Shown here: one piece after another, positions 1 through 64,000 of the stretch
Numbering within the stretch: the stretch's first letter is position 1
Layout: every line of letters begins with the position of its first letter
Source: Lyophyllum atratum
Taxonomy: Eukaryota; Basidiomycota; Agaricomycetes; Agaricales; Lyophyllaceae
NCBI GenBank assembly: GCA_014905825.1
Contig: JACGCN010000013.1
Coordinates: 434,001-498,000 of the forward strand
Length of the DNA stretch: 64,000 nucleotides
Direction of reading: 5' to 3'
Notes under the pieces: model-generated
The model's input: only the letters and a program-made list of their open reading frames with translations
What the model was told of the DNA's origin: nothing
Databases searched by the model: none
Translations under genes and position numbers: made by a program

Positions 1-905
1 ATGTCAGCAAGTACGTCCACTACGTGCAGCTTGCGGAGGCACAAGACGACGCTATGCGGGGTGATCCTGCCCAGATTCCTGCGGCCTACGCCCAAGCCAT
101 GGAGACATTGGCTCTAGAACAGCAGAGTGAGAAATCCATTGGGCTGTGTACCTACGCGGACATCCACGCTACGCTCGACGATTTGGCTCGGAAGTGCGAG
201 CGAACGCCGAGGACGTTTGAGGAGTGCGTGCAGTCGTGTCTTTTTTTCCATGCATACGATTGCTCACCTACCGTCCGCAGCCGCATTCTACTCTCCGCAT
301 ACGCGTTGAATTACGTGCTGCTTATGAAGGATCACGTTCTCCGCCATCCTACTAGGTTTCAGGAGGATGCCCTCAAAGTCATCAGGATGGCTAACGAACG
401 GCTCGCTAGGTAAGCTGCTCAAATCGCTTTCGATTTGCCTCATGCTTACGATTTCGTTTATGGCAGTTTGGATTTAACCACCCGCGGTCAATGGGAGGAT
501 GCCTCTTCGGATGAGGCTCAATGGGAGGATGCCTCTCCGGATGAGACTCAATGGAAGGATGCCTCTTCGCATGAGACTCCTCAAACCATCGAGCTCATCC
601 CCCGCTCTCTGCGCGGGAACCTCCAGCCAGTAACCTCGGATCAGCTTCAGGCGTGGCTGAATAACCTTCCCCTCTTGATCGGTGTCGGCTTCATGGACAA
701 ATCGTCGGACAGCCTCTACGAGACCAAGAATGGTGTGTTTTTTGTGAAAGACTTCGTTAAATCGGCGCGCGGGGGAGATCATTTCGACGTTCAGTTTGAA
801 AGCAGTGGCGAGTTGGTGGCGAGGATATCTTTCCTTTCTCGCCGGACGAGCTGTTCGAGATGATTGAGACAGCGGACCACGTCCGTGTGGAAGAAGCTCC
901 TTAGG
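1..905 (+). CDS. Partial gene, 3' exons of an unrecognised protein
   Basis: I do not recognise this protein. The 5' end lies outside the window: the open frame runs in from the left without a convincing ATG, and ATG-like sequence at position 1 is followed by a possible donor. Exon one ends at 409, the intron 410-466 has GTAAGC...GGCAG borders, and the frame continues in phase from 467. The second exon opens with three tandem 10-residue units rich in Trp, Asp and Glu (489-578). After about 815 this frame stops at 863. The +1 frame gives an acidic, protein-like tail ending at 905, so either a tiny unrecognised splice or a frameshift separates them. No signal peptide or membrane segment is visible. 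Confidence 0.5.
489..578 (+). repeat. Three tandem 30-bp coding repeats
   Basis: Three head-to-tail 30-bp units (489-518, 519-548, 549-578) differ at a few positions and keep the reading frame. Each encodes a QW-[EK]-DAS-x-[DH]-E-[AT] decapeptide. Such in-frame units commonly vary in copy number between strains; that last point is inference. Confidence 0.9.
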
Positions 906-2523
906 TCGTATCCTGACGACTGCCTATTCTCTTGTACGAAATCGTTTGTCACCCAAACTGTCTGTCATTATGTTTTCATACCGTCTACTGGCCTGTAAAG
1001 TATATGCAAAATATTTTTTAACATCTTGTGACGCGGCGTGAGCCATGAAGGGCCTTGCCATTATCGGACAGAAACATTTAATTGTCTTCGATTGGGTGAT
1101 GATATAGTGATAGTGAAGGGAGTGGCCAGCTTCGCTTTAGCCGCCACCACAGGTATTTTGTTGAACCAACGAACTTGTCTTCAAACTTTTGCCAGTACAA
1201 GCCATGATGAATCTCCGACGACGCAGTACATCCCCGACTCTCTTACGTCAGTAAGAGGGAGGGTTCTGTGGCAAACGAAACCTCTTCCACCTGCCAAACG
1301 CACTGCCGCGCCGTGGGAACGCTGGGAATGTTCTCGAATGTCCTCGAATGTCTTCCCCTATACCCTGCCCCTATACTACGGACCTCAATGGTCTCGATCC
1401 TCAGATCTCCATTCCCTTGCCCAACACATGATTTCCCATAACCATTCCCCTGCCTCGACACATTTCTCACTCCTGTCATACACGCGTCTCAATCCTAAAT
1501 CGATGGTTCGTCTGTTATATATCACGTCCTTTGAACCATGTTACTCTAGATCTTAGACATAGCCCATAGCCGTTGCAACGGACATCATGAGACGCCGCCG
1601 TTCATCGTCGGACTTGGCCGACATGGTCATAACTCAACCACCAGTACGATACGACCTCGCTGTAATTATCTTCCATTGCAATCTCCAACACGCGCTGGCT
1701 GACTGACTGAGTCTCCCCATAGACCATTCACGCTCGAACACAGCCCTCACAGCCCACGGCGGCCGCAATGTACTCCATATCGACATCAACTGACGTTCCC
1801 AACCTCGACAAACATGGCCCGCATGGCCACCACTGCCCAACGCTAATGTCCTCGCACTGCCCTTTTCCGTGCACACTCACTAATTTCCTCGTCATCAAGC
1901 TCGTCAACACTTTTTTCCACGCACGCCCACAAATCCGCTCATCCTTGACCTCGACGAACACGGCCGACACAGCCACTGTCCTTCCATTGCAATTTTCCAT
2001 GCACACCCGCTGATCCCCTCGTCGTCGATCGGCACCCCTCCTCCCACTGCATCTTTTTACGCATGCCCGCCATCCCCCCGGGCCCGGCCTTGGTCAAGAT
2101 GTCCTTCGCTAGAACACCCAGACGTCCCTACGATGGTGTGCGTATATGGTTAGAGCTACAACTATGACATATTTGGGTGTTCTCGAGGGTGCATTCAGGA
2201 CGGCGAGGAGCTTGTGTACCAGATTGTTTATTAGCCAGTCATTTTGTATCGCCCAGTTGCTTTGCGATGCATTTGCATGGCCTCTTTTTACTGTATGCTT
2301 TAAGTTAACACGGTACATCTGTGATTGACCAATTCTCGGCATTCCTCGGTGCGGTGAACTGTATAGGGGTTGAGTAACTTTACGCATGTTCCTTGCTTGC
2401 GACCCCTACGTCCACACTGACGTGTGGCATATTACTCGAAACCTATAGCCTATTGTGCATTACCACACACTCCTGTGGCTTACCACGTTAAATCATTGTG
2501 AACTATCACCCAACACCAACAAC
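906..2523. other. Non-coding stretch, no supported gene
   Basis: About 1.6 kb between the partial gene and the Helitron ORF. Open frames here are short and overlap one another on both strands, with no domain or convincing splice pattern. The only structure I see is the degenerate repeat listed at 1670-2075. The 5' boundary of the Helitron probably lies in the right part of this stretch, but I could not identify it. Confidence 0.6.
1670..2075. repeat. Degenerate C-rich minisatellite-like repeat
   Basis: A motif of a T-run followed by CC(A/G)(C/T)GCA(C/T)(A/G)C(C/T)C recurs near 1861, 1909, 1988 and 2048, with a weaker relative near 1675. It alternates with a second recurring element, CCTCGAC(A/G)AACA(T/C)GGCC, near 1812 and 1951. 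Spacing is irregular at about 50-80 bp. Copies are diverged, so this is an old or relaxed tandem array rather than a fresh one. Confidence 0.5.
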
Positions 2524-2955
2524 ATGTTTCCACTTGCAAAACTCCCTTGCCGCGTGGCTAGAGTCATCGACGAGTCTTTGTGTCCCCCACACGGTTCCGC
2601 CTTTTCTCCTGATGATTTCCCGGTTTACTTCGATGCTTTGTATCATCCTGATCTTCATCCCGACACTTTTCTTACTCCTGATTCGGTGTGTGACTGGCTG
2701 TCCGCCGTCTTTACACAGTATTCTACTGATCGAGGCACTCCCTTCCTTGTCACTTTTTCTACTAATACCAAGCAGTTCACAGTATACAACCTCAATGACA
2801 GGACTATGCTTAGTCTCTTAATCTTTGATGTGCGCAGTGCTTTCTTCATCCGTCCTCTGAACAGCACTTTTTTTCTCCGGTGCCGCACTCAGCTTCTCAC
2901 CCCATGTGGTTCTATTCCTCTAAGTGGCATTACATGCAATCTCTGCTGGACCTGA
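2524..2955 (+). CDS. Probable N-terminal segment of the Helitron protein, in another frame
   Basis: An ATG at 2524 opens a frame that reads as protein to 2955, immediately upstream of and overlapping the start of the long Rep-helicase frame. Composition matches the downstream protein (aromatic- and Ser/Thr-rich, same AT-leaning codons). I tried to join the frames by a normal intron. A branch-like CTGAC and an AACAG acceptor lie near 2950-2967, but no donor in the correct phase is clear. It may be a first exon with a non-consensus donor, a frameshift in this copy, or a separate leader ORF. Confidence 0.4.
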   Translation: MFPLAKLPCRVARVIDESLCPPHGSAFSPDDFPVYFDALYHPDLHPDTFLTPDSVCDWLSAVFTQYSTDRGTPFLVTFSTNTKQFTVYNLNDRTMLSLLIFDVRSAFFIRPLNSTFFLRCRTQLLTPCGSIPLSGITCNLCWT

Positions 2956-5900
2956 CTCTGGAACAGTTACGACATGCGCTGATTTCTCTACATGTCTCGC
3001 TTCCTCTACCTCGGAACAAGCAGACTTTTGCACTAGCTTTGCTGCATCAATTTTACAACCATCGTTCGAAATGTCTGTCAATGACTCCGAAGCAACTTCT
3101 GGCGTCCTTGCCCTTCTCGGCATCTTTCACTTCGGATACTGATCCTAGGGAACTGTATTACTACAAGACGAAATTAAAATTTGGTGACCTCGTTACTTCT
3201 AAACTTGTTCTTCCCTTCGGTCCATTGTCTGGTGTTATTGTTATACCTCAGGCTGCGGAAGTCCTCCGAGAGTTGCTTTCCTTCACTGATTCCCGAACCC
3301 AACCTTTGGATCATATATCTTTCACCAAAAAGATTCTTGGAAACCGATTACAAAGTCTTCATGCTTCCAGGAGACCTGCTTTTGGGCCAAAACATGATTC
3401 TAGATGCTCTGCAATTATTGATAGCTTCCGCTCGCGCTGTGCAGCCCTCGCTTCAGCTACTCTAAAACAACTGCATGAAATCATCACTTGCTATCGGCCT
3501 ACTTCAACGTCTGAGGTTCCATCTACTTATCTTGACTCCCTTTCTCTCATACTCGAACTTGAATACTCCAGACCACTTTTTTTGGCACTAACTCTGCCAT
3601 CATCCGAATATAGGCCACGTTTGGAGAAAGCAAAGCGAGTACAGCAGCGTGAACAGCGCGTTGCAATGGACAATGACCTTCATGTTAAAATCAGCTCAGA
3701 GTGGCCTACGATTCCGGATGACACACTTGTCTTCGACTGTCTTCGCAATTACCGATCCCAATCGATCTGGTCTGCTCCTTTGACTTGCGCTTCTTGTGCT
3801 CGCTCTCAGAAGACCAGTCCTGTCAATTCTTTCGATATATCAACTCATGAAGCTGCTGAAGCACTCAATCTTCATATCTTGAAATGCGTTGATGATCGTT
3901 TCACCCCTGCTTTTTCTGACCTGCCCACCACTTGCCTGGGTTTAATGATGTTGAAACTCGGATTTGGTACGGATGAGAAAACAGGTACTCCTGTTGTTCG
4001 CCTTTGTGATGACTGCCATAAACAGCTGCTGCGCAATCATATGCCTCGATATGCACTTGCGAATGGATTGTACCGTGGAGAACTCCCTGAGCAATTCCAT
4101 GACCTCACTTGGGTTGAAGAAATGACTTGTGCAATCTACTGCACGACTGCATACGTGTCACGTCTTTACCAGTCATCTGATCCAAGCCAGCCCCGGGTGT
4201 TTTATGGCAATATTTGTGCTCATGATATGAACATTGTCTCTACTGCTGACGCATTGCCTCTTACACCAGACAGTTTGAATGACTTGCTCTCTGTTATTTT
4301 CATAGGTCCCGGTCAATATAAAAAGGAGTGCTTGAAAAACTTGTTTCGGGTGCGAAAGCGGAAAATCTGGAGTTTCTTGCTGTGGTTGAAGTTTGAGGCT
4401 TGCAATCCATTGTACCAAAACATTTTTCTGAATCCCGCTCACTGTGACTTATATCCAGATGATGGGGTTTTGCCTGGCGTTCAAGAACGTGTAATTCATG
4501 ATCATCGCCTAGACATTAAGACAACTTTTGCTGCAGAATCAGCTGGATTTGAGAACCACCCTGCTCTGCAAATTTCTGATGAGCCTCTTTCTGAGGATCC
4601 TATAATATTTCTTGAGAAACTTGGAGTCTCTGATCCCGAGCATGTTAAACTTCAAGGACGTACCTTCACCGCAACAGCATTGCAATCTCTGATTTTTAAA
4701 CCTTCAGATCAGCCTGATCTAATTATTCACCGGGGATCAGCAGCTGTCCCAGAATACAAGAATCCCAAGCTTTTTCCTGGAATGTATCCAACATTATATC
4801 CTTATGGCACTGGAGGTTTTGAAGATCCCGCTCGTCCAACCCCTCTTGGATTTGAAAGCCATGCTAACTATTGCATTGATCTGGCTGACCGCTGCTTTAG
4901 ATATCACCACTCTTTTCTGTTTGTTGTTCTCAACATTATCCAACGCCGCACTGGTCATCTTCGTACATCTTTGTCAGTTAAAAGCTCGCGTTTCGCAGCG
5001 GTGGCTGAAAATTTATTGTCAATCTCAGCAGAAACCCTGAGCTCTGTGTCAAAACACTTACAGAATGAAGGCTCTTTATCTTCACTCTCTTCACAGGAGA
5101 AACAAGCTCTGGACCTGATGAACGAAGTCAACACTGTCTCAGGTAAGGTTCCTGGATCACAGGGTGCGAAGATTACAGCACGCAATGAAATCCGCAATTA
5201 CACAGCGTATTTTGGGATGCCCTTTCTATACTTCACTGCAAATCCCAGTGCAGCCCATAGTCCTATTTTTCAGGTCATGTATGGTGATACATCAATCAAT
5301 CTTGATGACTGTTTTCCAAAGGTTGTGTCTAGCACCCAACGGGCAATGCGTTTAGCTCAGGATCCTGTTGCTGCTGTTGACTTTTTTGAGTTCTCCTTGC
5401 AATGCATTTTTGAGCATCTTTTTGGGTGGGATTATAAACTCGGACAGAGTTCTCCTGAAGGGGGTATTCTAGGACACTTGGCAGCATTTTACGGATCTCC
5501 TGAAGTAACTGGACGTGGTAGCTTTCATGCGCATTTTGTAATGTGGCTTATAGGAGCTTTGAATCCTGATGAATTACATTCACGGTTGAAGAATGACCCC
5601 GGATTTGATGACAAATTTTTTGCTTACATGGAGAATATAATTCACCATCACCTACCTGACCTGGACTTGGTTGTTGAGCCTGATTATGAGCCTCGCACCG
5701 CGCGTCCTCCGCACGTTCCTGAAACAAAGGCTTTGCTAGACCAAAACCATATTGCTGATTGGGAGGCCTTATTTTCGTCTGAAGTTAAGAAGTGTGGTGA
5801 GGCTCTTCAGCGACATACTTGTAAAGACGTATGTTATAAATATGGCCATACTTCATGTCGCTTTCTGTTCCCTCATGATCTTGTTTCTAAATCTTACTTT

Positions 5901-8900
5901 GATTCTTCTTCTAATTCAATCTATCTTCTCTGCCTTGATTGTACTGTTAATTACTTCAATCCATATATCCTCGTCTTTTGTCGCCACAATCATGACTTAA
6001 AATGCATTCTATCTGGAAAAGCAGCCAAAGCTGCTATGTTCTATATTACTGACTATATCACCAAAATGTCCCTAAATACTTATGAAATGCTTTCCCTGTT
6101 GTCGAAGGCTGTTCTAAGTGCGTCATCTGTATACTTACCTGAGGATAGTCCTATAACCAAAGCAAAGACCCTTTTGCACAAATGTCTTGCTCAGTTTACA
6201 AAGCAACAGCAAATCCATGCTCAACAGGCTGCATGGTATATTCGAGGACATAGAGACAGTATACCATCTCATAAGACTGTGCCCATGATGTCTAGCTTGT
6301 TGTTGCTGTATGTCAGAAAATCTTTGCAAAACACATCAGTAGTTGAAGCTCCCTTGACAATTAGCGAAGGAAATGCTATTCGCCAACCGGATGATGACCA
6401 TAGTGATATTGAAGATGTGTCTCTTCGCATTTCCGTCGATTACGAAGGTAATCTTCGCAAGACAACACAGGTGGATGACTACATTTATCGAGATTCTTTA
6501 CTGTCATATATTTGCTTCTATGACTTTGTGCAGCGTTTCAGAGTAGAAGTCAAGGGCAAACAGACACCAGAGAATTTTGCCAATGCTCGTCTTGGCACCT
6601 ATCGTCGTTTTAAATTGCTACATCCTCATGACTTGTGCACCACTCATCAGCTTGTTGAACATACTAATGTTGAGAGAGGTGATGGTAATCAACTTTTGAT
6701 TCCACGAGTCCTTGGACTTTCTATTCCTCGAATTAATGCTGTGTCATACCATTTATTTGCACTTGCTCATTTCAAGCCATTCAGTGCCAGTATCTCTGTT
6801 GTTGCGAATGATAGCACTGCTGCAGAGGAGTTTCAACTGTTTGCATTTTCTGACTTATCAAAAAGAATTATGCATAATTGGGAGGTTATACATGAATGTG
6901 AGGATGAACGAGATGCTGAACGCCTTAAAAAACGAGAAGCCATCAGCAGAGAGTCTCAAGCCTTGACTCGCTCAATGGCTAACATCGACGATCTTCCGTT
7001 ACTAATTGATCAAGACAAGGTTCCTGCACAGAAAGATTTTGTGATCTATCAAGCCCTTCTAATGCTTCAAGGTAGTAGATGGCTTCAATCTTCACAAGAT
7101 CTTTCTGCAATATCATCTGACCTTCCAGAATTACCTGACATCACTCCTCAGAATTTGAAACACTGGAAAGCCATAGCTAAAATACAAGAGGAAAACTTGC
7201 AAGCTACTCGTAGGAATGCCATGGATTCTACAAACCAGACTGGCGACTGCAACAGTGCACCTTGCACCGACTTAAATTTGTCAACTGATGGTCCACAAAA
7301 TTCACTGTCTGATATTATTCCTGCAACCGCAGCTCCGAATGCTAAACAAAAGTATAAAACATCGGAAGAACTACTTGCACATATTGTCAAGGAAGATACA
7401 TTGAACGAAAAACAAATAATTGCCTTTCATATCATTACCCATGCTTTCTTGCAATATCAACAAGATCAGATAAGTGGCGTGAACTCTATCACATCTCCAG
7501 AATACAAACCGTACTTGCGACTTTTGCTGTCAGGACCCGGTGGGACAGGAAAAACCCATGTAGTTAAGTCTGTTCGTAAAGTCATGGCTGCATACGGTTG
7601 TGAGCATCAGCTTCGCTTTTTGGCACCAAGTGGATCTTCAGCAGCGTTGATTGAGGGTATGACAATCCACAAAGGTCTATCAATTAAAATTCGCAAACAA
7701 AACAAAGGAAAAGGCAATCGGGTTCCAGGCGATATTGATGAGGATTATTCAGTCATTATGAGTGTCAGTAATAAAACAAAGCTGCGTGACGAATACAAAG
7801 ATGTTATCATGCTGCTCATTGATGAGGTCTCTCTTTTGAGTGCCCAATTGCTATCTGAGGTTGATCATGCACTGCGCTTCGCCAAACAAAATGACCAATT
7901 TTTTGGTGGCATCTTGCTGATCTTTTCTGGTGACTTTTATCAGTACCCACCTATTGGAGGCTCTCCTCTATATTCGCCGGTTGGAAATGCCACATCTATC
8001 CATGAAAAGGAACTGATGAAACGCCTTGGGCGGATGGCATGGAAATCCATCACAGAAGTCGTCAATCTTGAAGAGCAACAAAGAATGAAAAGTGACCCAG
8101 AGTATGCTGATGCTGTCCTTCGACTGCGCAAGCGTAGCTGTACTCCAGCTGATGTTGACCTATTTAACAGTAGGGTAATACGCTCTCACGATAACCCGAA
8201 TGGCATTGACATGAGTGCTGGCGAATACCGCACAGCGACTGCAATAGTTTCAACAAATCTTATGAGACAGGCTATTAACATGCAAAAAGCTGTTGCAAAC
8301 TGTGCTGGGACTGATAATCTGGTGCTTTGTGCTGCCCACGATTCTTCTGAAGGCGAGGTACTATGTAATCCAGTTAGATCACACTTGCTGAATCTTGATG
8401 TTTCGAAATTAGCTCATGAAGGTGCATTACCAGGCTTTCTTCCTCTCTATAAAGGAATGCCAGTCATTTTGCGTAACAAAAATATATCTACAGAGCTGGG
8501 AGTCACAAATGGATCCCAAGGTTTCTTGCGGAAATTTTCAACAAAGGTTTGCCCTGAGGGCTTCACGTATTGCACGGGTGCTATCATTGAGTTTCCTAAC
8601 AGCAAGATTGATATTTCTGGTCTTCCTAATAAACATTTTCCCCTTGATCCCTTGACTTGGAATTTTTCGTTTGAACCCCCACTCGAAAACAAGAAGCTTA
8701 AAGTCAAGCAGCGCATATGTCGACGCCAATGTGGTTTCCAGCCATCTTTTGCCTGCACTGGGTATTCTGCTCAAGGCAAGACACTGCCTTGCATCCTCTG
8801 CTGGCTGCATGATGGCGGTTTTGCTGCCTATGTGGCCGCATCACGTCCAAACAACCGTAACGGGTTGACCATAATGCAACCTGTGACTCTGGCTAATCTG

Positions 8901-10217
8901 AACCGGCCGCTACCATACGATTTATTATTTGAGGCTAAGCGACATGAAATTATGGAACATAATACCCTTGTCAATCATGGTTTTAAGTCTGGCACATTGA
9001 AGCTGGTTCCTGATCCTGAAGCTGAGCGCGGAAAGTTTACTAAAATAGGTAAAGCCTGCTTTAAAGTAGACAATGAGAGCTCTTCTGCAGGCCAGAAAAG
9101 AAAAGCCTCGGTGCATCCAGAATTAGCCTCGGCAACCGCCAAGCACTCTAAGAGTTCTACCACTGACGTGAAACCCCAAAATTCTTTGTTAAAGCGCAAG
9201 TCCTCTTGTCCGGAGGTGCCTGATTCACCTGCCGCTAAAAAATCGCGGCAAAGAACCACTGACATTGCCCACATCACCCCTACTTCATGGCAACTCATAC
9301 CACAAGGCTTCGAATGGGATGGCATCGATTGGTCTTGTGGTTACGACTCTGTTTTCATGTCACTATTTTGCACATATATGCAGCTTGATGATCTCACCAA
9401 AGCGCGTTGGACGTCCACCAATGCTTGGAGATCTATTCTTGGTGATGAATTTTCCTCGCTGTTGGCTCTTTTGGTTGAGAACCGCACTGCCTTTCACTTG
9501 AATGCTGCTCGAGACCGCATACGGGACCAACTGACTCACCACAACACAGTGCTATTCCCACGTCGTGGCCATACAGAGATGGGTGCTGCAGACATAACAA
9601 ACTTGGTTGACAAACATACTACGATCATGCGGACTATGACACATACTATGGTCTGCACTCCTTGTGGAACCTCAGTCTCAAATACCATTCAAACTCGTGA
9701 CTTTGGTTTCTGTGCCACTCCAGGTTCTTGGGTGGGGCATGCAACCTTAAGATACACTACCCCACAAATGTGGATCGACCACTTCCTCAGGCTGAATATG
9801 CGCCATACATCTGCACCATCTAAAGTCACAATTGCCGACACCCTCAGTCGTCACAGCATGCAGTGTGCTCATGATCCCCAGCAACTTTTGTCGTATGATA
9901 CACTGCCAGTTTCCATTACGTTTGAGCCTGATCCACATCTGTCGTCTCCGTTGATACCTACCACTGACATCACTTTGAATTCCAGGTCAGGCCCCCACAA
10001 ATACCATCTTCGCGCCATTGTCTATTCAGGCTTATCCCACTTCACTGCTAGGCTCCTCGACAATTCCACCATCTGGGATTACGATGGGGCACAATATGGT
10101 GGTCGCCCAAGGTTTTACAGTCCATTTAATAGTATTGCATCATTGCGGGAAGACTTACAAGAATTCAATGGTCGAAGAATGCACCTTCTCATTTACGGTG
10201 AATCAACAGAACAGTAA
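2904..10217 (+). CDS. Helitron Rep-helicase with C-terminal ubiquitin-protease-like domain
   Basis: This is a giant uninterrupted ORF of about 2438 codons from the first in-frame ATG. From the N-terminus it contains a Cys-pair region (CASC near 3790, CDDC near 4006). It then has a Helitron-like Rep domain with the HUH motif FHAHFVMWL (His codons 5525 and 5531) and a YITDYITK catalytic-tyrosine motif (about 6040-6063). A PIF1-type SF1 helicase follows: Walker A SGPGGTGKT about 7530-7558, Walker B LLIDEV about 7813-7830, FSGDFYQYPP about 7924. A Lys/Arg-rich linker about 9085-9255 looks like nuclear-localisation sequence. Last comes a domain with WSCGYDSVF (about 9331) and SHFTARLL followed by WDYDG (about 10037-10085), matching Cys and His boxes of USP/C19 peptidases. 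Rep nicks and transfers one strand for rolling-circle transposition and the helicase unwinds; the peptidase role is inferred. No disabling stop is seen, so the protein may be functional. Confidence 0.9.
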   Translation: MWFYSSKWHYMQSLLDLTLEQLRHALISLHVSLPLPRNKQTFALALLHQFYNHRSKCLSMTPKQLLASLPFSASFTSDTDPRELYYYKTKLKFGDLVTSKLVLPFGPLSGVIVIPQAAEVLRELLSFTDSRTQPLDHISFTKKILGNRLQSLHASRRPAFGPKHDSRCSAIIDSFRSRCAALASATLKQLHEIITCYRPTSTSEVPSTYLDSLSLILELEYSRPLFLALTLPSSEYRPRLEKAKRVQQREQRVAMDNDLHVKISSEWPTIPDDTLVFDCLRNYRSQSIWSAPLTCASCARSQKTSPVNSFDISTHEAAEALNLHILKCVDDRFTPAFSDLPTTCLGLMMLKLGFGTDEKTGTPVVRLCDDCHKQLLRNHMPRYALANGLYRGELPEQFHDLTWVEEMTCAIYCTTAYVSRLYQSSDPSQPRVFYGNICAHDMNIVSTADALPLTPDSLNDLLSVIFIGPGQYKKECLKNLFRVRKRKIWSFLLWLKFEACNPLYQNIFLNPAHCDLYPDDGVLPGVQERVIHDHRLDIKTTFAAESAGFENHPALQISDEPLSEDPIIFLEKLGVSDPEHVKLQGRTFTATALQSLIFKPSDQPDLIIHRGSAAVPEYKNPKLFPGMYPTLYPYGTGGFEDPARPTPLGFESHANYCIDLADRCFRYHHSFLFVVLNIIQRRTGHLRTSLSVKSSRFAAVAENLLSISAETLSSVSKHLQNEGSLSSLSSQEKQALDLMNEVNTVSGKVPGSQGAKITARNEIRNYTAYFGMPFLYFTANPSAAHSPIFQVMYGDTSINLDDCFPKVVSSTQRAMRLAQDPVAAVDFFEFSLQCIFEHLFGWDYKLGQSSPEGGILGHLAAFYGSPEVTGRGSFHAHFVMWLIGALNPDELHSRLKNDPGFDDKFFAYMENIIHHHLPDLDLVVEPDYEPRTARPPHVPETKALLDQNHIADWEALFSSEVKKCGEALQRHTCKDVCYKYGHTSCRFLFPHDLVSKSYFDSSSNSIYLLCLDCTVNYFNPYILVFCRHNHDLKCILSGKAAKAAMFYITDYITKMSLNTYEMLSLLSKAVLSASSVYLPEDSPITKAKTLLHKCLAQFTKQQQIHAQQAAWYIRGHRDSIPSHKTVPMMSSLLLLYVRKSLQNTSVVEAPLTISEGNAIRQPDDDHSDIEDVSLRISVDYEGNLRKTTQVDDYIYRDSLLSYICFYDFVQRFRVEVKGKQTPENFANARLGTYRRFKLLHPHDLCTTHQLVEHTNVERGDGNQLLIPRVLGLSIPRINAVSYHLFALAHFKPFSASISVVANDSTAAEEFQLFAFSDLSKRIMHNWEVIHECEDERDAERLKKREAISRESQALTRSMANIDDLPLLIDQDKVPAQKDFVIYQALLMLQGSRWLQSSQDLSAISSDLPELPDITPQNLKHWKAIAKIQEENLQATRRNAMDSTNQTGDCNSAPCTDLNLSTDGPQNSLSDIIPATAAPNAKQKYKTSEELLAHIVKEDTLNEKQIIAFHIITHAFLQYQQDQISGVNSITSPEYKPYLRLLLSGPGGTGKTHVVKSVRKVMAAYGCEHQLRFLAPSGSSAALIEGMTIHKGLSIKIRKQNKGKGNRVPGDIDEDYSVIMSVSNKTKLRDEYKDVIMLLIDEVSLLSAQLLSEVDHALRFAKQNDQFFGGILLIFSGDFYQYPPIGGSPLYSPVGNATSIHEKELMKRLGRMAWKSITEVVNLEEQQRMKSDPEYADAVLRLRKRSCTPADVDLFNSRVIRSHDNPNGIDMSAGEYRTATAIVSTNLMRQAINMQKAVANCAGTDNLVLCAAHDSSEGEVLCNPVRSHLLNLDVSKLAHEGALPGFLPLYKGMPVILRNKNISTELGVTNGSQGFLRKFSTKVCPEGFTYCTGAIIEFPNSKIDISGLPNKHFPLDPLTWNFSFEPPLENKKLKVKQRICRRQCGFQPSFACTGYSAQGKTLPCILCWLHDGGFAAYVAASRPNNRNGLTIMQPVTLANLNRPLPYDLLFEAKRHEIMEHNTLVNHGFKSGTLKLVPDPEAERGKFTKIGKACFKVDNESSSAGQKRKASVHPELASATAKHSKSSTTDVKPQNSLLKRKSSCPEVPDSPAAKKSRQRTTDIAHITPTSWQLIPQGFEWDGIDWSCGYDSVFMSLFCTYMQLDDLTKARWTSTNAWRSILGDEFSSLLALLVENRTAFHLNAARDRIRDQLTHHNTVLFPRRGHTEMGAADITNLVDKHTTIMRTMTHTMVCTPCGTSVSNTIQTRDFGFCATPGSWVGHATLRYTTPQMWIDHFLRLNMRHTSAPSKVTIADTLSRHSMQCAHDPQQLLSYDTLPVSITFEPDPHLSSPLIPTTDITLNSRSGPHKYHLRAIVYSGLSHFTARLLDNSTIWDYDGAQYGGRPRFYSPFNSIASLREDLQEFNGRRMHLLIYGESTEQ

Positions 10218-10261
10218 AAACATTCAACGGCATGCAACCTCTCGTACACGCTCCAGATTTC

Positions 10262-11478
10262 TACTGCTCCATTGCATGTTGACCGTCGTCTACACGTCCA
10301 CGCTTTGTGCTGACGGAGCCACCTGACCCTTCCCCAAGAAGATCATCTTCCACTACCCGCTTCCGAGGCTGCACCGGTATGGCACTCCCAATCAAGGCCT
10401 TCACTTGCTTTGATGATGCACGATGCTCCGCCATCAAGTCAGCCAATACCTATTCTTTCTGTGAGCATCCGTTCTCTCATAAGATAGCAAACCTTACCAT
10501 TGACGCAGATCTACTTAGGATTCGGATGCTATTCAGATGCACGATGAACGCCTTTCCACGCCCAGCAGTAACCGTGCGAAATGAAACAGATATCTCCACT
10601 ATCTGCCCCACTCGGATAGCCGTACTTTCAATAGGCCTCTTCACTGGTTTCCTAAGCGCGCACCTCAATGTCAGCTCCAATCAAATGACACGATACAACG
10701 CACCTTTCTGCGCCAATCCAATCGATTTCAACACATTCAACCCAGTTATCTGCTGTAAACGCAAACTTCTTTGTCGCTATGAATGAAGCCAGCCGATGGT
10801 CTGGATCTACATCCGTTGGCAGAGGCACACCAGCTTCTGGGAATATATTATACTCTGCAGGGGTCAGGAAGCGAGCGCTGGCTGCCAGCATTCCCACATC
10901 TTCAATAGCTGCAGGGACGTATGGCCGGACGACATTGTTTCCAGAGTGCTGCTCCATGAATCGGTAGATAGCTTTCGTCGCTTCTTGTGCACGGTTGAAT
11001 GCTAAATTACCAACTGCAGCAAGACGTAGCGTCTGCATAAGTGTCTGTGGAGCCCGACCAGACAGCCTATCACGCGCATTGAACATTGAGTGCAAACAAA
11101 AGGATCTTCCGGCTGCCTGACCTTGTTTGACGGGTGACTGGACCCATGAAGCAGTCCACTACCATTCCCGACACATCCAATTCGACCTCAACATCCTCAG
11201 CCTCTTCACGCCATATCAACGGCCGAGACCCCTGCAGTTCTGTTCCCATCTTGAACGCCTCAGTGACTTCCGAAACATGACTGTATTTTGCGAGCTGGCA
11301 TATGCCTCGAGCAGATGATGCTTCCCGCATTTCGGTCCACTTGCGCAGGAACTCAACTGCTCATGCCAGCCACGACATTATTAGCGTTTCAATAACTCTT
11401 CTGGTCAATACACTCACCACTGTCTTCATCCTTCAAGATACGAAGCAAGATTTCCGGTTCAATATTGTCAGTGATCAT
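10262..11478 (-). CDS. Helitron-linked unknown gene, possible OB-fold protein
   Basis: Spliced minus-strand gene starting at the ATG at 11478, with exon one ending in GACAGTG before a GTGAGT donor. The next exon carries an acidic stretch (about 11150-11330). A third coding block (about 10652-11090) is followed by one reading VGQIVEISVSFRTV...KAFIVHL (about 10500-10625). The alternating beta pattern of that last block suggests an OB-fold, as in single-strand DNA-binding proteins; this is inference. The tail (10262-10446) is charged and contains KR/RKR clusters. The frame shifts near 11080-11110 and I could not find a clean intron there, so this copy may be damaged or the exon borders misread. 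It lies between the Rep-helicase and a divergent partner gene. Confidence 0.5.
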
Positions 11479-11785
11479 GATGGGTCTTGTTCAGCGACGA
11501 TTTCCCCCTATTGATTAACAGCTCCCTATTTACAGTGACTCATGCTACCGATCTACCGTTCAACAGCAGTCTTGTTCCACTCCGATAAGACTTTAGCTCC
11601 TTGCACCCTGTATCCCCCTAATTGACCAACACTCCCTATTCAAGGCCGAGTCATCATGCTAAACTTATCCACCACCCGACGGCAGACTTATTCCGCTCAA
11701 TTGAGACTTCAGCCCCTTGCGTCCTGTGTATATATACCTATCCAGACATTGTTGCCCCTTTGTCCTGCCGCTTCTCTGCTCCACC
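11479..11785. promoter_or_regulatory. Divergent intergenic region with duplicated ~110-bp block and TATA-like site
   Basis: The region separates two head-to-head starts (11478 minus, 11786 plus). About 11504-11613 and 11614-11730 are imperfect tandem copies. Both begin with CCCCCTA followed by an ATTGA(T/C)(T/C)AACA-like stretch, contain CTCCCTATT and ATGCTA, and end in (A)GC(T/C)CCTTGC(A/G)(C/T)CCTGT. A TATATATA-like run at about 11728-11736 lies 50 bp upstream of the plus-strand ATG. A shared bidirectional promoter is the likely reading. Confidence 0.55.
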
Positions 11786-13151
11786 ATGGCACCTCGCACT
11801 GGCAAAGCAACAACAATTAATGCCGAGTATGTCCCAGCCTTCCTTCAATATTTCACACTGTTCAGCTGATGCCGGTCTAGGAAGCGTAAGGTTGACGACT
11901 CTGATGTTAACGCTGAGCAGCTGGGTCAACCGGATCTCAAACGCCCGAAGCCTGATGAACTGTCCAACTCACCATCGTTAGTGAATGAGGCTCTACACTG
12001 TCCCAGCGTTGCTTCTAACCACAATTCTACCAGGTCGTCTGCCACGGTTGCATCTGAGGGAGGAACAGGCCCTACCACAGTCACCTCAGGACTCGAGAAC
12101 AGGTGCCTACTCATATCATTGTTACTACGCACTTGACTGACCTTGACCTTGTTGCAAAACAGCCCATCTCTGAGTGTCCTCCCTAGAGTTCCTCTCTTGA
12201 CTTATGACGGATACAACAATGAGCTCACTGCGGTCAGCGCTGTAAACTTCAACTCAGCCTTTGACAAGAAGACTACTGCGAGGCTGCGTGTCATAGAACT
12301 TATGTCAAACTTTGGTGACTCTATCACCCTTGCCCTTGCCAGCCCCGACACCCTGTATATGAATAACGGCTATGTCTGCTTGCAAGGGTCCCGCAAACCC
12401 ACCCTTTTCTCTGCCGTTGGCTCCTGCCGCTTCAGCTCACTGTTTTCTGGGAACAATGCCCGACAGGTTTGCCTCAATATCTCTGACAAAACACTGCCTC
12501 GTGCCATCGCAGTTCTCGGGCTGGTCACCGGCGAGAAACAATTGTATGCCGGGTGCTACAAAGGTGGTTTGACATTTTCGACATACAAGAAAGGGAACCG
12601 TATGTATAGCTCTTTTTTTGTCACTCAATTTTCACACTAATTGCTGCCCAGGTACTAACGTCCCCACCGCTGCCAAAGGACGAGGCATTGTAGACATTTC
12701 TTCCAGCAGTGGCAAGGCCAGCACCTCTTTTCGTCCTGTGTTGCCCTGGGATGAAGATGGTTTGGCTTTTTCTCTGCCGTCAACACTGAATACTCACTGT
12801 CAGACTCCTTCAGTACCTGCTTACGATGGGACGCTGTCGTTCAATCCGAAGAACTACCGCAATCTGAAAGCTCTGAACAGCTTTGAAATTCAACCTGACT
12901 CCGCAATCCTAGTTACCTTTACAGTTGGAACTTTCCCTTACACCTCAGTCGCGAATGCTATCTCTACTGAGGGCCTCAACACATCGTTGTCTCTGAACAT
13001 ACAGTCAGTCATCAATCTTGCCAACCCTAGTGACGATAAAGACATCAAGGACAAGGCACCAGAGACTCCAATTGGCGTCGAGCAGGAAGCAGTCGAAGCC
13101 ATGCATGAGAAAGACAATGGAGATATCACCAGTGACGATGTGTTTGTGTGA
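11786..13151 (+). CDS. Helitron-linked unknown gene with nuclear-localisation-like N-terminus
   Basis: Five-exon gene with a strong start context (CCACCATGG). Exons read 11786-11826, 11881-11976, 12034-12102, 12163-12599 and 12652-13151; all junctions are GT-AG and stay in phase. The N-terminus is short and basic with KRKV and KRPK motifs, suggesting nuclear entry. The middle is beta-rich, with many Ser/Thr/Tyr alternations, and the C-terminus is acidic. I do not recognise a catalytic motif. Its position directly after the Rep-helicase, with the divergent gene between, suggests it travels with the Helitron. It could instead be a host gene beside the insertion, since I could not place the element's 3' end. 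Confidence 0.65.
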
Positions 13152-13851
13152 CTAGTCCACCAGCCAAATCTTAGTCGTACCATATAGCCCATCTACATAC
13201 AAGAACATGCTTTCTTATCGTGATAAGTCTCTGGTTGGCTTGAGACCTGTATCAACGTAGTGCCTATGTCGATCCGCAGCGAGCTCAACTCAATAATGCA
13301 CATTTAGCATCCACCTCCCCACCCCTAAAGGACCGCCCTCTCTACTGGCAAGATAAAGGCACGGAAGAACAAATTGCATGACTCGCCCTCCGCTCCTGCC
13401 TCCGGTTACACCGCCAGTAGCCATAGGAGAGGCTGCGACGCCGCAGCTCCAGAGCTCAGTCTATAGTTATCAAATAGAATCCCTCCAAGGTAAATACACA
13501 CAGCGATGCTCACGCTCACGGCCCCACCCCATCAACATCAATGTTAAGCTTCACCCACTTCGCCTCTGTCTCCCTAGGCGCTTCAACACCTTCTCTGACT
13601 TGGAAACAGCGTCTAAATTACGGCCAATGCCAAAGTCAGCCCCGGCCACCTATGACACAAGATGAGACTTACCCTCCCCATGGCTGCGCAAGCCGATGCA
13701 GAAGCACATCCAGCCTCGTCACCGCATCCTTCATAACGAGGATAGATAGAAAACATGTCCTCAGCAATCTACGATAGTTAATAAGGGAGTGGTAAGGTGA
13801 CCTGTGCGTGAGAATCCCGCACGGTGAATTGGACACGTGGCCCCGAGACCC
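13152..13851. other. Non-coding interval, no supported gene
   Basis: About 700 bp between the Helitron-linked gene and the dispersed repeat. Short frames on the plus strand near 13378-13777 are proline-rich and overlap each other without splice logic. The 3' terminus of the Helitron (CTRR preceded by a short hairpin) would be expected here, but I found no convincing one. Confidence 0.5.
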
Positions 13852-14874
13852 TGTGAACTATGACGTGTCTGAACGCGCAAAACTTGATTTTGCGCATTTG
13901 AAACACGTCATTATTCCCACCCCTACACACTGTCCATGAGAAAAAGAATTGTAAGGAGTGAGGTAGACTTACCATGTCAATAGTGATGGTAATGCGAGGG
14001 AGAACAAAAATTCTAGCACCAGTCAACTGTTCCCAAGTTAGTAGGTAAGACATGCAGACATTGACAACGTACCTATGAAGTCATTCCGGAATCATGCCCC
14101 CCAGCAGCATCTCGTCTGTCTCCAAGAGCGGCGCACACTTGGGCGACATGCGCATGCGCTCAAGAGCAGCTGGTCGAGGTGACGAGGCACGCAAGTGTTA
14201 TATCTGAGTTCGTGTTGGGCGTGGGCGTGAGCAGGGTGTCGCCTGTCCTGAAAGTGACAGTGCCGTTGCGAGATCGAGCTTTGATTGGACTTGCTGGCCT
14301 TAGATCGAAGACTTCTTTGCTCCTGCCGTGAGTGCTTGGGCGCCGCTAACACCGCCACTGTTGCCTCCGTTAATGTTGGGCGCAGTGTTGGAAGGTGTAC
14401 GTGGAAAGACAAGTGTGGTTTCTGTATTCGAGGGGGATCTAGGTCAACATTAACATTATGAGGAGATAGAACATGAGGCACTCGCACCTCGAAAGGGTGC
14501 GTTGGCTCGTTGCACAATGTTCGCATAATGTCGTGGAAGACAAAGCTCGCCCAGTGATCGATAGTACAACGTCAAGCCATCTGCGAGAATACTAATCAGT
14601 TCCCCGGCCACCCTAAGAATTTTGATGATAAGACATACCTCGAGTTAGTCCATGTGTTTGTCGAGTAATAAAAGTAAAAAAAAATCATTCTACACTGCAT
14701 TTGGGATGGCATACGTGCATCACTGAAAGTAACCGCAACTTATACGGATGCCACTATGCCTTGGTGCCATCCCGCAGTGACACGTCTCGAAGGTGTTCAA
14801 GACGATGATGTTGGGTCACAACGCGCGTAAACAGACATGAGCTGGCTTGTTTGGCTTTAATTGGCAACCGGCAC
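13852..14874. repeat. Dispersed repeat, copy 1
   Basis: This block is homologous, in direct orientation, to 32275-33425. It begins with GTGAACTATGACGTGTC, includes the nested hairpin at 13862-13909, and ends after CATGAGCTGGCTT. Relative to copy 2 it has its own insertion near 14044-14157 and lacks the segment at about 32535-32785. Where the minus-strand open frame is shared (14380-14526), most base differences change the amino acid, arguing against protein constraint in that frame. Confidence 0.8.
13862..13909. other. Nested inverted repeat (hairpin), copy 1
   Basis: An outer 7-bp stem, GACGTGT with ACACGTC, encloses an 11-bp inner stem, AACGCGCAAAA with TTTTGCGCATT (one mismatch), around the 5-nt loop CTTGA. 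The same structure is perfect in the second copy. Confidence 0.85.
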
Positions 14875-15165
14875 GTAGGCACACAACCGTGGCCAACATC
14901 TAGGTGGTGATGGGTTTCTGTTTCCGTCGACCAGTAGAGGCCGTCCGGTAGCTTGACATCGAATGCGATTTGGGCATCCGCAGGGAGGCAGATACACGGT
15001 GCCATCCATAGGCCGGCGCTCTATTCTGCAGGTCCGTGATTGCTCGCATACTGTTTCATGTACAGTGTTCCTCGTATTCGTCCCTCCCAGGTCTCACACG
15101 GAACCTGCCCCCTATCCACCCTATCGGTTAGTGCTTCCCATTGGCACATTCAATCAGCCATTCTC

Positions 15166-15490
15166 ATGAACACCCAAGCTCCTACCATGACAATCGCGAT
15201 TGTGGCTTTAGCGCGTACGTTGAGCACCATCTTGCATATGGGCACTAACCGCCTTTTGCAGTCACTGATGTTGGCCTCGGTGAGAACAACCCAAGGAATG
15301 ATGTCTTTGACTATGTACTCTGCGCGGATGGCGTCCTCACACCTGTCAAGATAGAGGTCACTCGCAGTCTGGCTGCGGATATAACCATTGAAACAGGTAG
15401 GTCAACACGTACCCTGGGTCGCCGGTACTTACTTCTCCCAGACATTGCAAGAGAGGTAGTCACGATGGACATTGCGTCCGTGCGAGGAAC
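15166..15490 (+). pseudogene. 5' part of a small gene interrupted by the retrotransposon
   Basis: I do not recognise the protein. Exons read 15166-15214, 15262-15396 and 15442-15490, with introns of 47 and 45 nt (GTACGT...TGCAG, GTAGGT...CCCAG). The third exon is cut by the LTR insertion exactly at the target duplication. Counting the duplication once, the frame continues in phase into 28206 and stops at 28362, giving a protein of 129 residues split near residue 78. The gene is therefore presumably disrupted here. The true start could lie further upstream. Confidence 0.6.
15486..15490. repeat. Target-site duplication, left copy (GGAAC)
   Basis: GGAAC directly precedes the 5' LTR and recurs directly after the 3' LTR at 28201-28205. 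Ty3-type integrases make 5-bp staggered cuts, so this marks a complete insertion with no later recombination between elements. Confidence 0.95.
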
Positions 15491-15955
15491 TGTGACGACG
15501 GTGTGCTACCCTAGATAGCAGACTCGTGGGATTACTCTGACGCGTGCACGACCGGGCCGAGAGCCCTTTTGTTTGTATATATTTACATGTCTCTTGTGTA
15601 TCTTCGCTAGCACGTCCTTTAGGGACTTCATCATTAAATATCATCATCTCTATTTCGCGTTCTCGCTCGCTACAGCAAGACACGCGATGGCTCGACCCCG
15701 GAGGCCACCGGGCCCTGTGCAGGGTGACAGCACGCCTCGCTCAGGCTTACAGAGCTCCGGTGTCGGATGACAACACCCCTACCTAGGGTTACAAGGCCGT
15801 TCTGTCTCGGACAGGCGCTCCTTCGAGCCGCCGTCCCGACCCCTCGCTATTACGCCCTCTCTCCGCGCCGACCTCCCTCGAGGTAAGGCGCATTGAGGAG
15901 CGAATAGCTCGAGTCTTCCTCACGCGAGAAGCCCATCCGGACCAGCTGTATCACA
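15491..15955 (+). repeat. 5' LTR
   Basis: Starts TGTGA and ends TCACA, a 5-bp terminal inverted repeat. A TATATAT run at 15576-15582 is a plausible core promoter. Short open frames inside it are duplicated exactly in the 3' LTR and reflect LTR identity rather than genes. Confidence 0.97.
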
Positions 15956-16259
15956 ATGGTGGGGGCACCGCGGACTTCACTCAAGCGTGATGAAGTCTCT
16001 CAGTCCTACTACCGACGACCTCTTTGGAAGGTCGAATCCCTTCGAAAATCCTTCAAAATTCAGTCTGCTTAGTCCCTACGTTTCCGATCGTCGATCATCG
16101 GTTAGCACGCCACGCTCCCCAACGTAAATTTTTATCATCCGTTGTGCGGCCTCGTTGCACTCCCCAACCGACCACGATACTCGACTATTGGACAACCTGC
16201 CCTCAAGTCCAACGGTTATCAACTACGCGCCCCGACGTATCTTCTTCTGCATAACCGTT
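15956..16259 (+). other. Retrotransposon leader with putative primer-binding site
   Basis: One base after the LTR the sequence reads TGGTGGGGGCACCG (15957-15970). It starts with the TGG expected for pairing with the CCA end of a tRNA primer; I cannot name the tRNA. The remaining 290 bp before the Gag ATG have no supported ORF and are the likely packaging region. Confidence 0.6.
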
Positions 16260-19200
16260 ATGCCTCCTCAGCGAGTCGCGTCCAATGCGGCAGGGACGGG
16301 TGTTACTACTCCGTCCAACCCCTCTGCCACTGGGAAACGACCCACTACCCGTTCTACTCCCGCGTCAGCCGCTGCTTCCTCAGCAGCAGGCGACGTGGTA
16401 CCCCGCTCGACGCCGGCCCCTGGAGTCCCCAAGGGCAAGGCGCGAGCTTCCTCCCCGGTTCGAATCAATCGCTCACCGACCATCGAGACTGTACCGGATC
16501 ATGAGAGCGGATCCCCCCCGGGACCCTCCCTAACATTAGACGGTCCTTTGCTAGAACTGGAAGCCAAGTTCACGAGCAACAAACCTGTTCGGGATCCTCC
16601 TCCTCATCATAGGATGTACCCTCCGACGCCAGGCTCAAGGCGCGAGGGGCGATTCACAGACGACCGTTCGGAGTCAGCAGCCCCGTCCTTAGGCTTCCTT
16701 ACGGAAGCTACTCCTCCTCCTGTTGACGGAACCTCCGCGACTCCACGGGAAGAAGGCGCACCCGCCACGCTAGACTCTCACCCTTTCATATTTGGGGGAA
16801 TACCTGCGTTATCGAGCATTGAGATCAGAGACGAACCCATCGAGTGTTCGAACTTCCGCTACCATCCAACGTTCGACCCCAAGCTGCACTACGATCCAAT
16901 CACTAGATTCGGGGGAGTTGACGGTCGTCTGCCAGGTCGAGACGAAGCTGAATCAACTCTCGTTCGCCACATCCTCATCCGATGGAACGCCCCTCACAAC
17001 GATCTATTGTGGAACACCTTGGAGGAAGGCTTACAGGATTTCCTGACCTTAAAGCTGAGCGCCAAAGACCTAGTCCAGTACCTCGATGGAGACGAGCCCA
17101 TGTACTCGCTGAACGAAGCACCTCTCGGGGACATCACGCAACTCGTGCTAGCTACGCATCAAGTGCTAGACACTCTTGCGGAATTCCTGGCTCTCGGCCC
17201 TGTCCGCAACCGTTTCCGCTACGACCCAGGATTCAAGTTTCTACGGTCCCTTGGGTGGAATAGGCATCGCAACGACATCCTGCTTACTGTAGCCCTTCTA
17301 CAAAAACGAGCAACGATCGCTGCCACTCACATCCGAAACTTCATCAAGAGTTTGGACAGAATCTACCTACGCCCGGAGGATTTGGACTCGATCAGCTCGC
17401 ATGACTCTACGCGAACTTCGGTCAGGTCGCTGTTTGGCGTACTTACGTCTCACGAAGAGCTAAGGAAACTGTCCTACCGACAAAACTATAGGCTATCCAA
17501 AGACCACCCCGAAGCTTCAGCTCAAGAAGACCTTCTTTTGGCCGCGGACGTCCTCATCGATCCAGAACACTTCAACGGGTTACAGGACCCGTATCATCAC
17601 AGGGAACGACGCACGAACAATGTCAATTACGAGACGGCCCCAGGATCACCAGCGGAAGCCAGAGATACCTTACCGTCCATATCGACTGCACGCAATCTTC
17701 GCTTCCAGCTCCCGGACTCTATTTCGAGTATCGGGAGAGGTCACGCTATCACCTCTCTCCCTGGTGTCGGCGCCATTTCGCATGTCCAGCGACAGGCCTC
17801 CACTGTAGCGGCTACCGACGCGGGATCCCAGTCTGGGGGGCCATTGAAGATACAGCCGCCTGCTTCGTTAAAGACTCTACGGAATGTTCCACCGTCGTTC
17901 GCCGTCAAGATCCCTCGTCCCAGCAACTGGACTAGCTACATCTATAAAGCTGGGGCCAATGTCAATTCCATACCTGGCAATGCTGGACGCGGGGAAGAAG
18001 GAAACCAAGATGGTTTGCCCGGTGGAGGCCACCCTGGTGGTAACCCAGGAGGCGATGGACCCCGAGGCAACCCCTACGGCGGAGGCATGCCCGGGGGTAA
18101 TGGACCTGGTGGCGCCCCAGGAGGAGGCGGACCAGGCGGAGGTGCCCCAGGAGGAGGCGGATCAGGCGGTGGTGCCCCAGGTGGAGGCGCGCCGAGTGGA
18201 GGTGCCCCAGGCGGTGGTGCTCCCGGAGGCGGAGACGGACCAGGACCGGGTTACTCCCCACGGTTTCCGTATGATCCCAACTTCACGGAGGAATGGCAGC
18301 TTAACCATAAGCTGAATCTGTCAGTTCTGCCTTCCTGGGATGGCATGGGTACCACTGCGGTTGATTACCTTGGGACCATGGGACATCTAGCGACGCTTAG
18401 CCAGAAGATGCGCGAAGGACTAGCGCAACTCGCGCCATTCAAGTGGACTCTTCGCGCTCTCAGCTGGTGGCAGACTCTACCATCCGATGTTCGAACTTAT
18501 CTCTCCCAAGACTGGAATGTTATGTTACTCGGCATCCGAGCGCATTTCCTCGACGAAAATTGGATCAAGGAAAGAACCTTTGAGTTCGAAGAAATGAGAT
18601 TCAGGCAGAAGGGCTGCGATCGCGAGGATCCTATCGACTATATCCAGCGTCGCATCAAACATCATTCCTTTCTGTACCCCGAAGACGAGGACGGACCATT
18701 AGCCGTTTCTCGTATTCTGCGCAATAAACCCACGGAATGGGATACCACTGTCAATGAGCGTCTCACCCCCTCCATCTTCGAACTTCAAGCTGTTGCTAAG
18801 CGTATGGGAAGCACCCTTATCAGTGCTTGGGAACTTGCCGAGAAGATGCGGAATCCACAACCGTACTATCGGAATAACAGTCGCAGATCCGCTCACGCCG
18901 CTGACTTAGTGCAGCAGGCGAGCGATGAGTTACCTTCAGAGGAAGATTCTGACGAAGACCGCGAAGCCCATGCAGCGCAGTTCCGCGGTCGTAATGGGTC
19001 TTCCAAACCATCCAAACCATCCTCTGAGAAGAAACCGTGGCCAGAAGGGAAGACTATTAACGGATATGCCTTCACTAGAGACGATAAGGTGGCAAGTGAT
19101 AGACGTCCGAATGGGTCTTGCTACATCTGTACCAGCCCCATGCACTTTGCTCGCGACTGTTCACATTACGGCAAATGGGACTCTCTACGCTCCGCCAACT

Positions 19201-22200
19201 TGATAACCGTGGACATAGCCGACGATATCATAGCTCAACATGATAGAGAGTATGTAGCTATGCTTGTGGAATCCAAGGTCTCTTCTTCCGCTTATTCTGA
19301 GAGTGAACGTGAACCGGATCATGCTGCTGCGACCGAGGAACACGTCGCTTACGTTCATTTAGCCGACGCCTTCCCTTCCGAGTTCTATGGCCCCAACCGG
19401 AATTATCGAAGACGAGTTATGTTTTCGAATAGGAAATTAGCCAAACGATCAGCACGAGAATCCGACCTTAGTACGTCTACTGAGGAACCGATGCTCTCGA
19501 CAGATTTACCCCCTCCACCTCCGCCATACGTAGAAATCGTCGCCGCTAGGAAGGCGCGATCTCTCCCTGCGGGATATGGCTCGTTAGGGTCTCGAGCTTT
19601 ACACATAAAAGCTCATATCGGCGCCGTCGATCAGGCCCCCGTCCAGGGCCGATTGGATTCAGGCGCTGATATTACCTTAATGTCCGAAGAATACTGGAAG
19701 TCTATCCCTGGATTACCAGCTCCTAAGGAGGGCATGCGCATTAAACTCTACCACCTTACCGGACATGCGAAGGTCTTGGGATATGTCACCACCACCTTGT
19801 ACGCCGAATCAGCCGACCACCGTATGGTGAGCTTCGAACTAGAAGCGTACATTGTCCGCGATATGAAAGTACCGCTGCTCCTAGGCGAAGACTTTCAGAT
19901 CACTTACGAACTCGGACTCACTCGGCACGTTACTGGTCACTGCGAAGTAATAGTCGGAGATTCCGATCTTGTTATACCTGCCTCGTCAGCGCAACAAGTG
20001 GATCTTGGGTTCGAAATACGGAAAGCCTTCAAGGTTCAGTCCTTCGTGCGCTCTAAAGCGGTGCGACGTGGTCGAGCACGAGCCAGGGACTTCGGCCATA
20101 CCGACCCTCCAGTCGTGGCGTCTGAAGATGTGCTCATCACAGCGGAATCTGTACATAACGTACCCGTGGATGCTCCTTTCGGGGAGAAGAAGGAGTGGCT
20201 AGTCGAAAAAGTTATCATCGGTGACCCCGGGATGGCTGTGCTTGCAGCCCCAACGACGTGGATTTCGGCAGGATTCCCTTATCTACCCATTGCCAACCCG
20301 TCGAAGACTCCGTGGTATATCCGGAAAGGCGACATAGTAGGCTACCTTAAGAATCCTGAAGACTTCGCAGATAAACCTGCTACTCCGGAGGAATGGGATA
20401 AATACACCGCCTCAGCCGAAGCCTTGAAAACGGTCGTAGAGGGAACGCTCAGAGCTCAAGACCTCGCTAATGCCCAACCCTCCGACGCCCCTTCTGCTGA
20501 AGATCAATTAGCATCGGACGACGCTTGGGGTCCGAAAACGACCGCCCTACCTGACGAACCGATGACCGGTGACGTCGCCGAACTCGTAAACCTTGGTCCT
20601 GATATTCCAGAGGATGTGAAACCGAAACTAGCGGAGGTATTGCGTAAACATCGCACAGCGTTCGGTTTAGACGGCAGACTAGGAAAGGTTGACGCCCGGG
20701 TAGACGTGCCATTGAAACCCGGGACCACCCCCATATCCGTGCCCATGTACGGCGCGTCGCCAGCTAAGCGAGAAGTCATCGAGAAACAAGTAAACTCATG
20801 GTTTGAAGCGGGAGTCATAGAGCCTTCTAAGAGTCCTTGGGGATTCCCAGTGGTAGTCGTTTATCGTAACGGCAAACCGCGCCTAGTGGTTGACTACCGC
20901 AAACTTAACGCGCAGACGGTGCCGGATGAATTTCCTATTCCTCGACAATCGGAAATCATCCAGGCGCTGTCTGGAGCCCAAGTTCTTTCGACTTTTGATG
21001 CCCTTGCGGGATTCACGCAGTTGGAAATGGCCGAGTCGGCGAAGGAATGCACCGCTTTCCGTTGCCATCTCGGGCTTTTCCAGTTCAAACGTATGCCTTT
21101 CGGCTTGCGGAACGGACCATCCATCTTTCAACGTGTTATGCAAGGTGTTTTAGCCCCGTTCTTATGGCTGTTTACCTTGGTGTATATCGACGACATAGTG
21201 GTGTTCTCAAAATCTTGGGATGATCACTTGGTTCATTTGGATAATGTGCTAGGCGCTATTGCGGCTGCCGGCATCACCCTATCTCCCCCGAAATGTTTCG
21301 TCGGGTACGCGTCCATTCTGCTTTTAGGACAGAAAGTGTCCCGCCTCGGCCTTTCTACACATCAGGAGAAGGTTAGCGCTATCATTGACCTAGCGAGGCC
21401 CCGATCCATGGCAGATTTACAGAAATTCCTCGGTATGGTTGTATACTTCTCGTCATACGTCCCTTTCTATTCCTTTATCGCCGCTCCGCTTTTCGCCCTG
21501 CTGCGCAAGGGCGTCCGATGGACTTGGACCGCTGAGCACGAGATAGCGTTTGACCAAGTCAAGAACGCTCTCTCTAGCGCCCCGGTGCTAGGGCATCCCG
21601 AACGCGGTCAGCCTTATCGCCTCTACACCGATGCTTCCGACTTCGCGCTCGGCGCCAGTCTTCAGCAAGTACAGGCCATAGCGGTTAATGATTTGAAGGG
21701 CACTCCAATGTACGACCGCCTCTGTAAGGCTTGGGACGCGGGGGCGGACGTCCCCAGCCTCGTGCCGGTATTGTCGAAGGACGTCGACGAGGGACTTACT
21801 ACCCGTACCCCCTGGGGTCTCACCCTCGACGACACAGTTGTACGCGTTGAACGCGTCATATGCTATTGGAGCCGAACTCTTCACCAAGCGGAACGGAATT
21901 ACAGTGCTACGGAGCGAGAGGCCTTAGGCGCTAAGGAAGCCCTCGTCAAGTTCCAACCGTTCATTGAAGGCGAAACCGTTATCTTAATTACGGATCACGC
22001 CGCATTGCAATGGGCCCGTATCTACGAAAACACCAACAGGAGATTGGCTGCGTGGGGGGCAGTATATGCCGCATATCCAGGGCTAAAGATCGTGCATCGC
22101 CCGGGGCGGATTCATTCGAACGTCGATCCTTTATCCCGACTACCAAGGATTCCGCAGCACAACTCTCCTTTAAGAGACGACATTCTCCCAATCATTCCCG

Positions 22201-24140
22201 ATGAGGAGGCTCAGAACATCGCTCAATCAGCGGAAGACGCTGGTTCTCATGCTCCAGCCAAGAAAGCCGCCTTTACAGTTTGGTGGTGGGAAGATATCAT
22301 TGACAAGGAAAGCCATCCTATACAAACGCGTAGCGCTACCAAACGAGTTGCTCGTGAAACGCCGGGCCAAGGAGAGGACCTTTCCTCCGAGGCTACAGGC
22401 GGCCGAGTTAACCCATCTAGCGTCCCCGCTGGAGCCGACTCAGCAGAATCGGACGATCTACCTAACCAGTCTAGCGTCCCTGCTGGAGCCGACTTGGCAG
22501 AACCGGACGATCTGCCTTTCCCAAATAATGACCCTTGGACTTACCCGACGGGAGTGAAACCGCCGGTCGAAGAACCAGAAGACGATTGGTCCAAAAAGTC
22601 GCATTTGCTCATTTCCATGAATCCCGAAATGATCAAGAGGTTCGCGCAGGCCTACAAGGACGATCCAGCATTTAAGAATAATTACATAGAAGAAGTTCCG
22701 AACCCGAACAAGGTCCTCACGCCATCGCGATACCAAAAGGGGAGTAACGGCCTCCTATATTTCATTGACGCCGACTGGAACGCCAGACTATGCGTACCAA
22801 AGGGAGAAGTTAACTATGTTCTTCGGTGGATACATGAATCCCCTTTTGAAAGTGCCCACGCCGGACCTCGAAGGTTCCTGGCGAGGCTCAAGGAACTCTT
22901 CTTCTGGCCCCGCATGTTTGCCGATGTTCACGAGTACACAGCGTCGTGCGACATCTGTCAAAAGATCAAAACGGATCACCGTCGCCAGATGGGTGGCCTG
23001 CGACCTGCGCACGTTCCCGCTAGACCCTTCGCCACCGTCTCCTTAGACCTTATCACTGGCCTCCCTCCTTCTGGGGACTTGAAATACACCGCTATACTAG
23101 CGATTATCGACAAACTAACCAAGTACGCCCTCTTCATCCCGACCCACGAAGAACTTTCGCAGGAAGGATTCGCTAAAATCTTTGTCGAACGCGTCGCTAA
23201 CGTGTATGGACTACCCGAACGCATAATTGCTGATCGAGATCGCCGTTGGTCAACGGCCTTCTGGCGCTCGGTCGTAGAAAGTTATGGCAGCGTTATGGCT
23301 CTGTCTTCGGCTCATCACCCTCAAACGGACGGACAGACGGAAGTGCTGAATGCCATGATTGAACAAATGCTGCGCGCTTACGTTGCCACAGATCGTTCGT
23401 CCTGGGCTCAGTGGTTATCTGCCTTAGCTCACGCCTACAACTCCTCCGTCCATTCCTCAACCTCTTATTCACCAAATTTCCTGCTCATGGGTTACAAACC
23501 GCAAACTACCGCGGGAGTTGTAGCGCCACAAAACGATCCAGTCTCACGTCCCTTCTTGCCCAGCCAAAAGGGAGAAACTTTTGTTGAAGAAATGGAACTA
23601 CATCGTAAAAACGCTCGCGACTCCGTTATCCGAGCCCAAGAACGTCAAGCCCGTGCTTACAACAAAGGGCGACGACCCATAGTCGAATTCGACTTAGGTG
23701 ATTGGGCTCTGGTCAATCCTCACTCTCTCGAACTAGTCGACGTCAAAGGTACCGGTCGTAAACTTATACAACGCACAATCGGCCCCTTTGAAGTCCTTGA
23801 AAAGGTTAACCCTATGGTCTACCGGTTACGACTCCCCGACACATATCCCATGCACCCAGTATTCAATCTACAACATCTACGGCGCTATACGCCATCCGAC
23901 CCTAAATTTGGAGAGCGATCCACGCTCCCCCCCACTCGCGACTTCCTAGCCACGGAAGAATATGAAGTCGAAGCCATATTAGGCCATCGAATTGATTCAC
24001 GAAGAAAAGCCAATCGACGAATGTACCTTATCCGCTGGAAGGGATACGACCCTACAGAGGATAGCTGGGTATCCGAATACGACCTTAGAAACGCGCCTGC
24101 CTTGAGGCGCGAGTATCACGCGATGGCGAGTCTCACGTGA
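16260..24140 (+). CDS. Gag-Pol polyprotein, Ty3/gypsy chromovirus
   Basis: One continuous frame of 2626 codons from the first ATG; an upstream in-frame TTG is not needed. In order: a Gag region with a long Gly/Pro-rich linker (18019-18246) and a capsid-like block, then one zinc knuckle CYICTSPMHFARDC (about residue 953). The aspartic protease has DSGAD (about 1133). Reverse transcriptase has YIDDIVVF (about 1642), and RNase H starts at TDASDFALG (about 1790) with an inserted ~62-residue segment. The integrase has an H-H-C-C finger ending CDIC and DDE residues in SLDL, DRDRRW and TDGQTE. A GPF module and a C-terminal chromodomain (EYEVEAILGHR...YLIRWKGY, about 2566-2620) follow. The chromodomain probably guides integration to modified histones. 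No gag-pol stop or frameshift exists, so Gag excess must come from processing or another route. All catalytic residues I checked are present. Confidence 0.97.
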   Translation: MPPQRVASNAAGTGVTTPSNPSATGKRPTTRSTPASAAASSAAGDVVPRSTPAPGVPKGKARASSPVRINRSPTIETVPDHESGSPPGPSLTLDGPLLELEAKFTSNKPVRDPPPHHRMYPPTPGSRREGRFTDDRSESAAPSLGFLTEATPPPVDGTSATPREEGAPATLDSHPFIFGGIPALSSIEIRDEPIECSNFRYHPTFDPKLHYDPITRFGGVDGRLPGRDEAESTLVRHILIRWNAPHNDLLWNTLEEGLQDFLTLKLSAKDLVQYLDGDEPMYSLNEAPLGDITQLVLATHQVLDTLAEFLALGPVRNRFRYDPGFKFLRSLGWNRHRNDILLTVALLQKRATIAATHIRNFIKSLDRIYLRPEDLDSISSHDSTRTSVRSLFGVLTSHEELRKLSYRQNYRLSKDHPEASAQEDLLLAADVLIDPEHFNGLQDPYHHRERRTNNVNYETAPGSPAEARDTLPSISTARNLRFQLPDSISSIGRGHAITSLPGVGAISHVQRQASTVAATDAGSQSGGPLKIQPPASLKTLRNVPPSFAVKIPRPSNWTSYIYKAGANVNSIPGNAGRGEEGNQDGLPGGGHPGGNPGGDGPRGNPYGGGMPGGNGPGGAPGGGGPGGGAPGGGGSGGGAPGGGAPSGGAPGGGAPGGGDGPGPGYSPRFPYDPNFTEEWQLNHKLNLSVLPSWDGMGTTAVDYLGTMGHLATLSQKMREGLAQLAPFKWTLRALSWWQTLPSDVRTYLSQDWNVMLLGIRAHFLDENWIKERTFEFEEMRFRQKGCDREDPIDYIQRRIKHHSFLYPEDEDGPLAVSRILRNKPTEWDTTVNERLTPSIFELQAVAKRMGSTLISAWELAEKMRNPQPYYRNNSRRSAHAADLVQQASDELPSEEDSDEDREAHAAQFRGRNGSSKPSKPSSEKKPWPEGKTINGYAFTRDDKVASDRRPNGSCYICTSPMHFARDCSHYGKWDSLRSANLITVDIADDIIAQHDREYVAMLVESKVSSSAYSESEREPDHAAATEEHVAYVHLADAFPSEFYGPNRNYRRRVMFSNRKLAKRSARESDLSTSTEEPMLSTDLPPPPPPYVEIVAARKARSLPAGYGSLGSRALHIKAHIGAVDQAPVQGRLDSGADITLMSEEYWKSIPGLPAPKEGMRIKLYHLTGHAKVLGYVTTTLYAESADHRMVSFELEAYIVRDMKVPLLLGEDFQITYELGLTRHVTGHCEVIVGDSDLVIPASSAQQVDLGFEIRKAFKVQSFVRSKAVRRGRARARDFGHTDPPVVASEDVLITAESVHNVPVDAPFGEKKEWLVEKVIIGDPGMAVLAAPTTWISAGFPYLPIANPSKTPWYIRKGDIVGYLKNPEDFADKPATPEEWDKYTASAEALKTVVEGTLRAQDLANAQPSDAPSAEDQLASDDAWGPKTTALPDEPMTGDVAELVNLGPDIPEDVKPKLAEVLRKHRTAFGLDGRLGKVDARVDVPLKPGTTPISVPMYGASPAKREVIEKQVNSWFEAGVIEPSKSPWGFPVVVVYRNGKPRLVVDYRKLNAQTVPDEFPIPRQSEIIQALSGAQVLSTFDALAGFTQLEMAESAKECTAFRCHLGLFQFKRMPFGLRNGPSIFQRVMQGVLAPFLWLFTLVYIDDIVVFSKSWDDHLVHLDNVLGAIAAAGITLSPPKCFVGYASILLLGQKVSRLGLSTHQEKVSAIIDLARPRSMADLQKFLGMVVYFSSYVPFYSFIAAPLFALLRKGVRWTWTAEHEIAFDQVKNALSSAPVLGHPERGQPYRLYTDASDFALGASLQQVQAIAVNDLKGTPMYDRLCKAWDAGADVPSLVPVLSKDVDEGLTTRTPWGLTLDDTVVRVERVICYWSRTLHQAERNYSATEREALGAKEALVKFQPFIEGETVILITDHAALQWARIYENTNRRLAAWGAVYAAYPGLKIVHRPGRIHSNVDPLSRLPRIPQHNSPLRDDILPIIPDEEAQNIAQSAEDAGSHAPAKKAAFTVWWWEDIIDKESHPIQTRSATKRVARETPGQGEDLSSEATGGRVNPSSVPAGADSAESDDLPNQSSVPAGADLAEPDDLPFPNNDPWTYPTGVKPPVEEPEDDWSKKSHLLISMNPEMIKRFAQAYKDDPAFKNNYIEEVPNPNKVLTPSRYQKGSNGLLYFIDADWNARLCVPKGEVNYVLRWIHESPFESAHAGPRRFLARLKELFFWPRMFADVHEYTASCDICQKIKTDHRRQMGGLRPAHVPARPFATVSLDLITGLPPSGDLKYTAILAIIDKLTKYALFIPTHEELSQEGFAKIFVERVANVYGLPERIIADRDRRWSTAFWRSVVESYGSVMALSSAHHPQTDGQTEVLNAMIEQMLRAYVATDRSSWAQWLSALAHAYNSSVHSSTSYSPNFLLMGYKPQTTAGVVAPQNDPVSRPFLPSQKGETFVEEMELHRKNARDSVIRAQERQARAYNKGRRPIVEFDLGDWALVNPHSLELVDVKGTGRKLIQRTIGPFEVLEKVNPMVYRLRLPDTYPMHPVFNLQHLRRYTPSDPKFGERSTLPPTRDFLATEEYEVEAILGHRIDSRRKANRRMYLIRWKGYDPTEDSWVSEYDLRNAPALRREYHAMASLT

Positions 24141-24238
24141 TGAATGCCCGGATAATTCCGTGCTTATGGCCAGTTGTTGCTGGCTGAGTTTCAATCTTAA
24201 CTTCCTCATTCCTACTCTATCTTTTCTCGACCGCTCAA

Positions 24239-24260
24239 GGCTGTATCTCGTATACGTGCC
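24239..24260 (+). ncRNA. Hairpin element, copy 1 of 4
   Basis: Outer GGC/GCC stem, inner GUAU/AUAC stem, 5-nt loop. It is flanked by CTCAA before and GGGGC after. All four inner pairs are Watson-Crick. Confidence 0.8.
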
Positions 24261-24298
24261 GGGGCAGTCACTGTTCTACCGCTTTCGCACTCGCCCAA

Positions 24299-24320
24299 GG
24301 CTGTATCTCGAATATTAGCC
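24299..24320 (+). ncRNA. Hairpin element, copy 2 of 4
   Basis: Same architecture and length. The inner stem is GUAU/AUAU, where the outermost inner pair becomes G-U wobble. Flanks CCCAA and GGGGT. Confidence 0.8.
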
Positions 24321-24356
24321 GGGGTGGGTTTCTTTTTTTCCTATGTCCTAGCTCAA

Positions 24357-24378
24357 GGCTGTACCCTGAGTATTTGCC
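24357..24378 (+). ncRNA. Hairpin element, copy 3 of 4
   Basis: Inner stem GUAC/GUAU: the innermost pair is C-G instead of U-A, with both sides changed. The loop is CCUGA. Flanks CTCAA and GGAGC. Confidence 0.8.
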
Positions 24379-24432
24379 GGAGCCTGATACCCCCTACCTT
24401 AGATAGCTACTTCCTTATACCAGCTCGTTCAA

Positions 24433-24454
24433 GGCTGTAACTTCGTTACCTGCC
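24433..24454 (+). ncRNA. Hairpin element, copy 4 of 4
   Basis: Inner stem GUAA/UUAC: the innermost pair is A-U, again changed on both sides. The loop is CUUCG. Flanks TTCAA and GGGGC. Confidence 0.8.
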
Positions 24455-24521
24455 GGGGCGCGTTTGGGTGCTCCATTTTAATCAAAGTTCTACCAACCTT
24501 ACACTATAATTCGCTTCGGCC

Positions 24522-27500
24522 ATGGACTCTCGCCGTTTCCCTACTCCCCGACTATCTAGCCTCGCGGATTTCTACGCGGCGCCTAACGTGGACGATTCGT
24601 TACAGTTCGACATCCCCCCTTTCTCCCAATACAACGGCTGGACTCTTAAGGAACAATACCTCGCGTGGTCTCCTAACTCTACCGTCACCGCTTTCCTCCC
24701 GGGCGTCGCTCCTCCCGGCCACTCTACTATCCCGTCTACTAACATCCGGCAACGACGATTCGATGGGTCGTTAGGACGTTTTGATTGGACGGTAGCACCC
24801 CAAATGGCGAGCGAACGTATCTGGAGGGCGCTCTGCTTACGTCCCAAGATAGGCTACGAACGTCGCGGAGAGATGCCGGAATACGAATTCCTGACAAAAC
24901 AATGGATATCGTTAGACCAGGACACGGGCTGTTTCAGGCCGGATTATTTGGACCGCCTACGGGCTCGTGTGGCGGACCTCGATCGGCAGATAGCCTCCCG
25001 CAGTGATGAAGTACGTGGTGCCTACATCAGGTTCTGGGACCTACGCCCTCGCGACCCCAAACCGTCTGACGTAGAATCCCTGGTGCAAGTAAAGACCTGG
25101 GCTGATGCGGTAGATCAGGGCGCCTCGGTATTGAGAGGCCTCAAGGAGAAAGCTGCTTGGCTCGAATTCACTTACAGGCTGTCGACGGAAGAGTGGAATG
25201 CCTCCATAGCTCGAGTACGAAGCACGGGAGTTCCTTCAGCATCTGACGACTACTTTGGGGCATGGATAAATGGCAGATGGACAACCCAGTCGCTATGGCT
25301 GCTCAGCCAAGCTATCCCATGCTTCGTGGCCCATCTCTTAGACCAGGATGAGATCTACTTTGACCCTTACCCCGACCCCCCCCGCCCTCATCGTCACTGG
25401 TGGGAAGGAACCGACGCTGAAGCATTGTCGAAGGAGCACCATCCCTACGACCACGTCGCCTTAAGGAACCTTAGTTCGCGGGCCTCTTACCATCCTCCTC
25501 TTTTTCCTCAACTTCTTCCGCCAGCTACTCCAGAGTTCCACCGCGCCTCCTTCCCTCCGAATCAACGATGGAGGGGACCGTTAGTGGGGTACTCGGATTC
25601 ACCACCGCCTCCCTCGCCAATCCGTGGAAATTCCCCACTCCTCGAATCGCCCCTCGAAGAACCCTCGGGACCCCAGATCAGTCCTGACTGCGAGGCCGCT
25701 CCTCTAGAGCGTGTCCAGCTTTATTCTGATCGGGAACCGTGGATTAAACCGCCGGCGCTGTTTAACAACAGACCTAACGGCTCGTGGAGTCGATGGATCA
25801 CGGACGATTGGGAAGTTTGCACGGAAGTTGGAAGGAAGAACCCGGAAGTGGAGGGGTATGACTACAGCGTGTATGACCGCCATAACCAGCGGAGGATTCA
25901 TTACGATACCTTGCCTCCCCCTCCGTCCGGCACAGTCGGGGAAGGTAAATACGGTCGTCCAGCTCCTAGATCACGTTACCAGGGGCTAGCAGGTGAGGTC
26001 GTCGGATCCCGATGGCTTTATCACAGTGAGTACCCGGCGATGTCCGACCTCCCTGTACGGATCCCAGAACCGCTCGAGTCCGATCTACCTCCCCGTCCTC
26101 GCTTAGATGTCGCTACTTTGGTCCCCTTTTCGAGCGAAGGAGTGCCCGTCGATACGCCGTTGAGCGGACAAAACGCTCAAGGAGGCGGCGACGCGGAAAT
26201 GGAAGATTTCGCTTTGTCCTTTGGTTCTTCGCCAAGGGCTTCCCCTGTCCACACCACTTCGACTACTCCTGTCCTTGCGGCTTCATCCTATCTGCGCTCC
26301 ACCGCCTTTCCAACGTCGACGACTTGGGCAGTGATAAAGGATAGTCTCTTGAGCCTAGCGGTGGACCGGCCGGATATTCACCTCCTGAGCATCGCCCTGA
26401 CGATTGATCGGGCGACAGCGAGTACCGACTTCGGCCATACGGTCTGGATCTCAGCATCCTCCGAGGACAGCGCGCAAGCCCTGCGTTTAGCCTATGTGGG
26501 ACCTACTTCTGGAGGCCCTCTAGCTACTCTGCAGTGGGCTACGAAGGTTGACTTTGAGCGGGCCTTTGCAGCGGCAGTACATTTGTGGGCCGCCCCTGTC
26601 CAACCAGATCCCGTCTCCCCTGCGTCGCCTCGCAGTCCCATGCAAACAGATCAATGGTCGCCCCCTCCCCTGCGAAACCTCCCTGAGGCCGTTTCTCGCG
26701 GGCGTTCTCGGGGGCCCCCGAGCGGACGGTTCCCTTCCGACGGAGGGTACTCGCGACCCCGAACTTTACGATCGCGCAGCAGATCGCGTTTGTCACCTTC
26801 GTACGGGGCAAGGCGCTCGAGAAAAGGGAAAGAACGTATCAGCTCCGACTTTCCTCGGGCTGTAAGACGCGGGACTGATTCCCGCAAGCGGTCTCAATCT
26901 CCTTTCCGTTCTCGCAGGTCGCCGTCCCCTTATGCGAGTCACAGGCGCCAGCTTAGTCCGGGTCGCCATTGGTCGCCATCTTCCTCACGTCGTCGTTCGC
27001 CGTACCTCCGGTCCCGCTCCTACCAACGCTCTCCCTCCCCGGAAACGTCGACACGCGAGACCATCCGCTCTCGTCGTTCAAACGCCTCCTCAGTCCCGTC
27101 TCCTGCCATAGCAGCGCCCTCAGTTCCAATGCCTGGAACACCGGAGTTTGGTGTATACCTCGCTGAGTTGGTCGCCCGCACGGTCGTGACGATGGCGCAA
27201 TTCCCGCCGGGGGGCATATCCCGGTCGACCTCCGAAGGAACGTCTGCGCTGCCAGTAGCCTCTCCCGCGATCTCACCAGACGCAGTAGCTTCGGGCTCCT
27301 CTACTCGCGTGCCATTGGTTCCTCCTGCAGTGCCTACTCCTCCCCCACGCCCTCTAATGTCGCGCTTAACGGACCCTTCTCCCCAGAGGCCTTTGCGCGA
27401 TCGCCTGTCCGGCACGGTGCCATTGGCCACGCGCTTCCAAGCCGCGAGCACATCGCAGCCTTCCTTGGCTGCCAGGATGGGTGTCGGACTGGCGCATCGC

Positions 27501-27740
27501 CTCTCGCAAGGTCACTCCGCGCCTGCAAGCGGGTCGGTTACGATGGCGGGGGGCGCGACCTCAGGGCAGTCACAACGCTCAAAGAAGCCACATCGGGCGG
27601 GCCGCAAGCATACAAAGACACTCATTCGTCGCGCGATTGAGGACGGCACCTACGACGAACATTACGGACGAGGCGCTTCGGAGGACAGGGATGAGCAGGG
27701 GTCACCCGGCTCCAGTCTTCCACGCGGGGGGGCACTGTGA
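24522..27740 (+). CDS. Additional retrotransposon ORF downstream of pol, Arg/Ser-rich
   Basis: A 1072-codon ORF in the position where env lies in retroviruses, but with no signal peptide and no membrane segment that I can see, so an envelope role is unlikely. The ATG has a good context (GCCATGG). The N-terminal ~300 residues look globular, with Trp-rich helices and the phrase WLLSQAIPCFVAHLL (about residues 260-275). The middle is proline-rich and loosely structured. About residues 723-859 (26690-27100) form an RS-type domain with many RSRS, RRSPS and SPS units resembling splicing-factor tails. The C-terminus is basic (KKPHRAGRKHTK). The stop codon falls inside the first bases of the 3' LTR. 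Possible roles are RNA binding, control of splicing or export of the element RNA, or nuclear targeting. I do not recognise a named family. Confidence 0.85.
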   Translation: MDSRRFPTPRLSSLADFYAAPNVDDSLQFDIPPFSQYNGWTLKEQYLAWSPNSTVTAFLPGVAPPGHSTIPSTNIRQRRFDGSLGRFDWTVAPQMASERIWRALCLRPKIGYERRGEMPEYEFLTKQWISLDQDTGCFRPDYLDRLRARVADLDRQIASRSDEVRGAYIRFWDLRPRDPKPSDVESLVQVKTWADAVDQGASVLRGLKEKAAWLEFTYRLSTEEWNASIARVRSTGVPSASDDYFGAWINGRWTTQSLWLLSQAIPCFVAHLLDQDEIYFDPYPDPPRPHRHWWEGTDAEALSKEHHPYDHVALRNLSSRASYHPPLFPQLLPPATPEFHRASFPPNQRWRGPLVGYSDSPPPPSPIRGNSPLLESPLEEPSGPQISPDCEAAPLERVQLYSDREPWIKPPALFNNRPNGSWSRWITDDWEVCTEVGRKNPEVEGYDYSVYDRHNQRRIHYDTLPPPPSGTVGEGKYGRPAPRSRYQGLAGEVVGSRWLYHSEYPAMSDLPVRIPEPLESDLPPRPRLDVATLVPFSSEGVPVDTPLSGQNAQGGGDAEMEDFALSFGSSPRASPVHTTSTTPVLAASSYLRSTAFPTSTTWAVIKDSLLSLAVDRPDIHLLSIALTIDRATASTDFGHTVWISASSEDSAQALRLAYVGPTSGGPLATLQWATKVDFERAFAAAVHLWAAPVQPDPVSPASPRSPMQTDQWSPPPLRNLPEAVSRGRSRGPPSGRFPSDGGYSRPRTLRSRSRSRLSPSYGARRSRKGKERISSDFPRAVRRGTDSRKRSQSPFRSRRSPSPYASHRRQLSPGRHWSPSSSRRRSPYLRSRSYQRSPSPETSTRETIRSRRSNASSVPSPAIAAPSVPMPGTPEFGVYLAELVARTVVTMAQFPPGGISRSTSEGTSALPVASPAISPDAVASGSSTRVPLVPPAVPTPPPRPLMSRLTDPSPQRPLRDRLSGTVPLATRFQAASTSQPSLAARMGVGLAHRLSQGHSAPASGSVTMAGGATSGQSQRSKKPHRAGRKHTKTLIRRAIEDGTYDEHYGRGASEDRDEQGSPGSSLPRGGAL
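27724..27735 (+). other. Polypurine tract region
   Basis: A G-run at 27726-27732 lies three bases before the 3' LTR, where plus-strand synthesis is primed in LTR elements. It is also coding, forming the last glycine codons of ORF2. Confidence 0.7.
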
Positions 27741-28200
27741 CGACGGTGTGCTACCCTAGATAGCAGACTCGTGGGATTACTCTGACGCGTGCACGACCGG
27801 GCCGAGAGCCCTTTTGTTTGTATATATTTACATGTCTCTTGTGTATCTTCGCTAGCACGTCCTTTAGGGACTTCATCATTAAATATCATCATCTCTATTT
27901 CGCGTTCTCGCTCGCTACAGCAAGACACGCGATGGCTCGACCCCGGAGGCCACCGGGCCCTGTGCAGGGTGACAGCACGCCTCGCTCAGGCTTACAGAGC
28001 TCCGGTGTCGGATGACAACACCCCTACCTAGGGTTACAAGGCCGTTCTGTCTCGGACAGGCGCTCCTTCGAGCCGCCGTCCCGACCCCTCGCTATTACGC
28101 CCTCTCTCCGCGCCGACCTCCCTCGAGGTAAGGCGCATTGAGGAGCGAATAGCTCGAGTCTTCCTCACGCGAGAAGCCCATCCGGACCAGCTGTATCACA
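27736..28200 (+). repeat. 3' LTR
   Basis: 465 bp, reading the same as the 5' LTR throughout by eye, with TGTGA...TCACA ends and followed by the GGAAC duplication. The corresponding TATA-like run lies at 27821-27827. It should supply the transcript's 3' end. Confidence 0.97.
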
Positions 28201-28205
28201 GGAAC
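28201..28205. repeat. Target-site duplication, right copy (GGAAC)
   Basis: Matches 15486-15490 exactly. Confidence 0.95.
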
Positions 28206-28362
28206 TATGGTCCACATTGTTGACCTCCACAGTTCGTCCATCTCTTTTCCCGCAGACCACTGCCTCATAAGCCATGGTGTTGCAGGTTACGGTGTGTACA
28301 TTGAGGTACAGAACACCTTACGCGCACTCAAGATCGTAGTGCGCCTGTCTCGTTGTGGTTAA
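28206..28362 (+). pseudogene. 3' part of the gene interrupted by the retrotransposon
   Basis: This 157-nt stretch continues the third exon that ends at 15490. The codon spanning the target site becomes ACT (Thr), and 51 further codons follow to a TAA at 28360-28362. Codon composition is protein-like (His/Ile/Val-rich). No domain recognised. Confidence 0.6.
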
Positions 28363-28436
28363 CAACGTAGTCGTAGTATTGAGTCTGCACATAATACACT
28401 GTTTTATACGATATGGCCTGCATGCGAGCGCCTACA

Positions 28437-29374
28437 TCAAACCCAGTCCTCACGCAACCGCCGGCTTTGACGCCGTTCCCTGAATTCACACATGGGATTC
28501 CTGCATATTCCTAGCAACCTCCATACCACCGGAGCGTGGTCAACCCTCAACCCCCTCGATGCATCCGTATCCCACACGAAGCTCGCAATCCCACCCCCCC
28601 CCCTGACCCGACGGTGTATAGCCCCGCACTCCCACCCACATCGTCCCCGCAACACCCAGAGACCCGGTGGATCCATTAACATCACACCCATCACCGAGTG
28701 ACGCGCGCGTTCCAAGCTCGTGGCTTTGATGAACCCAGGCACAGCGAATCCTGCGCCGGTTAGATGCGGATAGAAACAGGTGAAGCTTCTACCGGTTAGG
28801 ACATTCATCAACGCAGTCGAGCTCCCGTCGAGCACAATGGTTAACACTGTCGTCGTCATACTCTCCGCCACAGCCACCATGCGGTTGTTCCCAGGCAGCC
28901 GGAAAATGGTGTATGATCGTGTCGTGTCCGCACGTGCTGGCATGACGTTGCCAGACAAACAAGTAGCGCCGCAAGTGTGTAGGAAGGTGGCCATGCGTTC
29001 CACCATACCGCAAGGAACGACAATGTTCAGGTCCTCCGGTTCCCAAGCCCTGTTCGCCTGCGCCTGGAAGATTGCTAGGCATGTAGAGCCGCATACGACG
29101 CCCTGGATGCTGTCCAGTGTTTCCCAAAACTTGCTCAGAACGCCTTTATGTACGGTCAGCACATGTGGCCTTGTGAACAAATAAACTGTTACCCACCATC
29201 ATCTGCAAAGTAAACGTTGAGCGCAGAGTTGCAGATAGACTTTAGGTGTTCATGTGTAGCGCGGTGTCCCCTCCATGAAAGCTGGCCAACCGCAATCGCA
29301 GCATGGACGTCCACATAGCAAAGTAATTCGCGCAAGAAGTCCTCCATGTCGAATGCAGCATTGATGGCGTTCAT
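28437..29374 (-). CDS. F-box-like protein with nucleotidyltransferase-like region
   Basis: Two exons, 29374-29197 and 29143-28437; the 53-nt intron has a GTGGGT donor and AAG acceptor and restores frame. The first exon encodes a short helical F-box-like segment (MEDFLRELLCYVD...). The second contains CGSTCLAIF followed about 13 residues later by EDLNIVV. That resembles the GS...[DE]h[DE]h layout of nucleotidyltransferase folds, with Asn where the second acid would be, so activity is doubtful. Genes of this shape are common and lineage-expanded in mushroom-forming fungi (family knowledge, not checked here). The function is unknown, and the family assignment is my inference. The next gene upstream, also minus-strand, encodes a BTB protein. 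Confidence 0.65.
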
Positions 29375-29720
29375 GGTTGCGATGTTTCTCCCCCTTTCCT
29401 GCCGGCCTTAAGGACGGCGCCGACTGAGTCATGAGGGAGTGCGTGACAAGCTGGATAGGAGACAACCTCCTTTCCACCATGTAAAATCATGTGTCACCCA
29501 GCTAACACTTGCATACTCGGTCAATTCCAGGCCTTGCGTCATGGACACGATGATGACAGGGGCCCGCTCATCCCGCCGTCCCCCGATAGTCGGCATTGAG
29601 CACCCCGCACTGCAACATGCGTGTAACACGATTATCCATTGCAGACATATAGTACATCCCCCATGTCTGTTACAGGAACTCTGCGTCAACATCCAATACC
29701 AGATTACTCTGCCAACACAG

Positions 29721-30768
29721 TCAGTTCACGGTCGACATATTCGCGGACTCGCTCACCAGATCTTCTTGCAAAAGGCAGATTTCTTCCCAGTTTCCCATAT
29801 CAAAATGCAGCGGCAACTCCCCCCACACCCGCCTTCTCCCAGCCGCATGCATCTCCTGCGCCTGCTCGCCACAAACTGAACATAGTGCCGACTCCCACTC
29901 CTCGTTCCACTCCTCCAGAGCTCTGATCTTGCGGATAGGTCCCCATGAAGCCAGTGTCATGGATGCTATGAAGTTGTCGCACAAAGTAGGTCTTGTACAA
30001 GCGGTCGAGGGTAATGCCCGCAGCCACCTGAACGTGTGTTCGTCCTGCGCAACAGCCAGCCGATCCCTGCCGATGCTGCATATCGCTTGGTCGCGCAAAG
30101 CGATCCTCACAGTGGTCCCGTCATCACGCACGAGCCCTGCCATGAGTTGTTCCTGCAGAAACATTGAGCGTTCACTGCCTCCATGATGTACCATGGACCC
30201 ACCGACGTGTACTTGCAACATATGCTGTATAACAAAGGCGGCACCGAGCCATACAAATCATTGGCGTACGCCATTCCTAGCAACTCGAACTCGAAGCCCA
30301 CACACTCCTCAATTCGAGTGAACGGCTTGCGGCGGGAATACTCCCATGCCGAAAGGGCAGCCGGGTATTCCACTGTCACGCGGTCAGCCATTGCAGCGAA
30401 CATCCCGACATGCGCGTATTTTCGTCCCATCCGCAGGAGCGAACCCACTTCCGCCAGAGGTATCGGTCCCGGACTGCCGAGGCCACTGCCAGGCCGATAT
30501 GAACATCACCGATCGTTCAACACGACAGAACCACATACCTGTTAATGTTATACACGCCATTGATGTACCTGACAAGGTCCTCAGCGCAGTCATCGAGCAA
30601 AAGTATGGGCACCCCTTGGCCGCTGATGGGATGATCCGCCCAGAGACGACGGAAGACGGCCGAGTGGTATCCCACAACATCCCGGTGTACACGCACTGTC
30701 GCAGCGTCGGCACAAATTATGACATTGCCGTCCTCGAAGTATAAGCCAGGTATGCTTTCAGAAGACAT
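29721..30768 (-). CDS. BTB/POZ domain protein
   Basis: Three exons: 30768-30540, 30473-30203 and 30152-29721 (first border read from the AAC-AG/GTATGT donor). Introns are 65 and 50 nt and all joins are in phase. The N-terminal BTB fold is visible in YFEDGNVIICADAAT-(VRVHR), the hydrophobic VVGYHSAVFRRLW helix and LLLDDCAEDLVRYINGVYN. A second helical block (AEVGSLLRMGRKY...AALSAWE) is the continuation typical of the fungal BTB family. A Cys-containing segment near 29850 (CSVCGEQ) lies towards the C-terminus. BTB proteins of this type dimerise and often adapt substrates to cullin-3 ligases; for this family that is inference. About 250 residues in total. Confidence 0.75.
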
Positions 30769-31480
30769 TGAATGCCAGAATTTCAACAGACCGTGAGTCA
30801 CTCACCTTAAAAACCCTCCCTTTGCCCGTGAAATCTGGGGTGAATCGCCCCCTGTCGCGAGGGGTCATAGTGAACACATTCACGGCTTGTTTCACGGTCT
30901 CAGTTCGTCAGACCTATTGCGGGAGCCCCTGACCGCCGGAACAATGCTTGTGGAAGAGGATGCACGGTGAAGAGCCCAGGGCTGTCCCTGCCCAACGGCA
31001 CGTGCCTTAAGGGCAAGCGCAAGCGACTGTAGTTCTCGACAGTTGAAGTTGTACACATGTATTGTATCGCAGAAATTAACTTCATAATTACCGACTTTGT
31101 AAAGTCACTGAAGTGGTTGTGTTGTTGCACGGTGGTGGTTTGGTTTGTGGACTTGTACTTCAAGCCCAGGCGATGACCACTCGCGAATAACTCCAACAGT
31201 TTGGGATGGAAACACTGGTCGCCATTAGGATCGAGACTTGGGTATTACTCTATTTTTCTACTTCTACCATCGTCATATCTGGAACCAATATGCGCTTGTC
31301 ATTTATGGGTCTGTTGTACATCTACGATGTGGAGAAAGAAGCATTTGCGTATACAATGTCTTGTACCTCGACCGTGTTATGCTGATCGCCCATGACTTCC
31401 AGTCGTCTACCCCACACACCGCAGACGAAGGGCTCTGTAATACCATTAGACAGAGCATTTTGGGTCGTGCACAGACGCTC
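30769..31480. other. Intergenic, no supported gene
   Basis: About 700 bp between two minus-strand genes. I see no continuous coding frame with splice support and no RNA gene. Short frames on both strands near 30900-31400 lack domains. Confidence 0.5.
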
Positions 31481-32027
31481 TTACTGAGTCAACAACCGCG
31501 TAACCACAGGTATGTCGTGTTTGCTGGCGTTAATAACGACATCGCGGTGCGCATTCTTCATGACCAAGACGTTGCCCTGGAAGTCGGCGCCGAATAACCT
31601 TGCGACCACGCGATTTCTTGGCTGACGATCCGGTTGCTGATCCCCCCAATAGACCGTAAAAGGGTGGGGCATGGCTTGGTCGCCCACAGGGAAGTGATCG
31701 AAGTACCGCCTGTGCCGTGATAGATCATGTACATGATGTCCCTCCCATGGGGTCGATACCCACATAGACGTATCAAGATTGTCGATGCTATGTCCACCGT
31801 GAATGTGAAAATCTACAGGAACGGGCACGATGGTAACCTCGTATGGGCCATGCACAGGTATAAGCAGCCCGCGAAAGATGCGGTGGTACCGCTGCCCTGG
31901 AATGAATGTTGACTGTGGCGGCAGTATCAATAACTCTCACCGGATAATGGCTTTCGACGCAGTGGGTTGTGCGACGTACATCGAAAACGTCCTCCCAGCC
32001 TTCGGGGATCATGAGGAAAGGGTCCAT
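31481..32027 (-). CDS. Unrecognised protein, minus strand, two or more exons
   Basis: A short exon starting at the ATG at 32027 reads MDPFLMIPEGWEDVFD..., then a GTGAGA donor and a CAGGGCAG acceptor lead in phase to a 130-residue exon. That exon is rich in His, Pro and Val and reads ...GPYEVTIVPVPVDFHIHGG...GNVLVMKNAHRD..., ending at 31481. Further coding-like sequence upstream (about 32100-32210) suggests more N-terminal exons, running into the dispersed repeat copy 2. No catalytic motif is recognised. Exon limits are tentative. Confidence 0.4.
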
Positions 32028-32274
32028 ATTGTTTGGGAGAAAGCAGGGGTTGTGGTGAGCTGTGGCGGATGCGACCTGGCCCCTTTCCATTCGAGGAACT
32101 TCACCCTATCAACATCAATGGCATCGTAACTTAATAGATAGCATGGGCGATGCTCTCCCTCTCCTACATCCCACAGGAGAGCGCGAGGTGAGGGGCCCCC
32201 ACTGTCAAAGGTAATCGTCAGCCCCTGCACCTGCGTCCCGAAGCTTGACACGTGACTAACTGATCTGGGCCTGG

Positions 32275-33425
32275 TGTGAACTATGACGTGTCTGAACGCG
32301 CAAAACTTGATTTTGCGCGTTTGAAACACGTCATTATTCCCACCCCTGCACTCTGCCCGTGAGAAAAAGAATTGTAAGGAGCGACGTAGACTTACCATGA
32401 CAATAGCGATGGTAATGCGAGGGAGAGAAAAAAACTTCTAGCACCAGTCAACTGTTCCCTCCCAAGTAAGGGCAGCTGGTCCGAGGTGACGAGGCACGCA
32501 AGTCTTATATCTGAGATTGTCTTGGGCGTGGGCGTGGTAGTGTATGATATCAGCCCCGTAAGTGGCGTCCTGATCCTCATCCCCGTCTTGCAAATGTATG
32601 GTTCCCGCTCCAGACGCCAAAAGTGGGGTGGACCAAGAGCTAGCTTCCCAGCGTATCAAGCTAGAATGCGTGCACAGAGTACCGTAGACGAGGATATTGC
32701 CGGGGGCGACAACCTGGAGACACGCAATAAGTAGGACTACGGGTAGGCCACAGAACATCAGGCTGACCTTGCCGACACCCTGCTCATAATTCGCCTGTCC
32801 CGAAAGTGACAGCGCCGTTGCGAGATCGAGCTTTGATTGGACTTGCTGGCCTTAGATCGAAGACTTCTTTGCTCCTGCCGTGAGTGCTTGGGCGCCGCTA
32901 ACACCGCCACTGTTGCCTCCGTTAACGTTGGGCGCAGTGTTGGAAGGTGTAGGTGGAAAGACGAGTGTAGTTTCTGTATTCGAGGGGGATCTAGGTCAAC
33001 ATTAACATTATGAGGAGATAGAACATGAGGCACTCGCACCTCGAAAGGGTGCGTTGGCTCGTTGCACAATGTTCGCGTGATGTCGTGGAAGACGAAGCTT
33101 GCCCACTGATCGATAGTAGAACGTCAAGCCATCTGCGAGAATACTAATTAGTTCCCCGGCCACCCTAAGAATTTGATGATAACACATACCTCGAGTTAGT
33201 CCATGTGTTTGTCGAGTAATAAAAGTAAAAAAAAATCACTCTACACTGCATTTGGGATGGCATACGTGCATCACTGAAAGTAACCGCAACTTATACGGAT
33301 GCCACTATGCCTTGGTGCCATCCCGCAGTGACACGTCTCGAAGGTGTTCAAGACGATGATGTTGGGTCACAACGCGCGTAAACAGACATGAGCTGGCTTC
33401 TTTGGCTTTGATTGGCGACCGGCAC
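32275..33425. repeat. Dispersed repeat, copy 2
   Basis: Direct-orientation partner of 13852-14874. The two are nearly identical over several hundred bases (for example 32790-33415 against 14240-14865). They are interrupted by a private insertion here at about 32535-32785 and a private one in copy 1. The pair brackets the interrupted gene and its retrotransposon. Confidence 0.8.
32285..32332. other. Nested inverted repeat (hairpin), copy 2
   Basis: Outer 7-bp stem GACGTGT/ACACGTC and a perfect 11-bp inner stem AACGCGCAAAA/TTTTGCGCGTT around a CTTGA loop. Confidence 0.85.
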
Positions 33426-33852
33426 GGAGTTCACCGAAAAACGATGGGTTCATTACGAGTCGGGGACTGGCGCGTGCGCCGCTACGATGGGCAACTTAGA
33501 CTTCCAACAAGTCCAACATCAAGACCCCTGTGTTGGGAGCACTGCTCATTCCTTTAGTACTCTGACTCCCTGTCCGCGCTCCATCTTTGGCACGCGTGGA
33601 CTCATCTTACCACTGATCACTGACTTCCACCACTCTCTCCTCTCTCCATTCTCTCTATCATATAAGTAAGTCTTGCCGACCAAAGAGAACTTGCGGGAAA
33701 TTCATGGGCAGATACTTACCACAGCTTACCACTCGACGATGGGACGCGCGGTGGTTTTTTGTTCAGGACGCACACGCCCGCAAAAGAAGGCACACACAAG
33801 TCATGCGACAGCGTGCTTCTATCACCTCATTTGAGGAACATATTCGCAACTA
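33426..33852. promoter_or_regulatory. Upstream region of the chromate transporter gene
   Basis: No ORF of note. A pyrimidine-rich tract with CTCTCC/TCTCTC repeats (about 33635-33660) and an ATATAAG element (about 33660) precede the gene by 190 bp, which is a typical fungal promoter layout. Confidence 0.4.
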
Positions 33853-35576
33853 ATGTCGAAGCTTATATCCTTTCCCGGTGAGCTCTACAGCTGCCTTTTT
33901 GCGATGTCGTTCAACATCTCTCTGATATCTTCCGTCCTGCAGCACCTCCGACGCTCTCGCCGAAACAGTATCAATGCTCTCCTAGAGCGTGCACCCTACG
34001 AGGCCAACACCTCTACACTGCCAGCTCGCTTAGTAGACGTCTTCCTCCGCACCTACGACATGGGCTTCACATCCTTCGGTGGCCCACCCGTTCACTTCCA
34101 CATCTTCCATCGCAGATTCGTAGATGGCCTCGGAAAGACCCCGTGTGTCAACGAAGAAGCGGTGAGTCCACGCCTGCCAGTCCTGAAACCCTAAGTTCTG
34201 AACGATGCAGGAAATCTTAGTACCAGGAGCTCTTCGCCGTGACCCAGGCTCTTCCCGGGCCCGCATCTACGAAGATGCTCTTCAACATCGCACACATCCA
34301 TGCTGGTCTCCTCCCCGCGATCTTCGTCTTTCTGCTGTGGTCCCTCCCCGGCGCGATAGCGATGTACGGCTTCTCCCTTGGTGTGCAACGTATTGGGGAG
34401 ACCCTACCTAGCCCAGCATATGCCTTCCTTAATGCGGCAACTGTCGGACTCATCGCGTTAGCTGCTGTTCAGCTCGCGAGGAAAGCCATCGCGGACCCGC
34501 TGACGCGGTTTTTGGTTGTGTTCGGGGGTTGTGCGGGGTTGTGCTACACGGCGCTGTGGTATTTCCCCGTGCTCCTGGCGTTTGCGGGTTTCGTTACTGC
34601 ACTTTGGGATCTGTTGGGCCGACCGCGGTACCTGCGTTGGAAAATCGATCAAGCAGAACGAAGACGTCTGCCCCGAGTTCCCCTTCTAGAGCTGGAAGCT
34701 GGTGTGGAAACGGTGAACGTTCCCATGGAGGATATGGAGCCTAGGCCTGTTGCTGCGACCGAGGCTCGAGAAAACGAGATTGTTCATAGAAGGCCTACCA
34801 CTGCAGCCCCTCCGCTCCCAGAAGCACCAGCACCCACCATCGAGCCCTCCCAGGTCGACATATCCGCCCACACCATCCCCATCAAACTTGGCCTCTCCCT
34901 CCTCCTCACCTTCCTCCTCACATTCGCAGCGTTCATATCTCTGCGCAGCGCCCTGCACCCCACCCCGCTCCTCCTCGCGCTCTTTAAGAACATGTTCCTC
35001 GCGGGCACCATCATCTTCGGCGGCGGCCCCGTCGTCATCCCTCTCCTCCGCGACTACGTCGTCGCACCAGGCTGGGTCTCCCCGCGCGACTTCCTCCTCG
35101 GCCTCGCCGTCATCCAAGCCATGCCCGGGCCCAACTTCAACTTCGCCGTGTACCTAGGTGCTCTAGCAGTCGCAGGCGGATCGGTCCCGACATTCGTCGG
35201 CGCGCTCCTTGGGTTCCTCGGGATCTTCGCCCCGGGGCTGTGGCTCTCCGTCGGGTTCCAAAGTGTATGGCGGACTTTGCGGAAGCGCAGGGTGGTGGCG
35301 AGCGCGTTGAGAGGTATCAACGCGGCGGCTGTCGGGATCGTCTTCACCGCTGTGTACAGGCTCTGGGAGATCGGATACCTGACGCCTGTGGGGAGTCAGG
35401 GCACGAGTTTGGGACAGCAGCCGTGGTGGGTGGTGGTGGCGGCCAGTACGTTTACGGCGGTGGAAGGGTTTGGGGTGCCGCCGCCTGTGGCGATATTGAT
35501 GGGGGGAGTGGCGGGGTTGGGGTGGTGGGGTGTTGTTGGGAGGCAGTCTGGGTCGGTGATCATCGAGGGTATATAG
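33853..35576 (+). CDS. Chromate ion transporter family (CHR) membrane protein
   Basis: Two exons, 33853-34161 and 34221-35576, joined across a 59-nt GTGAGT...TTAG intron. The protein has the duplicated CHR architecture. In the N-terminal half: GFTSFGGPPVHFHIFHRRFV, then PGPASTKML. In the C-terminal half: the matching FGGGPVVIPLLRDYVV and MPGPNFNFAVYLGAL. Many hydrophobic helices flank them, with a hydrophilic, acidic linker (about 34660-34860) between halves. CHR proteins export chromate or act in sulphate-related exchange at the membrane. A second ATG at 33904 could be the true start, since the first ~17 residues are not typical. About 555 residues, normal for a two-domain member. Confidence 0.9.
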
Positions 35577-35924
35577 GGAGTTGCGTCGTATCTTGAGCTG
35601 CAGCTCGGGGTCACACCCAGATTTTCCGAGAGGTGGAGGCGATGGGTAGAACAATTGAGGGCAGCACGTATCCTGACTTATCCCAAGCCTTGACAATCAG
35701 CTTATCATTTCCACGAGATAGCCCTTTATCTCTGACTTCATGTGATGATTGAGAGGCTAAGGCGAGAATAGTGCGGTTCAATTTCGGCTACAGAGGGGTA
35801 CGGGGAAGTACTACATACGGTACCAGGTGATGACACACTCCCACGCTGTCCGCATCACGAAAACCAAAAATTGGTGCCGGCTCTCCACCGTCACTGGACA
35901 TTACCGTTGTCCGAGCTCTACAAA
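35577..35924. other. Intergenic between CHR and TOM70 genes
   Basis: 348 bp containing the 3' flank of the transporter gene and the promoter of the next. No ORF or RNA gene seen. Confidence 0.5.
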
Positions 35925-38512
35925 ATGGCGTCCTCCACCCCCGAAACCACGACTCTCTTCGAACGCGCCCAGACCTTCGTCTCAGAGAACAAGCGCGCCG
36001 TTCTTCTCGGTACAGCCGCCGTCCTCGCTGTTGGCGGTGTCGCCTATTACGCGGCTACCTCTTCACGGCCACAAGGGCTCGGCGATGTGGAGAAGGGAGG
36101 ACGAAAGGAGAAGAAGAACAAGAAGAGCAGCAAGGGGTCCAAGAAGAAGAAGACCGTGAAGGACGCGGATGGCCCGATTCTGGAGGAGCGGGAACGGCCG
36201 AAGGCCCATGTCGAGGACGATGCATTGGGTGAGTCGCAACATGTAGTGCACGACGGGAGTGCTAACTGTTGTGTATGTCGAGTAGCGGACACGCCACTGA
36301 CAGCAGACCAGATCGCTGCCATGTCTGACGAGGTACGTGCTGCTGTGTCTTGGTTGGGAGTTTACACCAACCTGACGTCGGGCGTGCAGGAACGGAGTAG
36401 GCTTGCAGCAGCCTTCAAAGAAAAGGGAAACGCCGCGTACAAGGAGCGCCGCTTTGCCCATGCAGCCGTGATGTACACCCGTGCTATTGAAGTCACGCCC
36501 AAGCCCGAACCAGTCTTCTACAGCAACCGCGCGGCATGTGTGTTCCTTCAATTCTCACCAGATATACAATTCCTGACTTATTATCCTCAGGTTACGTGAA
36601 CATGCAACCTCCACAGCATGCCCTGGTCGTGGAAGATTGTGACGCGGCGCTCAAGCTTGACTCAAACTATGTCAAGGCCCTCAACCGACGTGCCATCGCC
36701 CTCGAGGGTCTCGAACGGTATGAGGAGGCGTTACATGGTGCGTACCGACCCTTTTGCATATCCTGAAATTGGCGCCCAATGGTTGCAATTCTAGACTTCA
36801 CGGCAGCCACCATCCTAGACAAATTCGCGAACCAGGCCACGGCTCAGGCCGTCGAACGCGTCCTCCAAAAGCTTGCAACAAAAAAAGCTGCAGAGATCCT
36901 CGCTGTACGTATACTCCCATCTTTCCTCCTATACTGACCTGACCCGAGTCTTCAGACCCGCGAGCCCCGCCTCCCCTCCTTCACCTTCATCTCGGCCTAC
37001 TTCGCCGCCTTCCGGCCCCGTGCGTATTCTCGCCCTCCCGATGCACCTATCAAAACATAGAAACTGATCATAAATGAACTTATGTCACAGGCGCACACCC
37101 CACCCTCCCCGAAAACCCCTCAACAGGCGACGAGACGCTGCTTCTCGCCCTGCAGGCCCTCGACGCGGCAGACTACGCCCATGCCGTCACGCTGGTGAAC
37201 GAGTCAATCGAGCAGGGTATCTCGTGGGATGAGGGCCGTGCGGAGGCTCTTAACCTCCGCGGGACGTTTAAGTGCGTCGAGCCTATCCCTCGCCTTATAA
37301 GTCCTGCTAATGCATTAACAGGTTCCTCACTGGCGACGTCCCTGGCGCGCAGACGGACCTGATGTCCTCGCTGGAGGTGCTCCCGGGCTTCACGCAGAGC
37401 CTCGTCAAGCTTGCGAGTGTGCATATGGAGCAGGGAAATCCTCAGGAAGCGTTTAAGTGCTTTGATGACGCGATCAAGGTCGACGAGAAGGACCCGGATA
37501 TTTATTATCATCGTGGACAGGGTGAGTGCTTTCTGGCTTGAAGGTCCTTTCGCGGATTGGGTATTTGTATGGCATCACTGGCTCTGGCCCTGCTCGGTTT
37601 TGGCTTGTGTGCAGCTCTCCGTATTCTTCCCTTCGCTTCTGATGCGCATATACCTTGCCTTCTTTTGGAAAACTTTCGACTCCCCTTGTGCCTTCCTGTC
37701 CTTTCTAAGCTTCTCATTTCTCATTCCCGTATGAACACCCGCTAACTACGCACCTCCTACAGTCCTCTTCATCATGAACGAGTTCGGCCAGGCCGCAGAG
37801 AACTACACCAAGTCGACCGAGCTCGACGACACCTTCGTCTTCACCCACATCCAGCTCGCCGTCGCGCAGTACAAGTCCAACAACCTCGCGAACAGCATGG
37901 CTACCTTCCGACGAACCCTCAAGGCCTTCCCCCAGCGCAGCGAGCCGCACAACTACTAGTACGTCCCATCCCATCCCACTTTCGAGCTCACAGATGCGAT
38001 GTCAATGCCCATTTACGTGTAGCGGCGAGCTCCTCCTGGACCAACAGCGCTACGAAGACGCTGTCGAGAAGTTCGAACGCGCCGTCGAGCTTGAGAAGCT
38101 CAAGACCCCGCCAAACGTCCTCCCCCTCGTGAACAAGGGTCTGGCCCTCTACCAATGGAAGCAGGACATCGGCGCGGCCGAGCGGTGCTGTGCCGAGGCG
38201 CTGCGCATTGACCCGGAGTGCGAGGCGGCGGTGGCGACGCTGGCGCAGCTGAGCCTCCAGCAGAGCAAGATCAAGGAGGCGGTGGAGTACTTTGGGAGGC
38301 AGGCGGAGCTGGCGAGGAGTGAGCCGGAGTTGGTGAATGCGTTGACGTATCAGTATGTGAGTGTGCTTTCTTTTCTGTTGCTTTCGTGTAGTTGGGAAAA
38401 AAAGATGCTGATGTGGGGATGTGTGTTGCAGGCATCGACGTCGCAAGTCGAGTTCCTCAAGAATTACCCGGAGATGGCGGCGCAGCTGACGGCGCTTGCG
38501 CGGGGGATGTAA
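35925..38512 (+). CDS. TOM70: Mitochondrial import receptor subunit Tom70
   Basis: Eleven exons, all with GT-AG borders that keep frame: 35925-36228, 36286-36332, 36390-36537, 36591-36737, 36795-36904, 36956-37019, 37091-37271, 37322-37521, 37763-37958, 38023-38356, 38432-38512. The start has a good context (CAAAATGGC). An N-terminal single membrane segment (VLLGTAAVLAVGGVAYYAA) is followed by a Lys-rich cytosolic linker. TPR units then begin at LAAAFKEKGNAAYKERRFAHA, with a clamp-type first TPR group and a longer C-terminal TPR array. Tom70 sits in the mitochondrial outer membrane, receives carrier precursors and docks Hsp70/Hsp90. About 600 residues, the usual length. The intron at 37522-37762 (241 nt) is several times longer than the others. 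Confidence 0.95.
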
Positions 38513-38846
38513 TTCATTCATCCTTACTTGAACCTGTCCGGGTATCAGTTTGCCCACCCCTAGACGATGATGCATTCTGGCATAGGAGTTCCATAGCCGC
38601 CACCACTACCTGCCTTTGCCATTGGTTCCACCCACCGAAAAGCTTTTCATGATCAGGCCACTACAAACGCTCTTTTCTACTACTTAAAATACTTACACAC
38701 TGTTTATTATCCACGCTATTTCGAGTACCTTCCTCGCACCTCATCTCAATTGATTTCTGGTTCAATGCGAGGGCTTTTGGGTCGAGGGGGGGCCTTGTTT
38801 CGTAGGTGAGCACGAAGGTGAAGGTGGATGTGAATCCGATTCAGGC
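38513..38846. terminator. Convergent 3' flank of TOM70 and the GH43 gene
   Basis: 334 bp between two convergent stops. It must hold both polyadenylation regions. AT-rich stretches at about 38675-38715 fit, but no strict AATAAA is present on the plus strand. Confidence 0.4.
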
Positions 38847-41173
38847 TCAAGATGTCGATGGAATTGGTGTTGGTTGTAAAGCGGACGATGTGGGCTGTGT
38901 CAACGGCGAGACGCTCGGTGTCTGCTTCCAGTACTTAAAGTCGGCCGGGACGAGGCTTGGCCTCCCGTTGCCGGTGTTGTAGATCCCGAATGAAGCGCCT
39001 TTAAAGAAGAAACCTCTGCGGAGTTGGTGAGCAACACATTGCAATCCAATGATCGCGTAGGTACGATAAACTCACCCAGCTGGCGCGAGGGAAAGGGCGG
39101 CACTGTCGATAGTGGCAGGGAACGTGAAATTCCCGTCATTGCCTTCCGCATAGCCCAACGTGTACGAGGTGGGGTTGGCCGCGATTTGGAGGCGGACGGG
39201 CGCATCTGGTGTGGCGAGCTTATACCGGACAACCTGGCTCATTTATCAACACACAAACATCCCAACATCCCCAGACCTGTCCACTCTCTCACCGTCGTGA
39301 CCGTAGAATTCGCAGTCGTCAACGCCCAAGGCCCGACCTGCGTTGCCTGCACAATGGTCCTTACCACTATGAACCGCCCTCCCCCTCCTTCCCCACCAGC
39401 CACTCCGATCTCGTTGTGCAGCTGATCCCCGTAATAAATGGTTACACCCGCCTCCGTCAGGTTATCCCTCGGGACGAACCCGTCCAGGCGCGTCTCGAAC
39501 GTCTCCGTGTATGACGTCTGCTTTCGCAGGATGAGCGCCGCGCTGTCTCTGTCCCCGGGCGCGTATGCGTTTCCGGATAGACGGAGATAGCCTCGGCGGG
39601 CTGTGAGGGAGTGGAAGGCCTTGTAGGGAGTGCGTATGAAGTAGAATGAGGAGTCGAGGCTGTGGGATGTGAAGGCGTTGTTGTATGGGGCGAGCGGGGA
39701 TATGTCTTGCAGGACGGAGGGGAGGTGCTCGGATAGGGGGAGACCGTTGTTGAAGACGGGCCAGCCGGCATCCCAGGTTACGGGGAACAGGAAGGTTTCG
39801 CGCCCTGATGGGGAGTACTCGGTATAAGTGGGTGTGGAGAGGAATTGGGACCAGGATGTAGGCTTACCGAGCTGGATATGGCTGAAATTTTGCCCTTGTG
39901 GACGGACACCGAGTGCGACACCCCACCATCGCCCGTCCGTGCCTTGCACGATGTCTGCATGTCCTGTATCTTGGACGGCGTTCGAGAGATCCGCGCCGTT
40001 GAACAGGATTGGGTTGCTGGGGTTGTTTTCCCAGGGCCCGGATGGGGAGGGACCGCGCTGGATAGTTGCTCGATGATGAACGTCTGTGCCGCCTACAAGG
40101 AAGGAGGACTTGTGAGTTTTGCAGGGTAACTGCTACTTTTATATGTACCTTCTGCGATCAACAGGTAGTACGTCCCGTCGATGAGGTAGATGTGCGGACC
40201 TTCAGGACGGGCTGAGGAGTTGTTTGGAAGTGTGCCGGCGAATATCCTCCCTGCTGGAGTGAGGGAATCACCCGTGGCAAGGTCTATTTTGTTTTGCCAT
40301 ATCCCTAGACCAATGGAAGCGGTGAGCAATTTAGAGGGTAAACCGACTTGTCGACAGACCGTATATCTTGTCAATGCTGTTGTTGATCCCAGACCATGTG
40401 CAGTAAACCTGCAGAAGCACGATTAGCGTTAGGAGTTTCTTGAAAATAGAAATGAGACTAACATCGCCATTCTTATCCCAGAAAAGGTCTGCATCGTAGC
40501 CCAAGGAGTCTTGGCCAATGAATCAGCTTCCAAACCTTTGAGAGAGGAAAACAGTAGGCCTTACCGAAATAGATCGGGTCGCTCCATTTGTTTGAGAATA
40601 TATCCTTCGTCTTCACGTAGAAGGAACGCGGGAAAAGGCGAAACTCGGCTAGAGAATCTGAGCACAACCGTGATAGGGAGACCCTTGACTTACTCACATG
40701 TATATACATATCGGATAGTCGACGTTAGATAAAAGGTGCCGTCGTGATATCTAAGGCCGGGGGCCCAAACACCTATACACCATATGAGAAGTCTACGTTG
40801 CCTTATCCTAGATACTGGCATTGCTAACCTGCATCGGATGGAGTGCCTAACAAGCTCAGCTGAGAGGCTCGGTTCAAAGCGTGGCCAATAAGTTTCCAGT
40901 TCACCAGGTCTTTGCTATGGTATATGGGGTGTCCGGGGAAATACTCGAAAGTCGAGGTGGCGATGAAATAATCTGAGCCGACGCGGACAACACTAGGATC
41001 AGGGTTCCATCCAGGGAGAATGGGGTTGATGAGACCATGCGCGAAGGGCACTGTTCGAATGGTTCAAGGACATGTTACGTTAGAGCATTGAGATGAATAT
41101 TCTGCGATGACTTACCGATGAAGAGGATTGTGACAAAACATGTGAGGACAGCAAGTAAAGACCCTGGTGGCAT
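38847..41173 (-). CDS. Secreted glycoside hydrolase family 43 (beta-xylosidase/arabinofuranosidase-like)
   Basis: Multi-exon minus-strand gene. The start at 41173 encodes a hydrophobic signal peptide split by an intron at 41051-41115. The second exon has GLINPILPGWNPDPSVVRVG, whose WNPDPS Asp is the GH43 catalytic base. Later exons carry DADLFWDKNGDVY (about 40470-40500) and RPEGPHIYLIDGTYYLLIAEG (about 40160-40215), whose Glu is the general acid. GHADIVQGTDGRWWGVALG closes the five-bladed propeller. A C-terminal beta-sandwich (about 39240-39800; EAGVTIYYGDQ) matches the extra domain of fungal GH43 xylosidases. The product likely releases xylose or arabinose from hemicellulose outside the cell. 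Several small introns (for example near 40390-40460 and 40720-40830) interrupt it; the exact borders in the middle are tentative. Confidence 0.88.
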
Positions 41174-41831
41174 GACGCCGAGGACCTATATCTTGGAAAG
41201 TCGAGCAGTCACCATGCACTTATATACCTCGACCTTCATCAGAATTTTGCTGGTCATATGATGATCTTCAATAGCGGGCCCGGGCCTAATGCGAGTGGAG
41301 GAGGCGGGCCGGCAACGGAGAGTTGCAGAAACGACTGGCGGTGCTACGCGGCGCAGATAGTCGAAGTTGACTCGGGATAGAATTACGTACGGCACATTGA
41401 AATCCGCAGAAGAAAAGGGGATTTATTGGACACCGAGAGTCTGCGCAGACTAGCAGCGGCCGCGTAGCGTAAGTACCACAATTGTGGTAATGTTGCCTAG
41501 ATTATGAGGGAAGAGATTTTTTGTATGCTTAATCTGTATGAAGTCTTTGATACGTCTCCTGTAGTCGATTTTGCGAGCTCAGATTGAGCATATTGTTAGT
41601 GGTGTGGTTCTGGGACATGCTTGCTTTCGTCCGACAACCGAATTCAAGTATTTGGTGACGATGCTAGAAATAAATACGGCCAACGCCATTTTCCGGCCAA
41701 ACTCACACAACGAAGTTGACTCAGAACACTGGAACAATGAGGGACTTTCGCGGACCCAGTGGGAGCAGAGATCGCACGCTTGCAGCACAGAGCTATAAAA
41801 GCTGGGTCTTTCCTCCTTATTTCATCTGAAA
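41174..41831. promoter_or_regulatory. Divergent promoter region, GH43 and P1B ATPase genes
   Basis: 658 bp between head-to-head starts. A CTATAAAAG TATA box (about 41794-41802) lies about 30 bp upstream of the ATPase ATG, an unusually crisp TATA for this window and consistent with an inducible gene. A CTTATATACC run near 41219-41228 lies about 50 bp upstream of the GH43 start. Confidence 0.6.
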
Positions 41832-44800
41832 ATGGAGCCGATTCCAACTCCACATACTCTCGACGACTGCCCTCGTACATCCAATGAGGTAGCTTGCTGT
41901 GGCGGCGCCACGACACAATCATCCACGCGCTCCGTCGTGATCGGTGGTCTCAGAACGTCTAACTCTAGGGAATGGGGCTTTAAGGAGCACAACTACACTT
42001 GCGAGCAGCAGGTGATGGGCGGTTTAGGTTGCGACGAAGCGGAGGACCGCGCATGTTGTAACAATGGGTCGATGTGCTTGGCGCGGGCCAATAAGGAGCA
42101 GAAGGGCGACGATATCGGTCTGAGTTGTGACGATGAGGAAGGTCCATGCTGCGGCGGTGGGCAGCAGGAGATTGCTGGTTCTGGGTGCAACGATGGCTGT
42201 TGCAACGTCGGTCAGCACGAGACTACTAGTACAGGATGCGGAGATGGATGCTGCGACGCTATTCAGCACGAGACTCCTGATTCAGAGTGTGATGGGCAGC
42301 AGGAGACTGCTGGTTCTGGGTGCAATGATGGATGTTGCGACGTCGGTCAGCGCGAGACTGTTGGTCCAGGATGCGGAGATAAATGCTGCGACGATAAACA
42401 GTCCGAGGCTCCTGACTCAAAACGCGAACATGAACACTGCACTGCTGATCAACAGGAGACCCGTCGTCCAAGGCGCGAAGATGGATGTCGCGACGCAGGG
42501 AAGCAGGATAGTGCTAGTCTAGAACGCAAACATGCGGTGGACGAGAAATCTGAATTCATTGACGGTATGAGTCCTTGCACTTGAAGTTGAAAATTCTATC
42601 ACTTATCTTCTACTCCAGATTCTGCTTGCATGTGCTGTGTCGATGTGCTCGTTAATGAGCCTCGTCCTGCCCCTTCATCCCCACAGGCCCTTGTTGACGA
42701 TCTTACCAATGCCGTCATCACTCATCTCGAAGCCCAGATTAGCACCCTACGCGCGTGCTGTAAAATCCTCAGGCAATATGGCTCTCGTCGTGCATGCTGC
42801 TTCACCTCGAGTCCCACGGCTGCAGCCAGTTCTGCATTCACTGCCCCTGTTGTCCTGTCCTCGGATGGCTCGTTACTCGAACCGCCTCCGACGCGGTCCA
42901 GAGTGGTCGGAAGTCCACCGGCAGCCAGTTCTGAGGGTGGTTGCATGGCAGCGGAGACGCTTCAATTAGAGATACGTGGCATGGACTGTGCCAGCTGCAT
43001 GCCAAAGGTCGGACGTGCTCTAGAGCACCTTCCCTCTGTCACGCCCATCAATCTGGACTATTTTAGTGGCACAGCTAACCTGCGATACGACCCCGATACT
43101 ATCACCACCACCGCCATCATTGCTTATGTCGCCCGTGCGACCGGTTTCGGTGTCAAAGCCTTGTCAGGGGAGTCTGGAGGGGTTTCGGCCACCACTGTCA
43201 CTCTATCCCTACTGTTCTCTTCCATGCCGCCTTCAGAGGCCTTCGATGATTTTGACACGCAAATTTGCTCGAATCCTCATATCATCGAAATTTCGTTTCC
43301 TGTCGATGCCCATAATTCCCGTCGGCCTCGAGAAGTGCTTCAGCAGTTCAAGCCCTTCGGTGCCGCGCTTGTACCCCCAGGGAAAGATGGTAATCTGGAC
43401 ATGGCCATGCGCGACCTCATCAGCGTTGGCTTTCGTACTCTCGCCTGTGCCATCCTCTCCATTCCGGTACTCGTTCTCGCTTGGGCGAAATTACCATCCC
43501 GACCAATCCTTTATGGTGCCATCTCGGCTGGCTTCACCACGCTAATTCAGGCCCTAGCGTTCCCAATCATATCCTCGGCTTGTAGATCAGTCGTTTACCT
43601 CCATCAAGCCGATATGAGCGTTTTCGTGGCCATCAGTACTCTCACCGCCTACCTATTTTCTATCATCTCGTACGCGTTCGAGGTCTCGGGCAGGCCTTTT
43701 GCTACTGCCTTTTTCGAGACTAGCGCGCTGCTTGTTACTCTCATCTTTCTGGGACGGACGATGTCCGCTGCCACGCGAAGATCGACAGGGTCTGCGCTTC
43801 GCGAGCTTCAGAAGCTCCAGCCGACGGATGTCCTCCTCCTCTCAGATGGAGAAACACGGCCTCAAAGCATAGATTCTCGCCTGCTCTATTACGGGGACAT
43901 TATTCGCATTCCACCAGAGACTCGAATCGCCACGGATGGACTTGTCGTCGCTGGTTCAAGCGACGTTGATGAATCCTCTATCACAGGTGAAAGCGTTGCA
44001 CTGTCTAAACGGCCTGGTAGTCGCCTGATCGCAGGTACTCTTAACCTGGGTGGCACCCTTGACGTCCAGGTTACCCGACTCACCCATGAAAACTCGCTTT
44101 CTCGCATAACCTCCGTTGTAAGACAGGCTCAGTCATCGCGTTCCCCCATCCAACACCTCTCCGACAGGCTTGCGGCCATGATTCTTCCTGTCGCAGCAGC
44201 AGCAGCTTGTATCGCATTCCTTGTATGGGTTTTCGTTGGCCGCTACGGTCGTCATCAATCAGCCACGACGTCTTCCGTGAACGCCCTCACCTATGCCATT
44301 GCCATACTTGCCATCAGCTGCCCATGTGCCATCGGCCTTGCTGTAAGCCCCGCACTTTTGAGAAATTCAAAATGCAGTCACACTGACACTCGTTGCCTGT
44401 TGCAGGTACCTGTTGTCGTTTCTGTTGCTATTCGCATCGGCATCCGCGAAGGGATACTGTTTCATTCGGCGGACGCGCTGGAGACGACCCGCCATATCAA
44501 TGTTATTGCCTTCGATAAGACTGGTACACTCAGCCAGGGAAAATTTACAGTCGAACGCGCTGAAATCCTAGTTGAAGGTGCAGAATGGGTTGTTGATGCG
44601 TTAGTCAAGGACAATAAACACCCGATCTCCCAAGGCGTTCATCGCCTACTCTCCGCTCGCCTCTCTGCCAAGACACAGCTCCGTGAAGGCGCCCTGGTGG
44701 ACATTGTTTCTCTGCCGGGAAAGGGAATCAAAGCTTCTCTCTCTGGATTTACAGTCCTCGGAGGAAGTGCAGATTTTACTTGCGTATCCTCTCATCCACT

Positions 44801-45473
44801 TTACTCAGACCTTTGTTCATCCGGTCTTACCGTTTTCACTGTCACACTTGGTGGCCAACCCATCGCCTTCTTTGGTCTTGCCGATACACCCAGGCCCGAT
44901 GCGAGTGCCCTTGTAGCTGAGCTCACCCGTCGCGGGAAGGACGTCATCATTCTTAGCGGTGACACCCCGTCTGCCGTACACTATCTCGCAACTGCCATTG
45001 GCATTCCCCTCGAAAACACTTACCCTGCGTGCAGTCCCGAGGATAAAGACGCCGCAATTGCTGCCTTGCAGGCCAAGGGACGAAAGGTTCGCTTTGTTGG
45101 TGATGGTACTAACGATGGGCCAGCTCTCTCCCGTGCAGACATGGCACTTGCTATTGGGGGAGGGTCGGATGTGGCGCTCACGGCTGCTAGTGCAGTACTT
45201 CTCGGTTCAGATCTCCATCGTGGCGTTATCGCACTACTTGACATTTCGAAAGCTGCGCGGATGCACGCGCGTTTGGCCCTCGTATGGTGCCTATTGTACA
45301 ATGTCTTCGCCATCCTTCTCGCCTCAGGTGTTCTCATCAAATTTCGCATCGAACCCCGGTGGGCTGGAATTGGTGAGGTGGTCAGTATCGTACCGGTATT
45401 CGCCGTCGGTTTGGGGCTTGACCTCCGCTGGCGGTGGAGGAGACTTTATCTGGCAGCAGGTAATTCTAATTAA
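41832..45473 (+). CDS. PCA1/CrpA-like P1B heavy-metal ATPase with Cys-rich N-terminus
   Basis: Exons 41832-42564, 42619-44342 and 44406-45473; the last intron (63 nt) is in frame and stop-free. The N-terminal ~245 residues contain many CC pairs, including two 45-residue tandem repeats of GCxDGCCD type (42159-42428). An HMA domain with GMDCASC (about 42980) follows. Then come membrane helices, the actuator SSITGES, the metal-site CPC in AISCPCAIGLA (about 44316-44342), the phosphorylation motif DKTGTLS (about 44515), HPIS, and the hinge VGDGTNDGPAL (about 45099). These pump Cu+/Ag+ or Cd2+/Zn2+ out at the plasma membrane using ATP. The Cys-rich arm recalls yeast Pca1 (metal-responsive stability) and Aspergillus CrpA. 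Metal choice cannot be settled from sequence alone. About 1175 residues. Confidence 0.92.
42159..42428 (+). repeat. 135-bp tandem duplication encoding Cys-rich 45-residue units
   Basis: 42159-42293 and 42294-42428 are in-frame direct repeats. Each encodes GQQE-x-AGSGCNDGCC... followed by a GCGD-x-CCD half-unit. A decayed third unit follows to about 42540, with most Cys replaced. Confidence 0.85.
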
Positions 45474-46599
45474 AGTACTTTCATAACAAAACAGCCAAGT
45501 TCACCACAATCGCTTTATCGTTGCTAATTCGAGTTCATTCCGGTTCGAATCGGAAGAACGCTATTTCGGAGTCCCGGGGTTCTCATCGGTCGCTCCAGTC
45601 GAGAAAGCAACATTACTGATCGGCGCCGAACAGCATCTATACAGATGACCGTTTTGCCTAAATACAGGCCTTTGAAGGCTCCCGAAGAACGCTCATTCGA
45701 CCGTTCGGTATTAGAGATCTCCTGAGAAACGACTCGGATGGAATGAAAATCATCGATATCTCCTCGTGGGACAAGCCTCCGCGGTGCAGAAGGTATCTAT
45801 CTGCCTTACGGGTGATGGCTGACAGATGGACGGGATACGTGGTTTAGAATGATCTAAAAAGTCAGTTCGAGATAGCATCGATGTCCAGCGGCTTGATTCT
45901 TGGGGTACAGCAGGGACGAGGCTCCAACCGAGAAACGTTAGTATTGCTGTGGTGGGAGACTCAGATGAATCCCGAGGAGCGGCCCTGAAGACGTCGGCCT
46001 CACTGTCCTCGTGGTCAGAAGCGTTAGAGGCGGAGACCGGGGAGTAGAATCGCGCAACATCCATGATCCATGTACTATCACCCACCGAAGCAGCAGCTGC
46101 AACAAAGCCCCCGCAGAAATACAGACTGGTTCTCTGGCTGTCAAGGCGTCAAGATTCCAGATATCACCAGAACAGCGCGAAACAAACAACACTGGTCTCT
46201 ATACGTAATTCGAGACTGATATCCTCGAGATTCGAGAATGGGGCTCTCCCAACGAGTCACTGGCAAGTGTTGGAACTTGGGCGAGATTTGTTTGCTCATA
46301 GTTGACCATGCTTTATCACGAACACAATGACAATCAAGTCTCGATCATGTTATGATCGGCCCGGATTCATTCTTGAAGTGGTAAAACCGTACCTTTTGAC
46401 CGGAATTCACAGAAATCGCTACCAGCCTTAGCGATTTCTTAGGCCTTCTGATCAGCAGATCTTCCTGTCATACGTGAGTCTCTGCGCTCGCTGAAATGAT
46501 CTTTCGGTCATCGGGATTTTCTATACCTGTCCGATCTTACTGATCGACGCGTTCTTACAGACACAGTGAATCCATAGTTTTGCCGTCTCCACCCTAAAC
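45474..46599. other. 1.1-kb intergenic region, no supported gene
   Basis: It lies between the ATPase gene and the F-box gene. Minus-strand frames at 45750-46192 overlap in different phases, lack a domain and lack splice logic. A GGTTCGAATC-like string near 45540 is not part of a tRNA fold that I can draw. The right end is presumably the F-box gene promoter. Confidence 0.5.
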
Positions 46600-48015
46600 A
46601 TGGAGAACCTGGAAGCATGCACTGCTTCTCTTTCAGGGACCCCCGCGTTACCCACCGAAATCCTGTCCAAGATCTTCCTTCAGTGCGCAGATATAGACAG
46701 CAGCAGTCTGACCCCCGCCAACACCATAGATGTCCCCCTCCTACTGACGAAGGTCTGCCGGTCATGGCGTACCATCGCAATCGGCACCAAATGTTTATGG
46801 TCCCGCCTATACCTCGACATCAAACCAAACGCCCAACACCAAACCGCCCTCGTCTCGACCTGGCTCACGCGTTCCGGGACGTACCCGCTGCAGATGTACA
46901 TCATGTGGAGCAACCCGCCCTTCACGTCCTCCCACGAAGTCCTCGACATACTCATAGACCACTCATACCAGTGGCGGACCGTGTATTTCTTCCTCCCCAT
47001 GTCAGCCTACAAGTGCCTCGCGGGCGTCCGCGGGAAACTCCCCATGTTAGCTGAGCTGAGCCTCGGCACCCACGAGCCTCCAGACATAGAGCCCGTCCTC
47101 AAGGCGTTCGAGGTGGCGCCAAAGCTGCGCTCACTCGAATGCGTCAACCTCCACCCCTACATGTTCGAGATCCCCTGGGCGCACCTCTCACATATACCCA
47201 TCATGGACGTGGCCGTCGAAGACGCCCTCGACATCCTCCACCGCGCCCCCCGCCTCGAAACCGGCTCCTTCATCTGCACCGACGAGCGCGAAGTCTGGAC
47301 CATCCCGCCCGCCGCCCCCCTGCGGCACACGCACCTCCGCGAGCTGGCCGTGTTGGCGCCAGAATGGCACCAGGACATCGAGACGCGCGAGCTGTTCAGG
47401 TTCCTGACGGCACCGCGGCTCCAGTCTCTCAGGATCTGCAACATCACCTGGCCGTTCGGTTCGCATCTTGTCCCGTTCCTGGCGAAAGTCGATGCGCTGG
47501 AGTCGTTGTACCTGCGGAAAACGGCGTTGTCGGAAGCGGAAGTTCTTGCGGTCCTCGAGCTCTCGTCGTCGCTGAAACATCTCACGCTGCTGTCCTCGTC
47601 GATGTTCACCATGGCTACGGACGTCCTGATCGAACAACTCACCTGGCGGCCTGCTTCAGACAAGCCGTTGACGCCTAAACTGGAGACCCTCGAAATATCA
47701 CTTCCTGGTGCGTTGACGATGGCCTTTGTGGAACTCTTAGAATCTCGTTGGGACACGGAGACCGAGCCTTCGCCGGTTGCCCGACTGATGAAGGTTGAGG
47801 TTAGCGCCAGCGATGATTACGATGAAGACATCATTGCCCGGCTCGAGGCCCTGGCACAGTCCGGTATGATGGTCATCATTGGAAGCACTGACGTGCCGCT
47901 CGAAGACGGCCTCGAATATATGTCTGCAAGGTACAAAATTGTCGTAAACATTCTTCGGTATCGACGCACTGACTGTGACTGTAGCTCGTCCAGAGGCCGG
48001 GATGACACGATATGA
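46600..48015 (+). CDS. F-box domain protein with leucine-rich C-terminal region
   Basis: Intronless 471-codon gene (start context ACATGG). The N-terminal F-box reads LPTEILSKIFLQCADID...LLLTKVCRSWRTIAIGTKCLW, the standard basidiomycete form with the CRSWR turn and W. The rest is helical and Leu-rich with repeated L-x-x-L-x-L phrases (SLYLRKTALSEAEVLAVLEL, KHLTLLSSSMF), suggesting irregular leucine-rich repeats that would bind substrates. It would join an SCF ubiquitin ligase through Skp1. Basidiomycetes have hundreds of paralogues, so the target is unknown. No anomalies seen. Confidence 0.88.
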   Translation: MENLEACTASLSGTPALPTEILSKIFLQCADIDSSSLTPANTIDVPLLLTKVCRSWRTIAIGTKCLWSRLYLDIKPNAQHQTALVSTWLTRSGTYPLQMYIMWSNPPFTSSHEVLDILIDHSYQWRTVYFFLPMSAYKCLAGVRGKLPMLAELSLGTHEPPDIEPVLKAFEVAPKLRSLECVNLHPYMFEIPWAHLSHIPIMDVAVEDALDILHRAPRLETGSFICTDEREVWTIPPAAPLRHTHLRELAVLAPEWHQDIETRELFRFLTAPRLQSLRICNITWPFGSHLVPFLAKVDALESLYLRKTALSEAEVLAVLELSSSLKHLTLLSSSMFTMATDVLIEQLTWRPASDKPLTPKLETLEISLPGALTMAFVELLESRWDTETEPSPVARLMKVEVSASDDYDEDIIARLEALAQSGMMVIIGSTDVPLEDGLEYMSARYKIVVNILRYRRTDCDCSSSRGRDDTI

Positions 48016-48133
48016 TATAGCACACACAGGGATATCTTGTCTACATATGCTTCTACTTCGTCTTTTCGTTCCACCTAAATCGTATATACATATGTCAGAG
48101 GGGTGAGGTAGATGGACAGAGAGGGGGGAACAC

Positions 48134-49504
48134 TCACAAATCCAAGAAGAACTTCCAGAGCACGGAGAACATGAGGCCTTGAAGACCGTTCGTCAAGATA
48201 CGCGTCTTCAGTCCTCGTCCGAACAATCCCTTGACGCCATCCGCGGCGATTACAGCGCGGGCAGCATCCGCATATCCAATGCGCGTTTCGTTGACTTGGC
48301 GGTAGGTCTTGATGACACGTAGGGAGTTGGATATGGTATCAGATACGACGGAAGCCACGAATCCAATGAACGCGCGCCGCAGGAGCTTCTGGAACAGAGT
48401 GTTTGCCAAGGGTAGATTAGCTTCCAAGTAATTGTAGGTGCCGAACCACTATATTGCCACAACATCAGTAATGTTGCGGAAGCCCGAGAAAAAGCTTCGA
48501 CGCACAGGGTAATGACCAACAAAAGTCGCAGCCGCAGTTGCGAGGGCGCCGTACCAGAGCGTCCAGATACCGTACCGTTTGATCTATGCGCAGTGGACAT
48601 AACGGGGGTAAGCAGATCAGTGACGCGATGATAAGTTGGGTGGCACCATACCCTTTGTTTCAAAATTGGCAGGCCTCTCTTGCCCTGCGTCTGCAATGTC
48701 GTCTTGAGGGTATCCACGGGCGTTAGTATCATCCTGAATGCAGCAGCCGCCGCCGAGGCGAAGACTGTTTTGACAAGCGTCGGCAGGTTCTTGAGGTAAG
48801 AGTTGGACTGCAATAGTGCCAGTATTCCGGCGTTTGCAGCGGTATCGCCGAAGCGTGCAACGGGGCCTTGAACGAGGGCGGCTGATAGGCCTTGGTAGTA
48901 GCGGGTCCAGCCGCCGTCTGCGTAGAGGGTATCGATGGCTTGCGTGGTAGTTGTGCCGTAGCGGTATTGAAAGTTCATGACAGTGCGTAGGGGCTAATTC
49001 GAGACGTAATTCAAGACGATGTGCACGTAAGGGGTGGCCAGCCACGCACCATGAGAGTTAAGACCTGAAGGACCATGGCTGGATAGATGTCCTCAGTCTA
49101 CCGAGCAGCGCTGTTGAAGACAGGATGCATACCGGCTGCTCCACTGAGCCCACCACCCAGGGCCGCCTTCAATGCTTTCCCCAAGTCAAACTTCGTGCGT
49201 GTCGACATGAGACGCTTTCTTCGAGTGACAAAGGCATACACACCTCGACATCGTCCGCGTCAAGGAACCCTTTGATGAAAAAGCCGAGTAGAACGACGCC
49301 AACGACCCCCAGAAACACGTAGGCTGTTATTTCTTTCCAGCCCCTTTTCGAAGCCTCGGGTTTGATTCCACTCTCTTCGCCGTTCTCATCAGTCGCACGA
49401 GGAACCAAGGTGACCGAATCGTCGGATGTGTGGCTGAGGAGAGGCTGCCTCTCGTCGGTACTGGCGGCGCCAGGGCCAGGTTTTAGTGTGTCTCCTATGG
49501 ACAT
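48134..49504 (-). CDS. Mitochondrial-carrier-family protein with N-terminal dileucine motif and extra membrane segment
   Basis: Exons begin 49504-49244, 49190-49133, 49078-49050 and 48993 onward; two more introns follow, near 48590-48660 and 48430-48510, and all joins are in phase. The carrier core includes GALGG-type helix packing (FDLGKALKAALGGGLSG), PVDTLKTTLQTQGKRG (signature PX[DE]XX[KR]), LWYGALATAAATFVGHYPW and a final repeat ending FGRGLKTRILTNGLQG. Upstream lies an atypical hydrophilic N-terminus containing DERQPLL, then a single membrane segment YVFLGVVGVVLLGFFIKGFL. Substrate unknown. Because of the N-terminus, a non-mitochondrial membrane is possible. Confidence 0.85.
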
Positions 49505-49988
49505 GGCGGTCGGCAATTACGATTATTGACACATCTGAAGAGCCTGAGTGGATCAGCAGGTAATCGGCGGGGTGAATGAGGTGACAAACCACTGAAGCGA
49601 ACATCCTCGGTCCACGGCTTTCAACGGGCCGGCTCAGTTCGCTCTCAAAATGATAAAGATAACATTCTCGTGGTAGATATAGCAGTTACAGATTAGCAGC
49701 GGTAAAGTACACAGTCGGTATACATAATAAGTTACACTGCAACACTGCCCAGCCCTCACACCTCCGACAAGTGCAGAATTGAAAGAATTTGCTTAGTGAA
49801 CGACCACCGCCCGGAGGATATAGCTCTTCGTTGAGGGGTATGACGGGATCGCTGGGAGGTTGAGTGGATAAGGATACAGCTATCCGAATCTATAGGGTTC
49901 GTACTGTTGAGTAGAGTAACTTTTGCTTCAGAAGACGATACGCACCTTGTAATACAGCATATGATGTTACATGTCGGAATCCACCTTC
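49505..49988. other. Intergenic between carrier-like gene and DPH3
   Basis: About 480 bp. It contains the carrier gene promoter and the DPH3 3' flank (both genes on the minus strand). No ORF or RNA gene seen. Confidence 0.5.
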
Positions 49989-50398
49989 TTAAGCGGCGAC
50001 GGCGACGGTACGAAGAGCTGCATCCTCGGTGATGGTCAGGTTCTCCATGGCGTCCTCAAAAGCCTGCTCATCATCGCTTTCAGAATCCCTCTCCTCTTCC
50101 GCACTGCTCTCTGCAGCGTCATCCTCCTCCTCATCTGGTTCATCTTCATAATCAAGCTGCGAAAGATGTCACCAGGTCAGTCCATATCCCGAAATCAACA
50201 GATCAAATAACGCACCGGGTCATATATAATTCGAATAACCAAGCTGCAGCTCGGACATGTCGCGATGTCCTCGTAGTCTGCAAGCTGCCTCCGAGAGATC
50301 TCGAAGCGGTCTCCACATGGGCACGGGTAGTGGTAGACACGCTTTTCCGCGTCCCATACCATATCTTCTATCTCTATCTCGTCATAATAGGCACCCAT
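49989..50398 (-). CDS. DPH3: Diphthamide biosynthesis protein 3 (CSL zinc finger)
   Basis: Two exons, 50398-50216 and 50156-49989, with a 59-nt GTGCGT...CGCAG intron. Exon one encodes [12 protein letters not shown]...[18 protein letters not shown]...[15 protein letters not shown]. This is the complete CSL zinc finger with its four cysteines (CPCGD and CPSCS). Dph3 supplies electrons to the Dph1-Dph2 complex for diphthamide formation on elongation factor 2 and to Elongator for wobble-uridine modification. Exon two adds a strongly acidic tail ([13 protein letters not shown]...), longer than in yeast. 116 residues in total. Confidence 0.95.
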
Positions 50399-50824
50399 TA
50401 TCACAATCAAGTCCTAGCGTCGTGGTCGTAGCGAAAATGAGCGGACGTCTCAATGGTAGGGAATCATGAAATTTTTGTGACTCGATCGACATCATGTCAC
50501 ACCATACGGAATCAGCTTACGCGAATCACGTTACGTGAGCCTGCAAGAGGACGGGGGTCAAGAGGTCTGCCTCATGGTAAGAGCATGGTACACAGGATGT
50601 GCTCGTGTCGCCTTGAAACAGCTGGTCCTTGATAGATGTGTTTGATAATTGTGATATCGGATGGACACTCGTTTTACTCGAGGCAGCCTCGTTGCCCTTC
50701 TCTCATAATAGGGACAAGGGCACAATTGAAGTTGTCAACCCCATCCCCAGCAACCCTTCCAGGCCAAAACGTTCGTCGCAATCCTCCACGACCTTCCCTC
50801 CTTCCACTCATCTACCCACGTTAA
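50399..50824. promoter_or_regulatory. Divergent region between DPH3 and the coiled-coil gene
   Basis: 426 bp between head-to-head starts. Two palindrome-like strings, ACGCGAATCACGTTACGTGA (about 50519-50538), may be a factor site. No ORF. Confidence 0.35.
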
Positions 50825-52270
50825 ATGGCACTTCACTGCAGCCAATCAATTTTCGAGGCCCACAATACTTCTGATCGCCAATCCATCCCTATAGGATCGA
50901 TCTCATCTCTCCCCGTCATCCTCACAGCCTCCGTGGTCTTCCTTGCAGTCGATGCGACGATCACCATGTTTCGTCGTTCGCGCGAGCCCAGAACCATCGC
51001 CCCAGATCCCATCCCCATCCTTCCACCAAGCCAATCACTCGCACGCTTTGTCGACAAAACTCGAAGCATCCTCGCCGACGTCCAGGCAATTGAGAAGCAG
51101 CTCATCAGCGAGAAAGCCCGTCGCAGGCGCCTGACCCTGGAACGGAAGGGTATCTCGCAAGACCGCCGTCCGGACTCGACCTCAAACTCCCATCGGCAGA
51201 GCCAAACCAAGACGAGCTGCGAATTCGCGGCGTTCTGCGATCGCCTCCTCCTCACCAATCGGATATGGAAACAGGAAAAGGAGCTCAAGGCCCTCCGTGC
51301 TGCAGCCACCGCGAAAACGCAGGCGCAGAGCGATACTGCGTTCAAAACCTTCTGTGAGCAGCTCCTCCTCTGGAATAAGATCTGGAAGCTCGAGCGCGAG
51401 GCTGTCACGCTGGCGGAGGAGAAGGAGCGGATTCAGCGCGAACGGGTCGCTGCGGTCACGCGCGCCGCGAAGCGCATGGTCCTGGATGTGCAGAAGGAGC
51501 GCCTGGTGGAGGAGTTCGTCAAGGATCTGATCGGCGATGTCGCGGCAGCCAAGGCGGAAGTATGGGAGCTGCGCGTTGAGCATGAGAAGGAGGTGCAGGA
51601 GATCAACGGGGATTGGATGAGGGATTACGCCCGCGTGAAGAGCGAGCTGGCACAGATTAGGCTGGCGCAGGAGGCTCGGCTGCTGGAGCAGGACATGTCG
51701 AACACGATGGAGGAATCGCTTTTCGAGAGTCTGCGGGAGGCGAAGCGGCGGATTGAGGAGTTGGAGGGGCAGGTGGGTGGGTACAGCTGGTCGGATGAGG
51801 CGACGTTGAATGATGCCGATGGAGTCGTCGGTGGTACTGGTGATCAGGACGACGAGACGACCGACGTGGAGTTCGACACGCTGTCGGAGCTCTCGTCGTC
51901 GAGCACATGCGTGTCCTCTGGAGGCTCCATCCAACGGCCCGTGATATCCACACCAGGGAGTGGCAGGAGACGATGCATAAGCCAGGGGCCACTAGCCACA
52001 GGCAGGCCATCTCTTCACCCCCGTTCCTCGACTCTTCCTCGCAGCATCGGCGGTGTATCCTTCCCTTTGAAACCCTTGATGGTCGACCAGGCGAAGTCAA
52101 CACTACGTGCGAGCACAGATGCTGCAACGCGAACATGCAATCATTCTGGGCGGCCGCTAGCGGTACGAAACCGGACGACGTCTGTCTCTGTGAGATCTCC
52201 AAGTTCGGCTTCCAGCTCAGGGATGAAGGCGGTGACGATGGGGAAAGTGAGGGCGCCATGGAGAGTCTGA
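50825..52270 (+). CDS. Coiled-coil protein with N-terminal membrane segment
   Basis: Intronless 481-codon ORF; I do not recognise the family. A hydrophobic segment near residues 28-48 (LPVILTASVVFLAVDATITMF) could anchor it. The centre (residues ~70-320) is charged and helical, with heptad-like spacing typical of coiled coils. Two related blocks, FAAFCDRLLLTNRIWKQEKE (about residue 133) and FKTFCEQLLLWNKIWKLERE (about 173), form an internal duplication. An acidic patch (GDQDDETTDVEFD) is followed by a Ser-rich basic tail. The start was chosen because AAATGG at 50825 is the first in-frame ATG after the DPH3 promoter. Confidence 0.7.
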   Translation: MALHCSQSIFEAHNTSDRQSIPIGSISSLPVILTASVVFLAVDATITMFRRSREPRTIAPDPIPILPPSQSLARFVDKTRSILADVQAIEKQLISEKARRRRLTLERKGISQDRRPDSTSNSHRQSQTKTSCEFAAFCDRLLLTNRIWKQEKELKALRAAATAKTQAQSDTAFKTFCEQLLLWNKIWKLEREAVTLAEEKERIQRERVAAVTRAAKRMVLDVQKERLVEEFVKDLIGDVAAAKAEVWELRVEHEKEVQEINGDWMRDYARVKSELAQIRLAQEARLLEQDMSNTMEESLFESLREAKRRIEELEGQVGGYSWSDEATLNDADGVVGGTGDQDDETTDVEFDTLSELSSSSTCVSSGGSIQRPVISTPGSGRRRCISQGPLATGRPSLHPRSSTLPRSIGGVSFPLKPLMVDQAKSTLRASTDAATRTCNHSGRPLAVRNRTTSVSVRSPSSASSSGMKAVTMGKVRAPWRV

Positions 52271-55200
52271 AGTCGGGTGTCGATCGTGCGCGAGGGCGAT
52301 CAATTGGTAGATTGGGATTATTGGAGTATTTATTTGGGTATTTATCTGCCACTGGGCGTTGTATGTTCTGTAAATTTAGTTGTAAATGTACAGATATCGT
52401 CAAGAGATATGTCGAAACGTACCGTTCATGTTGGTCAAAGCCGAAGAGAAGTCGCTGTCGAGGCGGTCTAGTCTATAGACCGTCCAGAGCGATACAAACT
52501 TGCGTCGTCGATAACGAGGAAGCGAGTCGAAGTAATCCAGCTGCAGGCATAACTTTGCTATGCGAAGTTTCGAGGGCTCATCGATGCTAGCGCTCATCCA
52601 CGGTCCAGCGCTTGAGTAAGAGAGTTTGTGTAGAGGGGCATCTATGGGAGAAAACGAGGGTGGCCTGGCCTGGGCGTTTTGAACTTGATAGCTTCAAGTT
52701 CAACAGAACCAAAAATAGATTTCGAACTGCTGTCATGTGACACATCACGTTTAGTTGTCGCGTCAATGCGCGACGCGACTTCGAATGGACCGAAACAGCA
52801 GTGTGCATCATATACAACTCAGTACAGAACTCTATCGAGCCACTGCAAAATTCACAGATTACCAGCAAATGTCAGCTAACTCAAGTAGGACCTTTCTTTC
52901 GGTTCTCCAATCTCCTCTGGTAAAACGGGCACGAAATTGGGCTACATTTACAGGATAGTATCAAAAGGCATGGAAAGTGGATCAAGTCGGAGTAAAACTC
53001 CACCTGCTTCTCAGGATGGGTCACTGATCTGTGCTTTTTTGCCCAGGGAATGCGCAACCTGGGGTAGAATCTCGGTCAGCATGTCGGGGTAGATCTTTGG
53101 TATAGCAAGTCAGAATGTCGTAATATTTCACAAGACCCACATAAGGGGGAAGTGTCGGCGGTATTGCAGGCCGCGAGGCTTTGGAGAAGGTTCCTGACGT
53201 CCTGAAGCGCGTTACATTTTTAATCTCATACCCCGAGACTGCACAAGCTCACCTAGTACAGCCAGCCCACTGAGAGGCCATGATGCCCATGGATAGTACC
53301 TTGCTCTAAGAAAGCCATGCGCGCCGTTTTGATACATAAATTTAGCCTGGCCCTCCCGCAGGCTCCAGGATTCCCGAAGCCAGAAGGACTCTGAGTCTGA
53401 AGGAGTCTCAGTGAGCGCAGGACAACAGGGCTACCTGCTGAGTGCTCGGCATATCATGTGATCAATTTATGCACGACGCGTCGAGTTGCGTCGCTTCAGC
53501 TAAATCAGTTCACAGCTTTCATGACAACTTGAAGTTAAATACGCGTCCAGCCTTCCCTATAGGTATCCTGGCCAACGTCCATTTATGACCAGGTTCTCAG
53601 GCACAGATTGCGTGCTTAACAGCCTATTAGATAGGGAGTAGGATGCCTTGCCTTAGGAGGCCGCAGCGTCGCCCGAGTATATAACTTCTAGAGATGACTG
53701 CCTTCGAACCGAAGGTCAGTCTAGCATTGGAGGCCTGATCTACTTACCGGCATATTCAACTGCGGGCATTCCACGAAGTGAGAAGCCCTGCACTATCTCT
53801 CGACCCGATTCAGATTACACGTCAATTAAGGTAGAGACGGTTTTTAGATCGATTTTCTCCGCGATGGGCACGTACTCGAGTATATGTGTAGCTTTTAGTG
53901 TTTACATTCGCGGGAGCTGCTGCATCAGTCAGGAAGCACTACCCCACGACTGCCAGGTAGGCTTCTGGGAGGTGTGTACCTCGTCAGCTGTTACTCACGT
54001 TCGAGTATGAAAAGGAACGAGGGTCCTGCCCACAAGACCGAGCCTAGACCAGTGGAATTGCTTTGTGTCCTAGATGTCATGAAGCTCCGAGGTACCAGGG
54101 CCATTCCGAAGCAGGCCGGGGACTATTAATGTCCTTATCGCATATGTGTTCTGACCGTTCAATGTTCTGGCTTATTCTGGCGTACACGTGGGGTGAGGAG
54201 ACGTATAAGTATAAATCATTTCCCACTTTCGTCGGCATTCTCTTTCCTCAAGGCTTGAACGCACCATGTGTGCCGTGCTCTACTTCGCAGACGATTGGTG
54301 GAGTTCTGGTTCGGGATTGATTGGTTTGGGAGCTCCGAGGTCCCGGAAATTGAACAGAAGCAGAAGGAGGGGAATATAAATATGTGCTTCAAATGACGAG
54401 AACCGGCTGGGTAGACGAGATGAGAACAAAGGCTATCGCTGTATGGGGAAAGCCGGTCCATTCAAGCTGTCGGTCGTCTTATGGCGGTTACGGCTAGGCG
54501 GGGTGAGGAGGCTCAAGGAAACTGTCAAGGTGGGGAGGCAACGAATTGTGATGTTCACTCGGGCGCTCTGGTATGCGTGTGCCGGAGCGTCGGTCAGGAC
54601 AGCAGATACCGAGGGACTTTTGTGGTGTACGACATCGATTCTTAGGCTGCCGAAACCCAAGTCGACATCTGAGCAGTGAGCACATGGTCATGATTCCGAC
54701 CCAAAAGGAAGGGAAAATTTTTGTCCTGAGATGGCGCTGCTGAATGTGGCTTAGTTTATAAGTACCGAGCTTCAGTTTCATCAGGATTTCTAGTGCCAAC
54801 CACCATCGGATGGCACGATGTTGGGAATGCCACGCCATTTGAGGTTGGTCTTGATTGCAGGGCGCCGTCGCTTGTGCTTCGGTCTGGATTTCGATTTCCG
54901 CTGAACGCGTTGCCACCACGTGGAAACATGGCCTCTGCTCGTTGAACTTCGACAAAACATATACTCCTCGTATACTTTCCGCCGAATATCCTCTCCAAAT
55001 GTGACTGGATAGGGTATCATTTTAGTCTTTCTAATCCAAATTACAACCGAAACGCGTTAGTACGTAAATATCCATCTTGGTCTGTACCCCTAGGCAGGGA
55101 AGCCGTTGTTTGACCCGAAAGGCTCTCGAAAGAAGACCTGAAGATACCGGATAGATCCACGGTAACTGAGTAACTGACAAGAACTCAGTGAGGACTGCTT

Positions 55201-55560
55201 ACTCCCTGCCATCGCCTGCGTCAATCGGCCCCAGCGAACCACCGACCTTTATTGATACGAGGTGAGAAAAATGGTGATTGGAGGGCATCTTCTTGCCTGT
55301 TATACTCATCAGCTGTTAGTTTTCTAATCCAAGCAAATCCATGCTGCCATCACAAGGAAGTGCTTTCGCCGGTGACCCCAAAACGACCGCGGACGGAGAG
55401 CGACATCCAAGAGCAACGTCCTCCACGTTCTTACACGGTGCGTAAGGTTCAAATGGATACTTCATGCTCGCGCTGACTTCCGCGGTAAACAGGTCAAGAT
55501 AGTTCTTCGTCTTCTCAAAGTCATTTCATAGCAATCAGCAACAAAACAAACCCCTGGTTC
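52271..55560. other. 3.3-kb stretch with no convincing gene
   Basis: I see only short overlapping frames. The best candidate is 55020-54790 on the minus strand, a 76-codon frame starting MIPYPVTFGEDIRRKVY with a basic tail. It lacks a recognised domain and may be a small gene or a remnant. 52960-54060 has no frame of note on either strand. A short hairpin CCTTCG-AAC-CGAAGG occurs near 53702. No tRNA or rRNA found. The right end should contain the 5' exon and promoter of the transcription factor gene. Confidence 0.5.
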
Positions 55561-58500
55561 TTGCCTGCTACCACCAACACCGCCCCACCAAGTGGATCGA
55601 GGAAACCTGTCCATCCTCCTACTTCATCTTCCGCAGCCGCTTCATCGCTCATGATTGGACCTACGTCGACGTTCTACGACCCGGAGACTTTGGCACAAGC
55701 CCAAGGGGACAACCAAGCGCAGTATCAACAGTGGATAGATGCCTCGTATGGTGATCAGCACCAGCACCAAGAACAATTGATGCATCCGCAGCAATCTGCT
55801 CACCACCAGCGTATGGTCTCCTACCAACCGTCTCAGCAGCAGCCGACATACCAGCAAGATCCTCAGCGACTAGGACGCGTATCCGACCCGTATAGTTATA
55901 CACAGAACCAGTACGCCCCGACTTCGCAGCACACGGGATCTGTCGCTGGAACGACCATCCAGTCCAATGTTGGCGGTGGATCGGCACCGTTGACTGACCA
56001 CCCGACATACCATATGCAGCCGGCGACAGATCCATATACTGGCTATTACTCGCACACGAACCCGGGGACCGGAACTAACACACCCGATCCTGTCGCGAGC
56101 CATTCTGTATCGTATACCACTCCGCCCGAACCGCTATACACGCAACAGCAACAGATGCAGCACCAGATTCCGACACAATCGACTCAATTACATGGGCTTG
56201 GAGACCACCATTCCCGTTCGCAGCCCCACTCGCGGTCGCAGTCGCAAGCTCAGATACACCAATATATGGCTCCCCAGGGCGCAAGTGCATACGCATCTGA
56301 GCTGCTGTCCATGACTTCTCGTCCGCATTCCAACCCCCACTCATCTCAATCGTCTTCTCTCTCCCCGGCATCTAATTCTTGGACGGACGAGGTCTACTCC
56401 TCTGCTAATTCAAACAATAATATGAACCCCAACCCTAATCGGATGGATGTACCCTCAGTATCTCATACTAACACCCAAGTACCCACAGTCCCCACGACTT
56501 CGAAGCACGTGGCTAGCAGAACGCGAAAGCAAGTCCACCCGCAAGCCCGTACGACTCCGCCGAATGCAGCGACTGCATCCCCACCCGAGACCACCCCAAA
56601 AGCAAACGCAAAGCGCAAACGTCCAAACTCGGGGGCGCCGCCGCCAAAACTGTATCGATTTCAAGACGATGAAAGCGCGAGCGGCAGTGATGGAGATGAT
56701 AGTTTGGACGCATTTGGGGGTGGAATAAGTGTGGGGATGGGTGGGTTGGGTGTCATCAGTGGTGGAAGAAGTGGACGACTGTGAGTACCTTTTGTCCTGC
56801 CCCTGCCCCTACCATGAGCCCTTCCCGAACACGAGGAGAACACGTTACTGACAAACTTCTTATCTTTCTATATACCCTGTCTGCTATTTGGTTTACTCCG
56901 GCGCTGCCTTCTTATCGTCTCGGGCTCCACAATGCTCCGCAAATCAATCTCGGCTTCCACTGACATTGGACACACCGACGTGGACACTCGCCGCCTCCTG
57001 CTGCGTGCTGCGGGCGTGTTTTGCTTCCTTGGAAATGCTACATCCGGGATGTCGCGACTCTCGGTGTCCGACTGCGCCCTTGGCGGTGGACCCTTGTCCC
57101 TCTGGTCAAACAAATCGCGGTGTTTCGCTCCACGCATGCCATGCGGATGTTTTACGCACTCCCGCATGAACTTGGACGCCTATGCCCTGACGGCTGTCAC
57201 GCACCCGAACCTGGCACCCCTTCCCGTACCGCTGTTTATGACCCCGACGTCCCCTTTCCTGGCCTCGATACCAAAACAAAATTGGTTGTCGATTCATCGC
57301 ATGTGCATCGCCTTGTTGATCCTTGTTGATCCTATTTTTATTCTGTTTTTCATTGATTTTTCCATTTCTATTTTTCATCTACTTCGCCTTCCACCTTGAA
57401 CGCACATTATTCACCATGTCCCATCCTTTGACGTTCACGCACCCCTTGTCACGCGCCTTATCTTCTTTTGACTAACCTTCCTTCCTTTTCCAACGCTTTG
57501 CCGCTGGTCCGCCCTGGTCATCGCCACTGCCCCTGCACTGCCAATTCCCGAACATGGTATCTCGGCGATTTTTCTCTTCCGATTCTTTCTCGCATTCACC
57601 CGTTCTGATGACGCCTCGAAACGCCACCGTTTCTCACATTGGCCTGATCCCGGAACTTCCTCTCATTTAACTCATCCTCGGTCTCGAAATACCACCTTCC
57701 TATACCACATTTGTTACGCGAACGTCGGTGCATTCACACCACATGCTGCTCAATAGGCCTGGAGCATGTACCCATTGCAAGAAGCTCAAGGTACGCATCG
57801 TTTGCTCGACCTTTACCACGACATCATCTCGTTTGACGGGATGTATGTCACGCCGTTCGCCGCGTTTTTTCTTTCCTTCTTCTTCCCGACCTTTCAATCA
57901 TCATTGCTGACTTATCGTCCTGTCTTCCTGCTGTCCTTTCTAACATCCGACTATCCATCTCGTGTTTTTCTCCCCACCGGCACGCTTTCTTCGGTCCGCG
58001 ATTTCGATGTACCTCCCTCCGGTCCACGACACATGACAATCTGTCTCCGGTCAATATCCCTCCGCCCTTGGCCCTCTTCAAATCGTGTCTGAACACGCGA
58101 CGACTTTTACTCCAACTTCCGACATCGCGAACGTCTCGTCCCTTCGACCTGACAGATGAAATGCGACTTTCCAAAAGGCGACAACACGTGCAAGCGATGC
58201 AAGACGGGCGGACATGTTTGCATCGTCGAAGGTAGAAAGCCGAGGACCGCACCGAAGTAAGTCTAATTCCCGCAGCTCTGATCTCCCTTTTTCTGGCATC
58301 TGCCATTTTTTGTGGAAAACATGCTGCATCCCACCGGATCATTTTGTTTATCTACTTGCGAGAGAAGGAACACTTTTCTCGGCCTTCCCTTATCGGACTA
58401 TGACCGTGGTGTGCGGCTCGTAAATGCAGTACACGATGCTTCGGAGCAGGGGATACGGGACCGTTCTTAAGGATCGGGACCTCGACTAGGACTTTTGTGA

Positions 58501-61500
58501 TCCTCCACCTTCTGCATCCGCCTCAGCACGATGTACTCATCGCCGAATTCTTCTCTTGAGTCTTTACCTTCTATAACTTCGTCGTCGGAATCATCCTCAT
58601 CATGTTTCTCCTCTCCGTCGTCGTCGAACTCAGACTTACCAACTATCCTTCCTCGTATTAGCAAGCGCGAATATCTCTTAGCGCAGATCAGGCAGAAGGA
58701 TGCTATCATCGAATCTCTCCTCAAACAGGTGAGCAAAGCCTTCTCATCGCCTCACTTCATGATGTTCTGACCCGTTGAACCACAGCTGCACAATCCGTAC
58801 ATTGCGACCCCGATGTCGATCGCCTCGTACAGGATGGCTACGTCACCTTCTGATCACAACAACAAGAACATCCTTGCGTGGCTCGATCGTCTGCAAGCCA
58901 GTGTTCGGACAGCCGGTGGGAAAGCCGGACCTAGCGCGTTCAAAGACCTTCGTGGGACTGGTATAGCCGCTGAAGATGACGATTCTGATGTGGAAGAAAC
59001 TCATGCTCAGCGATACGGACTTGTTGCTCCTCCGGACGATGACGACAGCAACACTGTCGGAGAAGACGAAGGCGCTACCCCCGCAGACAAGTTGTCGACA
59101 CTGCCAGATTTCGATGCTCCTCTTGGTTTGATCGCAAATCTGAGTTTGAGCAATACGAAGTCGAAAGGCAAGAAGGACGCAAAAGATCTGGTCTCGGCCG
59201 AGGAGAACCTGGATGATGATGACGTCGTATGTTTTCTTGATCTAATCTTTGACAGTCGAGAGAAGATGTTGATCATGTATCGCCTTCCTTTTTCAGGGAG
59301 TTGCGAACGAAACATACTTCATGCCAGGTATGTGACGTATCGTGCTGCGTGTTCAGGGATGCTCATATGTCGATCTAGGCCCTGCAACAGACCTTGGCAT
59401 CCGAGCGACTTTGATTGAACAGCATAGTCCTCCTGAGATTCTGGTCCACGGACTAGTGACGCCGGAGGATGTTGACAAACTTTTTGAAATGTATGCCTTC
59501 TTTCCGTCTTCTGTCTTCGAATTCTCACTGTGTCCTGATGCTCCTCAGATTCTTTGAACGCGTCGACGTGAGCATAACTGAAAGACTGCTTTATGTCGTT
59601 GTTGACATCCGTCATACAGCCGTTCCTTTCCCTACTAGATCCTTTCCTTCACACGCCGGCGACCACGTTCGCAAGATGTCCATTCCTGTTCACCGTCAGT
59701 AAGTAGACATGCGTATAGGGTTTCGATACCTCGCTGATAGTCCATTTCAGTCTGCGCTATCTCATCTCGATACTACGCTGAGAAGTCGGAAATCTACCCA
59801 ATCGCGATGCACTTTGCGAAGCACTCGGCTGCAAACGCTCTGATTGACGGCTGGAAGTCCGTTGAGCTTTGTCAGGCTTACATCCTGATGAGTGTATACG
59901 CTGTCCCTGCACGTAGATGGGAGGAAGACAGGAGCTGGTTGTACACAGGTCTTGCCATAAGGTATCTCCAGCCGGTTTTCGATCATAAACTCTATCTAAG
60001 AATCATTTAGGATTGCTACAGATCTCAATCTCCATCAAGTGTCGACGACGAAACCCCAGAATGAGAAACAAGAAAGGGAGATTCTGAATCGGACCCGAGT
60101 GTGGATGATATGCTTCAACCTGGATCGTTCGACGGCAACGCAGTTTGGCAAGCCGTCCACTATCAAAGAAGACTAGTGCGTACCGCCAACGAGTCTTCTT
60201 CACGAGTACTGAGATATCCTTTCTCACAGTATCATGCGCAATGCCAAAGACTGGTATAAGAAGTCGAAGTACAACCTTCCTGTGAGATAGAATTCCTTCG
60301 TGGTCGTTCTAGTTCGATAACTCATGTTAACGTTCCAGTATGATGTCCATCTCTGCGCCTATTCCGCCCTTCTGCGGATCGTCGCAAAGTCCCATGACGA
60401 GATCTTCAGCGATCCTTCATCGCCGAGTGGCCTGAACAAGGTATCACTGATGTCCTTTTTCTCAAACGGCAATAGGTCTAATCGATTCCACAGCAAGTAG
60501 ACTTCCGCTCCGTGACCATGAATCACGATGCCCAGTTGACCAGATATCACGACGAATGGACAAAGCGTTTTGCCGAACGCTCGGATCCGAATGGTGATCT
60601 CGAGACCTTTTGGTCTCAATTTTAGCTCTAACATGCCATGCTATGATAGATGCAGCCTCGGCTTTCCGATGCAGCCTCTTACCATTGTGCGCAAGCCTAA
60701 ATCCCTATATGATAACTCGGAACTAATGACCCCTTTCAGCCTTGTGGATTACTCGCGACTCGTGATGTTCTCATTCGGTTTCCAGCAAGCATACCAACGC
60801 GGAATCGAACCAGGCGATCATGTGTACTTCAGCAAGGTGCGCTGTGGCTGAATCGCCTTGCGTCCATATCTTGACATGTCTTCAGTGTCTGGACGCCGCG
60901 AAATCTGTTATTCGGAACATGATCGAAGGGTTAGCCCCGACAGGTTACATGCGCTATGCACCCGATGGTACGTTCACGTGAACAACGATATTCAGGTGGT
61001 TATTGAGCGCTTGGATTACAGGCCATTTCATATTTGCGTCGTTTGCCTCGGCCTTCCTTCTGAAGGTATGTCATCTCCGTATACCACAACTCCTCGCCAT
61101 TGAACGAATCATGTCCTAGCTACTTCGCCCTGAATTCTCCAGCCTTCTGTCGAAGGACCAGGAAACGGAGATTTTCGATTTGATCGGACGTCTTATCCAG
61201 ACCCTCAGCTCCCCAGATATCGCTATTGACGATCGCCACACCCCCAAGCTCTACGCTCGTTTCCTCGCTGGACTCTTGTCGAAGCATCGTAGGGATGGCG
61301 CTACAGTCGGGCGTCTCCACCCGTACCCTCCCCCCAGTCACCACTCCGCTTCTCAAGAATTCGGTCAGCCCTCTGGTCCTCCCTCGTCCTCTACCTTCTC
61401 GGTTGCTCCACCTCAAGGAGGGCATAATCAATCGCATGGCCAAGGGTACGACACTGGAGTATTCAACCAGGCCGTCGGTAAAATGGACACGACGCCTATC

Positions 61501-61841
61501 TATCAGCCAGAGGCTACTTTCTCCGCAGGCACTGGCACGATACATTTCGGCAGCGAGTTGTCGGCATTTGGTTCGAACGGCGTTTCGGACGAAGAAATGC
61601 TTGCGACGATGCAGGCACTGAAAAACCCGGCGTGGTGGGAGAACATGATGATGCCAGGGTATGTCATTTTGTCTACTATACATGTCTGTTTATTTAGGCT
61701 TCGCCTAGATTTTCATGGCCAGAGCCTCTGTCTCCTGGAAGTGCTGGCAGTACCCCACCGTCGCACTCTCACCACCATAATAACGTTCCCGGAATACATG
61801 GGATGAACCTCTTCCATGCTGCTCAGGTTGGCCTTCATTAG
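55561..61841 (+). CDS. Zn2Cys6 fungal transcription factor with Gln-rich N-terminus
   Basis: Large multi-exon gene. The first exon seen (to 56780) is Gln/His/Ser-rich; its ATG is uncertain (55651 is the first internal ATG and an upstream exon is likely). The Zn cluster is split: 57757-57790 gives PGACTHCKKLK and 58156-58256 gives MKCDFPKGDNTCKRCKTGGHVC, together six cysteines. A coiled linker KREYLLAQIRQKDAIIESLLKQ follows (58662-58728). The middle-homology domain runs over about fifteen further short exons (58786-59226, 59297-59327, 59379-59490 and so on). It includes LLDPFLHTPATTFARCPFLFTV, ISSRYY and RSWLYTGLAIRIATDLNLH, the Fungal_trans pattern. The stop is at 61839-61841. It should be a nuclear regulator; the target pathway is not readable. 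Introns at 56781-57756, 57791-58155 and 58257-58661 are far longer than elsewhere. Confidence 0.85.
58531..58661 (+). promoter_or_regulatory. Possible alternative first exon inside a transcription-factor intron
   Basis: An ATG at 58531 opens a Ser-rich frame that runs without a stop through the acceptor at 58661 and continues in phase into KREYLLAQIRQKD. A transcript starting here would encode the factor without its Zn cluster. It may equally be chance in a Ser-codon-rich intron. Confidence 0.3.
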
Positions 61842-62103
61842 GCATCTATGGACGTCCCATAATTTTGTTGCATATCTCACATGCTATCGCTTGTTATATA
61901 TAATACGGACCTCTTGTATGTGTATTGCTTTGTAGAACTCCCCGAATGAAATGAGAAAAGCAGCTGCCAGCTAATTTTTGGGATGCTTTAGCATAACACA
62001 CTATAACAACGGGATCTAATCTATTTCAAGTTTGTGATTGTTTCAACTGAACTTGACTGAACCTCTCCATTGCGTATCTCTAGAGTCCAAGGCGTCGGGC
62101 GCA
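61842..62103. other. Intergenic, transcription factor to Rieske gene
   Basis: 262 bp with AT-rich sequence near 61890-62000 suitable for 3' processing. No ORF. Confidence 0.5.
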
Positions 62104-63996
62104 ATGGAGAAAATTCAGTGTGTAATGAAATGCTACACCCCCTGAGTCGATTCTGATGATATTATCACAGGATTGCTCCGTTTACGGATCTATTGAGCCA
62201 TTCACGTTTCTTCCTGACTCTTCGGTCTCAACAAGGGGCATATCACTCGCTTATACTCTTCAGACTCACACCAGAGTCTACCTTAAACACCAAATACGAA
62301 GAGAACATATCACATAATGAGGTGATCCCTGGGACGAACCCCATGTACAAGCAAATATATGTCATGGAATCAAGTTGTCCCCATCTTGGCGCAGATCTCT
62401 CGCATGCAGACATTGAGGAATATGAAAGTAGCGTAGTGGCGGTCTGTCCATGGCATAGGTGAGCTGATATGATTAAAACACCAGGGAGGATGAGCTCAAA
62501 ATAGTTGATCCACTACGAAGATATGATTTTGATCTACGCACCGGGAAGAGTGAGACGGGACTCAAAGCTTGCACCTACGCTGTCGAGGTGAAAGCTGATC
62601 CTCTTGACGGTATAGACAAAGTATACGTCGAGACCCCTGAAGATGGTAGTGGCTGGCGTCTGGTCGAACTTCGGCCTGTTTCCGAGGGTAAGTTTAGACC
62701 TTCCTTCGTGATTTATGCTAACTCATGGTATTTGACAGAGTTCGCAGACCCACCACCTCCCAAAACAGCACCCCTTCTACCCATTACCGCCCCTCCAGTA
62801 GTCCCTGCGGCCGATGAGCCTGTCGTACCGATTAACAATCCTCCAACAACACTGATGCAATGGGCTGTACTGATACTGAATACGCCAAATCCGACTCTCA
62901 AGGTAAATCTTGGAGCAGAAATCACGCCTGGTAGACCTAAACTAACTAAGGTCGTATCTCGAAGGTTCAGCGCACCCGAGAAGCCGTGAATCTATTTCGA
63001 ACTGGCAAGCTGGCGTCGATCGGGCATAAATCATCAACTGCCCCACGTCCTCCGGATGTCCCGCCTCGGGAGGAGATTTTTGCGAAGAATACTGTTGACC
63101 CAGGGAAGGTCAAAAACAGGAAAAACAGGGCGGTCATGCTTCATGCACTGGCCAACATCGAGCAATGGGCGTGAGTTGTTAGTCCCAGCGTCACACTGAT
63201 ACTACAACATTCTGACATTCTAAATATGGGCTCCAGCATCGATCTAGCGTCAGTCTGAAGTTCTCAGCCTTATATAAACCCGTTGATCCTGAAGGGGCTC
63301 CTGGCAGTTGGGACATTATCGCTCGGTTTGGACCATCCCATCCAAATATACCCCCAGCCTTCTTCTCTGACTTCACGAAGATGGCTCTAGACGAGTCCAA
63401 GCACTTGTAAGTCCAACTCCGTCGCGATTCATAGTACACATCCCTCATCAGCGTCTTCAAGTACCCTATTAACATCCAGGCTCTCAGCCATCTCCCCCTC
63501 CACACCATATGGCACGATGCCGGTCCACGCTTCCCTCTGGGAGTCAGCCACCGTCACGTCCCGATCGCTCCGCTCCAGACTCGCCATCATCCACCTCGTC
63601 CACGAAGCCAGAGGGCTCGACGTCAACCCGGGTACGATCGAGCGATTCCGGAAAGCAGGCGACAAGGAGAGTGTGGAGGTTATGGAGGTCATCCACGCTG
63701 ATGAGGTGACGCATGTGACGTCGGGGCATCGGTGGTTCACCTGGGTGTGTGAGCAGGAGGACAATGTCGACCCTGTCGAGGCCTTTAGGGAAGAGGTTAG
63801 GCGGGGTTGGAGGGGGGACGTCAAGGGGCCGTTCAATGTCGAGGACAGGGAAAAGGCTGGTATGACGAGGGAGTTTTATGAGGGCCTGAAAGGGGAGATG
63901 GGTCTCCCATCTCCGAATGGCGGGGATGCATTGGACATGAAGCTGTTGAAGGAGGCAGTTGCTAGTGTCGCTGTGGAATACGAGACTATCAAGTGA
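62104..63996 (+). CDS. Rieske [2Fe-2S] and DUF455 ferritin-like fusion protein
   Basis: Exons: 62104-62117, 62171-62458, 62521-62687, 62739-62902, 62971-63170, 63237-63248, 63308-63406 and 63480-63996, all GT-AG and in phase. The N-terminal domain has CPHLGADL...AVCPWHRYDFDL, the C-x-H and C-x2-H ligands of a Rieske 2Fe-2S cluster. After a Pro-rich linker (62745-62850), the C-terminal domain matches DUF455, a ferritin-like four-helix fold. Its carboxylate/His motifs are visible as NIEQWAIDLAWD, ALDESKHF, LVHEARGLD and HADEVTHV, suitable for a di-iron site. The combination suggests a di-iron oxygenase or hydroxylase with an in-built electron-transfer domain; the substrate is unknown. The ATG was chosen because the 14-nt first exon splices in phase. 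About 485 residues, ending four bases before the window end. Confidence 0.88.
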
Positions 63997-64000
63997 ATAA

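Follow-up and report, generated by a model that had tools for sequence, protein, structure and literature searches.

The host element

The window analysed here, a stretch of 64,000 nucleotides from Lyophyllum atratum, contains a complete, recently inserted chromovirus with identical LTRs, and an array of four hairpins sits within this element, in the 381-nt spacer between gag-pol and a second ORF (ORF2). Placement among the Ty3/gypsy chromoviruses follows from its LTR-flanked gag-pol, in which Pfam detects a reverse transcriptase (RT), an RNase H, an integrase (zinc-binding and SH3 parts only) and a C-terminal chromodomain.

15486-15490 and 28201-28205: target site duplication (TSD) GGAAC, flanking both LTRs
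15491..15955, + strand: 5' LTR, 465 bp, TGTGACG...ATCACA, identical to the 3' LTR
15956..15973, + strand: primer-binding-site-like stretch ATGGTGGGGGCACCGCGG, common to a lineage-D element and non-coding elements; putative PBS
16155..24140, + strand: gag-pol ORF, 2661 aa as listed from TTG; RT, RNase H, integrase zinc-binding, SH3_Tf2-1 and chromodomain (Pfam)
24209..24232 (approximate), + strand: CT-rich tract 5' of the array; ATG depletion begins 3' of it
24233..24265, + strand: hairpin unit 1, outer stem GCUC/GGGC, GGC/GCC, inner stem GUAU/AUAC
24293..24325, + strand: hairpin unit 2, outer stem GCCC/GGGU, inner stem GUAU/AUAU
24351..24383, + strand: hairpin unit 3, outer stem GCUC/GAGC, inner stem GUAC/GUAU
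24427..24459, + strand: hairpin unit 4, outer stem GUUC/GGGC, inner stem GUAA/UUAC
24522..27740, + strand: ORF2, 1072 aa, no Pfam match, Arg/Ser-rich stretch in the second half
27736..28200, + strand: 3' LTR, with polypurine-like GGGGGGGCAC directly before it

The AlphaFold prediction for ORF2 (mean pLDDT 41.2) gave no usable model and was discarded. Older direct repeats (13852-14878 and 32275-33429; pieces 91-97% identical, ~18.5 kb spacing) flank the chromovirus, which appears from its surroundings to be nested inside another, LTR-like element. A hairpin, (G)GACUUCA...UGAAGUC(C), lies directly downstream of the PBS in the window (15972-15998), in the lineage-D element L055 and in the non-coding element L051, and may be a clade-wide reverse-transcription or packaging structure.

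Structure of the hairpin units

The preliminary description had listed four units starting at 24239, 24299, 24357 and 24433, each spanning 22 nt from GGC to GCC, and these are present in the sequence, with all inner stems and 5-nt loops exactly as written there. Its further statement that flanking CAA and GGGG are conserved holds for the most part; unit 3 has GGAG, and moreover most of the flanking bases pair when the units are folded. The folded unit consists of an outer 4-bp stem, an AA/G internal loop, GGC/GCC, a small internal loop, the inner stem and the terminal loop, giving a full unit of 33 nt with an interrupted 11-bp stem, longer than the 22 nt originally delimited.

Folding energies of the single units are ordinary (z -0.8 to -1.7 versus shuffles), and folding energy was discarded as evidence for structure since the units lie just 0.8-1.7 sd below shuffles; in a z-score scan across the element, the two lowest values fall in gag-pol and the array ranks third. 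Taken alone, the four window units show thin covariation, with one pair changed on both sides. The preliminary description knew of no described counterpart, and our searches agree as far as they reach: Rfam 15 returned no match at gathering score, two below-gathering matches in window positions 15000-30000 both lie away from the array, the sequences L051, L037, L020 and L046 gave nothing at E up to 1, and no counterpart is among the matches listed for the open-licence part of the literature.

Distribution of the A-type motif

We searched the 64.8-Mb genome for the hairpin type of the window (A-type) with the pattern AAGGCTRTAN{7,8}TANNNGCYGG, using the reversed pattern as a control. All 40 matches (40/40) fall within nine pol-ORF2 spacers, and the control returned 0. 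Direct reading of all nine spacers assigned these arrays to seven lineage-A elements (three copies with four units and four copies, designated A', with five) and two lineage-B elements (four units each). Array length thus varies among close copies, the A' elements (L015, L016, L017 and L030) having five units, with the first doubled, compared with L013.

A covariance model whose training set includes the four window units recovered them at E < 1e-9, the next match in the window having E = 2.1; matches of the models R1, R2 and R3 to the units they were trained on are trivially true, and the window result shows only the absence of others. By this model there are no further A-type hairpins in the window, the type being confined there to the pol-ORF2 spacer of the chromovirus. 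A relaxed genome pattern gave 80 matches (reversed control 29), with 31 in the nine known arrays and 49 elsewhere without clustering, no two of the latter lying within 10 kb of each other.

Hairpin types of sister and distant lineages

Of 23 spacers read from ORF2-bearing elements, 22 contain an array; the sample includes many close copies and hence fewer independent cases. The lone exception, L039 (C75, about 990 kb), is a lineage-A copy in which the whole array is gone along with the start of ORF2. Within this one genome the hairpin type differs from lineage to lineage.

Type C1: L025, two units
Type C2: L026, L027, L028, L031, L032, L035 and L036, two long units each
Type C3: L029 and L033, two long units each
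Type D (GYGAC-C-stem-YGAY-GUURC): L037 and L041, four units; L038, five units

For the C2/C3 pattern, 18/18 matches fall in nine elements, two apiece, with a reversed control of 0 and no cluster outside autonomous elements. Own-arm pairing in C2/C3 (12 units) is moderately above shuffles (70/5000).

Six elements were assigned to lineage E, which is more distant (pol end 43-46% identical); their ORF2 is a different one, the single E ORF2 compared giving no BLASTP match to the window ORF2. The four of these elements analysed carry two bulged hairpins, which begin at -68/-67 and -25/-24 from the ORF2 ATG (4/4), with modest covariation (both-sided changes 17/500, cells paired 53/500). An R2 match in the lineage-E locus L043 was taken as chance, being antisense to the element and containing a long insertion. 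Three F elements (40-41%) have another ORF2 and short spacers with TATTTAA; no array was seen in them by eye and neither R2 nor R3 matched. L050 belongs to a more distant clade (31%) and was left out of the analysis.

ORF2 and gag-pol differ in how far they have diverged. The N-terminal half of ORF2 shares 67% identity with lineage B and 35-38% with C and D, a 500-aa gag-pol stretch (window 18300-19800) is 86% identical to B and 65-69% to C and D, and the pol end is 93% identical to B (main match) and 79-89% to C/D (pieces included). The faster change of ORF2 than of the compared gag-pol stretches points to ORF2 as a candidate reader of the hairpins, although this is suggestive only. In the 5' leader of the D element L055 (C90 53900-55700, minus strand), short, partly palindromic stretches around GACCACGTTGGTTTC are repeated and could be dimerisation loops.

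Covariation and constraint

Lineage B (C100 and C82), whose ORF2 is 59-61% identical to that of the window, is the sister lineage with which the units of lineage A were compared. The first inner pair is G-C or G-U in lineage A and A-U in lineage B, and the innermost pair changes in step across both lineages (U-A, C-G or A-U). With eight A/B units in a hand-set register, 32/32 inner pairs hold against a shuffled mean of 27.0; 8/20000 shuffles reached 32. Over 11 distinct units, 98.3% of 121 cells are paired (shuffled 93.2 +- 1.2, 0/500), the covariation score is 0.342 (shuffled 0.226 +- 0.028, 0/500) and seven cells are changed on both sides (shuffled 3.0 +- 1.2, 0/500). The remaining two of five measures stay at the shuffled level, namely the number of pairs with both-sided change (2 vs 2.0, 411/500) and that of further pair types (10 vs 9.0, 150/500). 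MAFFT misplaced a gap in unit B4, the innermost pair of which is therefore counted as 'other' in the 11-unit alignment. Arms beyond the outer stem gave no significant pairing (575/5000; 241/5000 with the outer stem included).

Units also changed less than linkers, both between A and A' (1/132 vs 21/257, p = 0.0018) and between A and B (22/129 vs 60/200, p = 0.009); in the two D elements compared, units are no more conserved than linkers (p = 0.44). The preliminary description had attributed the paired changes in the window to selection on RNA structure, a claim that relatives lacking covarying pairs would contradict. No such case occurred among the relatives: such pairs stand out clearly in lineages B and D and more weakly in C2/C3 and E. 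The RNA structure is well supported, and selection on it is supported.

Non-coding LTR elements with D-type hairpins

The D pattern returned 47 matches genome-wide (reversed control 23), of which 13 belong to the three D elements and a further 26 form five clusters spanning about 1-4.5 kb; the other eight are isolated and correspond to chance level. The five clusters proved to be five LTR elements, each with an LTR pair; there are two further LTR places.

C61, 968623-975901: non-coding element
C70, 262356-269437: non-coding element
C86, 1868932-1876448: non-coding element
C119, 618747-623754: non-coding element
C77, 608306-616235: non-coding element

The C61 copy has identical 420-bp LTRs, a TSD (CAGTG) and the same PBS and polypurine tract (PPT)-LTR junction as the window element, and none of its nine scanned ORFs contains a Pfam domain (best E 0.12, below the cut-off), the gene check covering this copy alone. 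C61 is the only one in which all features of a large retrotransposon derivative (LARD) or other non-autonomous LTR element were found, namely an LTR pair, PBS, PPT and TSD with no gag or pol. Sequence was sampled from four of the five elements (L051-L054), three of them incomplete at their ends; a PBS was seen in L053 and a PPT in L054, and the ends match this clade wherever they could be read. Similarity of the LTRs was rejected as a guide to the helper of these elements, the value being 0.73 to D and 0.73-0.78 to A, B and C, which is no difference.

Model R2, built from five D units, gave 13, 15, 12 and 14 matches in L051-L054 at E < 1, a threshold at which about one chance match is expected per search, and 54/54 lie on the sense strand. 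Each of these four elements holds about a dozen D-type copies spread over its body. Because MAFFT misplaced a gap in the D units, we tested pairing by shuffling each unit's own arms. The 54 units used for this were selected by regular expression (13 from D elements and 41 non-coding; near-canonical only) and differ from the 54 model matches; their outer arms pair at -5.80 kcal/mol (shuffled -3.90 +- 0.26, 0/2000) and their inner arms at -2.84 kcal/mol (shuffled -2.03 +- 0.14, 0/2000). L054 taken alone showed no own-arm advantage over shuffles. Units are more alike than the rest of the sequence in 5/6 pairs of non-coding copies and not in the remaining 1/6.

In addition, the three elements with an available 5' region (L051, L052 and L053) carry circularly permuted D modules downstream of the PBS, in the order YGAY (or CGUU/UGUU)-GUURC-stem-loop-GYGAC-C and enclosed by a complementary stem. 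From 23 permuted rows, four were dropped as coming from D elements, where adjacent normal units had been read across, and five as overlapping second readings of one site, and the 14 sites retained were retested. Own arms exceed shuffles both outside (-7.64 vs -5.54 +- 0.58, 1/2000) and inside (-6.75 vs -4.95 +- 0.45, 0/2000), some of the 14 representing one site in related copies. These permuted modules point to the internal loop and its two helices as the part that is probably recognised. For the A-type, the relaxed genome pattern gave no cluster outside the spacers, and no non-coding element of this type came to light.

The spacer as a possible ORF2 leader

Downstream of the CT-rich tract, the ten A-D spacers contain a single ATG in 3013 nt against 15.8 in shuffled sequence (0/1000), and upstream of it they contain 13 against 11.1. 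This depletion suggests that ribosomes scan across the array in A-D, as they would if the spacer formed the leader of an mRNA for ORF2 alone. The lineage-E spacer has no ATG depletion 3' of the tract (12 vs 9.7) and an excess 5' of it (10 vs 5.4), with zero ATG in the last 130 nt upstream of ORF2.

Several short motifs were noted around the pol stop and the spacer. A 17-nt direct repeat (GCGAGTATCACGCGATG/GCGAGTCTCACGTGATG, window 24109-24142) ends at the pol stop. Most A-C elements have CACGTGATG at the pol stop (window about 24134-24143), and D elements have it just 3' of the stop, where it is non-coding; some C2 copies have CTCGTGATG or CCCGTGATG in its place. At this position CACGTGATG may be a promoter element, and CACGTG, the CT tract and TATTTAA are likewise possible ones. 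In the F-lineage elements L047-L049, TATTTAA stands 94-123 nt upstream of a third kind of ORF2 and looks like an internal TATA promoter.

Interpretation

We propose, with a probability of about 0.5, that the arrays are multi-copy sites at which an element-encoded protein recognises, and most probably gathers or packages, its own RNA. Protein binding, the identity of the reader and packaging as the outcome are what we infer: the Gag nucleocapsid would be the most likely reader, with the ORF2 protein as the alternative, each lineage's own hairpin type would confer lineage-specific recognition, and several copies would provide avidity. Since the array lies in the ORF2 leader, translation of ORF2 could be tuned through these sites as well, and the two roles can coexist. 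Non-coding LTR elements with many D-type copies could be taken up in trans, and their hairpins are the strongest clue to recognition of the RNA. For the A-type array of the window, a packaging role would follow by analogy with lineage D, since the genome patterns turned up no non-coding element with A-type hairpins. Several results speak against the proposal: A-type clusters are absent outside the spacers, the LTRs of the non-coding elements single out no helper lineage, L054 alone shows no own-arm advantage, units and linkers are equally conserved in the two D elements and in one of six pairs of non-coding copies, and Ty1 and Ty3 have their packaging-related sequences at the 5' end.

Among the functions that the preliminary description had put forward (ORF2 translation, export, packaging or processing), recognition and packaging, or export, are now favoured over ORF2 translation alone, because the non-coding D-type elements have no ORF2; the separation is partial, as the ATG depletion in A-D and the fixed distances in E still fit a role in ORF2 expression. 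In the main rival explanation, the array would be a 5' leader that regulates an mRNA specific to ORF2, made from an internal promoter or by splicing; the hairpins would control initiation on ORF2, either as an operator to which an element protein binds or as an IRES or shunting structure. Depletion of ATG 3' of the CT tract in the ten A-D spacers, the exact spacing of the E hairpins from the ORF2 ATG (4/4) and the TATTTAA of the F elements 94-123 nt upstream of ORF2 all speak for such a leader, yet it would leave unexplained why non-coding LTR elements hold many D-type hairpins without any ORF2. The lineage-E spacer taken whole also lacks ATG depletion (12 vs 9.7), the distance from array to ATG varies in A-D, and three F elements possess ORF2 but show no array by eye and no R2 or R3 match. 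We regard this as a somewhat unlikely explanation.

Less probable still is that the hairpins are constitutive-transport-like elements for RNA export or stability whose reader is a host protein. Internal-loop hairpins that recur towards the end of the genomic RNA and are spread in non-coding relatives would also fit this; however, a different type per lineage in one genome argues against a single host reader, which would not readily explain it. We consider it very improbable that the repeats act as DNA (transcription-factor sites or recombination) or are neutral expansions without function. The doubled first unit of the A' copies does show that arrays expand, and single-unit folding energies are ordinary, but G-U pairs and both-sided changes, the location of 54/54 model matches on one strand and the slower change of units than of linkers in two of three comparisons are all contrary to it.

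Building on the proposal of RNA recognition by an element-encoded protein, a more tentative extension is that sister lineages use distinct hairpin 'passwords', with two to five copies before ORF2, by which each lineage's protein would pick its own RNA. Non-coding elements, carrying about a dozen (some permuted), would then ride on another element's machinery; the hairpins would serve as a self/non-self mark, and the fast-evolving ORF2 would be a candidate reader. The motif is compact, repeated and covarying, with natural variants across sister lineages, and the non-coding elements amount to a natural experiment in which it stands outside a coding context.

Comparison with known systems

The arrays share with the packaging signals of retroviruses and LTR retrotransposons (psi; Ty1 and Ty3) a cis-acting, structured genomic RNA with several stem-loops and an expected Gag reader. 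According to PMC11381356, packaging-related sequences of yeast Ty1 and Ty3 are placed in the structured 5' end and those of Ty3 are not precisely defined; the way in which LTR retrotransposons select their own RNA is imprecisely defined even for this element. The Ty3 nucleocapsid zinc finger is described as critical for packaging (PMC4974528). The arrays give the genomic RNA a conserved secondary structure, which is a mark of packaging signals; a 5' leader position is not found for the A-type array of the window, which lies in the pol-ORF2 spacer as tandem copies of one lineage-specific hairpin type. Retention by non-coding relatives is seen for the D-type, whereas the A-type and C2/C3 patterns form no cluster outside autonomous elements.

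The non-coding elements are reminiscent of LARDs and other non-autonomous LTR elements in their LTR pair and, in the C61 copy, also in the PBS, PPT, TSD and lack of a recognisable gene. They differ in holding about a dozen hairpins of an autonomous relative plus permuted modules downstream of the PBS, and no LARD-like element with such hairpins is among the matches listed for the open-licence literature.

Constitutive transport elements of simpler retroviruses are repeated internal-loop stem-loops late in the RNA that bind the export receptor NXF1/TAP; the arrays share this layout but differ in that their types are lineage-specific, and a search of open-licence papers on this theme listed none. 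The coat-protein operator/packaging hairpin of RNA phages (MS2 type) is short, interrupted and near a start codon, and can serve both recognition and translational control. Although they belong to a retroelement and have only a putative reader, the hairpins described here resemble the MS2 type in form and in proximity to a start codon.
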